Assembly: GCA_947497245.1 (NCBI GenBank)
Contig: CANMFO010000001.1
Span: 1,550,001 to 1,614,000, forward strand
Source: an uncultured Flavobacteriaceae bacterium
GTDB taxonomy: Bacteria; Bacteroidota; Bacteroidia; Flavobacteriales; Flavobacteriaceae
Direction of reading: 5' to 3'
DNA length: 64,000 bases
Under the pieces are notes generated by a model. The model was not told the origin of the DNA. It ran no database searches and saw only the letters and a program-made list of their open reading frames with translations. The position numbers and the translations under genes are program-made. Shown piece after piece: positions 1 to 64,000 of this stretch; position 1 is the stretch's first letter, and the number at the start of each line of letters is the position of its first letter.

Positions 1-1065
1 GTTCTGAACCATCTGCGAAGGTGTTTTTCCGCCCTCGAACAGCTCTGGACACCGGACAAGCAGTGGTACCTTGACCGACTCTTCGTAAAAATGGCGTTTG
101 TCGATCAATCCGTGCTCTCCCCAACTGAATCCGTTGTCCCCCATATAGATTACCAAGGTAGACTCGTCCAAACCTTCTTTTTTGAGATATTCCATCACGG
201 TTCCCACACTTTCATCAACGCCCAGGAGCGTCTCGCAATAGTCTACCACCATCTCATGGATATCCCTATTGTCATGATACATGTAATCCACTCCGTGCCA
301 GCTCACACGCTGATCGGCCACCCATTGCGGCCATTTCAAATCTCGATATTCTCCTGTCTTGGTCTGATCGTAGGTTGTAGGCAGCGCAATCCGCTTGCCT
401 TTGTATTTTCCTTTGTGCCGCCTAGCGGGTTGGAAGCCAGCGTGTACCGCCTTGTGCGAAAGGTAGAGGAAAAAGGGCTTCTTTTTGTTTCTTTTGTCCA
501 GCCAGTCAACGGCATGTTCGGTCAATAGGTCGGTAATATAGGTAGAGTCACGGTAGGCCACTCTTTTTCCATTGATGTTCAGCGTTGGATTGTAGTATAC
601 TCCCTGACCGGGAAAGCTCTCCCAGTGGGTAAACCCGGGTTGCGGCTCATCGCCATGATCTCCCATATGCCATTTACCGAAGAAACCGGTCTGGTAGCCC
701 GCTTTTTCCAGATACTCGGGGAAATAGGTCAGATTCCCGGGATCCGGTGCTTGGTTGTCCACAATGGTGTGGGCATGGGAAAACTGTCCGGTCAAGATCG
801 ATGCCCTGCTCGGGGAACACAAGGAGGTGGTCACAAAAGCGTTGGGCAAGTAGGCACCTTCTGCGGCTAGTTTATCCATATTTGGTGTCTCCAACCAAGG
901 TACTTTTCCGGTGAACCCCATATAGTCGTAGCGGTGGTCATCGGTCAAAATAAAAATAACGTTTCGGGGTTTTTTTTTGTCCCTTTGTTCCGGTTCCGTG
1001 TTGGCACCGACCTGGGTCAAGGTCAAAACACATAACAGGCCAATTGTACTCCTTAGGGTTTTCAT
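1..1065 (-). CDS. Secreted sulfatase (arylsulfatase family), 3' end cut by window edge
   Basis: Type I formylglycine-dependent sulfatase, which hydrolyses sulfate esters, in marine flavobacteria usually those of polysaccharides. The 355 visible codons start with a signal peptide (MKTLRSTIGLLCVLTLTQVG), then NVIFILTDDHRYDYMG with the metal-binding Asp pair. C83 in CSPSR is the Cys expected to become formylglycine. FFGKWHMGD and YMGDNGFSWGEH are further sulfatase signatures. The start is the ATG complementary to 1063-1065. The C-terminal part lies outside the window, so the substrate subfamily cannot be named. The esterase gene ends 76 nt upstream on the same strand, so the two may be co-transcribed. 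Confidence 0.93.
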   Translation of the reverse strand, partial: MKTLRSTIGLLCVLTLTQVGANTEPEQRDKKKPRNVIFILTDDHRYDYMGFTGKVPWLETPNMDKLAAEGAYLPNAFVTTSLCSPSRASILTGQFSHAHTIVDNQAPDPGNLTYFPEYLEKAGYQTGFFGKWHMGDHGDEPQPGFTHWESFPGQGVYYNPTLNINGKRVAYRDSTYITDLLTEHAVDWLDKRNKKKPFFLYLSHKAVHAGFQPARRHKGKYKGKRIALPTTYDQTKTGEYRDLKWPQWVADQRVSWHGVDYMYHDNRDIHEMVVDYCETLLGVDESVGTVMEYLKKEGLDESTLVIYMGDNGFSWGEHGLIDKRHFYEESVKVPLLVRCPELFEGGKTPSQMVQN

Positions 1066-1141
1066 GTTCGCTAAATTTTGTTTGATTGTTCTCCGGGAAC
1101 CATTTTCCGCTACAAAATACCAAAAAATCCAAACAATTGGA

Positions 1142-1864
1142 CTAATCGCCGCCTTTTCGATCTTGTTGCATAAACCATTCGTACAGGGCATCCGTATTGT
1201 ATGCCTGAATCCAAGAGTTGTGGCCCACCCCGGGATATCTGGTGAACTTCACATCGTAGCCCATACCCAAGAGCCGGTCGACCATGGTCTCCGATTCTGA
1301 TATGGGAATCGACCTGTCCTCCACACCGTGAAAGACCCAAATGGGCATTTTTTTGTTCAACCAGGCCGCGTAGGGTACGGGAGTCATTCCACAGACCACG
1401 GCCAGGGCGGCAAATTTCTTCGGGTATTGAACGGCCAGCTCCCAAGCGGCCCCTCCGCCCCTGCTCAATCCGGTTAAATAGATACGGTCTGGGTCCACCC
1501 GGTTGTTTGCCACAATGGTGTCCAACAATTGGACGACCGCTTCCGTATTCCACCATTTTTTTCTATGCGGATTCTGGGGGGCGAGGATCAAAAATGGAAA
1601 TTGTTTTCCCTCTACGATCAATTTCGGTGGGCCGTTGCGTTTTATGGCCCCTAAACTATCGCCCGATTCCCCGCCTCCATGAAGAAACAACAACAAGGGA
1701 AACTTTTCCCTTGAACCCGTATCATAGTTTTCCGGATAGTACAGGTAATAGTCGAGTTTTTCCCTGATCACGGCCTCCATGGAGGCATCCACCAACTGGG
1801 GGCTTGATTGTGCGGCACAGCTCTGGAAAAGGAAAACTAAAATGTAGAGGTAGTACTTTTTCAT
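1142..1864 (-). CDS. Lipoprotein alpha/beta hydrolase (esterase, PHB-depolymerase/dienelactone-hydrolase-like)
   Basis: A 240-aa hydrolase, probably membrane-anchored. MKKYYLYILVFLFQSC is a lipoprotein signal with Cys16 as the likely lipidated residue. The catalytic triad can be read: nucleophile S134 in GLSRGGG, acid D183 in FHGVEDRSIP, and H215 in GVGHNSW. LLLFLHGGGESGD supplies the oxyanion region. An in-frame start 24 nt further upstream (1888) would put eight residues before the signal peptide and is less likely. The gene lies just upstream of the sulfatase on the same strand, which suggests removal of ester groups such as acetyl or feruloyl from the same glycan. That link is inferred from position only. 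Confidence 0.85.
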   Translation of the reverse strand: MKKYYLYILVFLFQSCAAQSSPQLVDASMEAVIREKLDYYLYYPENYDTGSREKFPLLLFLHGGGESGDSLGAIKRNGPPKLIVEGKQFPFLILAPQNPHRKKWWNTEAVVQLLDTIVANNRVDPDRIYLTGLSRGGGAAWELAVQYPKKFAALAVVCGMTPVPYAAWLNKKMPIWVFHGVEDRSIPISESETMVDRLLGMGYDVKFTRYPGVGHNSWIQAYNTDALYEWFMQQDRKGGD

Positions 1865-1913
1865 GGTTCCTAAGATACAACATCGCATCGATCCGCTAAG
1901 GGTGTTGCCCTAT

Positions 1914-1945
1914 GGAAAAAGGGCTGCCCTTGTTTGGGCAGCCCT
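1914..1945 (-). terminator. Rho-independent terminator of the giant surface-protein gene
   Basis: A perfect 10-bp stem (AGGGCTGCCC at 1920-1929 with GGGCAGCCCT at 1936-1945) and a 6-nt loop, followed on the minus strand by a run of five U (complement of 1916-1920). It sits 30 nt past the stop of the 8.6 kb gene and before the esterase gene, so the giant gene is probably a separate transcript. Confidence 0.85.
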
Positions 1946-1974
1946 ATCATCTATATTTATGTGGCCTATCAATA

Positions 1975-4900
1975 CTATCTATAGAGGGTAAAATGCCCTA
2001 CAAAACGGGTACTACGCGCATCGTTTTGGTTTACAACATACCAATAATCACCGCTGGGCAGTTCTTTTCCTTCGTAAGCGCCGTCCCAGTTGGTGACTTG
2101 ATCCAGTATGGCCACCACCCTTCCATAGCGGTCGTAGATCTTAATCTCGATGTTCGGGAAGAACTCCCGATTCCCCACAATCCACTGATCGTTTTCCAAA
2201 TCGTTGTTCGGGGTAAAGAAATTCGGGATCTCCAGTTTTCCGGTAAATTCGAAGGGGATGGCAAGGGTTGCCACACAACCGCGTTGATCCACTACCATGA
2301 CCTCAACATTACCGCTTACATTGGTAAAGTACACATTATCACTTCCTTGGGAGACCCCCTGGAAGAAAAACTCATATCCTCCAAAACCTCCGGAGGCAGC
2401 AGCGGTCAGCTCATTGGGGCCGGTCTTTTCCGCGGTAAGGGTCAGGGGTTCGTACGCTTCGATGTCGAAAGTTTCAGAGGACGAACAGCCATTGGAGTGG
2501 AAAATGTGCACCGTATACGAACTGGCGGGCAGATCGCCCCATGAGTTTTCGGTTTCCGCAAGATTGATCATTTGTTGAACGGTCAAGGGTGGATCGGTGG
2601 AATTCATATCCTCCAGGTAGAACAGCAGCTCCGACATTAGACTGGCGTCCTGCATCTGTATTGTTGCCGTGCTGGTAGGGAAGATCCCTTCACAACCATA
2701 CTCCACCAAAGGTTCCGCTGTAAGATCGACCCCAATGCCAACAGTAAATACATCGGAAGCGGGACATAAATTGGCGTCTTGGATATAGATGGCATATGAG
2801 GCTCCGCCTTGAAGGTTCTGGATGGTTTGGCCATCATAGGGCGCAAATACGCCAAGGCCGGTCTCATCCACGGGTGATATCATCTCGATCTTATATTCAA
2901 AATAAGGTGTTGGGCTTATCAAGGGGTCATTGAAGGGAGTGCCTCCCATAACCTCAAAGACCATGGAGCCGTCATTGGCACCTATACACAATTCGGGGCT
3001 TACCTGGATATTGGTCGCCTGCAATACATCGGGCTCGGTCACCGTAATAATGTCTTTTTCGAAACATCCGTTCTCATCTTGAATCAAGATCTCGTACGTT
3101 CCTGCGGCCAGCTCCTCAAAAGTGTAGTTGCCCGGTGTCAACGGATCGCTAAAAAATTCGTTGAAATTGGGCTCGATGGCAAACTGTATCAGACCCACCC
3201 CGCCGCTTGTGACCTCAATGGAAATGCTTCCATCCTGTTCGCCATTACAGCTTACAGGGGCCGGAACAGCGTTGAAAACTATGGGCTCTGGTCTGTTGAT
3301 TTCAAAAGGTCCGGCAATATCACTACAAGTGGCGCCACTGGTCACGGCAATATAGAAGGCATTTCCATTCGCCACGGTTCCCTCTGGAAGTCCCTCAAAG
3401 GTTCCGAAAGACTGTGGGCCCCGGAAAACAGTTGCTGCAGGGGCCGGATTAAATGCGTCTACCGGGTCGCCGATATAGAGTGTGAACATTTCACCACCAA
3501 CACCGCCATTGATAAACGATTCAATACGACCGTCCAATTCTGAGGCACACGAAATATCATCCGGTAAGTTGGGCAACAAAGTAATCCCAGAGGCATCCGT
3601 CATGGTGATACCATTGGAACGAACCGCATCACAGATATTGGAGGCATTCTTCTTTCGAACATCGAATTGGTATAAAATACCGGCGCTTCCGGGAATCAAT
3701 ATTGAATTTCCTACCAAATCCGTATAGGGATCGTTGACCGGGTCGGGTGTGGGAACAATCCGGTATTCATAAGTGAACAAGGGGTCCGGATTATCCACGA
3801 ACAAGCGCATTTCCCCGAGGCCGCCACATCCGGGCACCCTGGTCTGGACCAATTTAGGTTCTACCGGAGGGGGAGGTACCACCTCGTATGGGGCAGTGGT
3901 AAAACTACAGTTGTAGCTAGAGGTCACCTCGATCGCATACCATCCGGCGCTGATCACTCCACCACTGGTCCCGATAAAGGTCGGCGTATCCTGAAGACCA
4001 CTTCGCTGACGTTCGTCCGCAATATTGTTGCTGTTCAGATAGATCAATTGATACTTATAACCTGCACCTGTCACACCACCTGAAGCGCCCGGGTTGTTCG
4101 TGACCAGATCATAGGCCTCCAATACAGCATTATTGCCTCCAGGGCATACCAGGTTTTGCGGTTCGCGTATCCCTGCCTGTATCGGAGGTATTGCCGCTAG
4201 GGAGATATCAAAGGTATCCGTACATCCTTCCACGTCCCTGACCTCAACGCGGTAATCACCACTGGATAGGTTTTGGAAGTCACTGTTGGCCCCGTAGGGG
4301 ACTTCAACGATATACGTTCCCGAACCATCATCCCTTCGCAGTTCATATTCATAGGGCGATGCATCCCAGCCGCCGCTGCCAGTGGCAACGATGTAGCCCA
4401 AATTGTCATCACAGCTGACATTGCCGATCTCCACGGCCTGGACGTCCAACGGACCATTTGGGGTCCTTACCGTTATAACATTGCTATCCGTACTACAGAA
4501 AGGGGCGGCAGTGGAAACCACTTCTACAAAATAGTTTCCTGCGGCTAGACCGGTTATTCTTGCTGGATCGCCACTGACATCGGGAAAATTGTTGGTGTCA
4601 AAACTTCCTGTGCCCAGTGGGGACGTTTTTGTAGGGTCGGAAGCGGAATAAACGGTATAGGAGTACAAGCCTGCATAGTCGGCCACTTCTATGAACAGTT
4701 CCCCATCCGACTGCCCAAAACAACTTACCGGCTTGGCCTCGGTCACCACTGCGGTCGGGTCAAGGGGCGTTACCACGCTGTGGATCGGGAGTGGGTAGTC
4801 GCAACCACTAGGGGAATCGTCCCTGACGATAAAGGAATAATCTCCCTCAACAGGTAATAAAACGGTTGCCGTGGTACCACCAACAACACTGACATCGGCC

Positions 4901-7900
4901 ACGACCGTAGCGCCCGGAGCATCGGTTATTACGGTAAAGTTCGTGGTCCCCACCACACTTATCTCGATACGTTCGGGATCGCGGCAGTTCAGGGGATCTA
5001 TCACCGTAAGCGATGGAACCACATCGGTAGGTGGGTTAATGGTCGGAACATCAAATGTGGTTTGACATCCATTTCCATCGATAGCATATATAGTGATATT
5101 TTGAGGCGAACCATTGTCAATGATCTCAAAGGTATTTGCCGTTTGGTAGTTGCCAAAACCGGTAATACTGTACTGATATCCACTTCCGATCGTACCCGGA
5201 TTGGCAGGATCTACCGCTACGGTGATGATAGTGGAACTAAAGCGGTTCGCCCCAGGTTCACAAGCAAAATCCGGTGCACCGGCAGTAATGGCAAAGTCAC
5301 TTGGTTCAACAACGTCCATGGGGTTTGACAGCACGGAACATCCCCGGGCGGTCAATACCTCGACCTGGTACTGGGCAGGCGGTAAATTGGCGAAAGAACC
5401 TGTATTGTTCCTAGTGTGCTCCGTACCCGCGGTAAGATTGTTCAAAATGAATTCGATAGGGGTGTCCACATCGGTTCCCACCTGTAGCAAAATATCAATA
5501 TTGCCGTCGTTGGCACCAAAACAGGTAATTGGCTGCAGAATCTCACTTGCGATCACGGGCGGGGTGGCCGCGATTAATTGCACGTCCACGGTAAAATCAC
5601 ATAATGTTTCCGTATCCGTAACCTCAACCTGATAGGTTCCAGGAGCGATTCCAGTAAGAATTCCGGCATTTCGATCTCCGATCACCGGGGCTCCTATATT
5701 GACCCCAACCCCATCTTTCAGTTGGTAGCTGAACTGATCGCTACCCCCGATCACTTCCATGGTGATCACGCCATCCGCATTGTTACAAGAAGGCACGGTG
5801 GAGAAATCGGCCGAGGCCGTCAAGAATTCATACACGTCAGCGGTACCTTGGCTGGTACAGCCGTTTGCGTCGGTCACATCTACCACGTAGACTCCGGGAC
5901 TGCTTACCTGATAGGTGTATTCCCATAAATTTGTTCCACCATTAAAGACCCCGAATTGGGTATCTCCCCCCAATGTAAACCTTGGGGTGTCGGTACTGGC
6001 GGGCATGGTCACCGTAATATCGAATGCAGTCGCCGTGACCACACATTGGTTGATCACTGAAATAGTTGGCGGAACCAGGTCGGGCTGTAATTGGATTACA
6101 GTGGCTATCGCGAAGGAGGTGCAGCCACTGATATCCCTTACGTAAACATCATAGGTAGCCGCCACGGCCACAAAGGTGGTTTCGGTGGTCCAATCTGCTG
6201 GGGTCGGCGTACTACCGGAAGTCATATACGCAAATTCATAGGGGCCTCCGGCGCCACCGGCACCCTGTACTGTAATTTGTCCCGCGGCGTTACAGTTTGC
6301 CGGCTCTTCCGCCAATATGTCGATGGAGGGAAGGTTCTGCTCAATGATGACCCCTACTCCATCGGTACAGGTATCCGTCAGATTGGTGACGATGATCTGA
6401 TAATCCCCCGGAAGCGCCAAATAGGTATTGGCATAGGGATCTGATCCGGGTGTGACCGTTTCGATCACGATACGCGATTGATCATCATTGTTCAACAATT
6501 CGATCTGTAGATTGTCACCTATATTAAACCCGGATACCGAATAGCTTATCTCTCCGTTTCTGTTCACATCACAGAACCCAGGGGTCGAAGTGGCGGTTAC
6601 GTCCAAAGGGGAAGAACCGTCGATCGGGGGAATCACCTGTTCATAAACACAACCGTTGGGTGCCAAGACCTCCACCGTATAGGCCACTCCGTATTGGATT
6701 CCATCGGCCGTATTGCTAAATTCGTGGGTATCCGCACCGGCATTGTTGTTCAGGGCATAGAATGCAGGTTGCCCGGCCAATCGAATTTGATAAGTGGGCA
6801 AGACCGGAAAAATAGTGGGCGTCACCTGGACGGTATAGGTAAAGGACGTATCATCACAGGTCACCGCCGGCGTAAAGTTGATCGGAGTAATGATCACCTC
6901 GTTGGTCGTGATCGTGACCTGATCCTCGTCCCTACACCCATTGGCGTCCAAGGTAATCACTGTATACGTTCCCGGAATCAGGCTCGGATCGTTTATGCTT
7001 ATGGGCAAGGTGGTCGGATCGACATCATCGACCCTCACCAGCTCGTTGCCCAAAAAGTCCTGTACAATGAAGGTGAAATTCGCGGTTCCGTTGGTAACCC
7101 CAGTGATTTGAACCCCTCCCGAAACAATGTTTCCCGCACTACAGGTAGCCTGTATTTCGGCCACAGTGGCATCCGGGGATGCCGTGGCGTCCAAGGTCAC
7201 GACCGCATTGGCGGCCGGAGTTTCACAACCTCTGGAATCCCGTACGACGAAGGGATAGCTTCCCACGGACAAATTGGAATATACCGTTTGTGAGGTAAAC
7301 GGACTTCCATTGAAGCTTACCTCATAGGGTGGGATACCACTGGTGGCATCCGGGGTAATGGTCACAATGCCGTTGTTGGTGCCTCCACAACTGACCGGTG
7401 TCACATCTACCGTCGCAGGGGCAATTTGAACCGGTGGATCCACGACCAATGGAGATGAGAACGCTTCACACCCTTCGTTGTCCGTCACCCTAAAAACATA
7501 GGTACCCCCTCCGGTAACCGGGTATAAAAAGCTATTCGCGGTAAGCGGTTGCAGGACGCCATAGGTAACACCATTGTCGTCACTTACCTGATATTCCTTT
7601 GGAGTGGCGTTGGTAAGGTACCCCCCACTGACCTGCACTTGGATCTGACCCGGGGATCCCCCACAGGGAATCGCGGTATCTATACTGGTATTCACCCGTA
7701 ATTGGGGCATTATGGTAACGTTGATTTGATCTCTACAGTTGTTGCCGTCGACCACTTCAATGGTATAATTGCCCGGCGTCAGTGCTGTAAAAACTGGACT
7801 GGCCTGTAAACTTCCGCCATTGATCCGATATTGATGGGTGCCCAAAGCGGCCGTTCCCGCTGTGGAAGTGACCCCCACAGTAGCTCCCGTACCCGGGACA

Positions 7901-10554
7901 TAGCAATAGTCGGTGGCGGTGCCGTCCAAGGCAATGACGGGCGAATCAATGGGCGTCAGGGTAAAATCAAAGGTGGCGGTACAGCCTTCCGCATCCTCTA
8001 CGGAAAGGGTATAGGTCCCTGGGGCTGAAAGATTGTTGAACGTCCTTCCGGTCTTAGGGCCTACCGTGGTCCCTCCCCCAGGATAGTCCAAGGTATATCT
8101 GTAGCCGCCCCAACCCCCCGTGGCATTGGCTATGACCCGTCCAATATTGTTATTCAAGCAGCTCATGTCGGTAACATTGCCGCCCAAGGCAATGGGAGCT
8201 GTAGGCTCCTCTATATCAAAAGAGGCGGTATCGGTACAGCCCGAGTCCACATCCGTGACCGTAATGGTATACGTTCCCGCACCGGAAAGAGGGAGCACCA
8301 CTTCCGAGTTGTTTTGGGGGCCGCCCGTAAAGAGCCCGCCATTGATGTCATAGGTATAATTATTGGTAAAGCCATCAATAACAAAGGTCCCCGATCCATC
8401 GGTAGCTCCTGTACAGACCCTTAAATCGCCTCCGGATTTTACCCTGGCGCGTATCGAACTGACCAAAACTGGGGTGAACGATTCGGTATAACTACAATTA
8501 TTGACGTCGGTAATCCTAAAATCATAGGTCGTTCCCGTGGGAAGTCCGCTAAAAAGACCCGTACCGTTGCTCTGCACGATAGGACTTATTATTTCATAGG
8601 TCGCTATCGCCGCGCTACTGGTGGGGGTCAATTGCACGTCCGAGGTGGCCGAGGCGCAGTTGATATTGCTCTGGGCAAAATCGATGTCGGTCGGTGGGTC
8701 CACATCATCTATGGTAATCGAGGTTAAATCCCTTCTACATCCACTGTCATCAATAATGGCAGGAGTATAGGTTCCCGCGGCCAAACCTGGGAAATTGGAA
8801 ACCGGTGAAAAATTGACCCCGTCGATACTGAATTGATAACCTGTACCCGAACCACCGGAAACACTTTGAATATCTATTTCCCCGCCGTTGATGCCTCCTC
8901 CCAAAATACAGTTCCGATCGGAAATCTTCACGGCATTACCGTTAATGGCCCCGACTTCCGTCACGGTAACCGTGTTGGGCATCGGCAGGATACAATTGAA
9001 TACCCCGGATTCGTACAAAACCTCGATCGAATTATAGGTCCCTGCGGCGACGGACAATATCGGATTGGTGCTCCAGGGGTCCGCTGAATCGGCCCTAAAG
9101 GACAAATCGTAGCCTTTTGCGTCAACAATCGTGAATTCCAGCCGTGCGCCCCCGTTGGTACAAGTACCATCAACGCCGCTTACCGTAATGTCGGGCGGTG
9201 TAAGTTCGGCTACATTTGCGGAAGCGGTAATGGTACAGCCGTTGGCATCCGTAATCAGGAAATCGTAGGTCCCGGGAGTGGTCACGGTTTCAACACGTGA
9301 AGCGGTATAGGACGGACTGGATGGGCCGGCCCCATTGATAATATAGGTATACGGAGCGGTTCCACCAGAGGTGTACACCGTGATGTCAACACTGTTGATA
9401 CCACAGGCCGCGCTAAAACTGTTATTGGGTTCCGCGGAGGCTGAAAGGGCCGAAACGCCAGCACCGATGATTATTGGATTCCCTGAAGTATCCAAATTTT
9501 GTCTGGGCGGGTCAATGCCATTGAGCGGGTCCCCGGTACATTGCTGCGTCTCGACCTGCACGGTATATGTACCAAAACCTACAGCTGCAAAGGTGTAGGG
9601 GTTATCCGGAATAAAGGCCGTAAACTCCGTGGCCGTTCCCGTATCGTCGATCAAAGTATATTTATACGGGCCCGGTACATTGTTGGCGGTAACAGTAATG
9701 GTTCCCGTATCCCCCACACATTGGGCATCCGTAAAGGTAACATCGATATCGATATCCAATTGATCGATTACGATGGGCTCGTACGGATACTCGCAGGCAT
9801 CTGGTGTATTTTGAAGTCTAGCTTTGACAATATAGGTTCCAGGGGTCAGATTATCGAATATCGGCCCTTGCCATGGGCCAAAACCGCTACCGGTATCAAT
9901 GCTGAATTCATAGGCACTGGAAAGATTTGTAATCTGGATTCTTCCGGGAACACCGCAGATAAAGTCGTTTTTTACATAGGTTTGGGTGATATTGCTCTTC
10001 TTGACCTTGAAAAAGTACTGTTGTCCATCGGCCACCACTCTAAATTCCGCTCCAGAGGCCGATGGTATGGCACTGGCATCCAAAGCAAAGCTCGACCCTG
10101 TTGCGACCTGGGTGTAACAGGAGGCATTTGTATCCGGGCAATCTTCGTTGATGTCCGGGGTACAGCCACCACCCAAAATCTGCCACGACACAGTGCTATG
10201 ACTTCCGGACAGTGTAATTACCCGGTCATCAAAATCCCCACAAAGATTGAAACGGGCCACGGTAAGACCATTGGCAGAACAGCCCACCTCCTCATCCGCC
10301 CCTTGGATGATGGTCATAAACATGGGCTGCATGGCAGCTTTTTTGCTTTTGGACCCTTCTATGCCCAAAGTGGGCAAATTGGATTCCTTCCTGGCCGAAG
10401 TTGGGTCTGCTGTCTCCGATTTAACGTCCAAAACGGCCGCCACCTCGGTAATCAACTCGTATACTTTCGTATTTGCTATGGCTGAAGTACATATCACCGA
10501 AAGGGTCAGCAATAGTACAGCATACAGGGTATGCCTTGTTTTTTTTGGGAGCAT
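1975..10554 (-). CDS. Giant SprB-repeat cell-surface protein with T9SS type B sorting domain
   Basis: A 2859-aa exported protein. Residues 1-27 form a signal peptide (charged MLPKKTRHT, then a hydrophobic stretch to SAIA). After an N-terminal region of about 190 residues comes a chain of about 29 SprB-type repeats of 80-100 aa. Most have a Cys near the start (as in PVSCFGQSDG, PVSCNGEQDG, PITCFGANDG), a G-rich strand ending in Y-x-Y or similar, a GTY turn, and a D-x-x-GC segment at the end. The last 90 residues (IPNFFTPNNDLENDQW, then IKIYDRYGRVV, WDGAYEGKELPSGDYWYV) form the gliding-motility-type C-terminal domain recognised by T9SS. SprB itself is the mobile adhesin of Flavobacterium johnsoniae, so this is likely an adhesin or surface filament. 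A SprF/PorP-like partner, often encoded next to such proteins, is absent here. A terminator follows directly. Confidence 0.92.
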   Translation of the reverse strand: MLPKKTRHTLYAVLLLTLSVICTSAIANTKVYELITEVAAVLDVKSETADPTSARKESNLPTLGIEGSKSKKAAMQPMFMTIIQGADEEVGCSANGLTVARFNLCGDFDDRVITLSGSHSTVSWQILGGGCTPDINEDCPDTNASCYTQVATGSSFALDASAIPSASGAEFRVVADGQQYFFKVKKSNITQTYVKNDFICGVPGRIQITNLSSAYEFSIDTGSGFGPWQGPIFDNLTPGTYIVKARLQNTPDACEYPYEPIVIDQLDIDIDVTFTDAQCVGDTGTITVTANNVPGPYKYTLIDDTGTATEFTAFIPDNPYTFAAVGFGTYTVQVETQQCTGDPLNGIDPPRQNLDTSGNPIIIGAGVSALSASAEPNNSFSAACGINSVDITVYTSGGTAPYTYIINGAGPSSPSYTASRVETVTTPGTYDFLITDANGCTITASANVAELTPPDITVSGVDGTCTNGGARLEFTIVDAKGYDLSFRADSADPWSTNPILSVAAGTYNSIEVLYESGVFNCILPMPNTVTVTEVGAINGNAVKISDRNCILGGGINGGEIDIQSVSGGSGTGYQFSIDGVNFSPVSNFPGLAAGTYTPAIIDDSGCRRDLTSITIDDVDPPTDIDFAQSNINCASATSDVQLTPTSSAAIATYEIISPIVQSNGTGLFSGLPTGTTYDFRITDVNNCSYTESFTPVLVSSIRARVKSGGDLRVCTGATDGSGTFVIDGFTNNYTYDINGGLFTGGPQNNSEVVLPLSGAGTYTITVTDVDSGCTDTASFDIEEPTAPIALGGNVTDMSCLNNNIGRVIANATGGWGGYRYTLDYPGGGTTVGPKTGRTFNNLSAPGTYTLSVEDAEGCTATFDFTLTPIDSPVIALDGTATDYCYVPGTGATVGVTSTAGTAALGTHQYRINGGSLQASPVFTALTPGNYTIEVVDGNNCRDQINVTIMPQLRVNTSIDTAIPCGGSPGQIQVQVSGGYLTNATPKEYQVSDDNGVTYGVLQPLTANSFLYPVTGGGTYVFRVTDNEGCEAFSSPLVVDPPVQIAPATVDVTPVSCGGTNNGIVTITPDATSGIPPYEVSFNGSPFTSQTVYSNLSVGSYPFVVRDSRGCETPAANAVVTLDATASPDATVAEIQATCSAGNIVSGGVQITGVTNGTANFTFIVQDFLGNELVRVDDVDPTTLPISINDPSLIPGTYTVITLDANGCRDEDQVTITTNEVIITPINFTPAVTCDDTSFTYTVQVTPTIFPVLPTYQIRLAGQPAFYALNNNAGADTHEFSNTADGIQYGVAYTVEVLAPNGCVYEQVIPPIDGSSPLDVTATSTPGFCDVNRNGEISYSVSGFNIGDNLQIELLNNDDQSRIVIETVTPGSDPYANTYLALPGDYQIIVTNLTDTCTDGVGVIIEQNLPSIDILAEEPANCNAAGQITVQGAGGAGGPYEFAYMTSGSTPTPADWTTETTFVAVAATYDVYVRDISGCTSFAIATVIQLQPDLVPPTISVINQCVVTATAFDITVTMPASTDTPRFTLGGDTQFGVFNGGTNLWEYTYQVSSPGVYVVDVTDANGCTSQGTADVYEFLTASADFSTVPSCNNADGVITMEVIGGSDQFSYQLKDGVGVNIGAPVIGDRNAGILTGIAPGTYQVEVTDTETLCDFTVDVQLIAATPPVIASEILQPITCFGANDGNIDILLQVGTDVDTPIEFILNNLTAGTEHTRNNTGSFANLPPAQYQVEVLTARGCSVLSNPMDVVEPSDFAITAGAPDFACEPGANRFSSTIITVAVDPANPGTIGSGYQYSITGFGNYQTANTFEIIDNGSPQNITIYAIDGNGCQTTFDVPTINPPTDVVPSLTVIDPLNCRDPERIEISVVGTTNFTVITDAPGATVVADVSVVGGTTATVLLPVEGDYSFIVRDDSPSGCDYPLPIHSVVTPLDPTAVVTEAKPVSCFGQSDGELFIEVADYAGLYSYTVYSASDPTKTSPLGTGSFDTNNFPDVSGDPARITGLAAGNYFVEVVSTAAPFCSTDSNVITVRTPNGPLDVQAVEIGNVSCDDNLGYIVATGSGGWDASPYEYELRRDDGSGTYIVEVPYGANSDFQNLSSGDYRVEVRDVEGCTDTFDISLAAIPPIQAGIREPQNLVCPGGNNAVLEAYDLVTNNPGASGGVTGAGYKYQLIYLNSNNIADERQRSGLQDTPTFIGTSGGVISAGWYAIEVTSSYNCSFTTAPYEVVPPPPVEPKLVQTRVPGCGGLGEMRLFVDNPDPLFTYEYRIVPTPDPVNDPYTDLVGNSILIPGSAGILYQFDVRKKNASNICDAVRSNGITMTDASGITLLPNLPDDISCASELDGRIESFINGGVGGEMFTLYIGDPVDAFNPAPAATVFRGPQSFGTFEGLPEGTVANGNAFYIAVTSGATCSDIAGPFEINRPEPIVFNAVPAPVSCNGEQDGSISIEVTSGGVGLIQFAIEPNFNEFFSDPLTPGNYTFEELAAGTYEILIQDENGCFEKDIITVTEPDVLQATNIQVSPELCIGANDGSMVFEVMGGTPFNDPLISPTPYFEYKIEMISPVDETGLGVFAPYDGQTIQNLQGGASYAIYIQDANLCPASDVFTVGIGVDLTAEPLVEYGCEGIFPTSTATIQMQDASLMSELLFYLEDMNSTDPPLTVQQMINLAETENSWGDLPASSYTVHIFHSNGCSSSETFDIEAYEPLTLTAEKTGPNELTAAASGGFGGYEFFFQGVSQGSDNVYFTNVSGNVEVMVVDQRGCVATLAIPFEFTGKLEIPNFFTPNNDLENDQWIVGNREFFPNIEIKIYDRYGRVVAILDQVTNWDGAYEGKELPSGDYWYVVNQNDARSTRFVGHFTLYR

Positions 10555-10617
10555 AGGTTAAGTCTGATTTGAGCGAGAACAAACGTGATTTGGGGATCAG
10601 ATTATTCTGTAGCGTAA

Positions 10618-10649
10618 TTGTTTAAACTTATAATTTCTCTTTATATTTA
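10618..10649 (+). promoter_or_regulatory. Probable promoter of the sugar dehydrogenase-cytochrome pair
   Basis: TTG at 10618-10620, a 21-nt spacer and TATATTTA at 10642-10649. This matches the Bacteroidota consensus TTG-N17-23-TAnnTTTG except for the last base. The start codon is 42 nt downstream. Confidence 0.4.
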
Positions 10650-10691
10650 TGCCCTAGGGCTACCTTAATAATAATTATCTAACGTCAAATT

Positions 10692-11813
10692 ATGAAAAAT
10701 AGTGTGCGACTCATTTATATATTCGTTGTAACGTTCCATTTATCTTGTGCGCAAGATTCTGAAAATCAGGTTGATACACCTTCGGAAATTCCCTTCAATG
10801 CGGAGCTTTTAATCGATGAGCTACAGATTCCGTGGGGTTTTACCTTCCTTCCTGATGGCAGCATGCTCATTAGTGAAAAATCAGGGGAATTGATCCATTA
10901 TGAAGCGGGAAAAAAGACCATGGTCGCCAATGCCCCGGAAATCTATGCTAGGGGCCAGGGCGGACTGCTCGATCTGGAGCTTCATCCAGATTATGACAAC
11001 AATGGCTGGATCTATATTACCTACTCTTCATCCGAAGGTGGGGAAAAGGGAGGAAACACCGCATTGATGCGCGCAAGGTTAAGGGATAATTCTTTGATAG
11101 ACAATGAGTTACTTTACAAAGCCGTGCCCAATACCACAAAAGGCCAACACTTTGGTTCCAGAATTGAATTCGATAACGAGGGATATGTATACTTCTCCGT
11201 GGGAGATCGCGGCAATCGGGATGTCAATCCTCAAGACGTTACCAAGGACGGGGGCAAAATTTACAGATTGATGGATGACGGAAAAATACCTGAAGACAAT
11301 CCCTTTGTGGGAACCGATGGTGCCAAAACAGCGGTTTTCAGCTATGGCCATCGGAATCCCCAGGGATTGGTAAAAAACCCGGAAACCGGAGCGATTTGGA
11401 ACCATGAGCACGGACCCCGGGGCGGGGATGAACTAAATATCGTCAAAAAGGGGGCGAATTTTGGATGGCCCGTTATCACCTACGGTATCAACTACAGCGG
11501 GACCCCGATTACGGATAAGACCGAAATGGAAGGTATGGAACAGCCCATCCACTATTGGTTACCGAGCATTGCCCCCAGTGGAATGGCATTTGTGACCTCC
11601 GATAACTACCTGGGCTACAAGGGCAATCTCTTGGTGGGTTCTTTGGCCTTTCAGTATTTGGAACGACTGGTACTGGACGGGAACAAAGTGGTAAAACGGG
11701 AAAAGCTTATGGCCGACATTGGACGTGTGAGAGAAGTAAAGGAAGGTCCCGATGGGCTGATCTATGTGGCCGTCGAAGGCAAGGGAATCTATAAATTGGT
11801 GCCCAAGGCGTAA
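10692..11813 (+). CDS. PQQ-dependent sugar dehydrogenase (glucose/sorbosone dehydrogenase family), lipoprotein
   Basis: A 373-aa six-bladed beta-propeller oxidoreductase of the soluble aldose dehydrogenase (GSDH/YliI) family, which oxidises sugars or related compounds with pyrroloquinoline quinone. The signal peptide ends in a lipobox (FHLSCAQ, Cys at residue 19), so the enzyme is probably anchored in the outer or inner membrane facing the periplasm. Family motifs are present in order: PWGFTFLPDGSMLISEKSG, GGLLDLELHPDY, QHFGSRIEFD with VYFSVGDRG, FSYGHRNPQGL, and HEHGPRGGDELN with GANFGWP. A small c-type cytochrome follows 11 nt later and is the likely electron acceptor. Whether PQQ is made or scavenged cannot be judged, as no pqq genes lie here. 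The exact sugar is unknown. Confidence 0.88.
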   Translation: MKNSVRLIYIFVVTFHLSCAQDSENQVDTPSEIPFNAELLIDELQIPWGFTFLPDGSMLISEKSGELIHYEAGKKTMVANAPEIYARGQGGLLDLELHPDYDNNGWIYITYSSSEGGEKGGNTALMRARLRDNSLIDNELLYKAVPNTTKGQHFGSRIEFDNEGYVYFSVGDRGNRDVNPQDVTKDGGKIYRLMDDGKIPEDNPFVGTDGAKTAVFSYGHRNPQGLVKNPETGAIWNHEHGPRGGDELNIVKKGANFGWPVITYGINYSGTPITDKTEMEGMEQPIHYWLPSIAPSGMAFVTSDNYLGYKGNLLVGSLAFQYLERLVLDGNKVVKREKLMADIGRVREVKEGPDGLIYVAVEGKGIYKLVPKA

Positions 11814-11824
11814 TCGTAAGCTTG

Positions 11825-12226
11825 ATGAAGATATTTCTTGCTACTTATCTTGCCTTGGTAATTGGTTTGGCGCTCCTCCTGTTCAAAGACCCTGCCCTAG
11901 AGGAAAGTATGCAACGCGGCAGTGAAATCTATGCGGATTTTTGTGTTACCTGCCATTTGGAAAAAGGGGAAGGTGTCGCAGGTACATTTCCTCCACTGGC
12001 CAATTCGGACTATTTGATGGGAAATCGGGAAGCCAGCATCCGCGGTGTCAAATACGGTCAAAAAGGGGAGTTGGTGGTCAATGGGGTTACCTACAACAAT
12101 GTAATGGGCCCCCTGGGACTCGAAGATGAAGAAGTCGCGGACGTCATGAACTTTATCCTCAATTCTTGGGGAAACAGCTCCGACAGGATGGTCACCCTGG
12201 AAGAAGTGGAGGCGATAAAAAAATAG
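11825..12226 (+). CDS. c-type cytochrome (single haem)
   Basis: A 133-aa exported monohaem cytochrome c. An N-terminal hydrophobic segment (IFLATYLALVIGLALLLF) acts as signal or anchor, followed by the haem-binding CVTCH motif and GTFPPLANSDYL. A distal Met ligand is plausible in VMGPLG. The ATG at 11825 is preferred over the in-frame TTG three bases upstream. It lies immediately downstream of the PQQ-type dehydrogenase in the same direction, so it probably passes that enzyme's electrons to the respiratory chain. That role is inferred from position, though such pairs are known. Confidence 0.88.
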   Translation: MKIFLATYLALVIGLALLLFKDPALEESMQRGSEIYADFCVTCHLEKGEGVAGTFPPLANSDYLMGNREASIRGVKYGQKGELVVNGVTYNNVMGPLGLEDEEVADVMNFILNSWGNSSDRMVTLEEVEAIKK

Positions 12227-12316
12227 GACGCGCTTAAAAATCCCCTTAGTGTTCCAGAAGTACCGCCATCCCCGTCGGGAGCGGACCGCTGACCATTCTT
12301 TTATTGCACTTGGATC

Positions 12317-13138
12317 TCAGTTCGCTTTTTCCTTCCCGTTCTCCAAGGTCGCCTTTACGGATCCATGTTTTTTAAGCAGTCTTTCGGCCTCTTCGTAATC
12401 CACGCCCAACCCTTCCATAACGTAGCGCGTGCCCCGATCTACCAACTTGGTATTGCTCAATTGCATGTTCACCATTTTATTGCCCTTGACCCTTCCAATC
12501 TTGATCATTAGCGCAGTGGAGATCATATTGAGCACCAATTTTTGTGAAGTACCGCTTTTCATACGGGTGCTTCCCGTAACGAACTCGGGGCCTACGTTCA
12601 CTTCTATGGGAATGTCCGAAGCCCTTGCCAAGGGAGATCCAGGATTGTTGGTTATGCCCGCTGTCAACAATCCGTTTTTTTTCGCATCGGCAATTCCCCC
12701 TAAAACGTAAGGTGTCGTACCAGAGGCCGCAATTCCCACCAGTACATCGTTGGAGTTGATATCATGCTCCATCAAATCCTTCCATGCCTGCGCCCCGTCA
12801 TCTTCCGCATGTTCGACCGACTTTCTAATGGCAATATCGCCCCCGGCAATGAGACCAACTACCCGGGTATGGGGCATTCCGTAGGTCGGTGGTATCTCGG
12901 AAGCATCCAAGATTCCCAATCGACCACTGGTACCGGCACCAATATAAAACAATCTTCCGCCCTTGCGGAAACGTTCGGCCAGGGCATCGACCAATTGCGT
13001 GATTTGGGGAATGGCCAGGGAAACGGCCTCAGCCACGGTCTTGTCCTCTCGGTTCATAGCACCGAGGATATCAGTGGTATCCATTTGTTCCAGATGGTCA
13101 TGCTTAGAGGGGGTTTCCGTAATTTTGATATAATCCAT
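12317..13138 (-). CDS. murQ: N-acetylmuramic acid 6-phosphate etherase
   Basis: MurQ cleaves the lactyl ether of MurNAc-6-phosphate to give GlcNAc-6-phosphate and D-lactate, in the cytoplasm. The 273-aa protein has the SIS-fold signature GAGTSGRLGILDASE, where E81 corresponds to the catalytic Glu of the LDA-x-E motif, and the later TGSTRMKSGTSQKLVLN signature. Length is normal for the family. The start chosen is ATG at 13138 (MDYIKITETP). A longer reading to 13192 adds 18 residues that do not resemble the family. It lies downstream of the DeoR-type regulator on the same strand and diverges from the operon carrying NagB, AmpG, NagZ and AnmK, which supply its substrate pathway. Confidence 0.95.
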   Translation of the reverse strand: MDYIKITETPSKHDHLEQMDTTDILGAMNREDKTVAEAVSLAIPQITQLVDALAERFRKGGRLFYIGAGTSGRLGILDASEIPPTYGMPHTRVVGLIAGGDIAIRKSVEHAEDDGAQAWKDLMEHDINSNDVLVGIAASGTTPYVLGGIADAKKNGLLTAGITNNPGSPLARASDIPIEVNVGPEFVTGSTRMKSGTSQKLVLNMISTALMIKIGRVKGNKMVNMQLSNTKLVDRGTRYVMEGLGVDYEEAERLLKKHGSVKATLENGKEKAN

Positions 13139-13225
13139 GCTTTGTTTTTGCGCTTTATAAGGTTTTCTTTTTGACTCGAATATGGTGTTCAATGGTTTCC
13201 GTATCTTCGGCTTGACCCAACTGCA

Positions 13226-13975
13226 TCACAGCAGACGAATATCATGGTCGCGAAAGAGGTTCAAAAGGTTGTTTTCCGGATCCAGCTCTGTTACTATGGT
13301 GTTTATGGCATTGATATCACAGGTTTTATACCGATGTTGGGAATTCAATTTTTCGGAAATGCACAAGAGCACCGTCTTCTTAGAGGCCTTGATGACCGCC
13401 TTTTTCAATTGTACGATATCCCAATCAAATTCGGTCAATCCATATAGGGAATCGACATATCCCGTACCGATAAAACTATAGTCGACCTTGATTTCCGATA
13501 ATTGGTGAATGGCGTTGGGGCCAATGGAGATCTGGGCGTCCTTTGAAATGTTTCCCCCAATAAAAATCACTTCCACATTGGGTTTGGCCAACAGTTCAAA
13601 GGCAACCGGAAGGCTCAGTGTAAAACAGGTCAGTTGCAAATTGACCGGAAGCAAACGGGCCATTTCAAGGCAAGTGGTGCCCCCATCAATAAAAATAACG
13701 CCGCCATCCTTTAGCAGGGACATCGCCTTTTCCGCAATTTTGATTTTCTCATCCAGTGCATAGATATTCTCATTTCTGGCACTATGACTGGTAAATCCCA
13801 AAGAAATGGCCCCGCCGTGGACCTTTCGAAGTTTGTTGTCCGCATCGAGCTCTTTGACATCGCGTCGGACCGTATCGATAGAGACATCCAGGGTCTCAGC
13901 GATATCGGTCAGGAGTACCCTGTTATGGAGGGCCACCTCGTTTAAAATTGCTCGTTGCCGTTCTTCCTTTAACAT
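13226..13975 (-). CDS. DeoR-family transcriptional regulator
   Basis: A 249-aa repressor of the DeoR/GlpR type. An N-terminal helix-turn-helix begins MLKEERQRAILNEV and contains LTDIAETLDVSIDTVRRD and LRKVHGGA, the DeoR signature. The C-terminal part is the DeoRC sensor domain (VIFIDGGTTCLEMARLLP, VIFIGGNIS). These regulators usually sense phosphosugars. Start is ATG at 13975; the open frame runs to 14107 but the extra 44 residues are hydrophobic, non-family sequence and overlap the promoter region. The gene precedes murQ and diverges from the nagB operon, with matched inverted repeats between them, so it very likely controls amino-sugar recycling. The effector could be GlcNAc-6-P or GlcN-6-P (inference). 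Confidence 0.9.
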   Translation of the reverse strand: MLKEERQRAILNEVALHNRVLLTDIAETLDVSIDTVRRDVKELDADNKLRKVHGGAISLGFTSHSARNENIYALDEKIKIAEKAMSLLKDGGVIFIDGGTTCLEMARLLPVNLQLTCFTLSLPVAFELLAKPNVEVIFIGGNISKDAQISIGPNAIHQLSEIKVDYSFIGTGYVDSLYGLTEFDWDIVQLKKAVIKASKKTVLLCISEKLNSQHRYKTCDINAINTIVTELDPENNLLNLFRDHDIRLL

Positions 13976-13996
13976 AAGACCTGCTTTACCAGAAAG

Positions 13997-14004
13997 CAAA
14001 TATA
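13997..14004 (-). promoter_or_regulatory. -7 box of the deoR-murQ transcript
   Basis: TATATTTG on the minus strand, a full match to TAnnTTTG, 21 nt before the regulator start. No TTG lies at the usual distance, but the inverted-repeat arm at 14021-14030 occupies the -33 region, so a bound repressor would block this promoter. Confidence 0.55.
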
Positions 14005-14020
14005 GAAAATAAATCTGTAT

Positions 14021-14083
14021 GCCGTTTTTTACAGTTTTATAGAATTTTAGAATTTGAAATATGTTAAAAAAGCAAAAAACGGC
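14021..14083. promoter_or_regulatory. Candidate operator: inverted repeat between deoR and nagB
   Basis: Two perfect 10-nt arms in opposite orientation, GCCGTTTTTT (14021-14030) and AAAAAACGGC (14074-14083), separated by 43 nt in the shared intergenic region. A second imperfect palindrome, TTGCA-N6-TGCAA, lies at 14092-14107 and overlaps the -33 region of nagB. Paired sites flanking divergent promoters fit autoregulation by the DeoR-type protein through looping. Binding itself is inferred. Confidence 0.5.
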
Positions 14084-14124
14084 AAAATAAATTGCAAAAA
14101 GCTGCAAGTTGTTGATTTTTTACA

Positions 14125-14132
14125 TACATTTG
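14125..14132 (+). promoter_or_regulatory. -7 box of the nagB operon
   Basis: TACATTTG, a full match to the Bacteroidota -7 consensus, 31 nt before the nagB start codon. The -33 element is unclear: TTG triplets at 14109 and 14112 are closer than the usual 17-23 nt. Confidence 0.55.
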
Positions 14133-14163
14133 TCCCGTTGAATTAAATTTAAATCACTAAAAA

Positions 14164-16107
14164 ATGGCCGAAGCATCCACAAAACCTAAGATGATGAACT
14201 ATCCTACCGATGAAGAATCCAAGAAATTTGAAAAAATAAATACCGTTGTCCACAACAGTTCGCAAGAAGCTTCGTTCTTTGTTGCCAACGAGATTGCCGA
14301 GCTTATACGCCAACGGCAAAAACAAGGAAAAACGGCCGTATTGGGACTTGCCACCGGATCTACCCCGACCAAGGTCTATGATTTTCTAGTGAAGTTTCAC
14401 AAGGAAGAAGGGCTGAGCTTCAAAAATGTGATCACCTTCAACCTGGACGAATACTTTCCCATGGAACCGGATTCCATCCACAGCTACGTCCGTTTCATGA
14501 ACGAACACCTGTTCGACCACATCGATGTCAAAAAAGAGAACATCAATATTCCCGACGGTACTTTGGAAAAAGAGGATGTTCGTGAGTTTTGCAGCGAATA
14601 CGAACGGAAAATAGAGGCCGCTGGAGGCATTGACATCCAAATCTTGGGTATCGGTAGGACAGGGCATATCGGTTTTAACGAACCGGGGTCTTCCCTTAAA
14701 AGCAAGACCCGAATGGTCCGATTGGACCGCGTGACCCGATTGGATGCCGCGAGCGACTTTTTCGGACTGGAAAATGTTCCTTCAAAGGCACTGACAATGG
14801 GTGTTGGCTCCATTATGGCGGCCAAGCGCATCATTTTAATGGCTTGGGGAGAGGGCAAGGCGGGAATCATCAAACAGGCAGCCGAAGGCCAGATTCGTGA
14901 ATCTGTTCCGGCCACTTTCCTACAGCACCATGAGAATTGCGATTTCATCATAGACCATGCCGCTGCATCGGCCCTCACCCGCGTTTGCACACCTTGGTTG
15001 ACCAGTGAGTGCGATTGGACCGAGAACCTCATCAAAAAGGCCACCATTTGGCTCTCCGAAAAACTCGACAAGGCCATACTAAAACTGACCAACGAAGATT
15101 ATAACGAACACGGAATGGGGAGCCTCGTGGCCGAGATCGGTTCTGCAGAGCACATTAACCTAAAAGTGTTCAACCACCTACAACGTACGATTACGGGATG
15201 GCCCGGCGGAAAGCCAAACGCAGACGATAGCAGCCGTCCGGAACGGAAGGACCCCTATCCAAAAACTTCCCTGATCTTTAGTCCGCACCCCGATGATGAT
15301 GTCATTTCTATGGGAGGTACCCTATTGCGATTGGTCGACCAGGGCCACGAGGTGCATGTTGCCTATCAGACTTCAGGAAATATAGCGGTATTTGATGACG
15401 AAGTAATCCGATTTATGGACTTTGCCACGGACATACAGGAAGGGAATGCCGCGCTTCAGGAGCAATTCAAAGAGGTTAGGGAATTTTTGAGCAATAAATC
15501 CCCCGGAGAAGTCGATAGCCCCGAAATACAACAGTTCAAAGGACTGATCAGGAAAGGAGAGGCACTGGCCGCTTGCCGCTATTGCGGAGTTGCCGAAAAA
15601 AATGCACACTTTCAAAACCTACCGTTTTATGAAACGGGAACGGTAAAGAAAAACCCGCATTCCGAGGCGGATGTGCAGTTGACCTACGATCTTTTGCAAA
15701 AGGTAAGACCGCACCAGATCTTTGCGGCGGGAGATCTTTCGGATCCCCATGGTACCCACCGGGTGTGTCTCCAGATCATTTATGAAGCTGTCGATCGTTT
15801 GGTCAAGGAAGGAGCCGATTGGATCGACGATTGCTACCTTTGGTTGTATCGGGGCGCATGGCAGGAATGGGACATAGCCGATATGGAAATGACCGTTCCC
15901 ATCGGCCCCAAAGACATGCAACGGAAGAAGAATGCCATATTCAAGCACCAATCCCAAAAGGATGCCGCCATGTTTCCGGGAAATGACGAAAGGGAATTTT
16001 GGCAGCGGGCGGAACAGCGCAACAAGGAAACGGCCCGAAAGTACAATGCACTTGGTATGGCGGAGTACGAGGCCATGGAAGGATTTGTGCGGTACATATT
16101 CAATTAA
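14164..16107 (+). CDS. nagB: Glucosamine-6-phosphate deaminase fused to a PIG-L/LmbE-type deacetylase
   Basis: A 647-aa cytoplasmic two-domain protein. Residues about 30-300 form NagB, which converts glucosamine-6-P to fructose-6-P and ammonia: FNLDEYFPMEPDSIHSY holds the catalytic Asp, and GIGRTGHIGFNEPGSSL holds the catalytic His and Glu. In E. coli the residue two before that His is Asp; here it is Thr. Residues about 365-640 form a PIG-L/LmbE domain with its zinc site intact: HPDDD at 375-379 and DPHGTH at 527-532. This 640-aa architecture is common in Bacteroidota and is usually annotated only as NagB. The second domain could deacetylate GlcNAc-6-P, replacing NagA, which is absent here. 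It heads a seven-gene operon divergent from the DeoR regulator. Confidence 0.93.
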   Translation: MAEASTKPKMMNYPTDEESKKFEKINTVVHNSSQEASFFVANEIAELIRQRQKQGKTAVLGLATGSTPTKVYDFLVKFHKEEGLSFKNVITFNLDEYFPMEPDSIHSYVRFMNEHLFDHIDVKKENINIPDGTLEKEDVREFCSEYERKIEAAGGIDIQILGIGRTGHIGFNEPGSSLKSKTRMVRLDRVTRLDAASDFFGLENVPSKALTMGVGSIMAAKRIILMAWGEGKAGIIKQAAEGQIRESVPATFLQHHENCDFIIDHAAASALTRVCTPWLTSECDWTENLIKKATIWLSEKLDKAILKLTNEDYNEHGMGSLVAEIGSAEHINLKVFNHLQRTITGWPGGKPNADDSSRPERKDPYPKTSLIFSPHPDDDVISMGGTLLRLVDQGHEVHVAYQTSGNIAVFDDEVIRFMDFATDIQEGNAALQEQFKEVREFLSNKSPGEVDSPEIQQFKGLIRKGEALAACRYCGVAEKNAHFQNLPFYETGTVKKNPHSEADVQLTYDLLQKVRPHQIFAAGDLSDPHGTHRVCLQIIYEAVDRLVKEGADWIDDCYLWLYRGAWQEWDIADMEMTVPIGPKDMQRKKNAIFKHQSQKDAAMFPGNDEREFWQRAEQRNKETARKYNALGMAEYEAMEGFVRYIFN

Positions 16108-16134
16108 GGGCCATCCAAACTTCAAGATAAAAGA

Positions 16135-17076
16135 ATGAATGTAGCGGTAGCCCAATTTCAACCCAAAGATGGGGACAAGGAGTACAACCTTTCCGTGATA
16201 AGGGAACTGACAAAAAGGGCCAAAACGGAAGGGGCCGATGTCATCAGCTTCCATGAAATGTGTGTTACCGCATATACATTTACAAAAGATCTCGGGCTGG
16301 AGGAAATCACGGAGCTTGCCGAGAACGTCCCCAATGGGGAGAGCACTCGGCAGCTGATCCAGATCTCGACCGAATTTGATATCCCTATCCTGGCCGGTTT
16401 GGTGGAAAAGGATCAAAATGCCATCTACAATACCTATCTCTGTGTCACAAAAGATGGGGTCTTGGCCAAGTACCGCAAACTGCATCCTTTTATCAGCAAA
16501 CACATGTCCCCGGGCAATGAATATGTAGTGTTCGATCTTTTGGGATGGAAATGCGGGATTTTGATCTGTTATGACAACAATGTGGTTGAAAACGTAAGGG
16601 CCACGGCTATTTTGGGAGCAGAGGTAATCTTTGCGCCCCACGTAACCGGCTGTACACCCTCCGCAATGCCAGGAAGAGGCTATGTCGACCACAAACTATG
16701 GGAAAACAGGAAAAACGACCCCGTTTCGCTGCGCCTTGAATTTGACGGCCCCAAAGGGAGAAGATGGCTAATGCGATGGTTGCCGGCAAGGGCCTATGAC
16801 AATGGCGTGTACTACGCGTTCACCAACCCCATAGGGTATGATGGGGAGCATCTAAAAAATGGCAATGCCATGGTCATCGACCCATTCGGGGAAGTACTGT
16901 CTGAAGTGAGGACCTTTGACGATGCCATTGCGATTTCAAAAATATGCAAGGACAAAATACCGCTTTCGGGAGGTTGGCGATATAAAAATGCAAGAAGGCC
17001 CGAGTTGTACAGAGAAATCATCGGACAGCCACATCAACCCCATCTAAAACCCGTTTGGATGTCTATGGAAAAATAG
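16135..17076 (+). CDS. Carbon-nitrogen hydrolase (nitrilase superfamily), substrate unknown
   Basis: A 313-aa cytoplasmic amidase or nitrilase-like enzyme. The Glu-Lys-Cys triad is present: Glu in SFHEMCVTAY, Lys in KYRKLHPF and Cys in ILICYDNN, with the following VRATAILGAEVIFAPHVTG strand typical of the family. No signal peptide. It starts 27 nt after nagB, and the lipoprotein gene starts 20 nt after it, so it is inside the recycling operon. The superfamily includes N-carbamoylputrescine amidase, omega-amidase and beta-ureidopropionase, and the sequence seen here does not settle which reaction. Its position suggests hydrolysis of an amide produced during cell-wall turnover, but this is inference. 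Confidence 0.85.
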   Translation: MNVAVAQFQPKDGDKEYNLSVIRELTKRAKTEGADVISFHEMCVTAYTFTKDLGLEEITELAENVPNGESTRQLIQISTEFDIPILAGLVEKDQNAIYNTYLCVTKDGVLAKYRKLHPFISKHMSPGNEYVVFDLLGWKCGILICYDNNVVENVRATAILGAEVIFAPHVTGCTPSAMPGRGYVDHKLWENRKNDPVSLRLEFDGPKGRRWLMRWLPARAYDNGVYYAFTNPIGYDGEHLKNGNAMVIDPFGEVLSEVRTFDDAIAISKICKDKIPLSGGWRYKNARRPELYREIIGQPHQPHLKPVWMSMEK

Positions 17077-17096
17077 ACGTTACCCCTTTTGGACCA

Positions 17097-18623
17097 ATGA
17101 TAAAAAAAATCTGTTTTCTTTTGGTGTTCGGGGCTACTTCCTGTGGCGTCTTTAAGCCTATCCCCCAACCCAAGACAGAATTCAGGGGTGTATGGATCGC
17201 CACCGTGGTGAACATCGATTGGCCGAAAAATGGAAAGGACGCCGTCGAAAAACAAAAAGCGGATTATTTGGCCATCCTGGATTTCTACAAAAATCTGAAT
17301 TTCAATGCGGTTATCGTGCAGATACGGGATGCGGGAGATGCCTTTTATAGGTCCACCTATGCCCCTTGGTCCCGTTTTTTGACGGGAAAAGAGGGCGAGG
17401 CCCCCAAGACGAAAGGGGATCTGCTCCCCTGGATGATCAATGAAGCCCACGGGCGGGGTATGGAATTCCATGCTTGGCTCAACCCCTATCGCGCCACCTT
17501 TGACCTAAGAACGGAAATCTTGAGCCCCATCCACGATTTCCACCTCCATCCCGAATGGATGATCAAATACGGCGAAAAGTTCTATTATGATCCCGGTTTG
17601 CCGCAGGTCAGAAATCGTATGGTTCAAATTATCGACGAACTGGTCACCGCATATGACATTGATGCCATTCATTTCGACGATTATTTCTATCCCTATACTA
17701 TCAGGGACGAGGTCTTCCATGATTCCCTGTCCTATACCTACCATCGCTTGCCCGATCAGTCCCTGGAAGATTGGAGAAGGAGCAATATCGATTCCCTGGT
17801 CCAAAACACCCATAAGGTGGTAAAATCAAAAAAACCCTGGGTACAGTTGGGAATAAGTCCGTTCGGGGTTTGGAAGAACAACACCACGGACCCAAGGGGC
17901 TCGGATACCAAAGCCGGCCAGACCACCTACGAAGATCTTTACGCGGATCCGTTACTGTGGATGGAAAAAGGTTGGTTGGACTACCTCGTTCCCCAGGTAT
18001 ATTGGAGTATGGACCTCCCAGTGGCTTCACATAAAAAGATTGTGGGTTGGTGGGCCATGAACGCCACCAATACGAATCTGTACATCGGAAACGGCACCTA
18101 CAAAATCCGGAACAACGGCGACACCGCCTGGGACGATAAAAAGGAACTTCCCGACCAACTGAACTTGGCCAGACATACGGACGAGGTCATGGGCAACGTA
18201 TTCTTCAGTGCAAAAAGCCTGATGGGAAAGCATCGCGATGTAGTCGATTTTATGAAAAGAAAATACTACAAAAGGGCAGCCCTACCCCCTATTTCGCCCC
18301 ACATCACTGGCTCCGCAGTAGGATCCCCGGAACTTGTGTCATCGCAACAGGACAAGGATTCCATCCAATTCCATTTCAATTCGTTGGAAGGGCACCGCTA
18401 TGTACTGGCCTATCCCTCTGGAAAAAGAGAAAAAAGCGATTATCCCATTAAAAGGCTTTTGCTAAAAAAACCCATTTACCAAGGGAACCGTGTATCGCTG
18501 CCTATCGATGGGTTGATGGGCAAGAACCATATCGCCCTTACCTTTATCGATTTTTACGGAAGGGAATCCACTCCTATAGTAGTACATTTGAACCAATCAA
18601 AACCATATGATACAGAAAAATAA
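17097..18623 (+). CDS. GHL10/DUF187-type glycoside-hydrolase-like lipoprotein (YngK-like)
   Basis: A 508-aa lipoprotein: MIKKICFLLVFGATSCG carries a lipobox with Cys16. The TIM-barrel domain (about residues 27-390) shows RGVWIATVVNIDWP, VIVQIRDAGDAFY, FHAWLNPYRATFD, AIHFDDYFYPY, LGISPFGVW and LVPQVYWSM, the sequence pattern of the glycosidase-like GHL10 (former DUF187) family, with the Asp pair in HFDDYFYP as candidate catalytic residues. A small beta-rich C-terminal domain follows. The start at 17097 is chosen because the lipoprotein signal begins there; the frame is open 42 nt further upstream. The stop overlaps the next gene by 17 nt. Being outside the cytoplasm and in this operon, it may act on peptidoglycan fragments before import. 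The substrate is unproven. Confidence 0.85.
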   Translation: MIKKICFLLVFGATSCGVFKPIPQPKTEFRGVWIATVVNIDWPKNGKDAVEKQKADYLAILDFYKNLNFNAVIVQIRDAGDAFYRSTYAPWSRFLTGKEGEAPKTKGDLLPWMINEAHGRGMEFHAWLNPYRATFDLRTEILSPIHDFHLHPEWMIKYGEKFYYDPGLPQVRNRMVQIIDELVTAYDIDAIHFDDYFYPYTIRDEVFHDSLSYTYHRLPDQSLEDWRRSNIDSLVQNTHKVVKSKKPWVQLGISPFGVWKNNTTDPRGSDTKAGQTTYEDLYADPLLWMEKGWLDYLVPQVYWSMDLPVASHKKIVGWWAMNATNTNLYIGNGTYKIRNNGDTAWDDKKELPDQLNLARHTDEVMGNVFFSAKSLMGKHRDVVDFMKRKYYKRAALPPISPHITGSAVGSPELVSSQQDKDSIQFHFNSLEGHRYVLAYPSGKREKSDYPIKRLLLKKPIYQGNRVSLPIDGLMGKNHIALTFIDFYGRESTPIVVHLNQSKPYDTEK

Positions 18624-19887
18624 ATGGGCCTGGGCCTGGGTCCCCGTGCTCTATTTTACCCAAGGCCTGCCCTACGTACTGGTGGTGGCCGTATCGGTTA
18701 TCATGTACAAGAAACTAGGGGTCAGCAACGCGGATATAGGGCTGTACACCAGTTGGCTGTACCTGCCCTGGGTGATCAAGCCCTTGTGGAGTCCGTTTGT
18801 GGATTTGAAAAGCACCAAGCGCAACTGGTTCTTGCTCATGCAATTGATTGTGTCATTAGCATTGTTGGGGGTCGGGCTCACCTTGCCCACGAATATCTTT
18901 TTTGTCACTTCCCTGGCCTGTTTTTGGATGGCGGCCTTTGCCTCGGCCACCAACGATATTGCTGCGGACGGTTACTATATGATAGGACTTACGGAGGAGA
19001 AACAGTCTTTTTTCGTGGGGCTTAGAAGCACCTTCTATAAACTATCCACCGTCACCGGACAGGGCCTTTTGGTCATTTTGGCCGGTTTTCTGGAAAATCA
19101 TTTTGGCGATAATACCAAAGCATGGTCCTACACCATGATATGCGCCGCCTTTTTAATGCTATTGCTCACCCTATCCAATTTTTTTGTTACCCCAAAATTT
19201 GAAACTTCCCGGGCAATCGCCCTGGACAAACCAAAGAGTTTTTTGGAAGTCTTCGTTTCCTTTTTTAAAAAACCCGGTATTTGGTTGGCATTGGCCTTCA
19301 TTCTGCTTTTCAGATTGGGCGAGTCACAGCTGGTCAAAATGGCTGCTCCCTTTTTACTCGACCCCGTCGCTGAAGGCGGATTGGGGTATTCAACATCGGA
19401 AGTCGGTACGATCTACGGAACCATCGGCGTGATCATGCTCACGGTCGGCGGGATTCTCGGGGGAATTCTTATTTCCAAACACGGACTAAAAAAATGGATG
19501 CTGCCCATGTTGCTTGCCCTAAACGCACCCAATGCCCTGTACGCCCTGTTGGCACTGACCAAGACCACGAGCATCATAGCGGTAACGGGAACCGTGATGA
19601 TCGAGCAATTCGGTTATGGTTTTGGTATTGCTGGCTTCATGGTCTATCTCATCTACATCGCGGAGGGAAAGTCCAAAACCTCGCACTATGCGATTGCCAC
19701 CGGCTTCATGGCCCTGGGCATGATGCTACCAGGGCTTATTAGCGGTTTCATGCAAGAGTGGTTGGGTTACGGCGGCTTTTTTGTATGGGTCGTGATTGCC
19801 GCTTTTCCGGCCATTCTACTATTAAAATATATTTCCTATCCGGCCGATTTTGGCAAAGCGAAAAATGAAGATGTGGAACATGTTTGA
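18607..19887 (+). CDS. AmpG-like muropeptide permease (MFS/PAT family)
   Basis: A 426-aa inner-membrane transporter with about 12 hydrophobic segments. The start WVPVLYFTQGLPYVLV and the segment WLYLPWVIKPLWSPFVD are typical of the AmpG/PAT branch of the major facilitator superfamily, which imports GlcNAc-anhydroMurNAc peptides by proton symport. FASATNDIAADGYY is a further AmpG-type signature. It overlaps the upstream lipoprotein gene by 17 nt and the downstream NagZ gene by about 23 nt, so translation is probably coupled. Its neighbours NagZ, AnmK and MurQ handle exactly the products AmpG would bring in, which strengthens the call over a generic MFS transporter. Confidence 0.87.
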   Translation: MIQKNKWAWAWVPVLYFTQGLPYVLVVAVSVIMYKKLGVSNADIGLYTSWLYLPWVIKPLWSPFVDLKSTKRNWFLLMQLIVSLALLGVGLTLPTNIFFVTSLACFWMAAFASATNDIAADGYYMIGLTEEKQSFFVGLRSTFYKLSTVTGQGLLVILAGFLENHFGDNTKAWSYTMICAAFLMLLLTLSNFFVTPKFETSRAIALDKPKSFLEVFVSFFKKPGIWLALAFILLFRLGESQLVKMAAPFLLDPVAEGGLGYSTSEVGTIYGTIGVIMLTVGGILGGILISKHGLKKWMLPMLLALNAPNALYALLALTKTTSIIAVTGTVMIEQFGYGFGIAGFMVYLIYIAEGKSKTSHYAIATGFMALGMMLPGLISGFMQEWLGYGGFFVWVVIAAFPAILLLKYISYPADFGKAKNEDVEHV

Positions 19888-21487
19888 TTACCAAAGGAAG
19901 AAGACCGACCTCAGCCTTTTCGAAAAAGTGGGCCAACTGTTTATGCCCGCAGCCTTTGTCAACGATACCGAGGCCGAAGTTCGGGAATTGGAAAAGCAGA
20001 TTCGGGAACAACATGTGGGCGGGCTCTGCTTTTTCCATAGCCGCGCAAGTGCGGCCACCAACTATGAGGGAAAAAAGGAAGTCGTTTACAATGCAAGGAG
20101 TTTTGACACCCTCAGAAACCTTATCGTTCGCTATCAACGGGCGGCCAAGTACCCCCTATTGATCGCTATCGATGCCGAATGGGGGTTGGCCATGCGTATT
20201 GAAAATACGCCCCAGTACCCCTACGCCATCACATTGGGAGCGGTCCAAGACCATCCCGAGCTCCTTTATGAGGTAGGAAAAAACATTGCCCGGGACTGTA
20301 GGGCCGCGGGCATACATTGGAATTTGGCCCCCGTGGTCGATATCAACAACAATCCGGACAATCCGGTCATTGGTTACCGTTCCTTTGGCGAGGATAAATG
20401 GGAGGTGGCCCAAAAGGCACTGGCTTTTGTCAAAGGAACCCAGAGCGAAGGGGTTTTGACCAGTATCAAGCACTTTCCAGGGCATGGGGATACGGCCGTT
20501 GATTCGCACTTGGGACTCCCGTTGATCGACAAATCCAAAGAAGCACTGTTGGACAATGAACTCCATCCTTTCCAACGACTGATCGATGAGGGGGTCGATT
20601 CGGTAATGGTGGGGCATTTGTCCGTACCTTCCCTGGCGGCGGGAAAATTGATTTCCTCCAGTATTTCCAAAGATATTATCAAAGGGGTTTTAAGAAATGA
20701 AATGGGCTTCGAAGGGGTGGTCATTTCCGATGCGCTCAATATGCACGCCGTGTCAAGGGAATACCCTGTCAAAGGGGAACTGGAATGGTTGGCATTTGAC
20801 GCGGGGAACGATGTGCTCTGCTTTGCGGAACATACGCGGGAGGGCATCGCGACCATTCTTCAAAAAGCGACCGAAGCACAGATCAATGAAAGCTTTGAGC
20901 GCGTATGGGCCCTTAAGGAAAAAGCAATGGGGAACCCTGGGGGCAAAACGGTCCCGACTTTGTCGGATGCCGATAGTTTGAACGCAAGACTCGCCCGGGA
21001 GTGCTTGACCCGTTTAGTGGGAAAAGCGTCGGACTTGGTCGATTTTAAAAGTAAGGGGTTTGTTGGATTGTCCATGGTCCAAAGCGGGGAAAATCCTTTT
21101 TTTGCCTCTATTCGCACAAAAAAAGCTTTTCCGGGAATTTCCAACACCGATTATACCCTTTCGGAACTTGAAAACCGGCTAAAAAGTGAAGCCAATATCC
21201 TTTTGGCACTCTATCCACCGCAGGTAAAGCCTACGGCCAACTTTGGCCTTTCGGCCACCGAACTGAACTTTATAAACTCGCTTTTGGAGACAAAAAACGT
21301 GGTGCTTTATCTTTTTGGGAATCCATATGTCCTTAAGCTTTTAAATATTGGAACGACCCGGACCACGGTTGTTGCGTATCAAAATTTGGAGGCGTTCCAA
21401 CACCTTGCCGCTGAGCATTTTTTGGGTAATTTTAAGGCCAAGGGGAAACTCCCCGTCCAGACAAAAAACAAGCTGCCAAATGAGTGA
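19865..21487 (+). CDS. nagZ: Cytoplasmic beta-N-acetylglucosaminidase NagZ (GH3), two-domain form
   Basis: A 540-aa GH3 enzyme that removes GlcNAc from imported GlcNAc-anhydroMurNAc. KHFPGHGDT (residues 202-210) is the NagZ hallmark loop with the His-Asp acid/base pair, and D289 in VISDALNMHA is the nucleophile. The first 345 residues match the E. coli-sized catalytic domain. About 190 further residues form a second domain, as in the longer Bacillus type. There is no signal peptide, so it works in the cytoplasm, consistent with the AmpG-like gene it overlaps. ATG at 19865 is preferred; a TTG at 19850 and ATGs at 19871 and 19880 are alternatives. Its last 8 nt overlap the methyltransferase gene. 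Confidence 0.92.
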   Translation: MKMWNMFDYQRKKTDLSLFEKVGQLFMPAAFVNDTEAEVRELEKQIREQHVGGLCFFHSRASAATNYEGKKEVVYNARSFDTLRNLIVRYQRAAKYPLLIAIDAEWGLAMRIENTPQYPYAITLGAVQDHPELLYEVGKNIARDCRAAGIHWNLAPVVDINNNPDNPVIGYRSFGEDKWEVAQKALAFVKGTQSEGVLTSIKHFPGHGDTAVDSHLGLPLIDKSKEALLDNELHPFQRLIDEGVDSVMVGHLSVPSLAAGKLISSSISKDIIKGVLRNEMGFEGVVISDALNMHAVSREYPVKGELEWLAFDAGNDVLCFAEHTREGIATILQKATEAQINESFERVWALKEKAMGNPGGKTVPTLSDADSLNARLARECLTRLVGKASDLVDFKSKGFVGLSMVQSGENPFFASIRTKKAFPGISNTDYTLSELENRLKSEANILLALYPPQVKPTANFGLSATELNFINSLLETKNVVLYLFGNPYVLKLLNIGTTRTTVVAYQNLEAFQHLAAEHFLGNFKAKGKLPVQTKNKLPNE

Positions 21488-22142
21488 TGGGATACTAGCC
21501 TCCTGGAGAAAGAATGCCGACGAATGGGTGCGCGTCTTAGCCGCGGACCGCATTCCGTCCCGACGGCATACGAACAGGGCCATCCTGGAAGTGATCAAAG
21601 CCCAGGCCGCCGATAACGTACTGGATTGTGGCTGTGGGGAAGGATGGTTGACACGGGCCATCTCCGACATGGGAAAGACCGCTGTCGGTACCGATGCCAT
21701 CGACACCCTTATAGAACATGCGGAGAAAACCGGCAAAGGGCAATACCACCAACTCAGTTATGAAACAATCATGGAAGGCACCCTCATTCCTGGAAACCCC
21801 TTCGACCTAGCGGTATTCAACTTTTCGCTATACTTGGAGGATGGGGTGATTCCCTTGCTGAAAAGCATTAAGAAAATGCTGATGGAAAACGGGAAGATCC
21901 TCGTTCAGACCCTGCATCCTTTTTTCCTGATGCAGCAAGGGTTGGACTATCGGAGCCAATGGATCTCGGATTCTTGGAAGGGATTGCCCGGAAATTTTGA
22001 GGATGGGCACCCCTGGTACGCCCGGACCTTCGAAGATTGGCACCAGGTTTTTACCGATTGCGGACTCCGCCCCAAAACTGTCAAAGAAGTTTCCAACGAA
22101 CATGGAGAACCCCTCTCGGTACTCTTTGTCCTAACCCAATAA
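21480..22142 (+). CDS. Class I SAM-dependent methyltransferase
   Basis: A 220-aa methyltransferase. Motif I is VLDCGCGEGWLTRAI with the acidic residue of motif II in TDAIDTLIEHAE, then FDLAVFNFSLYLED (motif IV region) and LMENGKILVQTLHPF (motif VI region). The start is set by the ATGAGTGA overlap with the nagZ stop codon; the upstream open frame lies wholly inside nagZ and is a shadow. Three bases separate its stop from anmK. The substrate is not recognisable. Tight coupling on both sides means it is made together with the recycling enzymes, but no methylation step is known in that pathway. Confidence 0.85.
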   Translation: MSDGILASWRKNADEWVRVLAADRIPSRRHTNRAILEVIKAQAADNVLDCGCGEGWLTRAISDMGKTAVGTDAIDTLIEHAEKTGKGQYHQLSYETIMEGTLIPGNPFDLAVFNFSLYLEDGVIPLLKSIKKMLMENGKILVQTLHPFFLMQQGLDYRSQWISDSWKGLPGNFEDGHPWYARTFEDWHQVFTDCGLRPKTVKEVSNEHGEPLSVLFVLTQ

Positions 22143-22145
22143 GAT

Positions 22146-23222
22146 ATGAAAAAGTACAAAGTCATCGGTCTAATGTCGGGCACCTCCTTGGATGGCTTGG
22201 ACCTCGCCTATTGTCATATCTGGAAGATGGATGATACGTGGGAGTTTGAAATCAAGGAAACCAAAAGTATTTCCTATTCTCCAGAAATGCGGGCCGAGTT
22301 GAAGGGATCTATTTTTCTTTCGGCAGATGGACTGCTCTCATTAAACAATGGCTATGGGACCTGGTTGGGCGAACAGGTGAAGCGATTTATCAGGCAAAGG
22401 TCCCTGGCCGTGGATTGCATCGCCAGTCACGGCCATACCACACATCACCAACCGGAAAGCGGGCTTACCTATCAAATAGGGTCCGGACAGCATTTGGCAA
22501 ATGCCAGCGGCCATAAGGTAGTCTGTGATTTTAGGACCAACGACGTCGCTTTGGGCGGGCAGGGCGCTCCTTTGGTGCCCATTGGCGACAGCCTGTTCTT
22601 TGGGCAGTACAGCTTCTGTCTCAACCTTGGGGGTATCAGCAATGTATCCTTTGAGTCAAAGGGAAAGCGTATTGCCTACGACATAGGCCTGGCCAATATG
22701 ATTCTGAACCACATCACCCGAAAAATCGGTATGGACTATGATGCGGGTGGAAAAATGGCCCGAAGCGGTACCTTGAACCCCGATATGTTGCGGCGGCTCA
22801 ATTCGCTCGAATATTATCTGCTTCCCCATCCGAAGTCTATCGGCTACGAATGGTTTGTGGAAGAGGTAGCGCCCATAGTGGACAGCACGGATGACAGCAC
22901 GGAAAATTTGCTCCATACCGCCATCCACCATATCTGTGAAAAAGTCGCCCTACAAATCGACCGGAACGTCAAAAAAGCATACCGGACCCTATTTGTGACC
23001 GGAGGAGGGGCATTGAACGAATTTCTAATTGAGACTTTACAGGAAAAGTTGGGGACGGGGACCAAGGTGGTCACTCCGTCCAAAACCCTTATCGAATTCA
23101 AGGAAGCTTTGGTCTTCGCCTTGATGGGGGTATTGCGGCTAGAACAGGAAATCAACGTTCTCCGTTCGGTCACCGGGGCAAAAAGAGATTCTTCAAGTGG
23201 TGTTTTGTACCTGCCCAATTGA
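22146..23222 (+). CDS. anmK: Anhydro-N-acetylmuramic acid kinase
   Basis: AnmK opens the 1,6-anhydro ring of anhMurNAc while phosphorylating it with ATP, giving MurNAc-6-P for MurQ. The 358-aa protein begins with the family signature GLMSGTSLDGLDLAY (nucleotide loop), and carries ASHGHTTHHQP, FRTNDVALGGQGAPLVP with the catalytic Asp, LNLGGISNVSF, and LFVTGGGALNEFL near the C terminus. It has no signal peptide and full length for the family. As the last gene of the operon it is followed by 76 nt without a clear terminator before the acetate-uptake genes. Confidence 0.95.
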   Translation: MKKYKVIGLMSGTSLDGLDLAYCHIWKMDDTWEFEIKETKSISYSPEMRAELKGSIFLSADGLLSLNNGYGTWLGEQVKRFIRQRSLAVDCIASHGHTTHHQPESGLTYQIGSGQHLANASGHKVVCDFRTNDVALGGQGAPLVPIGDSLFFGQYSFCLNLGGISNVSFESKGKRIAYDIGLANMILNHITRKIGMDYDAGGKMARSGTLNPDMLRRLNSLEYYLLPHPKSIGYEWFVEEVAPIVDSTDDSTENLLHTAIHHICEKVALQIDRNVKKAYRTLFVTGGGALNEFLIETLQEKLGTGTKVVTPSKTLIEFKEALVFALMGVLRLEQEINVLRSVTGAKRDSSSGVLYLPN

Positions 23223-23298
23223 AGTTTACGGTACAAATGCCTATATTGGAATTCAAAGAACGAACAACATAGACCAGAACATCTAATACAACCAAAAA

Positions 23299-23559
23299 AT
23301 GTCAGACAAACAAAAAAAAGCATCGGCCTACTGGAGGGAAAACGTCCGCTATCTCTTTATTCTACTATCCATTTGGTTCGTTGTCTCCTACGGGGCGGGA
23401 ATCCTTTTCAAAGATGCCCTCAATACTATAAAAATTGGTGGTTTCGAGCTTGGTTTCTGGTTTGCCCAGCAAGGTTCCATCTATGTTTTTGTTATTCTCA
23501 TTTTTGTCTACGTACGGCTTATGAACAAACTGGACAAGAAATACGGCTTTGACGAATAG
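23299..23559 (+). CDS. DUF4212 small subunit of a sodium/solute symporter
   Basis: An 86-aa inner-membrane protein with two hydrophobic segments (YLFILLSIWFVVSYGAGILF and FWFAQQGSIYVFVILIFVYV) and a charged C-terminal tail ending in DKKYGFDE. This fits DUF4212 proteins, small partners encoded directly before solute symporters of the VC_2705 type. It lies 28 nt before the symporter, as expected. The exact role of the subunit is not known. Confidence 0.9.
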   Translation: MSDKQKKASAYWRENVRYLFILLSIWFVVSYGAGILFKDALNTIKIGGFELGFWFAQQGSIYVFVILIFVYVRLMNKLDKKYGFDE

Positions 23560-23587
23560 ATTTACCAACCTTTAACCAAAAAATAAT

Positions 23588-25300
23588 ATGACTGTTCAAA
23601 CATGGACGTACATTCTAGTCGGAATCACATTTGCACTATACATCGGTATTGCCATTTGGTCCCGGGCAGGTTCTACCAAAGAGTTTTATGTGGCCGGTGG
23701 GGGCGTTTCCCCTTTGGCCAACGGAATGGCCACAGCAGCGGACTGGATGTCGGCGGCGTCATTTATCTCCATGGCGGGAATCATTGCCTTTGCCGGTTAT
23801 GACGGTTCCGTATATCTGATGGGCTGGACGGGGGGCTATGTGCTCCTTGCCCTGCTTTTGGCCCCTTATCTTCGAAAGTTCGGGAAATTTACCGTACCCG
23901 ACTTCATTGGGGACCGTTACTATTCCAAGACCGCGCGGATCGTTGCCGTGATCTGTGCCCTAATCGTTTCGTTTACCTATGTGGCCGGTCAAATGCGGGG
24001 GGTCGGGGTCGTTTTCTCACGGTTCTTGGAAGTGGACATCAACACCGGGGTGGTCATCGGTATGGTGATCGTTCTGTTCTATGCCGTCTTGGGCGGAATG
24101 AAAGGCATCACCTATACACAAGTGGCCCAATACTGCGTTTTGATCTTTGCCTTTATGGTGCCCGCAATTTTTATTTCCATCCAAATGACGGGGAATCCGG
24201 TTCCCCAGTTGGGCATGGGTTCCACCATGAACGATGGATCGGGAGTGTATTTGTTGGATAAATTGAATGGCCTCTCCACCCAACTCGGGTTCGCCGAGTA
24301 TACGTCAGGGTCCAAAAGCACCATGGACGTTTTTGCGATTACCTTGGCCCTTATGGTAGGGACGGCCGGGCTTCCGCATGTTATCGTCCGTTTCTTTACG
24401 GTGAAACGGGTAAGGGATGCGCGCAAGTCTGCGGGACTGGCCCTTCTGTTAATCGCCATTTTATACACGACCGCTCCCGCCGTTGCCGTGTTCGCAAGGA
24501 CCAATATGATCAATACGGTGAGCGATCAGGAGTATGCCGAGATGCCGGAGTGGTTCAAAAACTGGGAGGAAACCGGTCTACTAAAATTCAACGACAAGAA
24601 CGGGGACGGAAAAATTCAATATGTGGCCGATGGGAAGCGCAACGAACTGGTGGTGGACAGGGACATCATGGTGTTGGCCAATCCAGAGATCGCGAACCTT
24701 CCGGCCTGGGTCATTGCCCTGGTAGCGGCAGGTGGACTGGCGGCCGCATTATCTACCGCTGCAGGATTGCTTCTGGTCATTTCTTCCTCGGTGTCCCATG
24801 ATTTGATCAAAAAGGTATTCGTGCCCAATATCACCGAAAAAGGGGAACTTTGGGCAGCAAGGGCAGCGGCCACAGTGGCGGTGGTGATCGCTGGCTACTT
24901 TGGCATCAATCCGCCCGGTTTTGTTGCGGCGGTGGTGGCCCTGGCCTTCGGACTGGCCGCTGCATCGTTCTTTCCAGCGATCGTCCTGGGAATCTTTTAT
25001 AAAAAAATGAACAAGGAGGGTGCCATTGCGGGCATGATCGTGGGTATTTCCCTAATGCTGTTTTACATGCTGAAATTTAAGTTTGGCATTTTTGACGGGG
25101 GAAAGGAAGCCGTGGCCGGTTTGAGCCAAGATTGGTGGTTTGGCATCTCCCCGGAAGGATTTGGAACAATCGCCATGCTTGTAAACTTCGCGGTATCGAT
25201 CATCGTGATGCAATTTACCGAAGCGCCCCCCAAAGCGGTGCAGGAGATTGTGGAGGACATTCGGATTCCCAGCGGTGCCGGAGAGGCCTCCGAACATTGA
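23588..25300 (+). CDS. Sodium:solute symporter (SSS family, acetate-permease-like large subunit)
   Basis: A 570-aa inner-membrane transporter of the SSS family with about 13 hydrophobic segments. SRAGSTKEFYVAGGGVSP, NGMATAADWMSAASFI and GLPHVIVRFFTVKRV are the core signatures shared with cation/acetate symporters of the ActP type. A hydrophilic insertion around residues 310-360 contains DKNGDGKIQYVADG, which resembles a Ca-binding loop. It follows its DUF4212 partner and precedes acetyl-CoA synthetase by 36 nt, so acetate or a related short acid is the likely substrate. Specificity is inferred from neighbours. Confidence 0.9.
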   Translation: MTVQTWTYILVGITFALYIGIAIWSRAGSTKEFYVAGGGVSPLANGMATAADWMSAASFISMAGIIAFAGYDGSVYLMGWTGGYVLLALLLAPYLRKFGKFTVPDFIGDRYYSKTARIVAVICALIVSFTYVAGQMRGVGVVFSRFLEVDINTGVVIGMVIVLFYAVLGGMKGITYTQVAQYCVLIFAFMVPAIFISIQMTGNPVPQLGMGSTMNDGSGVYLLDKLNGLSTQLGFAEYTSGSKSTMDVFAITLALMVGTAGLPHVIVRFFTVKRVRDARKSAGLALLLIAILYTTAPAVAVFARTNMINTVSDQEYAEMPEWFKNWEETGLLKFNDKNGDGKIQYVADGKRNELVVDRDIMVLANPEIANLPAWVIALVAAGGLAAALSTAAGLLLVISSSVSHDLIKKVFVPNITEKGELWAARAAATVAVVIAGYFGINPPGFVAAVVALAFGLAAASFFPAIVLGIFYKKMNKEGAIAGMIVGISLMLFYMLKFKFGIFDGGKEAVAGLSQDWWFGISPEGFGTIAMLVNFAVSIIVMQFTEAPPKAVQEIVEDIRIPSGAGEASEH

Positions 25301-25336
25301 ATTTTTGATTAATTTTAAGTACAAAGCATATAAAAC

Positions 25337-27244
25337 ATGAGCAATTACCATATTAAACACTTAGAGGAGTACTATCAGGTTTATCGAAAGTCGGTCCGGA
25401 ACCCTGAGGGATTTTGGGAAGAAATCGCGGAGGAACATTTTATCTGGAGAAAAAAATGGGACAACGTACTGAGCTGGGATTTTACCAAACCGGAAATCAA
25501 ATGGTTCGAGGGGGCCCGGCTCAATATAACAGAAAACTGCATCGACCGGCATTTGCCCACGCGGGGCAACAAAACTGCCATTCTCTTCGAACCCAATGAT
25601 CCAAAAGAAGAAGCCGAACATATCACCTACCGGCAATTGCACGAACGGGTATGTCGAATGGCAAATGTACTGGTTGAAAAGGGCATAAAAAAAGGAGATC
25701 GCGTCTGCATCTACCTCCCGATGATTCCGGAATTGGCCATCTCCGTTTTGGCCTGTGCCCGTGTGGGCGCCATACATTCTGTAGTATTTGCGGGGTTCTC
25801 GGCCAATGCACTCTCCACTCGAATCAACGATTCGGACTGTAAAATGGTCATCACTTCCGACGGCTCCTATCGCGGGGCCAAGACCATTGACCTGAAGGGA
25901 ATTGTGGACAAGGCCCTGGAGAGCTGTCCCGGTGTCGCATCGGTATTGGTCGCCAAGCGGACTGGGTCCGATATCAATATGATCGATGGAAGGGATCAGT
26001 GGTTGCAACCCTTGCTGGATGATGCCTATGCGGACTATGTGGCCCAGGTAATGGATGCCGAAGACCCTCTTTTTATCCTTTATACCTCTGGATCTACAGG
26101 AAAACCCAAGGGGATGGTCCACACCACAGCGGGATATATGGTGTACACCGCCTATACTTTTAAAAATGCCTTTCAATACAGGGAAGAGGACGTGTATTGG
26201 TGCACGGCCGATATTGGATGGATCACAGGACATTCCTATATCATCTATGGACCGCTTGCCAACGGGGCCACCACCCTAATGTTCGAAGGGGTTCCCTCCT
26301 ATCCGGACTTCGGAAGGTTTTGGCAGGTTGTTGAAAAGCACAAGGTAAATCAGTTTTATACCGCACCCACGGCCATAAGGGCCTTGGCCAAGGAAAACCT
26401 GGACTTTGTGGAACAGTACGATCTTTCAAGCCTGAAAGTACTGGGTTCGGTCGGTGAACCCATTAACGAGGAAGCTTGGCACTGGTACAATAACAATATC
26501 GGCAAAAAAAACAGTCCCATCATCGACACATGGTGGCAAACGGAGACCGGGGGCATCATGATCACCCCGATTCCCTACGTTACCCCAACGACGCCGACCT
26601 ATGCGACGCTTCCCTTCATAGGCGTACAACCGGCCTTAATGGATGAAGATGGTAAGGAGATAATAGGGAACCAGGTCGATGGGAGACTATGCATCAAATT
26701 CCCATGGCCCTCTATGGCGCGGACCATTTGGGGCGACCATGGTCGATACAAGGACACGTATTTTTCTGCCTATAAAAACAATTATTTCACCGGGGACGGC
26801 GCCCTTCGCGATGCCGTAGGTTACTACCGGATCACGGGACGCGTGGACGACGTCATTATTGTATCGGGCCATAACTTGGGCACTGCGCCCATCGAAGATT
26901 CCATAAACGAGCATCCTGCAGTAGCGGAGTCCGCCATCGTGGGCTTCCCTCACGATGTCAAAGGGAATGCGCTCTATGGGTATGTAATCCTAAAGGAAAC
27001 AGGGGAAAGCAGAGATCGGGACAACCTGCGCAAGGAAATCAACCAACAGATTACGGAGCAGATCGGACCTATTGCCAAATTGGATAAGATCCAATTCGTA
27101 CCAGGCCTCCCCAAGACGCGGAGTGGTAAGATCATGAGACGTATCCTTAGAAAAATTGCTTCAAAGGACACCTCCAACTTGGGCGATACCAGTACATTGC
27201 TGAACCCCGAGGTGGTAAAGGACATCATGGACAACGCTTTGTAG
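25337..27244 (+). CDS. acs: Acetyl-CoA synthetase (AMP-forming)
   Basis: Acs activates acetate to acetyl-CoA with ATP through acetyl-AMP in the cytoplasm. The 635-aa protein has the A3 motif YTSGSTGKPKG, the conserved WWQTETGG that shapes the acetate pocket with its Trp, the hinge region GRVDDVIIVSGHNLG, and the C-terminal PKTRSGKIMRRILRKI with the catalytic, acetylation-controlled Lys. Length is close to the family norm of 650. It follows the solute symporter in the same direction, so the three genes form an acetate uptake and activation unit. Confidence 0.95.
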   Translation: MSNYHIKHLEEYYQVYRKSVRNPEGFWEEIAEEHFIWRKKWDNVLSWDFTKPEIKWFEGARLNITENCIDRHLPTRGNKTAILFEPNDPKEEAEHITYRQLHERVCRMANVLVEKGIKKGDRVCIYLPMIPELAISVLACARVGAIHSVVFAGFSANALSTRINDSDCKMVITSDGSYRGAKTIDLKGIVDKALESCPGVASVLVAKRTGSDINMIDGRDQWLQPLLDDAYADYVAQVMDAEDPLFILYTSGSTGKPKGMVHTTAGYMVYTAYTFKNAFQYREEDVYWCTADIGWITGHSYIIYGPLANGATTLMFEGVPSYPDFGRFWQVVEKHKVNQFYTAPTAIRALAKENLDFVEQYDLSSLKVLGSVGEPINEEAWHWYNNNIGKKNSPIIDTWWQTETGGIMITPIPYVTPTTPTYATLPFIGVQPALMDEDGKEIIGNQVDGRLCIKFPWPSMARTIWGDHGRYKDTYFSAYKNNYFTGDGALRDAVGYYRITGRVDDVIIVSGHNLGTAPIEDSINEHPAVAESAIVGFPHDVKGNALYGYVILKETGESRDRDNLRKEINQQITEQIGPIAKLDKIQFVPGLPKTRSGKIMRRILRKIASKDTSNLGDTSTLLNPEVVKDIMDNAL

Positions 27245-27284
27245 GTACCATCCCATAGTGGAGCACTGTCGAAATGGGAAAACA

Positions 27285-27320
27285 AAGGCAAGGTCCGCCC
27301 GCCGGGGCGACCTGCGCCTT
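27285..27320. terminator. Possible bidirectional terminator between acs and the efflux gene
   Basis: An interrupted GC-rich hairpin: AAGGC/GCCTT, AGGT/ACCT and CGCCC/GGGCG pair around a GCCG loop. It lies between two convergent genes. There is no strong U-run on either side, so function is uncertain. Confidence 0.4.
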
Positions 27321-27324
27321 CCGA

Positions 27325-28542
27325 TCACCGGCTCAGCTCACCAGCTACCACGGCCCTCCTGCTGAAAAGGATGAAAATTCCCAGGGAAAGCAATCCGCAG
27401 ACCGCCAATCCGGCAAAAAGCGGCCAGACCGTTTCTATGACAAAGCTGCCGATATAAGCGGCAATGGGAATCGACAAAATTGTGGATACAAAACCGGTGA
27501 TGGCGGCCCCGATACCCGCGATATGCCCTATGGGTTCCATGGCAATGGAGCGGAAATTCCCCCACATAAAACCCAAACAAAAGAATTGCGGCGCTAGGAA
27601 AAGCAACAATATCGGAAGGCCCGGATTCGGGGAGTTCCAAAATAGTAAAGCGTATAGAATGGCAATGCCGCTAAAACAGATCAGGGCCATGAATGAAAGC
27701 TTCCGCATTCCGAACCGGAGGACCAAGGTACCGTTCAAAAAGGTGGATGAGCCGATGGAAATGGCCAGTCCGGCAAATATATACGGGAATTCCTCCACCA
27801 ATCCGTATTGGTTTTCAAAGACATGTTGCGAAGCGCTCAAATATACCAGAAATGCCCCCGTAACGAAACCGGAAATAATGGTAAAGGCCATGGTTTCACG
27901 ATACTTGAGCAATTCCTTCAAGCCGTCTAAAAAAACATATTTCGAAAAGGGGATCTTGTATTCGGGTTTAAGCGTTTCGGCCTGTCGCTTCCAAAACCAG
28001 ATGCAGACCACCAGACCAAAAAGCAGTTGCAGGTAGAAAATGCCCTTCCACCCAAAGCCATCCATGATCAACTTTCCAATGGCCGGAGCCACCACCGGGA
28101 CCAAAATAAAAAATGCGGTCACGAACGACATCACCTTGGCCATATAATCGCCCTCGTAGGTATCCCGGATAATGGATATGGTGATCGTTCTCGGTGCGGA
28201 TAGGCCAATGCCCTGTAGCACCCGACCAAAGAGCATCCATTCCAAAGAAGGGGCCGCCACACAAATGATACTGGCCAGTACAAAGGTGGCAAAGCCGAGA
28301 TATACGATGGGTTTTCGTCCGAAACTGTCCGACAAGGGACCAAAAAACAGTTGCCCCACGCCCAAGCCCAGAAAAATCATCGTAATGAGCCATTGGTTGT
28401 CCGTGGGATCCAAACTATTGACCGCGATACCAATGTGCGAAATGGCGGGGAGCAGCGCATCAATAGCCAACGCAACGATGGACATCAAAGCCGCCATAAG
28501 AGCCACAAATTCAAAGTTGGGCTTTGTTTTTTGATTTTGCAT
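27325..28542 (-). CDS. Bcr/CflA-family multidrug efflux transporter (MFS)
   Basis: A 405-aa inner-membrane proton-driven exporter with 12 hydrophobic segments. FGPLSDSFGRKPIVYLG is the MFS loop 2-3 motif in its Bcr/CflA form, and AIDALLPAISHIG in the first helix is characteristic of that drug-resistance branch. The start is ATG at 28542 (MQNQKTKPNFEF); an upstream in-frame extension of 15 residues covers the promoter. It is convergent with acs and divergent from udk. A TATTTTTG box lies four bases before the start codon. Substrates cannot be told from sequence. Confidence 0.88.
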   Translation of the reverse strand: MQNQKTKPNFEFVALMAALMSIVALAIDALLPAISHIGIAVNSLDPTDNQWLITMIFLGLGVGQLFFGPLSDSFGRKPIVYLGFATFVLASIICVAAPSLEWMLFGRVLQGIGLSAPRTITISIIRDTYEGDYMAKVMSFVTAFFILVPVVAPAIGKLIMDGFGWKGIFYLQLLFGLVVCIWFWKRQAETLKPEYKIPFSKYVFLDGLKELLKYRETMAFTIISGFVTGAFLVYLSASQHVFENQYGLVEEFPYIFAGLAISIGSSTFLNGTLVLRFGMRKLSFMALICFSGIAILYALLFWNSPNPGLPILLLFLAPQFFCLGFMWGNFRSIAMEPIGHIAGIGAAITGFVSTILSIPIAAYIGSFVIETVWPLFAGLAVCGLLSLGIFILFSRRAVVAGELSR

Positions 28543-28546
28543 TCGG

Positions 28547-28554
28547 CAAAAATA
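28547..28554 (-). promoter_or_regulatory. -7 box of the efflux transporter gene
   Basis: TATTTTTG on the minus strand with only four bases before the ATG at 28542, so transcription would begin at or inside the start codon. No TTG lies at the standard distance. Confidence 0.45.
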
Positions 28555-28606
28555 GGTATATGTCGCGCAAAGTGGGCCATAAAACATTCCATTTATGGGA
28601 TAAATA

Positions 28607-28635
28607 TTGCATTGCCGTTCAAATCGCTATTTTTG
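28607..28635 (+). promoter_or_regulatory. Promoter of udk-ftsB
   Basis: TTG at 28607-28609, an 18-nt spacer and TATTTTTG at 28628-28635, a full match to the Bacteroidota consensus. The udk ATG is 15 nt downstream. Confidence 0.65.
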
Positions 28636-28650
28636 TCCAAAATAGTCAGT

Positions 28651-29259
28651 ATGTTGATCATAGGAATTGCGGGGGGGACCGGTTGTGGGAAGACCACGGT
28701 GGTAAACCAGATCATCGACGAATTGCCCCCCGGCGAAGTGGGTGTGATCTCCCAGGATTCGTATTATAACGATCTTTCCCATTTGACCTTGGAGGAACGT
28801 AGAAAAATCAACTTCGATCATCCCAAGTCAATAGATTTTGGGCTTTTGGAGTCCCATCTAACCCAATTAAAAAATGAAAAACCGATCGAACAGCCGGTCT
28901 ATTCCTTTTTAGAATGCAACCGGACCAAAAAGACGATTCCTACCCGCCCGAGCAAGGTAATGATCGTCGAGGGCATCCTGATCTTGACCAATGCCCGGAT
29001 CCGCGAGATGTTCGACATCAAAATCTTCGTTCATGCCGATTCCGATGAACGACTGATCCGAAGGTTAAAGCGCGATGTGAACGAACGCGGCTGGAACCTG
29101 GACGAGACATTGCATAAATACCAGACCAATATCAAGCCCATGCACGAGCAGTTCATAGAGCCTACCAAGGAATATGCCGATATTATCATTCCCAACAATA
29201 AGTACAACACGGTGGCCGTTGATATCGTACGCACCATCATCAACGAAAAATTAGCATAG
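28651..29259 (+). CDS. udk: Uridine kinase
   Basis: A 202-aa pyrimidine-salvage enzyme that phosphorylates uridine and cytidine. The P-loop is GGTGCGKTT at residues 8-16, followed by the substrate Asp in VISQDSYYNDLS, NFDHPKSIDF, and KVMIVEGILIL. The start at 28651 follows from the P-loop position; the frame stays open for 300 nt upstream through the divergent efflux gene and that part is not real. The cell-division gene begins 6 nt after its stop, an order common in Flavobacteriaceae. Confidence 0.93.
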   Translation: MLIIGIAGGTGCGKTTVVNQIIDELPPGEVGVISQDSYYNDLSHLTLEERRKINFDHPKSIDFGLLESHLTQLKNEKPIEQPVYSFLECNRTKKTIPTRPSKVMIVEGILILTNARIREMFDIKIFVHADSDERLIRRLKRDVNERGWNLDETLHKYQTNIKPMHEQFIEPTKEYADIIIPNNKYNTVAVDIVRTIINEKLA

Positions 29260-29265
29260 CTTCCC

Positions 29266-29604
29266 ATGGGTTTAAAAGATTTGAAAAAGCAGAAGTGGTT
29301 CCATGTCCTGACAAATATGTACGTTTTGGTCCTGACCGCTTTTGTTGTATGGATGCTGTTCTTTGATACGAATTCGCTGCTCATTCACCTGGAGCTAAAA
29401 AAGGAAATCAAAAAACTGGAGAAGCAGCAAGAATTCCTAAAAGAGAAAATTACCGAGGATAAGATTATTATTGAACGACTTTCGGATCCCGAAGAACTTG
29501 AAAAATTTGCAAGGGAACGCTATTACCTCAAAAAAAAGAACGAGGAGATCTATCTGATCGAGTACGAGGACAGTTTGCGCTTAAAGGCAAAGAAAAAAGA
29601 GTAG
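29266..29604 (+). CDS. FtsB/DivIC-like septum formation initiator
   Basis: A 112-aa single-pass membrane protein of the divisome. One transmembrane helix (about residues 16-35, MYVLVLTAFVVWMLFF) is followed by a coiled coil rich in Lys and Glu (ELKKEIKKLEKQQEFLKEKI) and the family's conserved end: LSDPEELEKFARERYYLKKK. FtsB-type proteins link with FtsL and FtsQ in the periplasm to activate septal wall synthesis. It is probably translated from the udk transcript. Confidence 0.88.
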   Translation: MGLKDLKKQKWFHVLTNMYVLVLTAFVVWMLFFDTNSLLIHLELKKEIKKLEKQQEFLKEKITEDKIIIERLSDPEELEKFARERYYLKKKNEEIYLIEYEDSLRLKAKKKE

Positions 29605-29630
29605 TTGCCCACCGTTCTTTTGCCCAAGGG

Positions 29631-29678
29631 CCCCGTAGCGACCTATACGGGGGTTTCACCATAGGGGCGGGACGCCCC
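29631..29678 (+). terminator. Two adjacent hairpins after udk-ftsB, possible terminator
   Basis: CCCCGTA/TACGGGG (29631-29637 with 29646-29652) and GGGGCG/CGCCCC (29664-29669 with 29673-29678). Both are GC-rich stems between ftsB and parA, but neither is followed by a T-run, so intrinsic termination is uncertain. The remaining 160 nt up to parA hold only AT-rich promoter-like sequence. Confidence 0.35.
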
Positions 29679-29791
29679 ATTAATCCGGAATCCGAAACCA
29701 AATACTCGAAACCTCAAACCTCCAAATTTCTTTAACTTACTTTAACACAGCACGGTACAGTTATTCACTTCATGTTAACAAATTCCGTTTT

Positions 29792-29818
29792 TTGGCGTCG
29801 TAAATAATCGTATTTTTA
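29792..29818 (+). promoter_or_regulatory. Possible promoter of parA-parB
   Basis: TTG at 29792-29794, a 16-nt spacer and TATTTTTA at 29811-29818, one base short of TAnnTTTG and one nt short in spacing. The parA start is 20 nt downstream. Confidence 0.35.
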
Positions 29819-29838
29819 CCCCCTAACGTACTTGGATA

Positions 29839-30612
29839 ATGGGCAAGATCATTGCGATTGCAAATCAGAAAGGAGGGGTAGGGAAAACCACAACGACGGT
29901 CAACCTGGCCGCTTCCTTGGGCGTGTTGGAAAAAAAGGTCCTATTGATCGATGCAGATCCCCAGGCAAATGCCACCTCCGGCCTTGGTGTCGATGTCGAA
30001 GGTATCGAATATGGCACCTACCAATTGTTGGAACATACCAAAACGGCAAGGGAAACCATCATCGGTACCGATTCCCCAAATGTAGACCTCATTCCCGCAC
30101 ATATAGATCTGGTGGCCATTGAAATAGAACTGGTAGACAAGGACCGACGCGAATACATGATGAAGCAGGCCATTGCCGACCTTCGCGACACCTATGATTA
30201 TATATTGATCGATTGCGCCCCGTCCTTAGGGCTTCTCACCTTGAATGCACTTACAGCGGCGGATTCCGTGATCATTCCTATCCAATGCGAATATTTTGCT
30301 TTGGAAGGGCTTGGAAAACTATTGAACACCATTAAAAGTGTGCAGAAAATACACAATCCCGATTTGGACATTGAGGGCATGCTGCTGACCATGTTCGATT
30401 CCAGGCTGCGCCTGTCCAATCAGGTGGTCGAAGAAGTGCGCAAGCATTTTGCGGATATGGTCTTTAACACCATTATACAACGAAACGTAAGGCTGAGCGA
30501 AGCCCCTAGTTATGGCGAGAGCATTATAAAATATGATGCTAGCAGCAAGGGTGCTGAAAATTACCTGAACCTCGCCAATGAAATGGTAACGCGAAACAAG
30601 GAGAAAGTATAA
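29839..30612 (+). CDS. parA: Chromosome-partitioning ATPase ParA (Soj)
   Basis: A 257-aa deviant Walker ATPase. KGGVGKTTTTVNLAASLG near residue 11 carries the signature Lys of the deviant P-loop, LLIDADPQANATSGLG the Walker A' region, and DYILIDCAPSLGLLTLNAL the Walker B region. It moves ParB-parS complexes during chromosome segregation. Length fits chromosomal rather than plasmid ParA. The stop overlaps the parB start by one base (TAATG). Confidence 0.96.
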   Translation: MGKIIAIANQKGGVGKTTTTVNLAASLGVLEKKVLLIDADPQANATSGLGVDVEGIEYGTYQLLEHTKTARETIIGTDSPNVDLIPAHIDLVAIEIELVDKDRREYMMKQAIADLRDTYDYILIDCAPSLGLLTLNALTAADSVIIPIQCEYFALEGLGKLLNTIKSVQKIHNPDLDIEGMLLTMFDSRLRLSNQVVEEVRKHFADMVFNTIIQRNVRLSEAPSYGESIIKYDASSKGAENYLNLANEMVTRNKEKV

Positions 30613-31514
30613 TGGCGAAGGCAACCAAAAAACAGGCGTTGGGGCGCGGGCTGTCCGCTCTATTGAAAGACCCTGAAAACGACATCCAGTCCGCATCCGA
30701 TAAAAATGCGGACAAAGTGGTCGGCAATATCGTGGAATTGGATTTGGATGCCATTGAGGTGAACCCGTTCCAGCCCCGTTCCAATTTCAACGATGAAACC
30801 CTGCAAGAGCTGGCCTCCAGTATCAAGGAACTTGGGGTCATCCAGCCCATCACCGTTCGCAAGGTGGATTTCAATCGGTACCAGTTGGTCTCCGGGGAAA
30901 GAAGGTTCCGGGCATCCAAGCGCATCGGTCTGGGGACCATCCCTGCCTATATTCGAATTGCAAACGATCAGGAATCCTTGGAAATGGCCCTGGTGGAGAA
31001 CATCCAACGCCAAGATCTAGATCCCATTGAAATTGCACTTTCCTATCAACGCCTGATCGACGAAATAGCACTGACGCAAGAAAAATTGAGTGATCGCGTG
31101 GGCAAAAAAAGGTCAACGATCACGAATTACCTGCGGTTATTGCGCTTGGATCCCATTATTCAAACCGGTATCCGTGATGGCTTTGCCACCATGGGCCACG
31201 GCAGGGCCCTGGTAAACATAGAAAAAAAAGAAGATCAGATCGCACTTTATGAGCGTATCGTGGGCGAAAACCTTTCGGTCCGGGAAACCGAGCGCTCCGT
31301 AAAGGCCTATCACGAAGCTCCTGGTGTGGAAGGCAGTACGGTAAAAAAACCGCTCCGTCCAAAATTTGTCAAAAAGGGCATCGGGGAACTTACCGACCAC
31401 CTTTCCGTAAAAGTTGGGGTCCAGACTTCCGAAAAAGGAAAAGGCAAAATAACCATCCCGTTTCATACCGAAGAGGAGTTCAAACGGATCAAAAAACTGA
31501 TCTTAGGTGGCTAA
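30612..31514 (+). CDS. parB: Chromosome-partitioning protein ParB (Spo0J)
   Basis: A 300-aa parS-binding CTPase clamp. NPFQPRSNFNDETLQELASSIKELG opens the ParB/Srx domain, and the CTP-binding GERRFRASK and ENIQRQDLDPIE motifs follow. The helix-turn-helix is around LTQEKLSDRVGKKRSTITNYLRLL, and GHGRALV lies after it. The C-terminal dimerisation domain ends EEEFKRIKKLILGG. It is translationally coupled to parA and overlaps the DUF5683 gene by 8 nt. Confidence 0.96.
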   Translation: MAKATKKQALGRGLSALLKDPENDIQSASDKNADKVVGNIVELDLDAIEVNPFQPRSNFNDETLQELASSIKELGVIQPITVRKVDFNRYQLVSGERRFRASKRIGLGTIPAYIRIANDQESLEMALVENIQRQDLDPIEIALSYQRLIDEIALTQEKLSDRVGKKRSTITNYLRLLRLDPIIQTGIRDGFATMGHGRALVNIEKKEDQIALYERIVGENLSVRETERSVKAYHEAPGVEGSTVKKPLRPKFVKKGIGELTDHLSVKVGVQTSEKGKGKITIPFHTEEEFKRIKKLILGG

Positions 31515-32160
31515 AAACCTATATACAATTTTCTTTTTGTTGCTTTTTTCCCTTGCTGGCCAGGCACAAGAGGAAAAACCAAAAGACCGGGAATTGGACT
31601 CCCTACGGACCGATCTAAAAGAACAGAACGTCGTGGTGGTCGACTCGATCGTCAAAAAACGCAGGCCCATCAATCCATTGGCACCCAGTAAGGCGGCATT
31701 CTATTCGGCAGTGTTTCCCGGTTTGGGCCAAATTTACAACAAACGATATTGGAAAGTGCCCCTTGTATATGGGGCCATCGGGGCAGGAATTTATGTGTAC
31801 ACCTGGAACAACGATCGGTACGATCGTTTCCGCACGGCATTTAAAAGAAGACAGGCCGGGTTTACGGATGATGAATTTTACGACTTTCGGACACCCGATG
31901 ACGGTGTGCTTCCCGATGAACCGGATCTTTCCCTTGATGCCCTGCAAGACGGTCAGGAACGCTATCAAAGGGACCGTGATCTGGCTTTGGTGGTGACCAT
32001 AGGCCTGTATATCCTGAACATTGTGGACGCCAACGTCGATGCGCATTTGAAACAGTTCAACATCGATGACGATCTGAGTTTTGAGGCACAGCCCTATTTA
32101 CAGGTCCACCCCGTTTCGGGCGACCCCAACTATGGGATGGCCTTGGTGGTAAGGTTTTAA
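31507..32160 (+). CDS. DUF5683 membrane protein
   Basis: A 217-aa protein with a signal peptide (NLYTIFFLLLFSLAGQAQ) and the DUF5683 core AAFYSAVFPGLGQIYNKRYWKVPLVYGAIG, in which the FPGLGQ-YN-YWK pattern is diagnostic. A second hydrophobic stretch lies at LALVVTIGLYILNIVDANVDAHL. The start is GTG at 31507, since no ATG fits before the signal peptide. Downstream of parAB and upstream of dapB is its usual place in Flavobacteriaceae. Its function is not known; an envelope location is likely. Confidence 0.88.
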   Translation: MAKNLYTIFFLLLFSLAGQAQEEKPKDRELDSLRTDLKEQNVVVVDSIVKKRRPINPLAPSKAAFYSAVFPGLGQIYNKRYWKVPLVYGAIGAGIYVYTWNNDRYDRFRTAFKRRQAGFTDDEFYDFRTPDDGVLPDEPDLSLDALQDGQERYQRDRDLALVVTIGLYILNIVDANVDAHLKQFNIDDDLSFEAQPYLQVHPVSGDPNYGMALVVRF

Positions 32161-32196
32161 ATTGGGACCAAAGAAAGGAAAATAGCATATAGGTTT

Positions 32197-32895
32197 ATGA
32201 AAATAGGATTATTCGGTTACGGGAAAATGGGTAAAATGATCGAGCAGATCGCTGAATCCAGAGGTCATCGAATCGTGGCCAAAATCGATGTTGGCGTTAC
32301 GGATATCGATTATGGCCAAATGGACGTGGCCATCGACTTCAGCACACCGGATGCCGCTTTTGGGAATATTAGCGGTTGTTTCGAGCATGCCGTTCCCGTC
32401 ATATCCGGGACCACTGGATGGCTCAATGATTACGGGGCAGCCCTAAGTCTGTGTACGGAAAAAAAAGGGGCGTTCATCTACGCCTCCAATTTTAGCCTTG
32501 GGGTCAATATCTTTTTTGAACTGAACACCTATCTGGCAAAAATGATGAAGGGCTTAAGCCAGTACCAAGTACGGATGGAGGAGATCCACCACACCCAAAA
32601 ATTGGACGCCCCCAGCGGTACGGCCATTTCGTTGGCGGAAGGCATCATGGAGCAGACCGAATACAAGGGTTGGGTGTTGGGAGAAGCTGGAAAAGATGAG
32701 ATTCCCATTTATTCCAAACGCATGGGCACCGTTCCCGGTACCCATGGCATCGATTATGAAAGTGCGGTGGACAACATTGAAATAAAGCATACGGCCCTCA
32801 ATCGGGAGGGGTTTGCCTTGGGCGCCGTAATCGCCGCCGAATGGATCGTAGGGAAAACGGGCGTTTTCAGCATGAAGGACGTACTTGGGCTCTAA
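32197..32895 (+). CDS. dapB: 4-hydroxy-tetrahydrodipicolinate reductase
   Basis: A 232-aa NAD(P)H-dependent enzyme of lysine and diaminopimelate synthesis. The nucleotide-binding start is GLFGYGKMGKMIE. ISGTTGW and YASNFSLGVNIFFELN follow, then the family signature EIHHTQKLDAPSGTA with the catalytic His pair and Lys. It is slightly shorter than E. coli DapB, as usual for this phylum. It precedes lepB by 98 nt. Confidence 0.95.
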   Translation: MKIGLFGYGKMGKMIEQIAESRGHRIVAKIDVGVTDIDYGQMDVAIDFSTPDAAFGNISGCFEHAVPVISGTTGWLNDYGAALSLCTEKKGAFIYASNFSLGVNIFFELNTYLAKMMKGLSQYQVRMEEIHHTQKLDAPSGTAISLAEGIMEQTEYKGWVLGEAGKDEIPIYSKRMGTVPGTHGIDYESAVDNIEIKHTALNREGFALGAVIAAEWIVGKTGVFSMKDVLGL

Positions 32896-32952
32896 ATCAT
32901 CAAAGCCCAAAATTGAACGGGACGCTTGAATTTGTGCTTGTACGGTACAAGC
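32885..32952 (+). other. Two stem-loops between dapB and lepB
   Basis: TTGGGCT/AGCCCAA (32885-32891 with 32904-32910, spanning the dapB stop) and the 7-bp palindrome GCTTGTA-CGG-TACAAGC (32936-32952). Neither has a following T-run. They may be attenuating hairpins, processing sites or a protein-binding palindrome; the sequence does not decide. Confidence 0.4.
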
Positions 32953-32993
32953 CCATAATTGAATAACTTAGCAAAGAACTAGTAACTAGCGAT

Positions 32994-34721
32994 ATGAACG
33001 GAACACAGTGGATCATTTTTATGCTCGTTGTACAGGTCATCCATTTTTTGGGAACTTGGAAACTCTATGTAAAAGCGGGAAGAAAGCCTTGGGAAGCAGC
33101 CATTCCCGTTTATAATGCAATCGTATTGATGAAGATCATCAATCGTCCAAAATGGTGGGTGCTGTTGTTGTTCATTCCCATTATCAATCTATTGATGTTC
33201 CCCGTGGTCTGGGTGGAGACCATGCGAAGTTTTGGCAGGAACAAACTCGGGGAAACCTGGGCCGTCATCCTAAGCTTGGGATTTTATATTTATTATGTAA
33301 ACTATGCCATGGATGTTACCTACATCCAAAATCGCAGTTTGCACCCGAGATCGGCAGTTGGGGAATGGGTCAGCTCCATCGTCTTCGCCATCGTGGCGGC
33401 CACTTTGGTGCACACCTATTTTATCCAGCCCTATGTCATTCCCACAGGTTCGTTGGAAAGGACCCTGCGGATCGGGGATCTGCTTTTCGTAAGCAAGTTC
33501 CACTATGGTGCGCGCGCACCGATGACCACGGTCGCGGCCCCCATGGTACATGACACGCTTCCCCTTATTGGTACAAAATCGTATCTGAACAAACCACAAC
33601 TGCCCTACTTCAGATTACCGGGGTTCAAAAAAATTGAGCGAAACGAAATCGTGGTCTTCAGCTGGCCGGCAGATACGGTGTATCGCTTTTTCAGAAAGGA
33701 AAAAGGGGTCAAAAAACCCATAGATAAAAAGTCCAATTACGTCAAGCGATGTGTGGGACTTCCCGGAGATTCCCTACAGGTGATCAATGGGTATGTCTTC
33801 GTCAACGGAAAACAATTGGAACTCCCCGATCGTGCGAAACCCCAGTATGACTATATGGTGTATGCCGACAAAGGGGTATCATCACGCCTACTGGAACAAA
33901 TCGGGGTAATCGGTTTCCAACGTAAGTTTCTAACCGCCCAATTGAGTCAGCAACAAGCCGATGCACTTAGTGGCTATGCCATTGGTTACAAGCGGGCGGC
34001 CGATGGCCAAATAGAGATTTATACCAATGAAAGCGGCATTCCCATAGAGGTCATTCGGGGACAGCGCCTTTCCCTCAAAGAGGAAACAGGTCGGGCGCGG
34101 CAGGCCACCTTGACGGATGATATGGTCTCGGCCTTAAGGAAGGACGCGTCCATAGATTCCGTGATCATGGTTCTGGAACCCAGGGACAAACGCGATATCA
34201 ATTTATTTCCCCAGAACTCGGATTACCCCTGGAACAACGACCAAATGGGGCCCATTTATATTCCACAAAAAGGGGCGACCGTTGCCCTGAATCTGAAGAT
34301 ATTACCACTTTACAAAAAAATCATTCGCGAGTACGAGGGCAATACCATAAGTGTGTCGGGGAACCAAATCCGTATCAATGGAAATGTCGCGGACTCCTAC
34401 ACCTTTAAACAGGACTACTATTGGATGATGGGCGATAACCGGCACCATTCCGAAGATAGCAGGTCTTGGGGCTATGTGCCCGAAAATCATGTTGTGGGAA
34501 GGCCCATTTTCATCTGGTTGAGCTTTGATAATTTTAACGATTCCAAAGGGAGGATCAATAAAATTTGGAATTGGAAACCGCGGTGGGACCGTATCTTTAC
34601 CACTGTGCACGGAGACGGTGAACCGAAATCGTACTTTAAATATTTCTTGATCGCTTTGGCCGCCTATTTTGTGGGGAGTTATGTATGGCAGAAAAGGAAG
34701 CGTGCCAAAAACAAAGAATAA
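32994..34721 (+). CDS. lepB: Signal peptidase I, long Bacteroidota form
   Basis: A 575-aa membrane protease that removes signal peptides from exported proteins. It starts with several hydrophobic segments, then the catalytic Ser153 in PTGSLERTLRIGDLLFVSK and the catalytic Lys251 in NYVKRCVGLPGDSLQV. The final box, MMGDNRHHSEDSRSWG, comes about 480 residues in. Between the Lys box and this box lies an insertion of about 190 residues, absent from E. coli LepB but usual in this phylum. A last transmembrane helix (YFLIALAAYFVGSYVW) ends in a basic tail. Confidence 0.93.
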   Translation: MNGTQWIIFMLVVQVIHFLGTWKLYVKAGRKPWEAAIPVYNAIVLMKIINRPKWWVLLLFIPIINLLMFPVVWVETMRSFGRNKLGETWAVILSLGFYIYYVNYAMDVTYIQNRSLHPRSAVGEWVSSIVFAIVAATLVHTYFIQPYVIPTGSLERTLRIGDLLFVSKFHYGARAPMTTVAAPMVHDTLPLIGTKSYLNKPQLPYFRLPGFKKIERNEIVVFSWPADTVYRFFRKEKGVKKPIDKKSNYVKRCVGLPGDSLQVINGYVFVNGKQLELPDRAKPQYDYMVYADKGVSSRLLEQIGVIGFQRKFLTAQLSQQQADALSGYAIGYKRAADGQIEIYTNESGIPIEVIRGQRLSLKEETGRARQATLTDDMVSALRKDASIDSVIMVLEPRDKRDINLFPQNSDYPWNNDQMGPIYIPQKGATVALNLKILPLYKKIIREYEGNTISVSGNQIRINGNVADSYTFKQDYYWMMGDNRHHSEDSRSWGYVPENHVVGRPIFIWLSFDNFNDSKGRINKIWNWKPRWDRIFTTVHGDGEPKSYFKYFLIALAAYFVGSYVWQKRKRAKNKE

Positions 34722-34862
34722 CCCTTCAAAACCTTCGTGATGGCAAATGGATCTCCAGTGTTGGGAAATTTCCGAAGGACCATGACAGGTTCCGAATTTA
34801 ATACAGATGATGGAACACCCTAGCCGTTACCGTCCCGTTTCATTTAATTCGTCGGCTCGCCC

Positions 34863-35495
34863 ATGAACCTATTGCTCCACCCTGCCTATTTCCCCAGTAT
34901 AGTCACCTTTTCCGTCTTGGTGCGCGGTAATATTTGCTGGGAGGTGGAGGACAACTATCAAAAACAGACCTATCGGAACCGTTGTTATATTTGTAACGAC
35001 CAAGGCAAACACTTGTTGAATATTCCCATTCAGCACGTTGGGGGGCTACAGGGCAGACAGAAGTACAAGGATGTACTTTTGGACAATTCATCGTCATGGC
35101 AGCGGCAACATTGGCGTACCTTGCAGACCGCATACCGCACCTCTCCCTTTTTTGAATTTTATGAGGACGAACTGGCTCCCCTGTTCGAAAAGAAGCACCA
35201 TTTTTTGCTGGACCTGAACCTGGAGACCATCCAGGTGGTATGTGACTGTTTACAGCTTAAAATGCCTACCGCCCGGACCAAAACCTACGAACCCGAACCC
35301 AAGGACCGCTTGGATATGCGGTTCTTGGTCAATGCCAAACAGAAGATTCCGTTGCAGCAAGAAGCCTATGTACAGGTTTTTGGTGACCGGCACGGTTTTG
35401 TCAAAAATACCAGTGTTTTGGATCTACTGTTCAACGAGGGTACGAATGCATTGGCGTATTTGAACACCCAGAGTTTACCCTTTCTCCATGCTTAG
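34863..35495 (+). CDS. WbqC-family protein
   Basis: A 210-aa cytoplasmic protein of the WbqC family, found in polysaccharide gene clusters of other bacteria and near lepB in Flavobacteriaceae. Family signals include the start LLHPAYFPSIVTF, YQKQTYRNRCYI, LLNIPIQH, and WQRQHWRTLQTAYRTSPFFEFY. Its biochemical role is not established. It begins 141 nt after lepB and overlaps the next gene by 8 nt. Confidence 0.87.
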   Translation: MNLLLHPAYFPSIVTFSVLVRGNICWEVEDNYQKQTYRNRCYICNDQGKHLLNIPIQHVGGLQGRQKYKDVLLDNSSSWQRQHWRTLQTAYRTSPFFEFYEDELAPLFEKKHHFLLDLNLETIQVVCDCLQLKMPTARTKTYEPEPKDRLDMRFLVNAKQKIPLQQEAYVQVFGDRHGFVKNTSVLDLLFNEGTNALAYLNTQSLPFLHA

Positions 35496-35811
35496 GTTCC
35501 TATTGCATTACGGCATCCATTTCCTTGTCCCCTTGGCCATTGGCCTTTTGTTTTTCAAGAAACACCGATTCCGGGTGGTTCTGATCTTATGGGCGGGGAT
35601 ACTGATTGATATCGATCATTTGTTGGCCAATCCCATTTTTGACCCAAACCGTTGTAGTATCAATTTCCATCCCTTGCACGGCTATTGGGCAATAGGGGTT
35701 TACCTTGTGCTTTTTGCTTTCAAAAGGACACGTCTTTTGGGGGCTGCCCTGCTGTTACATATCCTGGCCGATGGGGTGGATTGTTGCTTATTGTTCCTGC
35801 AATCGAAATGA
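35488..35811 (+). CDS. DUF6122-type small membrane protein
   Basis: A 107-aa inner-membrane protein with three to four hydrophobic segments. It has conserved polar residues inside them: HYGIHF, GILIDIDHLLANP, FHPLHGYW and LLLHILADGVDC. The spaced His and Asp residues resemble metal-dependent membrane hydrolases of the YdjM/LexA-regulated type, but no function is proven. Its last 24 nt overlap the 3' end of the convergent phosphohydrolase gene. Confidence 0.8.
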   Translation: MLRFLLHYGIHFLVPLAIGLLFFKKHRFRVVLILWAGILIDIDHLLANPIFDPNRCSINFHPLHGYWAIGVYLVLFAFKRTRLLGAALLLHILADGVDCCLLFLQSK

Positions 35812-36819
35812 GGCCATAACCGGAAAGTGATCGGAAAGGTGCACGTTGTAGTTCTTATGGGCCCGCACTTCAAAAGCGGGATCCGCCAAAATAAAATCAA
35901 TGCGAAATGGGAAATGTAGAAAGTTATAGGTACGGCCGAGGCCGCTTCCTTTTTCTTCAAAGGTGTCTTGCATACGGTCCCCTTTGATCAATCGATAGGC
36001 GTGCGAAAATTGGGTGTTGTTGAAGTCCCCACAAACGATTGTTTTGTATGATGTGGCATTTCTGTGTTCCAAAAACAACTTTGCCTCCTCCGACTGTTTT
36101 TTAAAGGTCCGGGTCAGGCGCTGGTAGAGACGCAGGGAAGGCTGTTCCGCAATATTTCTTCGGCTGCCCGTCACCCCAAAGGATTCCAAATGCAGATTGT
36201 ATACCCGTATGGTATCTTTTTTATATACAATATCGGCAAAGGATCCATTGTTGCGACTGTCGGACCAATTAAAGGTACCTGAGTCCACTATGGGGTATTT
36301 TGAGAAAATGCCCAAGACCGTCCTTTTCCGATGGTTTTCATAGTTCACATAACGATAGGGGTACCGATCAAACTCGGCCTGTTTCCGAACCCCTGTTTCC
36401 TGATAACATATAATATCGGGGGCTTCCTTTGCGATGAACCGAAATGTTTCCTGCTGTACATCGGGCCTGTCAATATACCCGGCCCGGTTAAAGGCCCTAA
36501 CGTTAAAGGTCATTACCCTCAGATCCCCTTCCTCGATCTGCTGGTCATGGAATCCAACTTTGACAAACGATCCCAAAAAAAAATAGCCCAGCACCAATAT
36601 TGGAAAGGACAAAAAAAATTGTTTTCGTCGGATCAAGGCCCAATAGAAGGCGAACAACAGGTTCAGGCCTACCAAAATGGGTATCCCAAGGCTCAATATG
36701 GAAATATAGGGAAACCGATCGGCCTCCACATAGGGTACCATACAGGCCATAAGCAATACCATGGCAAAAATGAAATTGACCGTGAATACGATTCTATTGA
36801 AAAGGGATAGTCGTTTCAA
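35788..36819 (-). CDS. Membrane-anchored endonuclease/exonuclease/phosphatase (EEP) family protein
   Basis: A 343-aa protein with three N-terminal transmembrane helices (residues about 9-80) and an EEP catalytic domain. Motifs are LRVMTFNVRAFNR, DIICYQETGVRK with the metal-binding Glu, YKTIVCGDFNNTQFS with the Asp-x-Asn pair, and LSDHFPVMASF with the catalytic Asp-His. The start is taken as TTG at 36819, five bases after the rhomboid stop, because the longer ATG-started frames (36882, 36915) add basic, non-membrane sequence inside the rhomboid gene. Substrate may be a phosphodiester or a phospholipid; it cannot be told. Confidence 0.83.
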   Translation of the reverse strand: MKRLSLFNRIVFTVNFIFAMVLLMACMVPYVEADRFPYISILSLGIPILVGLNLLFAFYWALIRRKQFFLSFPILVLGYFFLGSFVKVGFHDQQIEEGDLRVMTFNVRAFNRAGYIDRPDVQQETFRFIAKEAPDIICYQETGVRKQAEFDRYPYRYVNYENHRKRTVLGIFSKYPIVDSGTFNWSDSRNNGSFADIVYKKDTIRVYNLHLESFGVTGSRRNIAEQPSLRLYQRLTRTFKKQSEEAKLFLEHRNATSYKTIVCGDFNNTQFSHAYRLIKGDRMQDTFEEKGSGLGRTYNFLHFPFRIDFILADPAFEVRAHKNYNVHLSDHFPVMASFRLQEQ

Positions 36820-36823
36820 AATA

Positions 36824-37696
36824 TCATTCCTCTTTACCCGCCTTGAAGAGAAAATCCTTCTCGTCTTTTGAAAGACTTTCATAGCCCGACTTGCTAATTT
36901 TGTCCAAAATGGCATCCACCTTACGCTGGTGGACCGCTTTGTCGTGACTTATTTCGGTTGTTTTCTTGGTTTTTTTCTTGCGATAGACCGTCTTTAATGG
37001 AGCCTTTTTTTCCTTCGCCCTGAAAAAGTTTGCGAAGCCATCCAACATATTGGCAAAGGGCTCGCCAATATCCCGGCCCTGTCCCAACTGCCGGGCATAG
37101 ACATAACCCAACAGGGCCCCGCCCAAATGCGCCAAATGCCCTCCTGCATTTCCATTGGGTATTTGGATCAGGTCGATCAACACCACCGCCAGTCCCACCA
37201 TCCATAGTTTTACATTAAAGAAGATGATCCGGACCTCTTGATCGGGAACATAGGCACATACAAAGATCAATACGGCCATGACCCCTGCGGAAGCACCGAT
37301 GAGGGTGGTTCGAACCCCTGTAAAAACCGGGAATAGGTTGTAGCACAACATGAACACCAGTCCTCCCAAAACCACTCCCAGGAAATAGACATTGACAAAC
37401 TTTCTGGGGCCGTAAAGATTGAGCATCATACGGCCAAAATAATAGAGCAAAAGCATGTTCCAAAAGATATGCCCGAAACCTCCATGAAAAAAGGAATAGG
37501 TCACCAGGGACCAAGGCTGCGAAAGAAAGGATGAAAAATCCCTGGGGAGGGCAAACCATCGGTCAATACTATCGGGCGCCGTATCCATGAGAAATGGCAA
37601 TAGGGCATTCAAGATAAATACCACTATATTGATGGCGATGAGCTTTTCGGAAACGCCCAATCTAGCAAACTGATATCGCAAGCCTCCGTTGTTCAT
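36824..37696 (-). CDS. Rhomboid intramembrane serine protease with DUF6576-like tail
   Basis: A 290-aa six-helix membrane protease. The catalytic Ser lies in TLIGASAGVMAVL and the catalytic His in GGHLAHLGGALLGYVYA; HGGFGHIFWNMLLLYYFG is the rhomboid HxxxN region. After residue about 215 comes a basic cytoplasmic tail (TVYRKKKTKKTTE) ending in a conserved segment (VDAILDKISKSGYESLS, then KDEKDFLFKAGKEE) seen on many Bacteroidota rhomboids. ATG at 37696 is preferred over a TTG at 37708. It is the second of two tandem rhomboids. Confidence 0.92.
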   Translation of the reverse strand: MNNGGLRYQFARLGVSEKLIAINIVVFILNALLPFLMDTAPDSIDRWFALPRDFSSFLSQPWSLVTYSFFHGGFGHIFWNMLLLYYFGRMMLNLYGPRKFVNVYFLGVVLGGLVFMLCYNLFPVFTGVRTTLIGASAGVMAVLIFVCAYVPDQEVRIIFFNVKLWMVGLAVVLIDLIQIPNGNAGGHLAHLGGALLGYVYARQLGQGRDIGEPFANMLDGFANFFRAKEKKAPLKTVYRKKKTKKTTEISHDKAVHQRKVDAILDKISKSGYESLSKDEKDFLFKAGKEE

Positions 37697-37698
37697 AT

Positions 37699-38547
37699 TT
37701 AATTCCAACGTTTATCGTTAAACTGATTCTTTTTCCAATACCACATCATGATGAATCCGGTCAGCGCCCCACCCAAATGTGCGATATATGCTGTATTGCT
37801 CGGGCTGAACAGGGAAACCCCCGAGAGTGCTGAAAACAGGTCCAACCCAATAATTGCGGGTATGAAGTATTTTGCCTTTATGGGGACGGGAAGAAAAATC
37901 AGCATCAGCTTGGACTCCGGAAATAGCATTCCAAAGGCCACCAATATGCCCATTATGGCCCCAGAAGCGCCCACCATGGTCTTTACACCAAACCCCTTGG
38001 CGTTCAATTCGAACAATGTCCGGAAATCGGCATTGGTGATCTTCAGGTTGTGTTGATTGATAATAGGTTCCAAACCTTCGAGGAAAATATTACTTCTCAA
38101 AAATCCCGCACCATCACTGGCATCGATGGCAGCTACCTCCCTTAAGACATCGTTCCCAATATCAAAAGATAGGTCTGAAGTAAGGGAAAACAACATAATA
38201 TAGTCCACTCCCAACGTTATGAGTGCCGCCCCCAATCCCGCAGAAATATAAAAAAAAAGGAATTTTTTTCTCCCAAAGACCTGTTCAACCTGCGTTCCGA
38301 ACATCCAAAGGGCAAACATATTGAAGAGTATGTGCTGAAAATATATGCCTCCGGATGGGGGGATATAGGAGGCGTGCATAAACATATGCGTAAATACTTG
38401 CCAAGGCCTGAACAGCTCATTCAATGGAAAATGCAGGGCAAACAGATTGTTCAACAGGACGCCCCCGGAACCGATTGTCAGTGTGGCGACCCATAGGATG
38501 GCATTTATGATGATCAAATGCTTGACCGTGTCCGTTATTCTAAACAT
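37699..38547 (-). CDS. Rhomboid intramembrane serine protease
   Basis: A 282-aa membrane protease. The catalytic Ser is in MVGASGAIMGIL and the His in AYIAHLGGALTGFIMMWYW; YFQHILFNMFALWMFG is the HxxxN region. A loop of about 60 residues after FFYISAGLGAALITLG is longer than in its neighbour. Its ATG directly abuts the mutL stop codon (TAG-ATG), so the two are translated from one mRNA. The next rhomboid starts two bases after its stop. Confidence 0.92.
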   Translation of the reverse strand: MFRITDTVKHLIIINAILWVATLTIGSGGVLLNNLFALHFPLNELFRPWQVFTHMFMHASYIPPSGGIYFQHILFNMFALWMFGTQVEQVFGRKKFLFFYISAGLGAALITLGVDYIMLFSLTSDLSFDIGNDVLREVAAIDASDGAGFLRSNIFLEGLEPIINQHNLKITNADFRTLFELNAKGFGVKTMVGASGAIMGILVAFGMLFPESKLMLIFLPVPIKAKYFIPAIIGLDLFSALSGVSLFSPSNTAYIAHLGGALTGFIMMWYWKKNQFNDKRWN

Positions 38548-40413
38548 CTATATAAATTTTTTGTCAATATCATTTTCGGTAATGGTAACGTAAACGGGTT
38601 TGTTGAACGGACTCACCATGGCTTCCTTACAGGCAAAAAGGTCGTTCACCAAGGCCAATTGTGAGGCACTGTCCAATACCTCCCCAGTTTTTACCGCCAA
38701 GGTCTTCGCCAAGGTCTTGGAGAGGACATCGGTCTGGGAAAAACTTTCCCCTCCGACTTCTTGCTGGCAATCGGCAATCAACTGGTCCAATACAATGCCC
38801 ACCTCGCTTTCAGGTACGGATAGGGGAACACCGGTGACCTCCACGGATTCTCCTTCGATCCTATCAAAAACAAACCCGATCGCGGTGAGGGTGTCGCGGA
38901 TCCCATCCAACAGTAGCACGTCCGTCTTGGAAAAAGAGAGGGACAGTGGGAACAACAACTGCTGGCTCACGGCCTCTTTGATGGTGCTGTTCCTCAAAAA
39001 TTTCTCATAGAGGACGCGTTGGTGCGCCCTGCTCTGGTCTATGACCACCATTCCCGATTTTATGGTCGTCACGATGTATTTTCTGCGAAGTTGAAAAGTC
39101 GTTGCCAAAGACTCCATCGAATCCAACTTTCCTTCAAAAATGGAGCCGGTAATGGTATCCGATTCGAATTGCAAGCTGCTGAAGTCCGTATCCTTCCCTA
39201 CCTTTGATTCCAGACCAACATACAGACTTTCCCAATGTTTATCTCCAGTACCCGACCTATGGGCCTTTCTGTAGGCCTGTGTCGCCACATGTTTTGTTCC
39301 CGGTTCGGCAAATGGATTGAACGTGGCATCGACGGCGACCTTGGGCAACTCCGCATCTTTATCCTTGAAGGCGTAGGGGGTCTCTAAATTGGGGTCGGTC
39401 TCGAAATCGAGTGCCGGAACCACGTTGAATTGCCCCAGACTGTGCTTTACCGTAGAACGCAAAATGGCGTATAGGGTATGTTCATCATCAAATTTAACTT
39501 CTGTCTTGGTGGGATGTATGTTGATGTCGATCGATGCCGGGTCTACCTCTAGGTACAGGAAATACCCGGGATGATTTTCCGGTTTTATGAGCCCCTCAAA
39601 TGCCGAGAGGACTGCGTGATGGAGGTATGGGCTCTTAATGAACCTGTTGTTCACAAAAAAGAACTGCTCTCCCCTACTCTTCTTCGAGAATTGGGGCCTG
39701 TTGATGAAACCTGAAATTTTCACCACCTGTGTTTCTTCTTCGACAGGAACCAGTTTTTGATTGGTCTTACTGCCAAAAATATGTACGATACGTTGCCTTA
39801 GGTTACTTTTGGGGAGGTTAAAGAGTTCGCTTCCGTTGACGTAATAATGAAAGGCAATATTGGGGTGTGCAAGCGCCACACGATGGAACTCATCGGTAAT
39901 GTGCCGCAATTCTACCTGGTTGGATTTTAAAAAATTCCGTCGTGCCGGAATGTTGAAGAACAAATGCTTCACCGATAGGGAGGTTCCCTTGGGCACTACC
40001 TTCACCTCTTGAAAGATGATGTTGCTCCCTTCTATCTTCAGATGGGTTCCCAATTCGGCCCCTTCGGGCTTGGTCTGCATTTCAACATGTGCGATGGCAG
40101 CGACCGACGCCAGGGCTTCTCCCCGAAAACCCTTTGTTGCCAATTTGAACAGATCTTCCGCTTGTTGGATCTTTGATGTAGCATGGCGCTCAAAGCTCAG
40201 TCTTGCATCGGTTTCGCTCATTCCCGAACCATCATCAACCACTTGGATAAGGGTCTTTCCCCCGTCCTTTACGATCAATTTTATGGTCTGGGCACCCGCA
40301 TCAATGGCGTTTTCCAATAATTCCTTAACCACGGAGGCGGGTCGTTGGACCACTTCCCCAGCCGCAATCTGATTCGCAACATGGTCTGGCAAAAGTTTAA
40401 TGATATCTGCCAT
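38548..40413 (-). CDS. mutL: DNA mismatch repair protein MutL
   Basis: A 621-aa GHKL ATPase. N-terminal motifs are intact: VVKELLENAIDAGA (Mg-binding Asn), DDGSGM, RHATSKI and GFRGEAL. In the C-terminal dimerisation domain, the endonuclease motif DQHA(X)2E(X)4E reads DQSRAHQRVLYE, so the first His and the first Glu are replaced. The late CPHGRP-type motif reads SPFNKP. The protein may therefore lack nicking activity. It shares one base with the upstream small gene (TAATG) and abuts the rhomboid gene. Confidence 0.95.
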   Translation of the reverse strand: MADIIKLLPDHVANQIAAGEVVQRPASVVKELLENAIDAGAQTIKLIVKDGGKTLIQVVDDGSGMSETDARLSFERHATSKIQQAEDLFKLATKGFRGEALASVAAIAHVEMQTKPEGAELGTHLKIEGSNIIFQEVKVVPKGTSLSVKHLFFNIPARRNFLKSNQVELRHITDEFHRVALAHPNIAFHYYVNGSELFNLPKSNLRQRIVHIFGSKTNQKLVPVEEETQVVKISGFINRPQFSKKSRGEQFFFVNNRFIKSPYLHHAVLSAFEGLIKPENHPGYFLYLEVDPASIDINIHPTKTEVKFDDEHTLYAILRSTVKHSLGQFNVVPALDFETDPNLETPYAFKDKDAELPKVAVDATFNPFAEPGTKHVATQAYRKAHRSGTGDKHWESLYVGLESKVGKDTDFSSLQFESDTITGSIFEGKLDSMESLATTFQLRRKYIVTTIKSGMVVIDQSRAHQRVLYEKFLRNSTIKEAVSQQLLFPLSLSFSKTDVLLLDGIRDTLTAIGFVFDRIEGESVEVTGVPLSVPESEVGIVLDQLIADCQQEVGGESFSQTDVLSKTLAKTLAVKTGEVLDSASQLALVNDLFACKEAMVSPFNKPVYVTITENDIDKKFI

Positions 40414-40712
40414 TATTTGGGATAGAATATTGAAAGGTCAAAATCGATGATATACAGGAAGATAAAAATCAAAACGGCCAAAATAATCAGAAAACGGATC
40501 TTTAGGTTGCGGTCCCCTTTCCGGCGTGCGTCCTGCATGGCACTGCCCAATTTGTTCTTCAACCCCCTTGGCGTATCGACAGTACTTCTATATTTATCGA
40601 ACCGGTGTTCAAATTTGAAAGGGCTGCCCTCACTTTCATTGCGGTAGTAACGGGGGGAGTAACCGAACCTCTTGTTCCGTTTTAATTTTGTGAATTTGTC
40701 AAATACCCCCAT
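40413..40712 (-). CDS. Small membrane protein (often mislabelled riboflavin synthase beta subunit)
   Basis: A 99-aa protein with a basic N-terminal half (MGVFDKFTKLKRNKRFGYSP) and one transmembrane helix near the C terminus (FLIILAVLIFIFLYIIDF). Homologues sit between ribH and mutL in Flavobacteriaceae, and databases sometimes call them riboflavin synthase subunit beta. That label probably comes from the neighbour, as nothing in the sequence resembles lumazine synthase. Start ATG at 40712; the frame upstream to 40817 is not family-like. Function unknown. Confidence 0.75.
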   Translation of the reverse strand: MGVFDKFTKLKRNKRFGYSPRYYRNESEGSPFKFEHRFDKYRSTVDTPRGLKNKLGSAMQDARRKGDRNLKIRFLIILAVLIFIFLYIIDFDLSIFYPK

Positions 40713-40852
40713 AAGTTCAAAGTTACTTAAAATCAAAAAATATGCCGTACACCTATTGCCAAATTTTGTTAACAGCGTCAAGAGGTCCGCGGCCCGGCAG
40801 TGTGGAGTGTGCAACAATGGGAATCCGAAATTTTAGTTTGGGATAGGTGGCC

Positions 40853-41335
40853 TTACCTGCCCAGGCTCGCCATTTGTATGGCCGCAATGGCGGCCTCGGT
40901 GCCTTTGTTACCGTGCTTTCCTCCGCTACGGTCCTTGGCCTGCTGCAGGTTGTTGTCGGTAAGTACGCAAAAGATCACCGGGGTGTCGAGTTGTACATTG
41001 AGATCCTTGATTCCCTGGGCGGTTGCGTTACAAACAAAATCGAAATGCTTGGTCTCCCCCTGGATCACGCTTCCAATGGCGATGACCGCATCCACATCAG
41101 TGGAGGCGATAAGTTTTTTGCATCCAAAGGTCAGCTCAAAACTGCCGGGCACGTCCCAACGGATGATGTTTTCCATTTTGGCCCCACAATCCAGCAGAGC
41201 CTCTTGGGCACCCGCGAAAAGCCCCTCCGTAATTTCAGCGTTCCATTCAGAAACGACGATCCCAAATCGGAGATGTTCCGCATTTGGGATCGTTGCCCTA
41301 TCGTAAACCGATAAATTTTTACTTGCAGTGGCCAT
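40853..41335 (-). CDS. ribH: 6,7-dimethyl-8-ribityllumazine synthase
   Basis: A 160-aa enzyme of riboflavin synthesis that joins the pyrimidine and the butanone phosphate and assembles into icosahedral or pentameric shells. FGIVVSEWNAEITEGL binds the pyrimidine, VPGSFELTFG and AIGSVIQGETKHFDFVC follow, the latter with the catalytic His, and PVIFCVLTDNNLQQAKDRSGG binds phosphate. Its start codon shares a base with the stop of the TPR gene upstream. Confidence 0.95.
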   Translation of the reverse strand: MATASKNLSVYDRATIPNAEHLRFGIVVSEWNAEITEGLFAGAQEALLDCGAKMENIIRWDVPGSFELTFGCKKLIASTDVDAVIAIGSVIQGETKHFDFVCNATAQGIKDLNVQLDTPVIFCVLTDNNLQQAKDRSGGKHGNKGTEAAIAAIQMASLGR

Positions 41336-42102
41336 TACTTCCCGCTTTTGGCCATACCGATGAAGGCATCTATGGTACGGGCCTCGTCTGCACTCGAATA
41401 TTCGTCCTTTATTCGCTGAAAGTACTGCAGCGCCTTGTCTTTTTGGTCCAATTCCAAGGCGGTCACCCCGGCCTTGTAGAGGAATTTTGGCGTTGTGTAA
41501 TCGTTCGTGCTATGGGCAATGGCCGCCTCGTAGTAGCCCAATGCTTCGCTGGGTTGGTTCAATTGCATAAAGGCATCTCCCAGACCCCCTTTGGCCATGG
41601 CGCCCAAAACGGCATCATCTGAAGAGAAATTCCCCAAATAACTAATGGCCTCCTGGTACTGTTGCATGCTCAAATAGGCCATTCCGGCGGAATAGTTTGC
41701 CAAATTGGCCGCTTTGGTCCCGGGGTATTCGTCGATGATATCCAAAAACCCGTACTTCCCCTCCGCTCCGTTCAGGGCCAAGTTGAAAAGCGAATCCTGC
41801 TGTGCCGTAGCGTTCAGGGCCTGGTCAAAATACTGTTGGGGATAATAAAGTTCGTTGGCGGCCCCTGCATCCTTGGGTTTCTGCACAAATTGGTCATAGG
41901 CCAAATAACCCAAGAGCCCCACGGCGACCACCCCGATCACCCCCAGGATATAATTTTGGTTCTTGGAGACCCATTCTTCGGTCTTCGAGGCACTTTCGTC
42001 CAAGGTACTAAAAACCTCTGCGGTGGTACTCTCCTGCTCATCGAAACGTTGTTCGTCGTCCTTCCCCTTTGGTTTATATCCCCGCTTCTTATATGTAGCC
42101 AT
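41335..42102 (-). CDS. Membrane-anchored tetratricopeptide-repeat protein
   Basis: A 255-aa protein: a charged cytoplasmic N-terminal 50 residues, one transmembrane helix (YILGVIGVVAVGLLGYLAYDQF), and TPR-like repeats, for example LANYSAGMAYLSMQQYQEAI, GGLGDAFMQLNQPSEALGYY and YKAGVTALELDQKDKALQYF. It resembles YfgM/YfgC-like periplasmic TPR proteins in layout. It probably works as a protein-protein scaffold facing the periplasm. It heads the minus-strand group TPR-ribH-small protein-mutL-rhomboids. Confidence 0.87.
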   Translation of the reverse strand: MATYKKRGYKPKGKDDEQRFDEQESTTAEVFSTLDESASKTEEWVSKNQNYILGVIGVVAVGLLGYLAYDQFVQKPKDAGAANELYYPQQYFDQALNATAQQDSLFNLALNGAEGKYGFLDIIDEYPGTKAANLANYSAGMAYLSMQQYQEAISYLGNFSSDDAVLGAMAKGGLGDAFMQLNQPSEALGYYEAAIAHSTNDYTTPKFLYKAGVTALELDQKDKALQYFQRIKDEYSSADEARTIDAFIGMAKSGK

Positions 42103-42123
42103 CCTATTTTTTTATTGGTCGCG

Positions 42124-42131
42124 CAAAAATA
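42124..42131 (-). promoter_or_regulatory. -7 box of the TPR-ribH-mutL transcript
   Basis: TATTTTTG on the minus strand, 21 nt before the TPR start codon. The -33 TTG is not at the usual distance (nearest spacer 11 nt). Confidence 0.45.
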
Positions 42132-42167
42132 AAGTTTTTATCCAAAACCGGAAGGGTATTTATTCGT

Positions 42168-42175
42168 TATTTTTG
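42168..42175 (+). promoter_or_regulatory. -7 box of recF
   Basis: TATTTTTG on the plus strand, 53 nt before the recF ATG, facing away from the TPR promoter. No clear TTG is seen at -33. Confidence 0.4.
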
Positions 42176-42228
42176 GATATTTTACCTTATGCCCTTGAGG
42201 GGCAAAACCAAAACCAGACCCAAAAAGA

Positions 42229-43308
42229 ATGTTTCTGAAGAAGCTGTCCTTGATCAATTACAAGAATTTCGAATCGGAGCATTTCGAATTCGATGGAAAA
42301 ATAAATTGCTTTGTAGGGGCCAATGGTGTGGGGAAAACCAACATTTTGGACGCCATTTACCATCTTTCCCTGGGCAAAAGTTACTTCAATCCCGTAGCCA
42401 CACAGAATATCCGCCATGGAGAGGATTTTTTTGTGATCGAAGGGGAATTTGAAAAGGACGAACGTGGGGAAAAGGTGGTCTGTAGCCTGAAAAGGGGGGG
42501 CAAAAGAATCATCAAAAGGAACGGAAAGGCCTACGATAGACTGTCCGATCATATCGGTTTGCTCCCCTTGGTCATCATTTCCCCGGCCGACCGGGACCTG
42601 ATCCTCGAAGGCAGCGATACCCGTAGAAAGTTTGTGGATGGTGTAATCGCCCAGTCGGACAAAAAATATTTGCAAGACCTGCTCAAGTACCAAAAGGTAT
42701 TGGCACAGCGCAATTCACTCCTGAAGTATTTCGCCCTCAACCAAACCTTCGATGTTTCCACACTATCGGTGTACGATGAGCAACTGCACGCCTTTGGAAC
42801 CGAGATCTTTAACAAAAGAGTCGCCTTTTTGGAAGATTTTATACCCATTTTCAAAGAACAGTATGTCAGCATTTCCGGTGGCAAGGAGGACGTATCGCTG
42901 ACCTACGACAGTAAGCTATTGGACGATGGGCTCCTATCCCTCTTGGAAAAAAACATAGATCGGGACCGCTATTTACAGTACACGAGTACAGGCATACACA
43001 AAGATGACCTTGACTTTGACATTGCGGGACATCCCATTAAAAAATTTGGGAGCCAAGGACAACAGAAATCCTTTTTGATCGCACTGAAGTTTGCCCAGTT
43101 CCAATTTATCCAGGAACAGGCCAAGACCACTCCGATACTATTGCTGGATGATATTTTTGACAAATTGGATGAAAATCGGGTAAGCCATATTGTATCTCTG
43201 GTCAATGATGAAAACTTCGGACAGATCTTTATCAGCGACACCCATGCCGACCGCACCGAAAAGGTGGTAAAAAACATTCATCAGTCCTACAAAATATTTA
43301 AATTGTAA
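42229..43308 (+). CDS. recF: DNA replication and repair protein RecF
   Basis: A 359-aa SMC-like ATPase that loads RecA at gaps together with RecO and RecR. Walker A is [14 protein letters not shown], the signature region is [18 protein letters not shown], and Walker B is [15 protein letters not shown]. Length is normal. Unlike in E. coli it is not beside dnaA-dnaN. A lipoprotein gene follows directly, with one base between. Confidence 0.95.
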
Positions 43309-43309
43309 T

Positions 43310-43729
43310 ATGCAAAAATTGATGTTCCTGGGATTGGTCTTTTTGTGGATGGGATGCACGGGCAAGGTCTCCAGGGAGGCTATACCCCAATTGAACGGCT
43401 ACTGGGAGATCAAAAAGGTGGTGTTCCCAGATGGGAAATCAAAGGAATACCAAATGAGCACCACAGTGGATTATATCCAATTGGAGGGGCTGAAGGGGTT
43501 TCGAAAAAAGGTACAGCCCCAATTGGACGGCACCTATGGCACGTCGAACGATGCCGAACTTTTTTCGATCATGGAAGATGGGGATGATCTGCACATCCAC
43601 TATAAAAACGAATTGAGCGAATGGTCGGAAACTTTGATGAAACTGGATGAAGATACATTCTGGGTCGTCAATGAGGCGGGCATCCAATACCACTACGAAC
43701 GTTTCCAACCCATCAAGGCAGGACACTAA
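43310..43729 (+). CDS. Lipocalin-like lipoprotein
   Basis: A 139-aa lipoprotein with signal MQKLMFLGLVFLWMGC (Cys16) and a small beta-rich domain beginning LNGYWEIKKVVFPDG, the GxW start of lipocalin-like proteins. It lies between recF and the DciA-like gene and shares one base with the latter (TAATG). Its ligand is unknown. Confidence 0.75.
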   Translation: MQKLMFLGLVFLWMGCTGKVSREAIPQLNGYWEIKKVVFPDGKSKEYQMSTTVDYIQLEGLKGFRKKVQPQLDGTYGTSNDAELFSIMEDGDDLHIHYKNELSEWSETLMKLDEDTFWVVNEAGIQYHYERFQPIKAGH

Positions 43730-44025
43730 TGGCAAAAAGAAAAAACGACCATTTGAAGTTAGGGGAGGCCCTAAGGGAGTTCATACAACAGAACAAGCTC
43801 CAAAAAGGAATGGACAAGGTCGATGTCCGCGAGGCTTGGGTGCGTCTAATGGGCAAGGGCGTCAACAATTACACCACGGCCGTCGAACTTCGAAACAACA
43901 CCCTGTTCGTTTCCCTTTCATCTTCGGTCCTCAGGGAAGAGCTCGGCCTTGGAAAATCAAAGATCATCGCCATGCTCAATGAGGAATTGGGAAAAGATCT
44001 GGTCAAGAAATTGGTGCTTCGGTGA
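43729..44025 (+). CDS. DUF721 (DciA-like) protein
   Basis: A 98-aa protein of the DUF721 family, related to DciA, the ancestral loader of the replicative helicase. LGEALREFIQQNKLQKGMDK opens the KH-like domain, followed by VREAWVRLMGKGVNNYT and LSSSVLREELGLGKSKII. Location next to recF is common in Flavobacteriaceae and fits a DNA replication role. It is smaller than proteobacterial DciA because it lacks the disordered extension. Confidence 0.85.
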   Translation: MAKRKNDHLKLGEALREFIQQNKLQKGMDKVDVREAWVRLMGKGVNNYTTAVELRNNTLFVSLSSSVLREELGLGKSKIIAMLNEELGKDLVKKLVLR

Positions 44026-44063
44026 CAAAAAAGGCCCAACAGGTTTTGAATCCGCCGGGCCTT
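44026..44063 (-). terminator. Terminator of ndk between convergent genes
   Basis: Stem AAGGCCC/GGGCCTT (44031-44037 with 44057-44063) with a 19-nt loop. On the minus strand it is followed by a U-run (complement of the A-run at 44027-44032), so it best serves ndk. Confidence 0.6.
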
Positions 44064-44084
44064 GTCCAATTTTTATCCTATGTT

Positions 44085-44504
44085 TTAATACACTTCCCTT
44101 CCAGCAAAGTGAAACGCACCTTCTATGGCCGCATTTTCGTCGCTATCCGATCCGTGCACGGCATTTTCCGCGATATCCGTCGCGAACAGTTTTCGTATGG
44201 TGCCTTCCGCTGCTTCCATCGGGTTGGTCGCTCCAATGAGCGCACGAAAATCCTCAACGGCATTTTCTTTTTCCAAAATGGCGGAAACAATGGGGCCCCT
44301 GGTCATAAAATCCACAAGCTCCCCAAAAAATGGGCGCTCTTTGTGGACTGCGTAGAACTCGCGCGCATCCCTTCTGCTCAACTGGGTATATTTCATGGCA
44401 ACGATCTTAAAGCCCGCGCCGGTAATTTTTTCCAAAATGGCACCGATATGGCCATTTTCCACAGCATCAGGTTTGATCATCGTAAAGGTTCTGTTTGTCG
44501 TCAT
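44085..44504 (-). CDS. ndk: Nucleoside diphosphate kinase
   Basis: A 139-aa enzyme that equalises NTP pools through a phosphohistidine. The active-site His117 lies in NAVHGSDS, and [16 protein letters not shown], the N-terminal signature, follows the start. The start is ATG at 44504; the longer frame to 44549 runs through the promoter. Length is normal for the family. Confidence 0.96.
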
Positions 44505-44519
44505 GCTAAAATTTTTGCG

Positions 44520-44549
44520 CAAAAATAAGCTTTTCCATATAATTCGCAA
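44520..44549 (-). promoter_or_regulatory. Promoter of ndk
   Basis: On the minus strand: TTG at 44549-44547, a 19-nt spacer and TATTTTTG at 44527-44520, a full match to the Bacteroidota consensus, 15 nt before the start codon. Confidence 0.65.
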
Positions 44550-44552
44550 TAA

Positions 44553-45602
44553 TTAATACGCCTGTTGTATCGCCCCTAGTATCGCCCCCTTGTCGCCCAA
44601 CATTTTGAATTGCGCTTTTTTGGCTTTAAAATCGAATTGGATCAGGCCAAAACTCTCCGTGGAAACCACATTTCCCACCCGATAGGGGTTCGGTTCGCCC
44701 TGGAACCCCGAATAGGTATGCGTGAGCCCACTGCTGGTAAAATCGATCAAGGGGTATGAAAGCCCCTCTACAGCCGCACTGGAAAATTCTGAAATATGTC
44801 GATCTCCCGAAATGAACAGGACGCGTTTTGCCCGGGAGGTCACGAGCATATGCTTCAGTCTGTCGACCTCATGGGGGAAATTGCCCCAGCATTCGAAACC
44901 GTGTTCATCGGAAAGGAATTGAATACTACTTACGATAACGTTAAAGTCGGCCTGCGAGGTCTTCAATTCACGCTCCAGCCATTTCCACTGTTGTTCCCCC
45001 AAAACAGTACCCCCGACATCCGCATTTGGCTTGAAGCGCTTTTCCGTAGTATTGTCCGGACTAAGGGCAGTACGGAAATATCGGGTATCCAGTACTATAA
45101 TTTTAACATTCCCCCCGGGCACATGGTACACATGGGAGGCATAAATTCCTTCCCGTTCCCTACGCGGACTGCTCTCAGGAACCGCCATGAAGTTCAAAAA
45201 TTCCCTTTGGCTGCCCCGTTTGGCCCCGAACTCAACGCCCCCATCGTTCAGGCCATAGTCATGATCGTCCCATGTTCCGATAATGGGCACCTTATTTTTC
45301 AGCGCTTTGTAGCCCGTTACCCGGTTCTGGGCCCGGTACATCGTGCGCAACACCTCCATATCCTTGGTATCCGCGTAAATATTATCACCGCCCCAAACCC
45401 AAACATCTGGTTTTGAGGCCAAAATATCGTCCCATAGCAGGTTTTCCTTGTCGGCCTTGTTGCAGGAACCAAAAGCGATCACGAAATCAACTTCGATGTC
45501 CTTGATTCCGGTGATTCCCCCGTCCGTCGGGTCCTGGGCCTTCCTGAACTTGCAGTTAAAGAACAAAGGAACCATTAGAACGGTGATCAAAATGTGCTTC
45601 AT
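44553..45602 (-). CDS. PhoD-family alkaline phosphatase/phosphodiesterase, lipoprotein
   Basis: A 349-aa metallophosphoesterase. The signal MKHILITVLMVPLFFNC gives a lipidated Cys17. Motifs follow the PhoD pattern: FAFGSC-like IAFGSCNKADK, WGGDNIYADT, GTWDDHDYGLND with the metal ligands, and LFISGDRHISEF. It probably releases phosphate from phosphodiesters in the periplasm or at the surface. Start ATG at 45602; 14 extra residues upstream belong to the divergent promoter region. Confidence 0.9.
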   Translation of the reverse strand: MKHILITVLMVPLFFNCKFRKAQDPTDGGITGIKDIEVDFVIAFGSCNKADKENLLWDDILASKPDVWVWGGDNIYADTKDMEVLRTMYRAQNRVTGYKALKNKVPIIGTWDDHDYGLNDGGVEFGAKRGSQREFLNFMAVPESSPRREREGIYASHVYHVPGGNVKIIVLDTRYFRTALSPDNTTEKRFKPNADVGGTVLGEQQWKWLERELKTSQADFNVIVSSIQFLSDEHGFECWGNFPHEVDRLKHMLVTSRAKRVLFISGDRHISEFSSAAVEGLSYPLIDFTSSGLTHTYSGFQGEPNPYRVGNVVSTESFGLIQFDFKAKKAQFKMLGDKGAILGAIQQAY

Positions 45603-45624
45603 GTCCAGGGTGCATTGTGATTTA

Positions 45625-45632
45625 CAAAAATA
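45625..45632 (-). promoter_or_regulatory. -7 box of the phoD-like gene
   Basis: TATTTTTG on the minus strand, 22 nt before the start codon. No TTG is found at the standard distance. Confidence 0.4.
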
Positions 45633-45669
45633 GTCCATTCCCATTTAAGGCTGAAAGACTATTAAATCG

Positions 45670-45677
45670 TATCTTTG
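45670..45677 (+). promoter_or_regulatory. -7 box of the DHH phosphoesterase gene
   Basis: TATCTTTG ends five bases before the ATG at 45683, so the mRNA would start at or very near the start codon. The -33 TTG is weak (CTG at 45651-45653). Confidence 0.45.
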
Positions 45678-45682
45678 CCCGC

Positions 45683-46699
45683 ATGAATTTTGAGGACATA
45701 CAAGCCGTGCGAAATCTGCTCTCCGAACCACAGGAAATTGTGATCGTACCGCACAAAAATCCGGACGGGGACGCGATCGGCTCCACCCTTGGCCTTTGGC
45801 ACTTTCTCAGGATGAAAGGGCAGAAGGCGACCGTGATCGTTCCCAACGATTATCCCAAATTTCTGAAATGGATGCCGGGCAACGGGCACATTCTTAATTT
45901 TGAAAAGCACAACAGTCAGGCAAGAGAGGCCATGGAAGCGGCCACCCTTATCTTCACCCTAGACTTCAACCACTTGGGGAGGGCAGGTCAGATGGAAGGT
46001 TTTTTGGAAAAGTCCAAAGCCAAATTCATTATGATAGACCATCATCAGGCACCTGCCGATTATGCCGAATATAGGTACTCCGATGTGGAGAAAAGTTCTA
46101 CCTGTGAAATGGTATACGAGTTTATCGGATTCCTGGGTGAAACGGACAATATTAACAGCGATATGGCGAATTGCCTTTACACCGGCATCATGACGGATAC
46201 CGGATCCTTCAAATTTGCAAGTACTACCAGCAGAACACACATCATTGCAGCCGATCTGATTGACAGAGGGGCCGAAAACACCAAGATCCACCACAATGTA
46301 TTCGACACCAATTCCCCTGGCCGATTGCACCTTTTGGGATGTGCGTTGAAGAACATGGTTATCCTGAAGGACTATCGGACGGTCTATATCACCTTGAGCC
46401 AGGCCGAACTGGATGCCTACGGGCACGAAAAGGGAGATACAGAGGGATTTGTGAATTATGGGCTTACCTTGGAGGATATTATCTTCGCGGTGATCTTTAT
46501 TGAGAACAAGGAAGAGGGTATCATTAAGATATCGTTCCGCTCGGCCGGGAGTTTTTCGGTCAACGAGTTTGCCCGAAGTTATTTTGAAGGAGGCGGACAT
46601 AATAACGCGGCAGGTGGAAAAAGTGAGGTCTCCATGGAGGAGACCATAAGTAAGTTTATGGTGCATTTAAAGGAAAATAAGGAACAATTGACGGGGTAG
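45683..46699 (+). CDS. DHH-family phosphoesterase (NrnA-like)
   Basis: A 338-aa bifunctional oligoribonuclease/pAp-phosphatase-like enzyme. PHKNPDGDAIGS is motif I, TLDFNHLGR motif II, MIDHHQAP the DHH motif, and EGGGHNNAAGG the substrate-binding GGGH of the DHHA1 domain. Such proteins degrade nano-RNA or cyclic dinucleotide products. Start ATG at 45683 fits the domain; the upstream open frame contains the promoter. The gldI gene follows. Confidence 0.9.
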   Translation: MNFEDIQAVRNLLSEPQEIVIVPHKNPDGDAIGSTLGLWHFLRMKGQKATVIVPNDYPKFLKWMPGNGHILNFEKHNSQAREAMEAATLIFTLDFNHLGRAGQMEGFLEKSKAKFIMIDHHQAPADYAEYRYSDVEKSSTCEMVYEFIGFLGETDNINSDMANCLYTGIMTDTGSFKFASTTSRTHIIAADLIDRGAENTKIHHNVFDTNSPGRLHLLGCALKNMVILKDYRTVYITLSQAELDAYGHEKGDTEGFVNYGLTLEDIIFAVIFIENKEEGIIKISFRSAGSFSVNEFARSYFEGGGHNNAAGGKSEVSMEETISKFMVHLKENKEQLTG

Positions 46700-46761
46700 C
46701 CCCGGTTGTCGGATTATCAAACACCAACGGACCTTTGTTGCGAAGTATTGAAAAAAGTAAA

Positions 46762-47313
46762 GTGAAGAACAAGTTGTACATATTGATTCTTGTTTTCTTG
46801 GCAAGTTGCGGAGGACCCGAACCACGGAGACCAAAAAAGGTGAAGTCTGGAAGTTATTATAAAGAGTCCATCGAAAGGAGCAGGGCGCTTTTGGCCCAGG
46901 AAGAAAAATGGATACAGGAAATCATTTCAAGGGATTCACTGCATACCTATAGTCACAGTGCCAGTGGTTCGTGGTACTATTACGATTCCAAGAACGATGA
47001 CGACAATTATGTTCCCCAACCGGATGATCTGGTTACCTTGAGCTACAATATTGTGAGTTTCGAAAACGATACCATCTATTCCATGCAGGACATCGGCATA
47101 CAAAATTACAAGGTGGACAAACAAGAGCTCTTTCCAGGATTGCGCCATAGTGTCAAACTATTGAAGGAAGGTGAGAAAGCCACATTTTTGTTCCCCTCCT
47201 CCCTGGGTTATGGGTATCACGGCGACGGCAATAAAATTGGTGTCAACGTTCCCTTGAAATCGTCCTTGGTCCTTTTACGGGTCCAGAGGCAATCCGATAG
47301 CCTTGGGAACTAA
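46762..47313 (+). CDS. gldI: Gliding motility lipoprotein GldI (FKBP-type peptidyl-prolyl isomerase)
   Basis: A lipoprotein of 183 aa with signal KNKLYILILVFLASCGG and an FKBP domain in its C-terminal half (LVTLSYNIVSFENDTIY, ELFPGLRHSVKLLKEGEKATFLFPS, YGYHGDGNKIGVNVPLKSSLVL). GldI is needed for gliding and T9SS function in Flavobacterium johnsoniae, probably as a folding catalyst at the envelope. The GTG at 46762 is preferred because it gives a compact lipoprotein signal; TTG codons at 46735 and 46738 would add nine or eight residues. The region between it and the DHH gene is 62 nt. Confidence 0.87.
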   Translation: MKNKLYILILVFLASCGGPEPRRPKKVKSGSYYKESIERSRALLAQEEKWIQEIISRDSLHTYSHSASGSWYYYDSKNDDDNYVPQPDDLVTLSYNIVSFENDTIYSMQDIGIQNYKVDKQELFPGLRHSVKLLKEGEKATFLFPSSLGYGYHGDGNKIGVNVPLKSSLVLLRVQRQSDSLGN

Positions 47314-47391
47314 GTGGGGTCGGAACCGGAAATGATTCAAACTATTGATTATCCATATTATATAATTTAGACAAACATTAAAATTGTACAG

Positions 47392-48498
47392 ATGAAAAAA
47401 GTATTTCTATTGGCCCTTTCCGTGTCCTTGGCACTTTCAAGTTGCAAATCGAGTCAATATACCGACTTGGGCGACGGTGTTTTTGCCGATATTCAGACCA
47501 ATATGGGCGATATCGTGGTGAAGCTCGAATATGAAAAGACACCGGTGACCGTAGCAAATTTTGTTTCCCTGGCGGACGGCAGCAACACCTTTGTAAGCGA
47601 TCAGTTCAAAGGGAAGAAATACTACGACGGTATTATCTTTCACAGGGTGATCAAGGACTTCATGATACAAGGGGGCGACCCCACGGGGACGGGAAGCGGT
47701 AATCCGGGATATAAATTCAAGGATGAAATTCACGATTCCCTATCACATAGTAAGGCAGGTATCCTTTCCATGGCCAATGCCGGACCCACCACCAACGGGA
47801 GCCAGTTCTTCATCACCCACAAAGAAACCCCCTTCCTGGATGGAAGGCACACGGTCTTTGGAGAAGTTGTCAGGGGCTTGGACGTGGTCGATTCCATAGC
47901 CAATGTAGAAACTGCTGCAGGGGACAAGCCCGTCGATACGATTCGTATGAAGACGGTAGAAATCATCAGGAACGGGAAAGCGGCCAAGAAATTTGATGCC
48001 GTTCAGGTCATGAGCGACTATTTTGCCGGGGAAGAGAAAAAAGTGGCCGCCATGGCCAAAATGAAGGCCGACCAAGCCGCGGAATTTGCCCAGCAGATAG
48101 AACAGGCGGAAGCCTTGCCATCCGGTCTGAAAAAACTGGTCCTCAAGGAGGGCACCGGGGTCAAGCCAAAGGTGGGTCAAACGGTACTGCTCCACCATGC
48201 CGGATATTTAATGGACGCCACACTGTTCGATAGCAGTTATGAGGAAGTGGCCACGAAATACGGCCATTTTGATGCTCAAAGAAAGGCCAAGGGCGGATAT
48301 GAGGCATGGCCTCAGGAATATAGTACGGAGGCCCGACTTATTGCAGGGTTCAAAGAAGGCCTGATGACCATGAAGATAGGCGAAAAGGTGAGATTGTTCA
48401 TTCCGTCGCACCTTGGGTATGGAGGACAAGGTTACGGTCCGGTACCGGCCAATGCCAATTTGGTTTTTGATTTGGAGGTTGTGGGCATGGCCGAATGA
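47392..48498 (+). CDS. Dual cyclophilin-FKBP peptidyl-prolyl isomerase, lipoprotein
   Basis: A 368-aa lipoprotein (signal VFLLALSVSLALSSC) with two isomerase domains of different folds. Residues about 30-200 are a cyclophilin (YDGIIFHRVIKDFMIQGGDPTG, FKDEIHDSLSH, ILSMANAGPTTNGSQFFI, LDGRHTVFGEVV). Residues about 255-367 are an FKBP (GTGVKPKVGQTVLLHHAGYL, LIAGFKEGLMTMKIGEKVRLFIP, HLGYGGQGYGPVPANANLVF). It follows gldI by 78 nt. Together the two could assist folding of T9SS cargo or outer-membrane proteins. Confidence 0.93.
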   Translation: MKKVFLLALSVSLALSSCKSSQYTDLGDGVFADIQTNMGDIVVKLEYEKTPVTVANFVSLADGSNTFVSDQFKGKKYYDGIIFHRVIKDFMIQGGDPTGTGSGNPGYKFKDEIHDSLSHSKAGILSMANAGPTTNGSQFFITHKETPFLDGRHTVFGEVVRGLDVVDSIANVETAAGDKPVDTIRMKTVEIIRNGKAAKKFDAVQVMSDYFAGEEKKVAAMAKMKADQAAEFAQQIEQAEALPSGLKKLVLKEGTGVKPKVGQTVLLHHAGYLMDATLFDSSYEEVATKYGHFDAQRKAKGGYEAWPQEYSTEARLIAGFKEGLMTMKIGEKVRLFIPSHLGYGGQGYGPVPANANLVFDLEVVGMAE

Positions 48499-48524
48499 GC
48501 GTGCCATTTTCGAAAAAAAGTGTT

Positions 48525-48553
48525 AAAGACCCGGTTTCGGGTCTTTATTTTTT
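48525..48553. terminator. Bidirectional terminator after the PPIase gene and pepD
   Basis: A perfect 9-bp stem AAAGACCCG/CGGGTCTTT (48525-48533 with 48538-48546) with a GTTT loop, T-rich on the plus side (ATTTTTTA) and an A-run (48513-48519) that gives U on the minus side. It lies between two convergent genes. Confidence 0.9.
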
Positions 48554-50005
48554 AGGGATATCCCCTATGATCGCCAGTGTAAATTTCCAGAATTTCTGAA
48601 CGGAGGAAATCTGTACCCGTTCATCGGGCGAATGGGCCCCAAGGATGGTGGGACCAAAACTGACCATGTCCATTTCGGGATAGTTTTGCCCCAGTATGCC
48701 ACACTCCAATCCGGCATGGCATGCCACCACTTTAGGTTTTTCACCGAAGAGCATCTCGTATTTTGCCTCCATTATTTTCAGGATGGCCGAATCCGGGTTC
48801 GGATTCCAACCGGGATAGTCCCCACTCAAATCAACTTGGTACCCGGCCTGCTCGAAGACCGATCGCAAGGTCCCGGCCAATTCCATTTTGGCCGAATTGA
48901 CCGACGATCGGGCCAAACAACTGATCTTTATCCTTCCCTCCCCGATCTCGACGCGGGCCAGGTTGTTGGAAGTCTCTACCAGGTCGGGCATGGAAGTGCT
49001 CATGGCATATACCCCATTGTGGGCAGTATGAATGGCATGCAATAGCCTTTCCTGCACTTCCCTGGGCATTATCCCCACCGGGACGGGGATGGGGTATATC
49101 CGTACGGAAAAGTTGGGTTCCTCTTTTGCAAATTCGCTCTGCAAGTTTTCTGTCCATTCCTGTATTTTGGTTTTGAAAGCTTCTTTTTCGGCCCCATCAA
49201 TGGCCACCATGGCATAACTCTCCCTCGGGATGGCATTTCGCAATCCCCCTCCGGCAATCGATGCGATCCGAAGTCCGTGGTTCGCCGTACTTTTGAACAA
49301 CAGTCGGTTCATGATCTTGTTGGCATTCCCAAGCCCTTTATGGATTTCGATACCGCTATGTCCACCTTGAAGTCCCTTGACCTCTATGGCATAACCTTCC
49401 AGTCCAGTTGGAGTGTTCTCCTCCCGGTACTGCGCAGTGGCGGTCACATCCATCCCTCCGGCGCAACCAATATCGAGCTCATCGTCTTCTTCCGTGTCCA
49501 GGTTCAGTAGGATTTCCCCTTGCAATATGCCACCTTCCAGCCCCATGGCCCCGGTCATTCCGGTTTCCTCATCAATGGTGAAAAGTGCTTCCAAGGGAGG
49601 GTGGGGAATATCCGTGCTCTCCAAAAGCGCCATGATCGCGGCCACTCCCAGTCCATTGTCCGCACCCAAGGTGGTCCCCTTGGCCCGTACCCAATCCCCA
49701 TCGACAAACATCTGGATACCCTGGGCATCGAAATCGAATTCGGTATCGTTGTTCTTCTGATGTACCATGTCCAAATGCGATTGCAGGGTGATTGTCTTTC
49801 TATCAGTCATTCCCGTGGTGGCCGGTTTTCTGATAATAACATTGCCGATTCCGTCCTTAAAGGTTTCCAACCCTAGCTGTTTTCCAAAATCCAACATAAA
49901 TTGAATGACCCTCCCTTCCTTTTTTGAGGGCCGGGGAACCGCGTTCAGGTCGGCGAATTTGTTCCAAACCTCATGGGGCCGCAGCTGGCGTATGCTTTCA
50001 CTCAT
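48545..50005 (-). CDS. pepD: Aminoacyl-histidine dipeptidase (M20 family)
   Basis: A 486-aa cytoplasmic dizinc peptidase that cleaves Xaa-His dipeptides such as carnosine. Metal-site motifs are TLQSHLDMVHQKN, TTLGADNGLGVAAIMAL, and FTIDEETGMTGAMGLEGG with the catalytic Glu. HSGIEIHKGLGNANKIMNR belongs to the dimerisation domain and ACHAGLECGILGQ to the C-terminal catalytic region. Length fits PepD. It ends inside the shared terminator and diverges from the DUF3810 gene. Confidence 0.94.
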   Translation of the reverse strand: MSESIRQLRPHEVWNKFADLNAVPRPSKKEGRVIQFMLDFGKQLGLETFKDGIGNVIIRKPATTGMTDRKTITLQSHLDMVHQKNNDTEFDFDAQGIQMFVDGDWVRAKGTTLGADNGLGVAAIMALLESTDIPHPPLEALFTIDEETGMTGAMGLEGGILQGEILLNLDTEEDDELDIGCAGGMDVTATAQYREENTPTGLEGYAIEVKGLQGGHSGIEIHKGLGNANKIMNRLLFKSTANHGLRIASIAGGGLRNAIPRESYAMVAIDGAEKEAFKTKIQEWTENLQSEFAKEEPNFSVRIYPIPVPVGIMPREVQERLLHAIHTAHNGVYAMSTSMPDLVETSNNLARVEIGEGRIKISCLARSSVNSAKMELAGTLRSVFEQAGYQVDLSGDYPGWNPNPDSAILKIMEAKYEMLFGEKPKVVACHAGLECGILGQNYPEMDMVSFGPTILGAHSPDERVQISSVQKFWKFTLAIIGDIPKK

Positions 50006-50022
50006 AACTTCTAAATTTCTCC

Positions 50023-50030
50023 CAAAAATA
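50023..50030 (-). promoter_or_regulatory. -7 box of pepD
   Basis: TATTTTTG on the minus strand, 17 nt before the pepD start codon; no TTG at the standard spacing. Confidence 0.45.
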
Positions 50031-50042
50031 GGGCTTCAAAAA

Positions 50043-50071
50043 TTGCTGTACATGAAATATGGCTATTTTTG
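50043..50071 (+). promoter_or_regulatory. Promoter of the DUF3810 gene
   Basis: TTG at 50043-50045, an 18-nt spacer and TATTTTTG at 50064-50071, a full consensus match. The ATG at 50077 is five bases on, which implies a leaderless mRNA and rules out an upstream in-frame start at 50059 inside the promoter. Confidence 0.65.
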
Positions 50072-50076
50072 ATTTT

Positions 50077-51240
50077 ATGGACAACAAACTCAGAAACGGG
50101 ATCGCCCTAAGCATCATCCCCCAGTTTATCTTGGTGCAGTGGCTGGCAAGTCATCCCGAATGGGTGGAAACGTATTACAGTCGGGGCCTCTACCCTATTA
50201 TAAGCCGGTTTTTCCGCTTTCTTTTCGGATGGATCCCCTTTTCCATTGGGGAGATCATTTACACTTTCCTCATTGTATTGGCGCTGCACTATCTCATCAA
50301 AAAAAGAAGGAAGATACAGGCTCGACCCTTACCGTTCCTTAGGAATGTGGCCGTGGTGCTCGCTGTCTTCTATTTCACCTTCCACTTGGTCTGGGGGCTC
50401 AATTACTACCGTCAGCCCATAGCCATAAGAATGTCCATTCCCGAAAGTTTTGTAGAACCCGAGATCATGTCCCTCACCCAACAGCTTATCCGGAAAACCA
50501 ATGAAATACAGTTCAAAATTACCGCTGATAGTTCAGCGGCGGTTCGGGTGCCCTATGACCGCAACGAAATTTTTGACAAGACCGTGGACGGGTATGCAAA
50601 ACTGGACAAAAACTTGCCCTTCTTGGAATATCAACGCCCAAGCATCAAAAAATCGATGTTCAGTACGCTCTCGTCCTACCTGGGCATCGGGGGGTACTTG
50701 AACCCGTTTACCAACGAAGCGCAGGTCAACAAATTAATGCCCATTTTTCGTTTTCCCGTAATCAGTGGTCATGAAATAGGGCATCAGGTTGGATATTCTG
50801 CGGAGAACGAGACCAACTTTATCGGCTATTTGGTGACCTTGAAGAACGAGGACCCGTATTTCCAATACTCGGCCTATGCCTATGCCGTTAGCCATTGTCT
50901 CAGTGCCATACATCGCACCAATCCAATGGGTTTTGAGCGGTTGTATGCCGGTCTGAACGAGGGCACCAAAAAAAACTATCAGGAATTAAGGGATTTTCAA
51001 GAAAAGTACGACAACCCCATAGAACAGGTATTCGAATCGGTTTTTAGCACTTTTCTAAAGGCCAATAACCAAAAGGACGGCATCCAGAGCTATAGCCGTG
51101 TTGTGAACTTGATGGTGGGGTACCATAAACGGAATCCGATCAGTGTGGGTACGGCTCCGATCCAAGGACCAGGGTCTGAAACGCCTCCTTTGAACGGGGC
51201 AAGATCCTTTTTCGGTGAGGCCCAAAGAAACCCGCGGTGA
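50077..51240 (+). CDS. DUF3810 membrane protein with a HEIGH zinc-protease motif
   Basis: A 387-aa protein with three N-terminal transmembrane segments (about residues 10-115) and a large extracytoplasmic domain. FPVISGHEIGHQVGYSAENETNF contains an HExxH metal site, followed about 20 residues later by a conserved acidic stretch (TLKNEDPYF), as in gluzincin-type metalloproteases. SSYLGIGGYLNPFTNEAQVN is another conserved block. The family has no assigned function; membrane-linked proteolysis is inferred from the motif. The following 210 nt hold no recognisable feature. Confidence 0.85.
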   Translation: MDNKLRNGIALSIIPQFILVQWLASHPEWVETYYSRGLYPIISRFFRFLFGWIPFSIGEIIYTFLIVLALHYLIKKRRKIQARPLPFLRNVAVVLAVFYFTFHLVWGLNYYRQPIAIRMSIPESFVEPEIMSLTQQLIRKTNEIQFKITADSSAAVRVPYDRNEIFDKTVDGYAKLDKNLPFLEYQRPSIKKSMFSTLSSYLGIGGYLNPFTNEAQVNKLMPIFRFPVISGHEIGHQVGYSAENETNFIGYLVTLKNEDPYFQYSAYAYAVSHCLSAIHRTNPMGFERLYAGLNEGTKKNYQELRDFQEKYDNPIEQVFESVFSTFLKANNQKDGIQSYSRVVNLMVGYHKRNPISVGTAPIQGPGSETPPLNGARSFFGEAQRNPR

Positions 51241-51450
51241 CGATGGTACAAACCTTGTGGGCGATCCGGAATGTCTCAAAGTCCAATTGCATTTTCCGAT
51301 GGCCCTAAGGATAGTTCGTCTCTTGAAATTGTTCCGGACATCTTAGACCCTTGCCCCCACTTTGGTCAAAAAGTTAAAAACAGCCCAACATAGCCCGTAA
51401 TCCGTCCACTTCCCCTAAATTTAGTTGAACGAATCAACCAGCCCTTTTAT

Positions 51451-54402
51451 ATGAAAAGAATACCTCTTGCTCTTGCGCTCCTTTGGTGCGGTGCATCGCT
51501 GTTCGCGCAAGATTACTTTCCAAAAAACGATGGTGTAAAATCGGAAAACAGGAACTACACTGCCTTCACCAACGCCAAAATCTTTGTAACGCCGACCCAA
51601 ATCATAGAACGGGGCACCTTGCTGATCCAGAACGGAAAAGTGGTACGGACGGGAAGCTCGGTCTCCCTGCCCAAAAATACCGTTGTGGTCGATTTGGCGG
51701 GAAAATCGATCTACCCGTCGTTCATTGATGTGTATTCCAATTTTGGTGTGGAGAAACCCAAGAAAGCCCAGGCAAATGGCCGATCGGCACAGTACAAAGC
51801 GTCTCGTGAAGGTTTTTATTGGAACGACCACATCATGCCGGAAAACGATGCCGTGGAGAAATTCAAATACGATGATAAAAAAGCCAAGGAACTGCGCAAT
51901 GCAGGCTTCGGGGCCATAAACGCGCATATCCAGGACGGCATTGCCCGGGGCACCGGTGTCCTGGTGGCCCTCAACGGGCGGGGAAGCGATGCGGACCGTA
52001 TCCTTGAGGATCGGTCGGCCCAGTATTTTTCCTTCAAAAAAAGTGTGGCCAAAAGACAGTCCTATCCCACTTCTTTAATGGGTGCCATGGCGCTGTTACG
52101 GCAAATGTACTACGATGCCGACTGGTATGCCAAGGGTCATGCAACGACCACGGACCGTGCGCTGAAAGCATTGAACGATAATGCGGTGTTGCCCCAGATT
52201 TTCGAGGGAGGCGACAAGGGAAATATCGTCCGTGCGGATGGCATAGGTGATAAATTTGGCATCCAGTATGCCATTGTGGGTGGAGGTGACGAGTATGAAA
52301 GAGTGGCCGATATCAAGGCCACGGGCGCCAAATTGATTCTTCCCCTCAATTTTCCCGATGCCTATGAACTTTCCAATCCGTATGCGGCCGGATACGTGTC
52401 CCTTGCCGACATGCGGCACTGGAACCAAGCTCCCGCCAATCCGAGGATACTGGCCGAAAATGGAATCGTTTTTTCATTTACCGCCCACCGGCTGAAATCT
52501 ATGGTCGATTTTAGGAAAAAATTGATGAAAGCTGTGGAATACGGTCTTCCCAAGACCAAGGCCCTGGAGGCCTTGACGACCGTCCCTGCCCAAATTCTGG
52601 GAAAATCGGCGATCTTGGGCTCTTTACAAAAGGGAAGTTTGGCCAACTTCCTGATCAGCTCGGGCGATATTTTTAATGAGAATACCACGATTTATGAAAA
52701 CTGGGTACAAGGCAACAAAAATGTGGTCAACGATATGTCACAGAAAGATATCCGCGGGGAGTATACGCTATCCACCGGAGGAAAAACCTTTGCCCTTTCA
52801 ATCATCGGGAAAGCTGGAAAACCCAAGGTTGAACTCAAACAGGATACCGTAAAACTGACCCAAAAATTTGCTTACGCCAATGATTGGATAGAACTGGCAT
52901 TTGTAGATAAGGACAGTAACAACTACCGAATGACCGGTTTGGTCAGGGCCGTTTCCGATGACATAAGTGGAAAGGCGGCCTTGCCCAATGGCAACGAATC
53001 CACTTTCAAAGCCACCAAAACGGCACCTTTTTCCAAAAAGGAAACATCGCAAAAGAAAGAAACCAGTGAACCTGAATGGGTACCCGTCACGTACCCAAAT
53101 ATGGCCTATGGGTATGCGTCCATTCCGAAAGCGGAGAACATGCTCTTTAAAAATGCCACGGTGTGGACCAGTGAGGACACCGGTGTTTTGGAGGAAACCG
53201 ACGTACTGGTCAAAAACGGAAAAATTGCCAAAATCGGAAAAAACTTGGGGGCAGGGGGCGCTCGGATCATCGATGCCTCTGGCAAGCACCTGACTGCTGG
53301 TATCATTGACGAACACAGCCATATTGCTGCCCTATCGATCAACGAGGCCGGGCATAATTCCTCGGCAGAGGTTGAAATGGAAGATGTGGTCGACCCCGAG
53401 GACAAGGGGATTTACCACGCGCTGGCCGGTGGGGTCACCTCCTTGCAGTTGTTGCACGGCTCGGCCAACCCCATTGGGGGGCGTTCGGCCATCCTGAAAT
53501 TGAAATGGGGCGAAAGTGCGGACAATATGATCTATCGTAACAGTCCCAAGTTTATCAAATTCGCCCTTGGGGAAAATGTAAAACAGAGCAACTGGAACAG
53601 CTATAGTCGTTTTCCCCAGACACGAATGGGTGTGGAACAGGTTTTTGTAAACTACTTCCAGCGCGCGAGGGAATACGAGGTCAAAAAAAGAAGCGGACAA
53701 CCCTACCGTGTTGATGAGGAGATGGAAGCACTCGTCGAGATCCTGAATGGCGAACGCTTCATCAGCTGCCATTCCTATGTACAGAGCGAGATCAATATGA
53801 TGATGAAGGTAGCTGAGAAATTTGGGTTTCGCATCAACACCTTCACCCATATTCTGGAAGGGTACAAAGTAGCCGATAAAATGGCGGAACACGGTGTGGG
53901 CGGTGGTACCTTTAGTGACTGGTGGGCCTATAAATTTGAGGTAAACGACGCCATCCCGTACAACGCCGCCATCATGCAACGCCAGGGCGTGACCGTGGCC
54001 ATCAATAGCGACGATGGCGAAATGATCCGTAGATTAAATCAAGAGGCGGGTAAGACCATTAAGTATGGGGACGTGACCGAATTGGAAGCCTGGAAGATGG
54101 TCACCATAAATCCGGCCAAACTACTGCACCTGGACGATAGAACGGGAAGCATCAAAGTAGGCAAGGATGCCGATCTAGTGCTGTGGAACGACCATCCGCT
54201 TTCGATCTACGCAAAAGCGGAAAAGACCATTATCGAAGGGGCCACGTATTTCGATCTGGAACGGGACAAACAACTACGGGAGTCGGTAAAGCGGGAACGC
54301 AACCAGCTCATCAATGGGATGCTAAAGGAAAAAACAAGGGGTGGAAAAACACAGGAACCCAAACAGAGCAAAAAGGAACGGATGCACTGTGAATCGCTTT
54401 GA
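51451..54402 (+). CDS. Secreted double-domain amidohydrolase-family protein
   Basis: A 983-aa protein with a signal peptide (MKRIPLALALLWCGASLFAQ) and two amidohydrolase-like halves. In the N-terminal half (about 30-440) the usual HxH metal site after the beta-sandwich is replaced: SIYPSFIDVYSNFG. In the C-terminal half (about 570-960) it is present (AGIIDEHSHIAAL), with further ligands in ISCHSYVQSE, FTHILEG and INSDDGEMIRRL. PAKLLHLDDRTGSIKVGKDADLVLWN is the family's closing motif. Only the second half should be active, probably on a cyclic amide or dipeptide outside the cytoplasm. A related gene follows 46 nt later. Confidence 0.88.
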   Translation: MKRIPLALALLWCGASLFAQDYFPKNDGVKSENRNYTAFTNAKIFVTPTQIIERGTLLIQNGKVVRTGSSVSLPKNTVVVDLAGKSIYPSFIDVYSNFGVEKPKKAQANGRSAQYKASREGFYWNDHIMPENDAVEKFKYDDKKAKELRNAGFGAINAHIQDGIARGTGVLVALNGRGSDADRILEDRSAQYFSFKKSVAKRQSYPTSLMGAMALLRQMYYDADWYAKGHATTTDRALKALNDNAVLPQIFEGGDKGNIVRADGIGDKFGIQYAIVGGGDEYERVADIKATGAKLILPLNFPDAYELSNPYAAGYVSLADMRHWNQAPANPRILAENGIVFSFTAHRLKSMVDFRKKLMKAVEYGLPKTKALEALTTVPAQILGKSAILGSLQKGSLANFLISSGDIFNENTTIYENWVQGNKNVVNDMSQKDIRGEYTLSTGGKTFALSIIGKAGKPKVELKQDTVKLTQKFAYANDWIELAFVDKDSNNYRMTGLVRAVSDDISGKAALPNGNESTFKATKTAPFSKKETSQKKETSEPEWVPVTYPNMAYGYASIPKAENMLFKNATVWTSEDTGVLEETDVLVKNGKIAKIGKNLGAGGARIIDASGKHLTAGIIDEHSHIAALSINEAGHNSSAEVEMEDVVDPEDKGIYHALAGGVTSLQLLHGSANPIGGRSAILKLKWGESADNMIYRNSPKFIKFALGENVKQSNWNSYSRFPQTRMGVEQVFVNYFQRAREYEVKKRSGQPYRVDEEMEALVEILNGERFISCHSYVQSEINMMMKVAEKFGFRINTFTHILEGYKVADKMAEHGVGGGTFSDWWAYKFEVNDAIPYNAAIMQRQGVTVAINSDDGEMIRRLNQEAGKTIKYGDVTELEAWKMVTINPAKLLHLDDRTGSIKVGKDADLVLWNDHPLSIYAKAEKTIIEGATYFDLERDKQLRESVKRERNQLINGMLKEKTRGGKTQEPKQSKKERMHCESL

Positions 54403-54448
54403 GAAGTACAGCATACAAACTAGGGATACGAAGTACAAAATGGATATC

Positions 54449-55744
54449 ATGAAAAAATTGGATTATATCATATTTGTTCTGTTGGGAATGGGTCTTAGCG
54501 CGGTAGCGCAACAGACCCCTGCGCCCAAGCAGACAGAAGCCATATACATTGAAGGGGCGACGGCACATTTGGGCAACGGGGAACTGATCGAAAATTCTTT
54601 GGTCATGTTCGAGCAGGGAAAACTGACCTTTGTGGGAAATGCCAATGCCAGAATCGCTCGAAAGGGGACAAAAATCGAAGGAAAGGGAAAGCATATCTAC
54701 CCGGGCTTTATTGCACCCAACAAGGCCCTGGGGCTTATCGAAGTGAACGCGGTCCGTGCCAGCAACGACCAGGACGAAATCGGGGATTTCATCCCCCATG
54801 TACGTAGTCTCATCGCCTATAACGCCGAATCGAAGGTAGTGGAAAGCATGCGGCCCAATGGGGTATTGCTGGGGCAAGTGACACCACAGGGCGGACGTAT
54901 CTCCGGTACTTCCTCCATCGTACAATTTGATGCCTGGAACTGGGAAGATGCCGCTGTTAAGGTCGATGACGGCATTCATTTGCGATGGCCCAAGAGTTTC
55001 CGTCAGGGCCGTCCGTGGATGGGCGAGGAACCGGGCTTTCGACCCAACGAGGAGTATCCAAAACAATTGGATCGGATGGAAGGTTTTATGCAGGGTGCGT
55101 TGGCCTACGGTAAGGGCCCGGTACAAGAAATGAACCTTGCCTTTGGGGCCATGCAGGGTATTTTTGACGGTACCCAAAAATTGTATATCCATGCCGACGG
55201 GGAAAGGGAAATCATCGATGCGGTAACCTTGTCCAAAACCTTCGGGGTGAAACACGCTGTTGTGGTCGGAGGTTATAACGCCTACAAGATTACGGACTTC
55301 CTAAAGCAAAACGACATCCCAGTATTGGTACAGTTTACCCATAGGCTCCCAGCTTTTGATGATGAAGATTACGATTTGCCCTATAAACTGCCCAAACTTT
55401 TGGCCGATGCCGGGCTCTTGGTGGCCCTTCAGAACGGAAATGCCTCGAACTTCCAGACCCGGAACTTGCCTTTCTATGCCGGGCAGGTGGTGGGACAGGG
55501 AATGGACAAGGAAAAGGCACTCCAATTGATTACGGGAAATTCTGCGAAAATCCTGGGTATTGACGATGCCTATGGTACCTTGGCCGTAGGTAAAAGCGCT
55601 ACCTTATTTATTTCGGAAGGCGATGCTCTCGATATGCGCGGAAATCAATTGACACATGCCTTCATCGATGGCCGGAACCTCTCTTTGGAAACCCATCAGA
55701 CCGAACTCTGGAAACGGTACATGAAAAAGTTTGAAGGGAAGTAG
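54449..55744 (+). CDS. Secreted amidohydrolase-like protein lacking the metal site
   Basis: A 431-aa exported protein (signal KKLDYIIFVLLGMGLSAVAQ) resembling the N-terminal half of the preceding protein. The beta-sandwich (GATAHLGNGELIENSLVMFE) and closing motif (SAKILGIDDAYGTLAVGKSA) are kept, but the HxH site reads YPGFIAPNKALG and the later Asp region reads VALQNGNASNFQTRN. It is probably catalytically inactive and may act as a partner of its neighbour. Start ATG at 54449; an ATG at 54440 and an open frame back to 54341 are less suitable. Confidence 0.84.
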   Translation: MKKLDYIIFVLLGMGLSAVAQQTPAPKQTEAIYIEGATAHLGNGELIENSLVMFEQGKLTFVGNANARIARKGTKIEGKGKHIYPGFIAPNKALGLIEVNAVRASNDQDEIGDFIPHVRSLIAYNAESKVVESMRPNGVLLGQVTPQGGRISGTSSIVQFDAWNWEDAAVKVDDGIHLRWPKSFRQGRPWMGEEPGFRPNEEYPKQLDRMEGFMQGALAYGKGPVQEMNLAFGAMQGIFDGTQKLYIHADGEREIIDAVTLSKTFGVKHAVVVGGYNAYKITDFLKQNDIPVLVQFTHRLPAFDDEDYDLPYKLPKLLADAGLLVALQNGNASNFQTRNLPFYAGQVVGQGMDKEKALQLITGNSAKILGIDDAYGTLAVGKSATLFISEGDALDMRGNQLTHAFIDGRNLSLETHQTELWKRYMKKFEGK

Positions 55745-55886
55745 TGCACCGCGAACAGGGGTCCAAGCGGAAATGACCACTCCTGAAAAGGAAAGGGAAA
55801 ACCGAGGAAAACAGCCTGGGCGGCGAGGAACAGGTGTTCGCATGCACCCATTTATTATCGCATTGTCCCCGGCCAAATAAAATGCT

Positions 55887-56756
55887 TTGCCAACAATAAC
55901 ATCAAACGACATCCAGATCCAATGTGCCGACGGTACCGCATTAGCGGCAAGCTTGTTTACGCCAAATGCTTCCGTAAAGGCCAGTATAATGCTGGCCCCG
56001 GCAACTGGGATCAAAAGAAGGTTTTACGCCGCCTTTGCCCAATTTCTTACCGAACATGGATATGCCGTGCTCACCTTCGACAATCGTGGGATCGGGGATT
56101 CTTTGGACGGCCCTATCAAAAAGTGCAAGGCCTCCCTGCAGGATTGGGGCGAATGGGATATGCCGGCGGTTTTGGAAGAACTGAAATCACGTTTTCCACA
56201 AGGGCCCTACCACCTCATTGGCCACAGTGCTGGTGGACAACTGGTGGGATTGATGCCCAATTGCCAAGACCTGACCTCCATGTTCAATGTGGCCTCCTCT
56301 TCAGGACGGATGGCAAATATGCGGTACCCTTTCCGGTTTCTGGCCCTTTTTTTTATGAAAGTCTATATTCCGCTCAACAACCTGTTGTTCGGCTACACCA
56401 ATGCCCAATGGGTAGGTATGGGGGAGCCTCTGCCCAAGGGTGTGGCGCGGCAATGGAGCGAATGGTGCAGTGGACAGGGTTACGTGAAAACGGCTTTCGG
56501 AAAATCGGTTCGAAAACACAACTATGATGAAATAGGTTTCCCATCACTATGGCTCTACGCTTCGGATGATGACATTGCGATCAAAGAAAATGTGGAGGAT
56601 ATGATCGGCGTGTTCAAACAACTTCCAGCAGAAACCCGCGTCCTGGTCCCTGAAGAACATGAACTTGTCGAAATCGGACATATGAAATTCTTTAGCCGCA
56701 AGAACAGGATGCTTTGGGATATTGCACTACGTTGGTTGGACCACAAAACACCTTGA
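55887..56756 (+). CDS. Alpha/beta hydrolase
   Basis: A 289-aa hydrolase without signal peptide. The nucleophile elbow is GHSAGG (HLIGHSAGGQLVG), preceded by VLTFDNRGIGDS, which is typical of the alpha/beta fold. An acid is likely in LWLYASDDDIAI and the His in EIGHMKFFSRKN. The start appears to be TTG at 55887, as no ATG or GTG is available before the conserved DIQIQCADGTALAA strand. It resembles uncharacterised quorum-type or lysophospholipase-like hydrolases; substrate unknown. Confidence 0.82.
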   Translation: MPTITSNDIQIQCADGTALAASLFTPNASVKASIMLAPATGIKRRFYAAFAQFLTEHGYAVLTFDNRGIGDSLDGPIKKCKASLQDWGEWDMPAVLEELKSRFPQGPYHLIGHSAGGQLVGLMPNCQDLTSMFNVASSSGRMANMRYPFRFLALFFMKVYIPLNNLLFGYTNAQWVGMGEPLPKGVARQWSEWCSGQGYVKTAFGKSVRKHNYDEIGFPSLWLYASDDDIAIKENVEDMIGVFKQLPAETRVLVPEEHELVEIGHMKFFSRKNRMLWDIALRWLDHKTP

Positions 56757-56907
56757 CCAATAGCTCCCATACGGAACGCTTCGCAAAGGGTAAAGTACCC
56801 TGCTGGGTTCCTATTCCTTTTCGTATTTGGTTTTTTTGAGTAGCTTTACGGGAACTACAAAGAACGAATTCGTACTGAAAAAATCCGCTACCACAAACTT
56901 CAAAAAA

Positions 56908-58476
56908 ATGAAAAACCTGATTACGCTTCTCCTTGTAACACTAGTATTGACTTCCTGCGGTCAAAAACGGGCAAAGTCCGACCAAGCGGATGACCTTCCC
57001 CGTGTCGCCATTGCCGGGATCGCCATCGAATCGAGCACCTTCTCCCCGGCACGGTCCCATGAGGACGCGTTTCATCCTGCGGTCGGGGAAGAGATTTTTT
57101 CATCCTATCCGTTTTTTGCCCCCGATTCGGCCAATCGCAAAAGGGCACATTGGATTCCTACCTTTCGGGGCCGCTCGCTGCCCGGAGGTACAGTTACCCG
57201 GGAGGCCTATGAATCAATGGTCGGCAAGACCCTGAAGATGCTCAAAGAGAACTTGCCCTACGATGGGCTCTTCTTCGATATCCACGGCGCCATGAGCGTG
57301 GTGGGGCTCGACGATCCCGAAGGGGATCTGATCGCCCGTATCCGGGAAGTGATCGGTTCGGACGTATTGGTCTCCACTTCCATGGATCTGCACGGTAATG
57401 TCTCCGAACGACTCGCCCATCACAGCGACTTGATAACCTGCTACCGTATGGCCCCGCACGAGGACGCTTTGGAATCGAAAAAAAGGGCAGTGGACAACCT
57501 GCTCGACCGTCTGGAAAGCGGTAAGGGAAAACCGGCCTACAAGGCCTGGGTGCCCGTACCCATTTTGTTGCCGGGCGAGAAGACAAGTACCCGTATCGAA
57601 CCGGGTAAGAGTCTGTATGCCAAGGTAGATCCGGTGACCAAGGAAGATGGGGTGATCGATGCCGCCATCTGGATCGGCTATGCCTGGGCCGATGAACCAC
57701 GCAACCATGCCGTGGTCATGGCCACTGGGGATGACCAGGAAAAAGTGGGAAAAGCCGCCGAGGGACTCGCCAATAGTTTTTGGGAGGCCCGGAACGAATT
57801 TGAGTTCGTGGCCCCCACGGCCACCCTCGAGGAAAGCTTAAAACTGGCCCTGGCCAGTGACAAAAAACCCTATATGATCAGTGATATGGGCGACAATCCC
57901 ACGGCAGGTGGTGCCGGGGATGTTACCTGGACCTTAAGGGAACTGCTCACGCGGCCTGAGTTTAAGACCGAAAACGGGCCTTCCCTGATCTATGCCTCCA
58001 TTCCGGGTCCGGAAATGATCGAACAGGCCGTCAAGGTCGGCATCGGAGGGAAAGTGGACGCCCCTGTCGGTGCGGCCATCGATGCCCGATTTGCTCCCCC
58101 GGTCCAGCTGAAGGGAACCGTAACTGCAATCAAAGAGGGCGACCGGCATGCAGGTACCGAAGTGGTGGTGAAAGTGGGGAGCATATATGTCATCGTTACC
58201 AAAAAAAGAAAGCCCTACCATCGGGAAAGCGATTTTACCGACCTGGAACTCGATCCGCGAAACACCAATATCGTGGTGGTCAAGATCGGTTATCTGGTCC
58301 CCCAACTCTACGACATGCGGGGAGATTGGATCATGGCACTCACCCCGGGCGGCGTTGACCAGGATTTGGAGCGTTTGGGCTATAAACGGATCAAACGGCC
58401 CATGTTCCCCTTGGACAAGGATATGGAGGATCCTGATCTGAGTGCACGCTTTATCCCGGCCTCGGATAGCAAATAA
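56908..58476 (+). CDS. M81-family (MlrC/microcystinase-like) metallopeptidase, lipoprotein
   Basis: A 522-aa lipoprotein: signal MKNLITLLLVTLVLTSCG, Cys17. The MlrC N-terminal domain begins RVAIAGIAIESSTFSP and holds FFDIHGAMSV and STSMDLHGNVSERLAHHSD, where the Asp and His residues are the expected zinc ligands. The C-terminal domain includes YMISDMGDNPTAGGAGD. MlrC was described for breakdown of linearised microcystin, but most members act on unknown peptides or peptidomimetics. Start at ATG 56908, 27 codons inside a longer open frame. Confidence 0.88.
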   Translation: MKNLITLLLVTLVLTSCGQKRAKSDQADDLPRVAIAGIAIESSTFSPARSHEDAFHPAVGEEIFSSYPFFAPDSANRKRAHWIPTFRGRSLPGGTVTREAYESMVGKTLKMLKENLPYDGLFFDIHGAMSVVGLDDPEGDLIARIREVIGSDVLVSTSMDLHGNVSERLAHHSDLITCYRMAPHEDALESKKRAVDNLLDRLESGKGKPAYKAWVPVPILLPGEKTSTRIEPGKSLYAKVDPVTKEDGVIDAAIWIGYAWADEPRNHAVVMATGDDQEKVGKAAEGLANSFWEARNEFEFVAPTATLEESLKLALASDKKPYMISDMGDNPTAGGAGDVTWTLRELLTRPEFKTENGPSLIYASIPGPEMIEQAVKVGIGGKVDAPVGAAIDARFAPPVQLKGTVTAIKEGDRHAGTEVVVKVGSIYVIVTKKRKPYHRESDFTDLELDPRNTNIVVVKIGYLVPQLYDMRGDWIMALTPGGVDQDLERLGYKRIKRPMFPLDKDMEDPDLSARFIPASDSK

Positions 58477-58655
58477 GGATATCGTTGCAGGAAGTCCTGC
58501 CCAAAGCGGTACGATTCAACAATCTATTGCCTTCCGGTGCAGGATCAACTTATGTAACGAAATCCCATTCGGTGCGTCCTATAAGGGCAATTACGGACCA
58601 AAGGCCATCGTCACTATAGCAGGCCTAACCCTTAAAACTTTTGAAAGTGCGCAAC

Positions 58656-59627
58656 ATGAAAGCCATGATCTGTTCCCGGTACGGGTCCCCGGGGCAACTT
58701 CAACTCCAGGAAGTTCCCATTCCCTCACCCAAGCCCCATGAGGTCCTGGTCAAGGTGCGGGCCACGGCGGTGAACGATTACGATTGGGGCATGGTACGTG
58801 GCAAACCCTATCTTTACCGCCTGCTCTTTGGGCTGTTGAAACCCAAACACCCTGTACCGGGCATGGAATTGGCAGGTACGGTAGCGGCCCTTGGTGCAGG
58901 GGCGTCCTCCTTTAAGGTGGGCGATGCCGTATATGGGGATATCTCGGAACACGGTTTCGGCAGTTTTGCCGAATACTGCTGTACGCACGAAAAGACCTTG
59001 GTCCTAAAGCCCGGTTCCATGGGCTTCGAAGAGGCGACCGCCATTCCCCATGCGACCATGCTCGCCTATCAGGGACTCGTTGATATGGGAAAGATCAAAG
59101 AAGGGCAGAATGTCTTGATCAACGGTGCCGGTGGCGGTGTGGGGACCTTCGGACTTCAGTTGGCCAAATTATATGGCGCTCGGGTCACCGGCGTGGACAC
59201 GGGCGACAAGCTCAACATGATGCAAACCCTGGGTTTTGATCACATAATCGATTATAAGACGCTGGATTTCACCCGAAATGCACAGCGGTACGACCTCATC
59301 CTGGACGCCAAGACCAACCGCTCCCCCTTTGCCTATTTAAGGTCACTAAAGCCCTCAGGTACCTATGTGACCGTTGGGGGTAGTGTGGGCCGCCTGCTCC
59401 TGTTGTTCCTGCTCAAGGGATCGATATATCGGTTCAGCAATAAAAGGATGCACGTCCTTGCTCTAAAGCCCAACAAAGACCTGGCCTATATGAACGAACT
59501 TTTTAACGCCGGGCGGCTCAAGCCCGTCCTGGACGGTCCCTACCCCTTGGAAAAACTACCTTGGGCACTCCAGTACTTCGGGGAGGGTAAACATCGGGGG
59601 AAAGTAATCATCAAAATGCCGACCTAG
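58656..59627 (+). CDS. NAD(P)-dependent alcohol dehydrogenase/quinone oxidoreductase (MDR family)
   Basis: A 323-aa medium-chain dehydrogenase. N-terminal GroES-like domain: KPHEVLVKVRATAVNDYDW, PGMELAGTVAALGAGASSFKVGD. The Rossmann domain has NVLINGAGGGVGTFGLQLAKLYG. There are no Cys-rich structural zinc site and no catalytic Cys in the usual place, so it is of the zinc-free quinone-oxidoreductase type. Start ATG at 58656 is preferred to a TTG at 58641. The 179 nt before it are without recognisable features. Confidence 0.88.
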   Translation: MKAMICSRYGSPGQLQLQEVPIPSPKPHEVLVKVRATAVNDYDWGMVRGKPYLYRLLFGLLKPKHPVPGMELAGTVAALGAGASSFKVGDAVYGDISEHGFGSFAEYCCTHEKTLVLKPGSMGFEEATAIPHATMLAYQGLVDMGKIKEGQNVLINGAGGGVGTFGLQLAKLYGARVTGVDTGDKLNMMQTLGFDHIIDYKTLDFTRNAQRYDLILDAKTNRSPFAYLRSLKPSGTYVTVGGSVGRLLLLFLLKGSIYRFSNKRMHVLALKPNKDLAYMNELFNAGRLKPVLDGPYPLEKLPWALQYFGEGKHRGKVIIKMPT

Positions 59628-59925
59628 TCGCTCGAAAACAAATGGGAACGGCACCCATAGCAATAGCCCATTTTGCACCTCCAATCCCTATTACGTTTTT
59701 TTCATTTGTATCATGGGTACTTCCCTATCGATTTTTTATATTATTGTACCTCGGGTTCCAGCCCGCTTACAATCTATTTTTGAAAATACGCTTTGACCAG
59801 TGGCGTGCAAAGTGGTTTTTTTGGGGGCACCTAATCAAAGCGTCCTATTGAATGTTGACATCCAGTATTTCATCAATAAGATATATTCGAAAGGCCTTTT
59901 ATGGCTTACTTGAAAAAACAAAAAA

Positions 59926-60852
59926 ATGAAATCCCATCAGTTCCCAATCTATTGTTTACTTGCGTTTATAACTGCCTGCATCCCTTTGCAAAAACCCGAT
60001 AGGAACTATGACGTAACCGTTAAAAAACCGACATTCATCACTGAATTTCCAAAGATACTTTATGATGAAGCCCATTTAAACACGCACAGGGCAAGCGGCA
60101 CCTATAAACCCTTTATTGATCTAATAACCAATGACGGATACGAAGTATCGGTGAACAAGGAACGTTTTTCGATCAAAATACTGGGTAATTGCGACTTGCT
60201 CATTATCTGCAATGCCAAAAGTCACAAAAGTCTTCCAAGGGATGTTGGCGCCTTCACAAAGGAAGAATGCAAGATTGTAAATCAATGGGTCAAAAATGGA
60301 GGGTCCTTGCTCCTGATTGCCGACCACCATCCTTTTGGCCTTGCAAACCGGTCTTTAGCGCTGACCTTTGGAGTGGAAATGGGTGGCGGCACCGTGAAAG
60401 ATCCAGTTGAAAGGAATGGAAAACAAAACGGACAGATTGAATTTAGTCGTTCCAACGGATTGCTCAAAGACCACCGAATTACCAATGGGTACGGTCAGGG
60501 TGAAAAAGTAACGAAAGTGGTATCGTTCACGGGCCAATCGTTGAAAGGGAATGTTTCAAAAAATTCGTTCCTCAGGTTTGGTGAAAATGCCACTGAAGTC
60601 CGGCCGGATTCCATATGGGTCGAGAAGGGAAAGAATTACATAAGTTTTGCAAAACCAGTTTCGGTGGCAGGGTTAAGCCAGGCCATTGCGATCGAATATG
60701 GTCGAGGTAGAGTCGTCATTTTGGGCGAGGCGGCAATGCTCAGTGCACAAAAGTTTTTCGGAAATAAGTTTGGAATGAATTTCCCGGAAGATTCCGACAA
60801 CAGGCAATTTGCACTCAACGTGGTACATTGGCTTACAGAAAAAAAGCTGTAA
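59926..60852 (+). CDS. DUF4350-like lipoprotein, low G+C
   Basis: A 308-aa exported protein with signal HQFPIYCLLAFITACIP (Cys18 probably lipidated). The fold appears related to the glutamine-amidotransferase/DUF4350 group: ILYDEAHLNTHR, CDLLIICNAKSHK, WVKNGGSLLLIADHHPFG, and AIAIEYGRGRVVILGEAAML. No catalytic Cys is seen in the usual elbow, so it may bind rather than hydrolyse. Sampled lines average about 43% G+C against 53-58% in the genes on either side, which hints at separate ancestry. Confidence 0.7.
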   Translation: MKSHQFPIYCLLAFITACIPLQKPDRNYDVTVKKPTFITEFPKILYDEAHLNTHRASGTYKPFIDLITNDGYEVSVNKERFSIKILGNCDLLIICNAKSHKSLPRDVGAFTKEECKIVNQWVKNGGSLLLIADHHPFGLANRSLALTFGVEMGGGTVKDPVERNGKQNGQIEFSRSNGLLKDHRITNGYGQGEKVTKVVSFTGQSLKGNVSKNSFLRFGENATEVRPDSIWVEKGKNYISFAKPVSVAGLSQAIAIEYGRGRVVILGEAAMLSAQKFFGNKFGMNFPEDSDNRQFALNVVHWLTEKKL

Positions 60853-60988
60853 GCCGATGTTTTTCCATCCATACATCACCACTTGAACCGGATATGACGA
60901 TTCCTAATTTCCAATTTTCTGACTACATTCGCCTTATGGCCGGGGGCGGCTTTTGTTCGTAAACCCGCTGCATAAAAGATTCTAAAAC

Positions 60989-61618
60989 ATGGCCCCGACA
61001 AAAGAGGTGCTAAGACAGATCCAATGGTTTACGGAACCTGGACTTCAGGAAAAAATCCTGGAGCATTGTCAGGTTCTGACCTTTGAAAAAGGGGATGTTA
61101 TCGTGCGGGAGGGAGAATATGTAAAAGTGGTCCCCATCGTCATTTCCGGATCGATTCGGGTCTTTCAGACCAAGGAGGACCGGGAGATCTTACTGTACTA
61201 CGTAGAACCGGGCCAGACCTGTATGATGTCGCTGTCGGCCTGTTTTTATAACAACGAAAGTCCATCACAGGCCGTTGCGGTGGAACTGACCACGGTGCTG
61301 ACCGTCCCGACGCGTTTTATAGCCGAATGGCAAAAGGAATATGCCTCCTGGAACCGTTTTGTGATCAAGACCTTTAGAAACCGTTATGACGAACTGCTCG
61401 ATACCCTGGAGCGTGTCGCCTTCGACCATGTGGACCAGCGGGTGATGGCCTATCTCCAATTTAGGGCATCACGGCAGGAAAGCGATACGGTGGAAATCTC
61501 CCACCAACAACTTGCCAATGAACTCGGCACCACCCGTGTGGTCATCTCCCGGATACTCAAACAATTTGAACTCGAGGGGAAGGTGGCGTTGCACCGGGGC
61601 AGGATCCAACTCCATTAA
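60989..61618 (+). CDS. Crp/Fnr-family transcriptional regulator
   Basis: A 209-aa regulator: a cyclic-nucleotide-binding-like beta barrel (residues about 25-120, LTFEKGDVIVREGEYVKVVP, ILLYYVEPGQTCMMS) and a C-terminal winged helix (VEISHQQLANELGTTRVVIS, RILKQFELEGKVALHRGRI). It lacks the Cys cluster of FNR. Flavobacterial members often control neighbouring redox or efflux genes. The target may be the DinB gene or the surrounding genes, but no clear palindromic site was found. Confidence 0.9.
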   Translation: MAPTKEVLRQIQWFTEPGLQEKILEHCQVLTFEKGDVIVREGEYVKVVPIVISGSIRVFQTKEDREILLYYVEPGQTCMMSLSACFYNNESPSQAVAVELTTVLTVPTRFIAEWQKEYASWNRFVIKTFRNRYDELLDTLERVAFDHVDQRVMAYLQFRASRQESDTVEISHQQLANELGTTRVVISRILKQFELEGKVALHRGRIQLH

Positions 61619-61701
61619 TTTTCCCCAATGTATCTTTTGATACCGTTTTAAGGGATGCGGCGGAGCTTACTTTGCGGCATAATCTTAAAACAACAGCAAA
61701 A

Positions 61702-62199
61702 ATGAATTCAAAAAACCTTATTCCAGAACTGGAGTTCGAACGGACCTCCACCCAAAAATTGTTGACACGGCTTCCCGAGGACCAATTGGGATGGAAGCCC
61801 CATCCCAAAGCGATGACCTTAGGGCAATTGGCACTGCACGTGGCCACCATTCCCGGTCGCATAGCTGATTTTGCCCAACAAGGGTGCACGGAAGCAGAGG
61901 TGCTGATCGAACATCCCCTATGCGAGGACAAGCAGGAAATTGCGGATCGGTTCGAGCAAAGCTTCCAAAATGCCATAAGGGTCCTAAATGCTACCGATGA
62001 CGACTGGGATGCCCAGCATTGGCGGTGCTTCCTGGGGGAAAAGGAAATCATCGACTGGCCCCGTCCGGTATTGTTGCGGTTCCTGATGCTCAACCATTGG
62101 TACCACCACCGGGGTGAACTGGTCACCTACCTAAGGACCTTGGGCGTACTGATTCCCTCGATCTATGGCCCTTCGGCGGATGAAAACCCGTTTGCTTGA
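61702..62199 (+). CDS. DinB-family protein
   Basis: A 165-aa four-helix-bundle protein of the DinB/YfiT superfamily, likely metal-binding. The three conserved His residues are in LALHVATIPGRI and NHWYHHRGELVTYLR. The start is ATG at 61702. Members include thiol-dependent transferases such as bacillithiol S-transferase. It lies 83 nt after the Crp/Fnr regulator and may be under its control. Confidence 0.86.
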   Translation: MNSKNLIPELEFERTSTQKLLTRLPEDQLGWKPHPKAMTLGQLALHVATIPGRIADFAQQGCTEAEVLIEHPLCEDKQEIADRFEQSFQNAIRVLNATDDDWDAQHWRCFLGEKEIIDWPRPVLLRFLMLNHWYHHRGELVTYLRTLGVLIPSIYGPSADENPFA

Positions 62200-62240
62200 C
62201 CATGGACCATATCCCTTGGCGTAATTGGTAAGGGTACAAC

Positions 62241-62281
62241 GGCCTGCCCTCCAAACCCACCAAAGTGGTCCGGGGCAGGCC
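62241..62281. other. Long stem-loop after the DinB gene
   Basis: GGCCTGCCC/GGGCAGGCC (62241-62249 with 62273-62281) encloses a second small stem CCAC/GTGG. No T-run follows, so it may be a processed 3' end structure or weak terminator rather than a classical one. Confidence 0.5.
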
Positions 62282-62315
62282 CTCTTCCGATGGCCATAGG
62301 GAGAGCTCCTTTTGG

Positions 62316-62381
62316 AGTTGCTTAGTATGTCATAAAAAGTTACTCAGTAAGTCCCCGAGAGTTGCTCAGTAAGTCCCTAGG
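62316..62381. repeat. Three-copy 22-bp tandem repeat
   Basis: Three copies at 62316, 62338 and 62360 with the core AGTTgCTcAGTAaGTC and a period of exactly 22 bp. Copy 1 has two mismatches in the core and copy 2 one, compared with copy 3. The six-base tails differ. A fragment AGTGG starts a fourth unit. The rest of the 273-bp gap between the DinB and XdhC genes contains only the stem-loop above. Confidence 0.8.
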
Positions 62382-62472
62382 AGTGGCCTCTACCCTTTTA
62401 TTTGGGCTGCCCACAAAGCCTTCCTGGAAATCGGGGACATCATGGCAATCCATTGCCATTAAAGTATGAACA

Positions 62473-63483
62473 TCAGCCTTTGATATAGGCCCCCGGCTCT
62501 TTCTCAAAGCTCACCTTGCAGCCGTCACAGCAGAAATAGACCTTTTCGCCCCGGTATTCCACCACATGTTTGGGATTGGTCTTGGAGACGGGTACCTGGC
62601 AGACCGGGTTGATGTAGTATTCCTCCGCAAACTGGTCTTCCATTGGGGTCGGGGCCTGCGTTTCCGAGGTGTCTGTCCAGGGCTGCTCCGGCCTACTCTC
62701 CGTTGCATTGCCGTTCCTAAAATGGTCGATGACCTCGGCCAGGATGCTGATGGCCACCTCACTGGCCAGTTTGGCGTTGATGTCCAAACCTACCGGACTC
62801 CGCAATTGGGCGATCCGTTCTTCGCCCAATCCTTCTTGGGTGAGATAGTTTTTGATGTCCCCCGCTTTCTTTTTGCTTGCTACAAAGCCCACGTACGGCA
62901 CCGGGGTCTCCAGGGCCTTTTTGACAGAGAGGTCATCGTCTTCCCCTTGGGTGGTGACAATGATGTAAGTGTTGGAGAGGTTCTTAAAACCTGAGAAATC
63001 TACTTGGTCCGATACCGTATGGGCAGTGGGAAACATTTGGGCATCCACGGCATTGGCGAGAACCGTGACCTTAAAATCGGAGGCCACGGCCAGCGATGAC
63101 AGTTTGCGGGCAATGTTGCTCTTGCCCACCACGATGATCTCGGGCTGCGGGACCACAGGTTCGATCAATACTTCCAAGGTACCCTTACTTTGACAGGACA
63201 TAACATATTCTTTATAGTTAGCAGTTTCCCGTGTGCCCCCTTCCGGGGAAATACGGACCCTTCGATAGCGTTTCGACTTAATGACATTAATAGCCTCTTT
63301 GATCACAATGCCACGTACACAGCCACCGCCTACCCAACCGATCAGTTCGCCCGTATCGAGGACGATGGCCTTGTCGCCCACCTTGCCCGAACTGGGGGCG
63401 ATGCGATCGATCACCTGTGCAATGGCGAAATTGGATCCCTTGGCCAAATGTTCCTCTATTTTCAATGCCAGTTCGTTAAACAT
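62473..63483 (-). CDS. XdhC/CoxF-family maturation factor with C-terminal YHS domain
   Basis: A 336-aa fusion. Residues 1-70 carry the XdhC/CoxI N-terminal domain (AIAQVIDRIAPSSGKVGDKA, IGWVGGGCVRG with the conserved Cys). Residues about 115-260 form the Rossmann-like C-terminal domain (IIVVGKSNIARKL, VGFVASKKKAGDI, LRSPVGLDINAKLASEVAIS). Residues about 288-336 form a YHS domain (NPVCQVPVSKTNPKHVVEYR, then YFCCDGCKVSFEKEPGAYI), a metal-binding unit of the same type as in copper and mercury proteins. XdhC family members bind the molybdenum cofactor and help insert the sulfurated form into hydroxylases. The start overlaps the CoxE gene by 8 nt. Confidence 0.9.
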   Translation of the reverse strand: MFNELALKIEEHLAKGSNFAIAQVIDRIAPSSGKVGDKAIVLDTGELIGWVGGGCVRGIVIKEAINVIKSKRYRRVRISPEGGTRETANYKEYVMSCQSKGTLEVLIEPVVPQPEIIVVGKSNIARKLSSLAVASDFKVTVLANAVDAQMFPTAHTVSDQVDFSGFKNLSNTYIIVTTQGEDDDLSVKKALETPVPYVGFVASKKKAGDIKNYLTQEGLGEERIAQLRSPVGLDINAKLASEVAISILAEVIDHFRNGNATESRPEQPWTDTSETQAPTPMEDQFAEEYYINPVCQVPVSKTNPKHVVEYRGEKVYFCCDGCKVSFEKEPGAYIKG

Positions 63484-64000
63484 CCATTAATACTTTTTCC
63501 AACTTTAATAGACTGTCCAGATTATGGGCCGATTCGAAGGCGTCTAGATGGGGCATCACGTTTACAATGCCCTTCTGGATGGGCCGGTAGCCCTTCATGC
63601 CCTTCAGCGGGTTCAGCCAGACCAGCGTTTTGCACCTTCTGCGAATGGTGCGGACCGCTTCGCGCAATTGGACGACACTGCCCGTTTCCAGGCCATCGCT
63701 CAGAATGACCACAATATGCTTTTGGCTCAGGAACTTGCTCCCGTAGACCGAGAGGAACTCTGTAAGCGATTCCCCGATCTTGGTACCGCTCGACCAGGAA
63801 TGTACCTCTTTCCCGATCTGCTTCAAGATCCGTTGCTCGTTGTTCGCCCTTAGCAAAGGGGTCACATGGGTCAGCTGTGTACTAAAGGTAAAAAACTCCA
63901 AGCTCTTAAAATACTTTTTCAGTACCAGTACATAGCGCAACAGGTAATAGCTATAGGTGTCCATGGAGCCGCTCACGTCCAGGATAAACACCACTTTGCG
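63476..64000 (-). CDS. CoxE-like von Willebrand A domain protein, N-terminal part outside window
   Basis: The last 174 codons of a VWA-domain protein. The MIDAS start is VFILDVSGSM (DxSxS). HIVVILSDGLETG holds the later metal ligand Asp. CoxE helps mature carbon-monoxide dehydrogenase and related molybdenum hydroxylases together with the AAA+ ATPase CoxD. The reading frame continues past position 64000 (…RK before the visible VV), so no start is assigned. It is directly followed by and overlaps the XdhC/CoxF-like gene. The hydroxylase subunits should lie beyond the right edge. Confidence 0.88.
   Translation of the reverse strand, partial: RKVVFILDVSGSMDTYSYYLLRYVLVLKKYFKSLEFFTFSTQLTHVTPLLRANNEQRILKQIGKEVHSWSSGTKIGESLTEFLSVYGSKFLSQKHIVVILSDGLETGSVVQLREAVRTIRRRCKTLVWLNPLKGMKGYRPIQKGIVNVMPHLDAFESAHNLDSLLKLEKVLMDV

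Follow-up and report, generated by a model that had tools for sequence, protein, structure and literature searches.

A putative DeoR-controlled locus for salvage of peptidoglycan sugars in an uncultured Flavobacteriaceae bacterium

Described recycling systems and the nine-gene locus

In Escherichia coli, anhydro-muropeptides are recycled by AmpG, NagZ, AnmK, MurQ, NagA and NagB. Within the Bacteroidota, Tannerella forsythia has an AmpG/MurTKQ cluster (Tanf_08345 to Tanf_08385) in which nine genes, including MurQ, are grouped around an AmpG that takes up disaccharides, according to the accessible portions of two reports (PMC5388701, PMC7670621). The available text of the first also lists a xanthan lyase, two glycosyltransferases, a LytB-like protein, YbbC, MurT and MurK in that cluster and describes it as driven by GppX (PMC5388701). 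A further system was set aside as not comparable: as far as its accessible text goes, it concerns a NagZ fusion that is secreted by an organism lacking AmpG (PMC6987092).

The locus described here lies in a 64-kb stretch of DNA from an uncultured Flavobacteriaceae bacterium (GCA_947497245.1), which we call the window. All nine genes that a sequence-only reading had placed in it were present and their coordinates confirmed. On the minus strand are murQ, encoding a MurNAc-6-phosphate etherase (12317..13138; PRK05441, 372.6 bits, cut-off 168), and a DeoR-family regulator (13226..13975; PF08220 and PF00455 above cut-off). These are followed on the plus strand by a fusion of NagB glucosamine-6-P deaminase with a PIG-L type deacetylase (14164..16107; PRK02122, 1059.6 bits, cut-off 384), an accessory nitrilase-superfamily (CN_hydrolase) protein assigned by Pfam (16135..17076), a GHL10 lipoprotein-like protein that is a candidate lytic transglycosylase or muramidase (17097..18623), an AmpG-like MFS permease assigned by Pfam (18607..19887), a GH3 NagZ-like beta-N-acetylglucosaminidase (19880..21487), an accessory SAM methyltransferase assigned by Pfam and a structure-database match (21480..22142) and anmK, encoding an anhydro-N-acetylmuramic acid kinase (22146..23222; NF007144, 513.9 bits, cut-off 436).

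MurQ, AnmK and the NagB-PIG-L fusion each score above a curated model's cut-off, with MurQ marginally under that of TIGR00274 (301.2 bits, cut-off 302). The permease is under the cut-off of the curated TIGR00901 (187.5 bits, cut-off 350), so we name it AmpG-like and take its function from context. The GH3 protein is above the cut-off of PF00933 and under that of PRK05337 (149.2 bits, cut-off 207); it carries KHFPGHGDT, which we take to be the NagZ motif. In the fusion, FNLDEY, HPDDD and DPHGTH, presumably active-site motifs, are invariant across 37 aligned rows. Signal peptides and lipoprotein starts were judged by eye throughout, and neither the nitrilase nor the NagZ-like protein has a signal peptide by this measure.

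The likely starts are 13138 for murQ (alternative TTG at 13192), 13975 for deoR (alternative TTG at 14107), 17097 for GHL10, 18607 for ampG, 19880 for nagZ, 21480 for the methyltransferase and 22146 for anmK. With these choices, overlaps of 17 bp (GHL10/ampG), 8 bp (ampG/nagZ) and 8 bp (nagZ/methyltransferase) result, together with a 3-bp gap between the methyltransferase and anmK. The earlier description of a tightly overlapping operon therefore holds from GHL10 onward and not for the genes before it, where gaps of 27 bp (nagB/nitrilase) and 20 bp (nitrilase/GHL10) are found. Scans of the window for Rfam families and tRNA genes gave no matches.

The gene content is like the E. coli pathway in its import and sugar-breakdown steps and its catabolic MurQ branch, and unlike it in that the genes are clustered beside a deoR gene, NagB and PIG-L are fused and a GHL10 gene sits in the operon. 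AnmK, NagZ, GHL10, NagB-PIG-L and DeoR distinguish the locus from the T. forsythia cluster, and the nine genes include no symporter or ROK-type kinase of the T. forsythia MurT/MurK kind; a sodium:solute symporter gene at 23588, beyond anmK, adjoins one for acetyl-CoA synthetase. The pathway is already known, and the modular arrangement is new; a literature search, with subscription papers mostly outside its coverage, found no published description of this locus.

Conserved core and operator-like repeats

Among the forty-nine family loci with the most similar anmK (the best 49 of the anmK list), murQ, ampG, nagZ and anmK occur together in forty. These forty core loci include deoR in 38/40, nagB-PIG-L in 38/40 and GHL10 in 26/40, while the nitrilase is absent from 35/40. 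Six more family loci, L156-L161, whose anmK is less similar, had no other window gene within the stretch examined. Six of the nine genes appear to be a conserved core, with the nitrilase and methyltransferase as optional add-ons.

A pattern scan found operator-like sites between the two arms at 14020..14032 on the minus strand (GTAAAAAACGGCA, one mismatch) and, on the plus strand, at 14072..14084 (GCAAAAAACGGCA) and 14094..14106 (GCAAAAAGCTGCA, 22 bp from the preceding site). Candidate -7 promoter boxes, which we take as such by the Bacteroidota promoter consensus, are located at 13997..14004 on the minus strand (TATATTTG, deoR-murQ arm) and 14125..14132 on the plus strand (TACATTTG, nagB-anmK arm). 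The exact operator pattern occurs in the window only at 14072 and 14094, and a looser two-mismatch scan gave 17 scattered sites against 8.8 expected. The repeat is present in all thirty-six deoR upstream regions read, with at least two copies in 24/36. These 36 x 200 bp hold sixty-six operator-like sites, including two of the window's own; over the whole of the fifty-one loci L105-L155 (1,002,689 bases) the count is ninety-five. The operator-like repeat upstream of deoR is a new observation. A consensus scan of 12000-24000, which gave 11 promoters against 14.6 expected and 24 terminators against 16.9 (sd 4.2), was not used.

From the observed gene content and order, linkage counts, repeats and family-search absences, we consider it likely that this is a DeoR-controlled divergent locus that recovers the sugar backbone of peptidoglycan, chiefly in the form of disaccharide without peptide; the sequence-only proposal of a peptidoglycan-sugar salvage locus is borne out to this extent. 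By binding the GCAAAAAACNGCA repeats that lie between the two promoters, DeoR would keep both arms, each presumably co-transcribed, repressed until a sugar phosphate, the probable inducer, binds.

The first cut and the handling of peptides

The GHL10 domain scores 227.1 bits (PF02638, cut-off 27.9), and we take E. coli DigH to be a GHL10 protein as well. The closest solved relative of the window protein is Cwp19 of Clostridioides difficile (PDB 5oq2), which matches query residues 24-384 at E 1.4e-96 and shares the GHL10 catalytic domain. As far as the accessible description goes, Cwp19 has CWB2 wall-binding motifs and a Gram-positive host, whereas the window protein is lipoprotein-like and encoded in a salvage operon. 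In the available part of its report, Cwp19 is a lytic transglycosylase that makes 1,6-anhydro ends, with reducing, not anhydro, ends on products that terminate in unsubstituted MurNAc (PMC6016235). DigH, a denuded-glycan hydrolase in the accessible text of PMC12288456, is a further precedent. The GHL10 gene is at most 10 kb from anmK in twenty-seven of the thirty-one family relatives compared (27/28 at 51 per cent identity or more), including one (G021) whose anmK is of a divergent type.

This linkage and the similarity to a published lytic transglycosylase (PMC6016235, seen in part) mean that, contrary to the sequence-only reading, the GHL10 protein is not without a known step; they give it a candidate one and favour the periplasmic glycosidase also suggested for it. 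It probably makes the first cut in glycan strands. GHL10 is missing from 14/40 core loci (in G434 it sits elsewhere in the genome), so another enzyme must serve there. If the protein leaves reducing ends on denuded strands, it would produce GlcNAc-MurNAc, a product that AnmK is not expected to accept; the locus encodes no kinase for it.

Assigning reactions by families established elsewhere, we propose that the periplasmic GHL10 lipoprotein would cut glycan strands, as a Cwp19-like lytic transglycosylase or muramidase, to GlcNAc-anhydroMurNAc, which the AmpG-like permease would import. NagZ would release GlcNAc from the imported disaccharide, AnmK would form MurNAc-6-P and MurQ would yield GlcNAc-6-P and D-lactate. 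The PIG-L half, a possible replacement for NagA, would then deacetylate before the NagB half deaminates to fructose-6-P. Peptides would be stripped from wall material before import; in the accessible text on T. forsythia, AmpG takes up mainly disaccharides without peptides (PMC7670621).

The sequence-only reading had noted the absence of AmgK/MurU, NagA, AmpD and LdcA, which is correct at the locus and only partly so across the genome, whose completeness is given as 99.9 per cent. Two NagA-family proteins are above cut-off, and both ORFs, judged by eye, open with a hydrophobic stretch resembling a signal peptide and look exported; no operator pattern was found within the 4-kb stretches at these two loci. 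The one Amidase_2 protein has a lipoprotein-like N-terminus by eye and is therefore not an obvious cytoplasmic AmpD. Five APH-family proteins are above cut-off, and the gene of one overlaps a nucleotidyltransferase gene, with which it may form an AmgK/MurU-like pair. A family search of the genome for S66/LdcA gave no match. The genome is unlike the E. coli pathway in lacking LdcA and a cytoplasmic-looking Amidase_2 in these searches, and this, together with exported-looking NagA-family proteins, fits salvage of a peptide-free disaccharide.

We think it unlikely that the locus instead performs classical recycling of peptide-bearing anhydro-muropeptides, with the peptides trimmed by amidase and peptidase enzymes from other families encoded elsewhere in the genome. 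E. coli AmpG carries disaccharide-peptides and that of T. forsythia may do so too, in the available parts of PMC7670621 and PMC5388701. Our search for peptide-trimming enzymes covered Amidase_2 and S66, and a cytoplasmic amidase of another family may be present in the genome. Nevertheless, the near-complete genome has no S66 match and a sole, lipoprotein-like Amidase_2, and the nine window genes include no peptide enzyme.

Optional genes and the SusC/SusD importer

The three genes that the sequence-only reading could not place had been expected to be linked to the salvage genes in other genomes, a check set in advance. This was found for GHL10 and for the methyltransferase, which adjoins anmK in 6/9 relatives, but only partly for the nitrilase, which is linked in 5/13 family relatives and elsewhere in the genome in the other eight. 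The methyltransferase is rare: a wider sample of 394 genomes from elsewhere in the class yielded one relative, at 36 per cent identity, whose neighbours gave no functional clue. Over nearly its whole length it matches PDB 3e8s (E 3.3e-40), a putative SAM methyltransferase with no function given; the window protein, in contrast, is encoded next to anmK. Outside the anmK linkage, it tracks a SusC/SusD importer, in the orders SusC-SusD-methyltransferase-AnmK-sodium symporter-MurQ (L047) and DeoR-SusC-SusD-methyltransferase (L167 and L168). This tie is the best clue to its role, and the methyltransferase would belong with the importer module.

SusC/SusD also occur inside the locus upstream of GHL10, after nagB and with a second DeoR in L106 and L135, and replacing nagB in L113; L146 has a SusD match alone. 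Such loci, and a complete path to fructose-6-P, would suit a peptidoglycan utilisation locus that feeds mainly on foreign cell walls rather than recycling its own. We regard this as doubtful, since SusD is present in only 4/49 family loci (the best 49 by anmK similarity), the L106 pair had no SusC/SusD match in the window at E 1e-15 and no surface-export signal was seen by eye in GHL10 N-termini. It is somewhat less probable still that some Flavobacteriaceae have a true utilisation locus of SusC/SusD, GHL10, AmpG, NagZ, AnmK, MurQ and a partner methyltransferase acting on an imported wall-derived compound, that the window methyltransferase serves an importer of this kind whose genes lie elsewhere in the genome, and that repeated capture of the nitrilase supplied a module for dealing with amidated wall material of foreign origin. 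Under the salvage reading we prefer, the nitrilase and methyltransferase would be optional operon modules in some lineages.

The nitrilase had been suggested as the missing amidase. Its sole Pfam match at E 0.01 is CN_hydrolase, with no amidase-family domain found; eight of its thirteen family relatives are unlinked and the pathway does not have to deal with peptides, all of which count against that role. As a substitute for AmpD it was rejected for its wrong family and poor linkage. It shares CN_hydrolase (residues 2-168) with the Pyrococcus nitrilase and PH0642 (PDB 3ivz and 1j31, which we take to be Pyrococcus proteins); unlike them, it passes no NCBIfam equivalog cut-off and forms a distinct, sporadic family, mostly from Bacteroidota in this sample. 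E41, K115 and C145, presumably catalytic, are invariant in 24/24 aligned rows.

It is about as likely as not that the nitrilase is a mobile nitrogen-scavenging amidase or nitrilase that rides in the operon with no pathway step. Besides the unlinked relatives, this agrees with sixty-nine of the eighty public loci, many of which end at contig ends, having no window-locus gene nearby bar two weak 26-27 per cent matches, and with an AraC-family regulator directly upstream in 9/88 scored neighbourhoods (Pfam scans covered three of these nine). The only other steady neighbours are a GH2/MFS/ROK-kinase group in L065, L074, L083 and L090. On the other hand, linkage is far above that estimated for random placement (~3e-9 for 5/13; ~2e-5 for three events in eleven, grouped by hand), and the nitrilase tree has at least seven label changes, which implies repeated capture by the locus. 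An operator-pattern match at most 400 bp upstream was found in two of the ninety nitrilase loci scanned, a poor one in L026 and one in L067, where the nitrilase lies in the operon as the first gene behind the repeats.

Capture at differing positions in the operon, and the invariant residues, would also suit a nitrilase dedicated to a deamidation step of the pathway, with amidated stem-peptide or amino-sugar derivatives of foreign walls as example substrates. We find this improbable given that the substrate is only putative, most core loci have no nitrilase and no peptide enzymes accompany it.

The salvage reading gives a testable model for how flavobacteria take up and burn wall sugars, in which the enzyme of the first cut is named, a repressor and its operator are predicted, and peptide handling is predicted to be absent. 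Single purified enzymes could be used to address two biochemical questions, the possible replacement of NagA by PIG-L and the nitrilase that has been captured repeatedly. The variants with an importer and methyltransferase suggest that the same machinery may serve on the walls of other bacteria.

Gene content and operator-like repeats

All nine genes named in the sequence-only reading are present in 12317-23222. murQ and deoR run leftward, while nagB-PIG-L (a NagB-deacetylase fusion), the nitrilase, GHL10, the AmpG-like gene, the NagZ-like gene, the methyltransferase, and anmK run rightward, and from GHL10 to anmK the rightward genes overlap or almost abut when read from their likely starts. 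Three proteins (MurQ, AnmK, and the NagB-PIG-L fusion) each score above the cut-off of a curated model. Scores for AmpG and NagZ are below the curated cut-offs (TIGR00901, 187.5 of 350 bits; PRK05337, 149.2 of 207), and these two names rest on family membership plus context.

An operator-like site, GCAAAAAACGGCA, lies at 14072 between deoR and nagB, with a second, GCAAAAAGCTGCA, 22 bp from it at 14094; at 14020 the pattern recurs in reverse orientation with one mismatch. The sites are flanked by the boxes TATATTTG (minus strand) and TACATTTG. A degenerate form of the pattern occurs in all 36 deoR upstream regions compared (the window plus 35 from the neighbourhoods of relatives L105-L155, found by a start pattern and including some second DeoR copies), with two or more copies in 24. 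These 36 x 200 bp hold 66 sites; all 51 loci L105-L155 hold 95 in 1,002,689 bases, of which 30 are away from those deoR starts, an enrichment that is descriptive because the pattern was chosen after inspecting the deoR upstream regions. The independent part of the evidence is that no other exact site occurs in the 64-kb window. With two mismatches allowed, the window contains 17 scattered sites versus 8.8 expected.

The stretch 10692-12226, upstream of murQ, holds a gene resembling PQQ-type sugar dehydrogenases (matched in 41 of the 60 neighbourhoods read) and one for a small cytochrome c (matched in 28). Adjoining the locus on the minus strand (1975-10554) is a 2859-aa repetitive protein, surface-type by eye, and in several relatives the corresponding place holds a protein with a similar N-terminus. 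Downstream of anmK (23588-27244) lie a sodium:solute symporter, matched in 20/60 neighbourhoods, and an acetyl-CoA synthetase-type enzyme; the pair perhaps recaptures acetate following deacetylation.

Conservation across the family

anmK was found at E 1e-60 or better in 233 of the 249 sampled family genomes (own included). The first 49 of the 60 neighbourhoods (L105-L153) surround the family's 49 best anmK relatives, so this sample is biased to the window's own type. Forty of these 49 contain murQ, ampG, nagZ, and anmK within the stretch, and these core loci also include deoR (38), nagB-PIG-L (38), GHL10 (26), the methyltransferase (6), and the nitrilase (5). The other nine have anmK by itself or with few partners, and no other window gene was found in nine further anmK loci (L156-L164; six from the family, three from wider groups). 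The arrangement thus belongs to part of the family.

Across L105-L153, NagB-PIG-L (14164-16107 in the window) has two deep forms: form A, more than 70% identical to the window's copy, accounts for 21 of 37 rows, and form B, at about 55-59%, for 16. The main motifs are kept in both. As the forms are interspersed on the tree of neighbouring genes, several in-place replacements of one by the other seem to have occurred. L109 and L119 carry other gene pairs between nagZ and anmK, so the operon either tolerates such cassettes or collects them. In L129, a sugar-type MFS transporter (8520-9758; weakly like GluP, FucP, and NagP) sits behind nagB, the nitrilase's place in the window.

GHL10, methyltransferase, and nitrilase

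The sequence-only reading left these three genes unexplained and set their linkage in other genomes as a check. GHL10 matched in 45/249 genomes (E 1e-60), and coordinates were compared for 31 relatives with at least 43% identity, weaker rows (35-39%) being left out as other GHL10 proteins. It lies within 10 kb of anmK in 27 of the 31; at 51% identity or above the linkage holds in 27/28, the exception being G434. GHL10 and anmK are on separate contigs in G496 and G107, and G021, counted as linked, has a divergent type of anmK. Among the 17 orthologue N-termini found by the search pattern, 12 have a strict lipobox; in the other five, as judged by eye, a cysteine likewise follows a hydrophobic run. 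Among proteins of solved structure, the closest is the Clostridioides difficile lytic transglycosylase Cwp19 (5oq2, E 1.4e-96). Cwp19 has been shown to form 1,6-anhydro-muropeptides, but those of its products that end in an unsubstituted MurNAc carried reducing ends (PMC6016235). Reducing-end products of this kind would not feed AnmK, which would count against GHL10 as the anhydro-forming enzyme here.

The methyltransferase, found in 10/249 genomes (E 1e-20), is likewise linked beyond the window, lying 8-188 bp upstream of anmK in six of nine relatives. For METHYLTRANSFERASE and importer, a SusC/SusD pair was found at some methyltransferase-bearing loci. L106 and L135 have a second DeoR gene and the pair between nagB and GHL10, L113 has the pair and its DeoR in nagB's place, and L146 retains a SusD match only. 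The L106 SusC passes TIGR04056; its SusD only just clears the Pfam SusD cut-off (26.6 of 23.1 bits) and that of no NCBIfam model, and the L167 SusD scores similarly. Among the 49 family loci, SusD occurs in four and the methyltransferase in six, including all four SusD loci (one-sided Fisher 7e-5, related genomes not being independent). The two best unlinked methyltransferases (L167 and L168, picked via the methyltransferase itself) each sit directly behind DeoR-SusC-SusD, and L047, picked via the nitrilase, has the order SusC-SusD-methyltransferase-AnmK-sodium symporter-MurQ. Against an importer tie, L025, L067, L130, and L147 have a methyltransferase but no such pair within the DNA read, and none was seen beside the weaker relatives L166 and L170. 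The 64-kb window showed no such pair.

For the nitrilase (14/249 genomes, E 1e-60), the proposed linkage held in part: five of 13 relatives are anmK-linked, but eight are not. Of the nine window genes, the eight unlinked stretches read (G134 among them) showed the nitrilase only, with 14 of 18 kb of contig read for G436, whose anmK place is absent from the listing. Of 135 public nitrilase loci, the best 80 include 11 with a window-locus gene nearby, L047 (near but outside one operon) and L084 (adjoining the nagB fusion only) among them; since many of the loci are truncated by contig ends, the true number of linked cases may be higher. The gene follows nagB in the window, L118, L130, L105, L025, L073, and L075, lies between nagZ and anmK in L014 and L111, follows anmK in L125, and heads the operon directly behind the operator repeats in L067. 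On a 92-row tree, with bootstrap not fully settled, the 13 rows near window-locus genes need at least seven label changes. Random placement would give 5/13 linked with an estimated probability of about 3e-9, or 2e-5 with related cases counted once (3/11, our own grouping). The nitrilase is thus not dedicated to the salvage pathway, yet is drawn to it.

Elsewhere, a sugar-type MFS gene adjoins the nitrilase in all four of L065, L074, L083, and L090, accompanied by a ROK kinase in three; three also have an upstream gene resembling GH2 exo-glucosaminidases. These surroundings are a second amino-sugar-like setting.

Substrates of the pathway

The window locus would work in like manner to the E. 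coli sugar-recycling route. LdcA, AmpD, and a separate NagA had been called absent. Family searches of the own genome found no S66/LdcA protein, but did find one Amidase_2 protein, lipoprotein-like by eye, and two NagA-family proteins over cut-off. Judged by eye, both of the latter (L093 and L094) begin with a signal-like hydrophobic segment, which is unusual in an enzyme of the cytoplasm. From these results we read the locus as one that would salvage disaccharides whose peptides had already been stripped before entry into the cytoplasm, where deacetylation would fall to the PIG-L half. According to PMC7670621, the substrates of T. forsythia AmpG are mainly disaccharides that carry no peptide.

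Five APH-family proteins in the own genome are over cut-off. The kinase gene for one of them overlaps that of a nucleotidyltransferase (L101:1195-3188), and the two might form a kinase/nucleotidyltransferase pair for sugar salvage.

The T. forsythia cluster (PMC5388701) is alike in idea, but the window locus has different members and a different regulator. We rate the window locus as an ordinary pathway in a new arrangement, plus two modules of unassigned chemistry.
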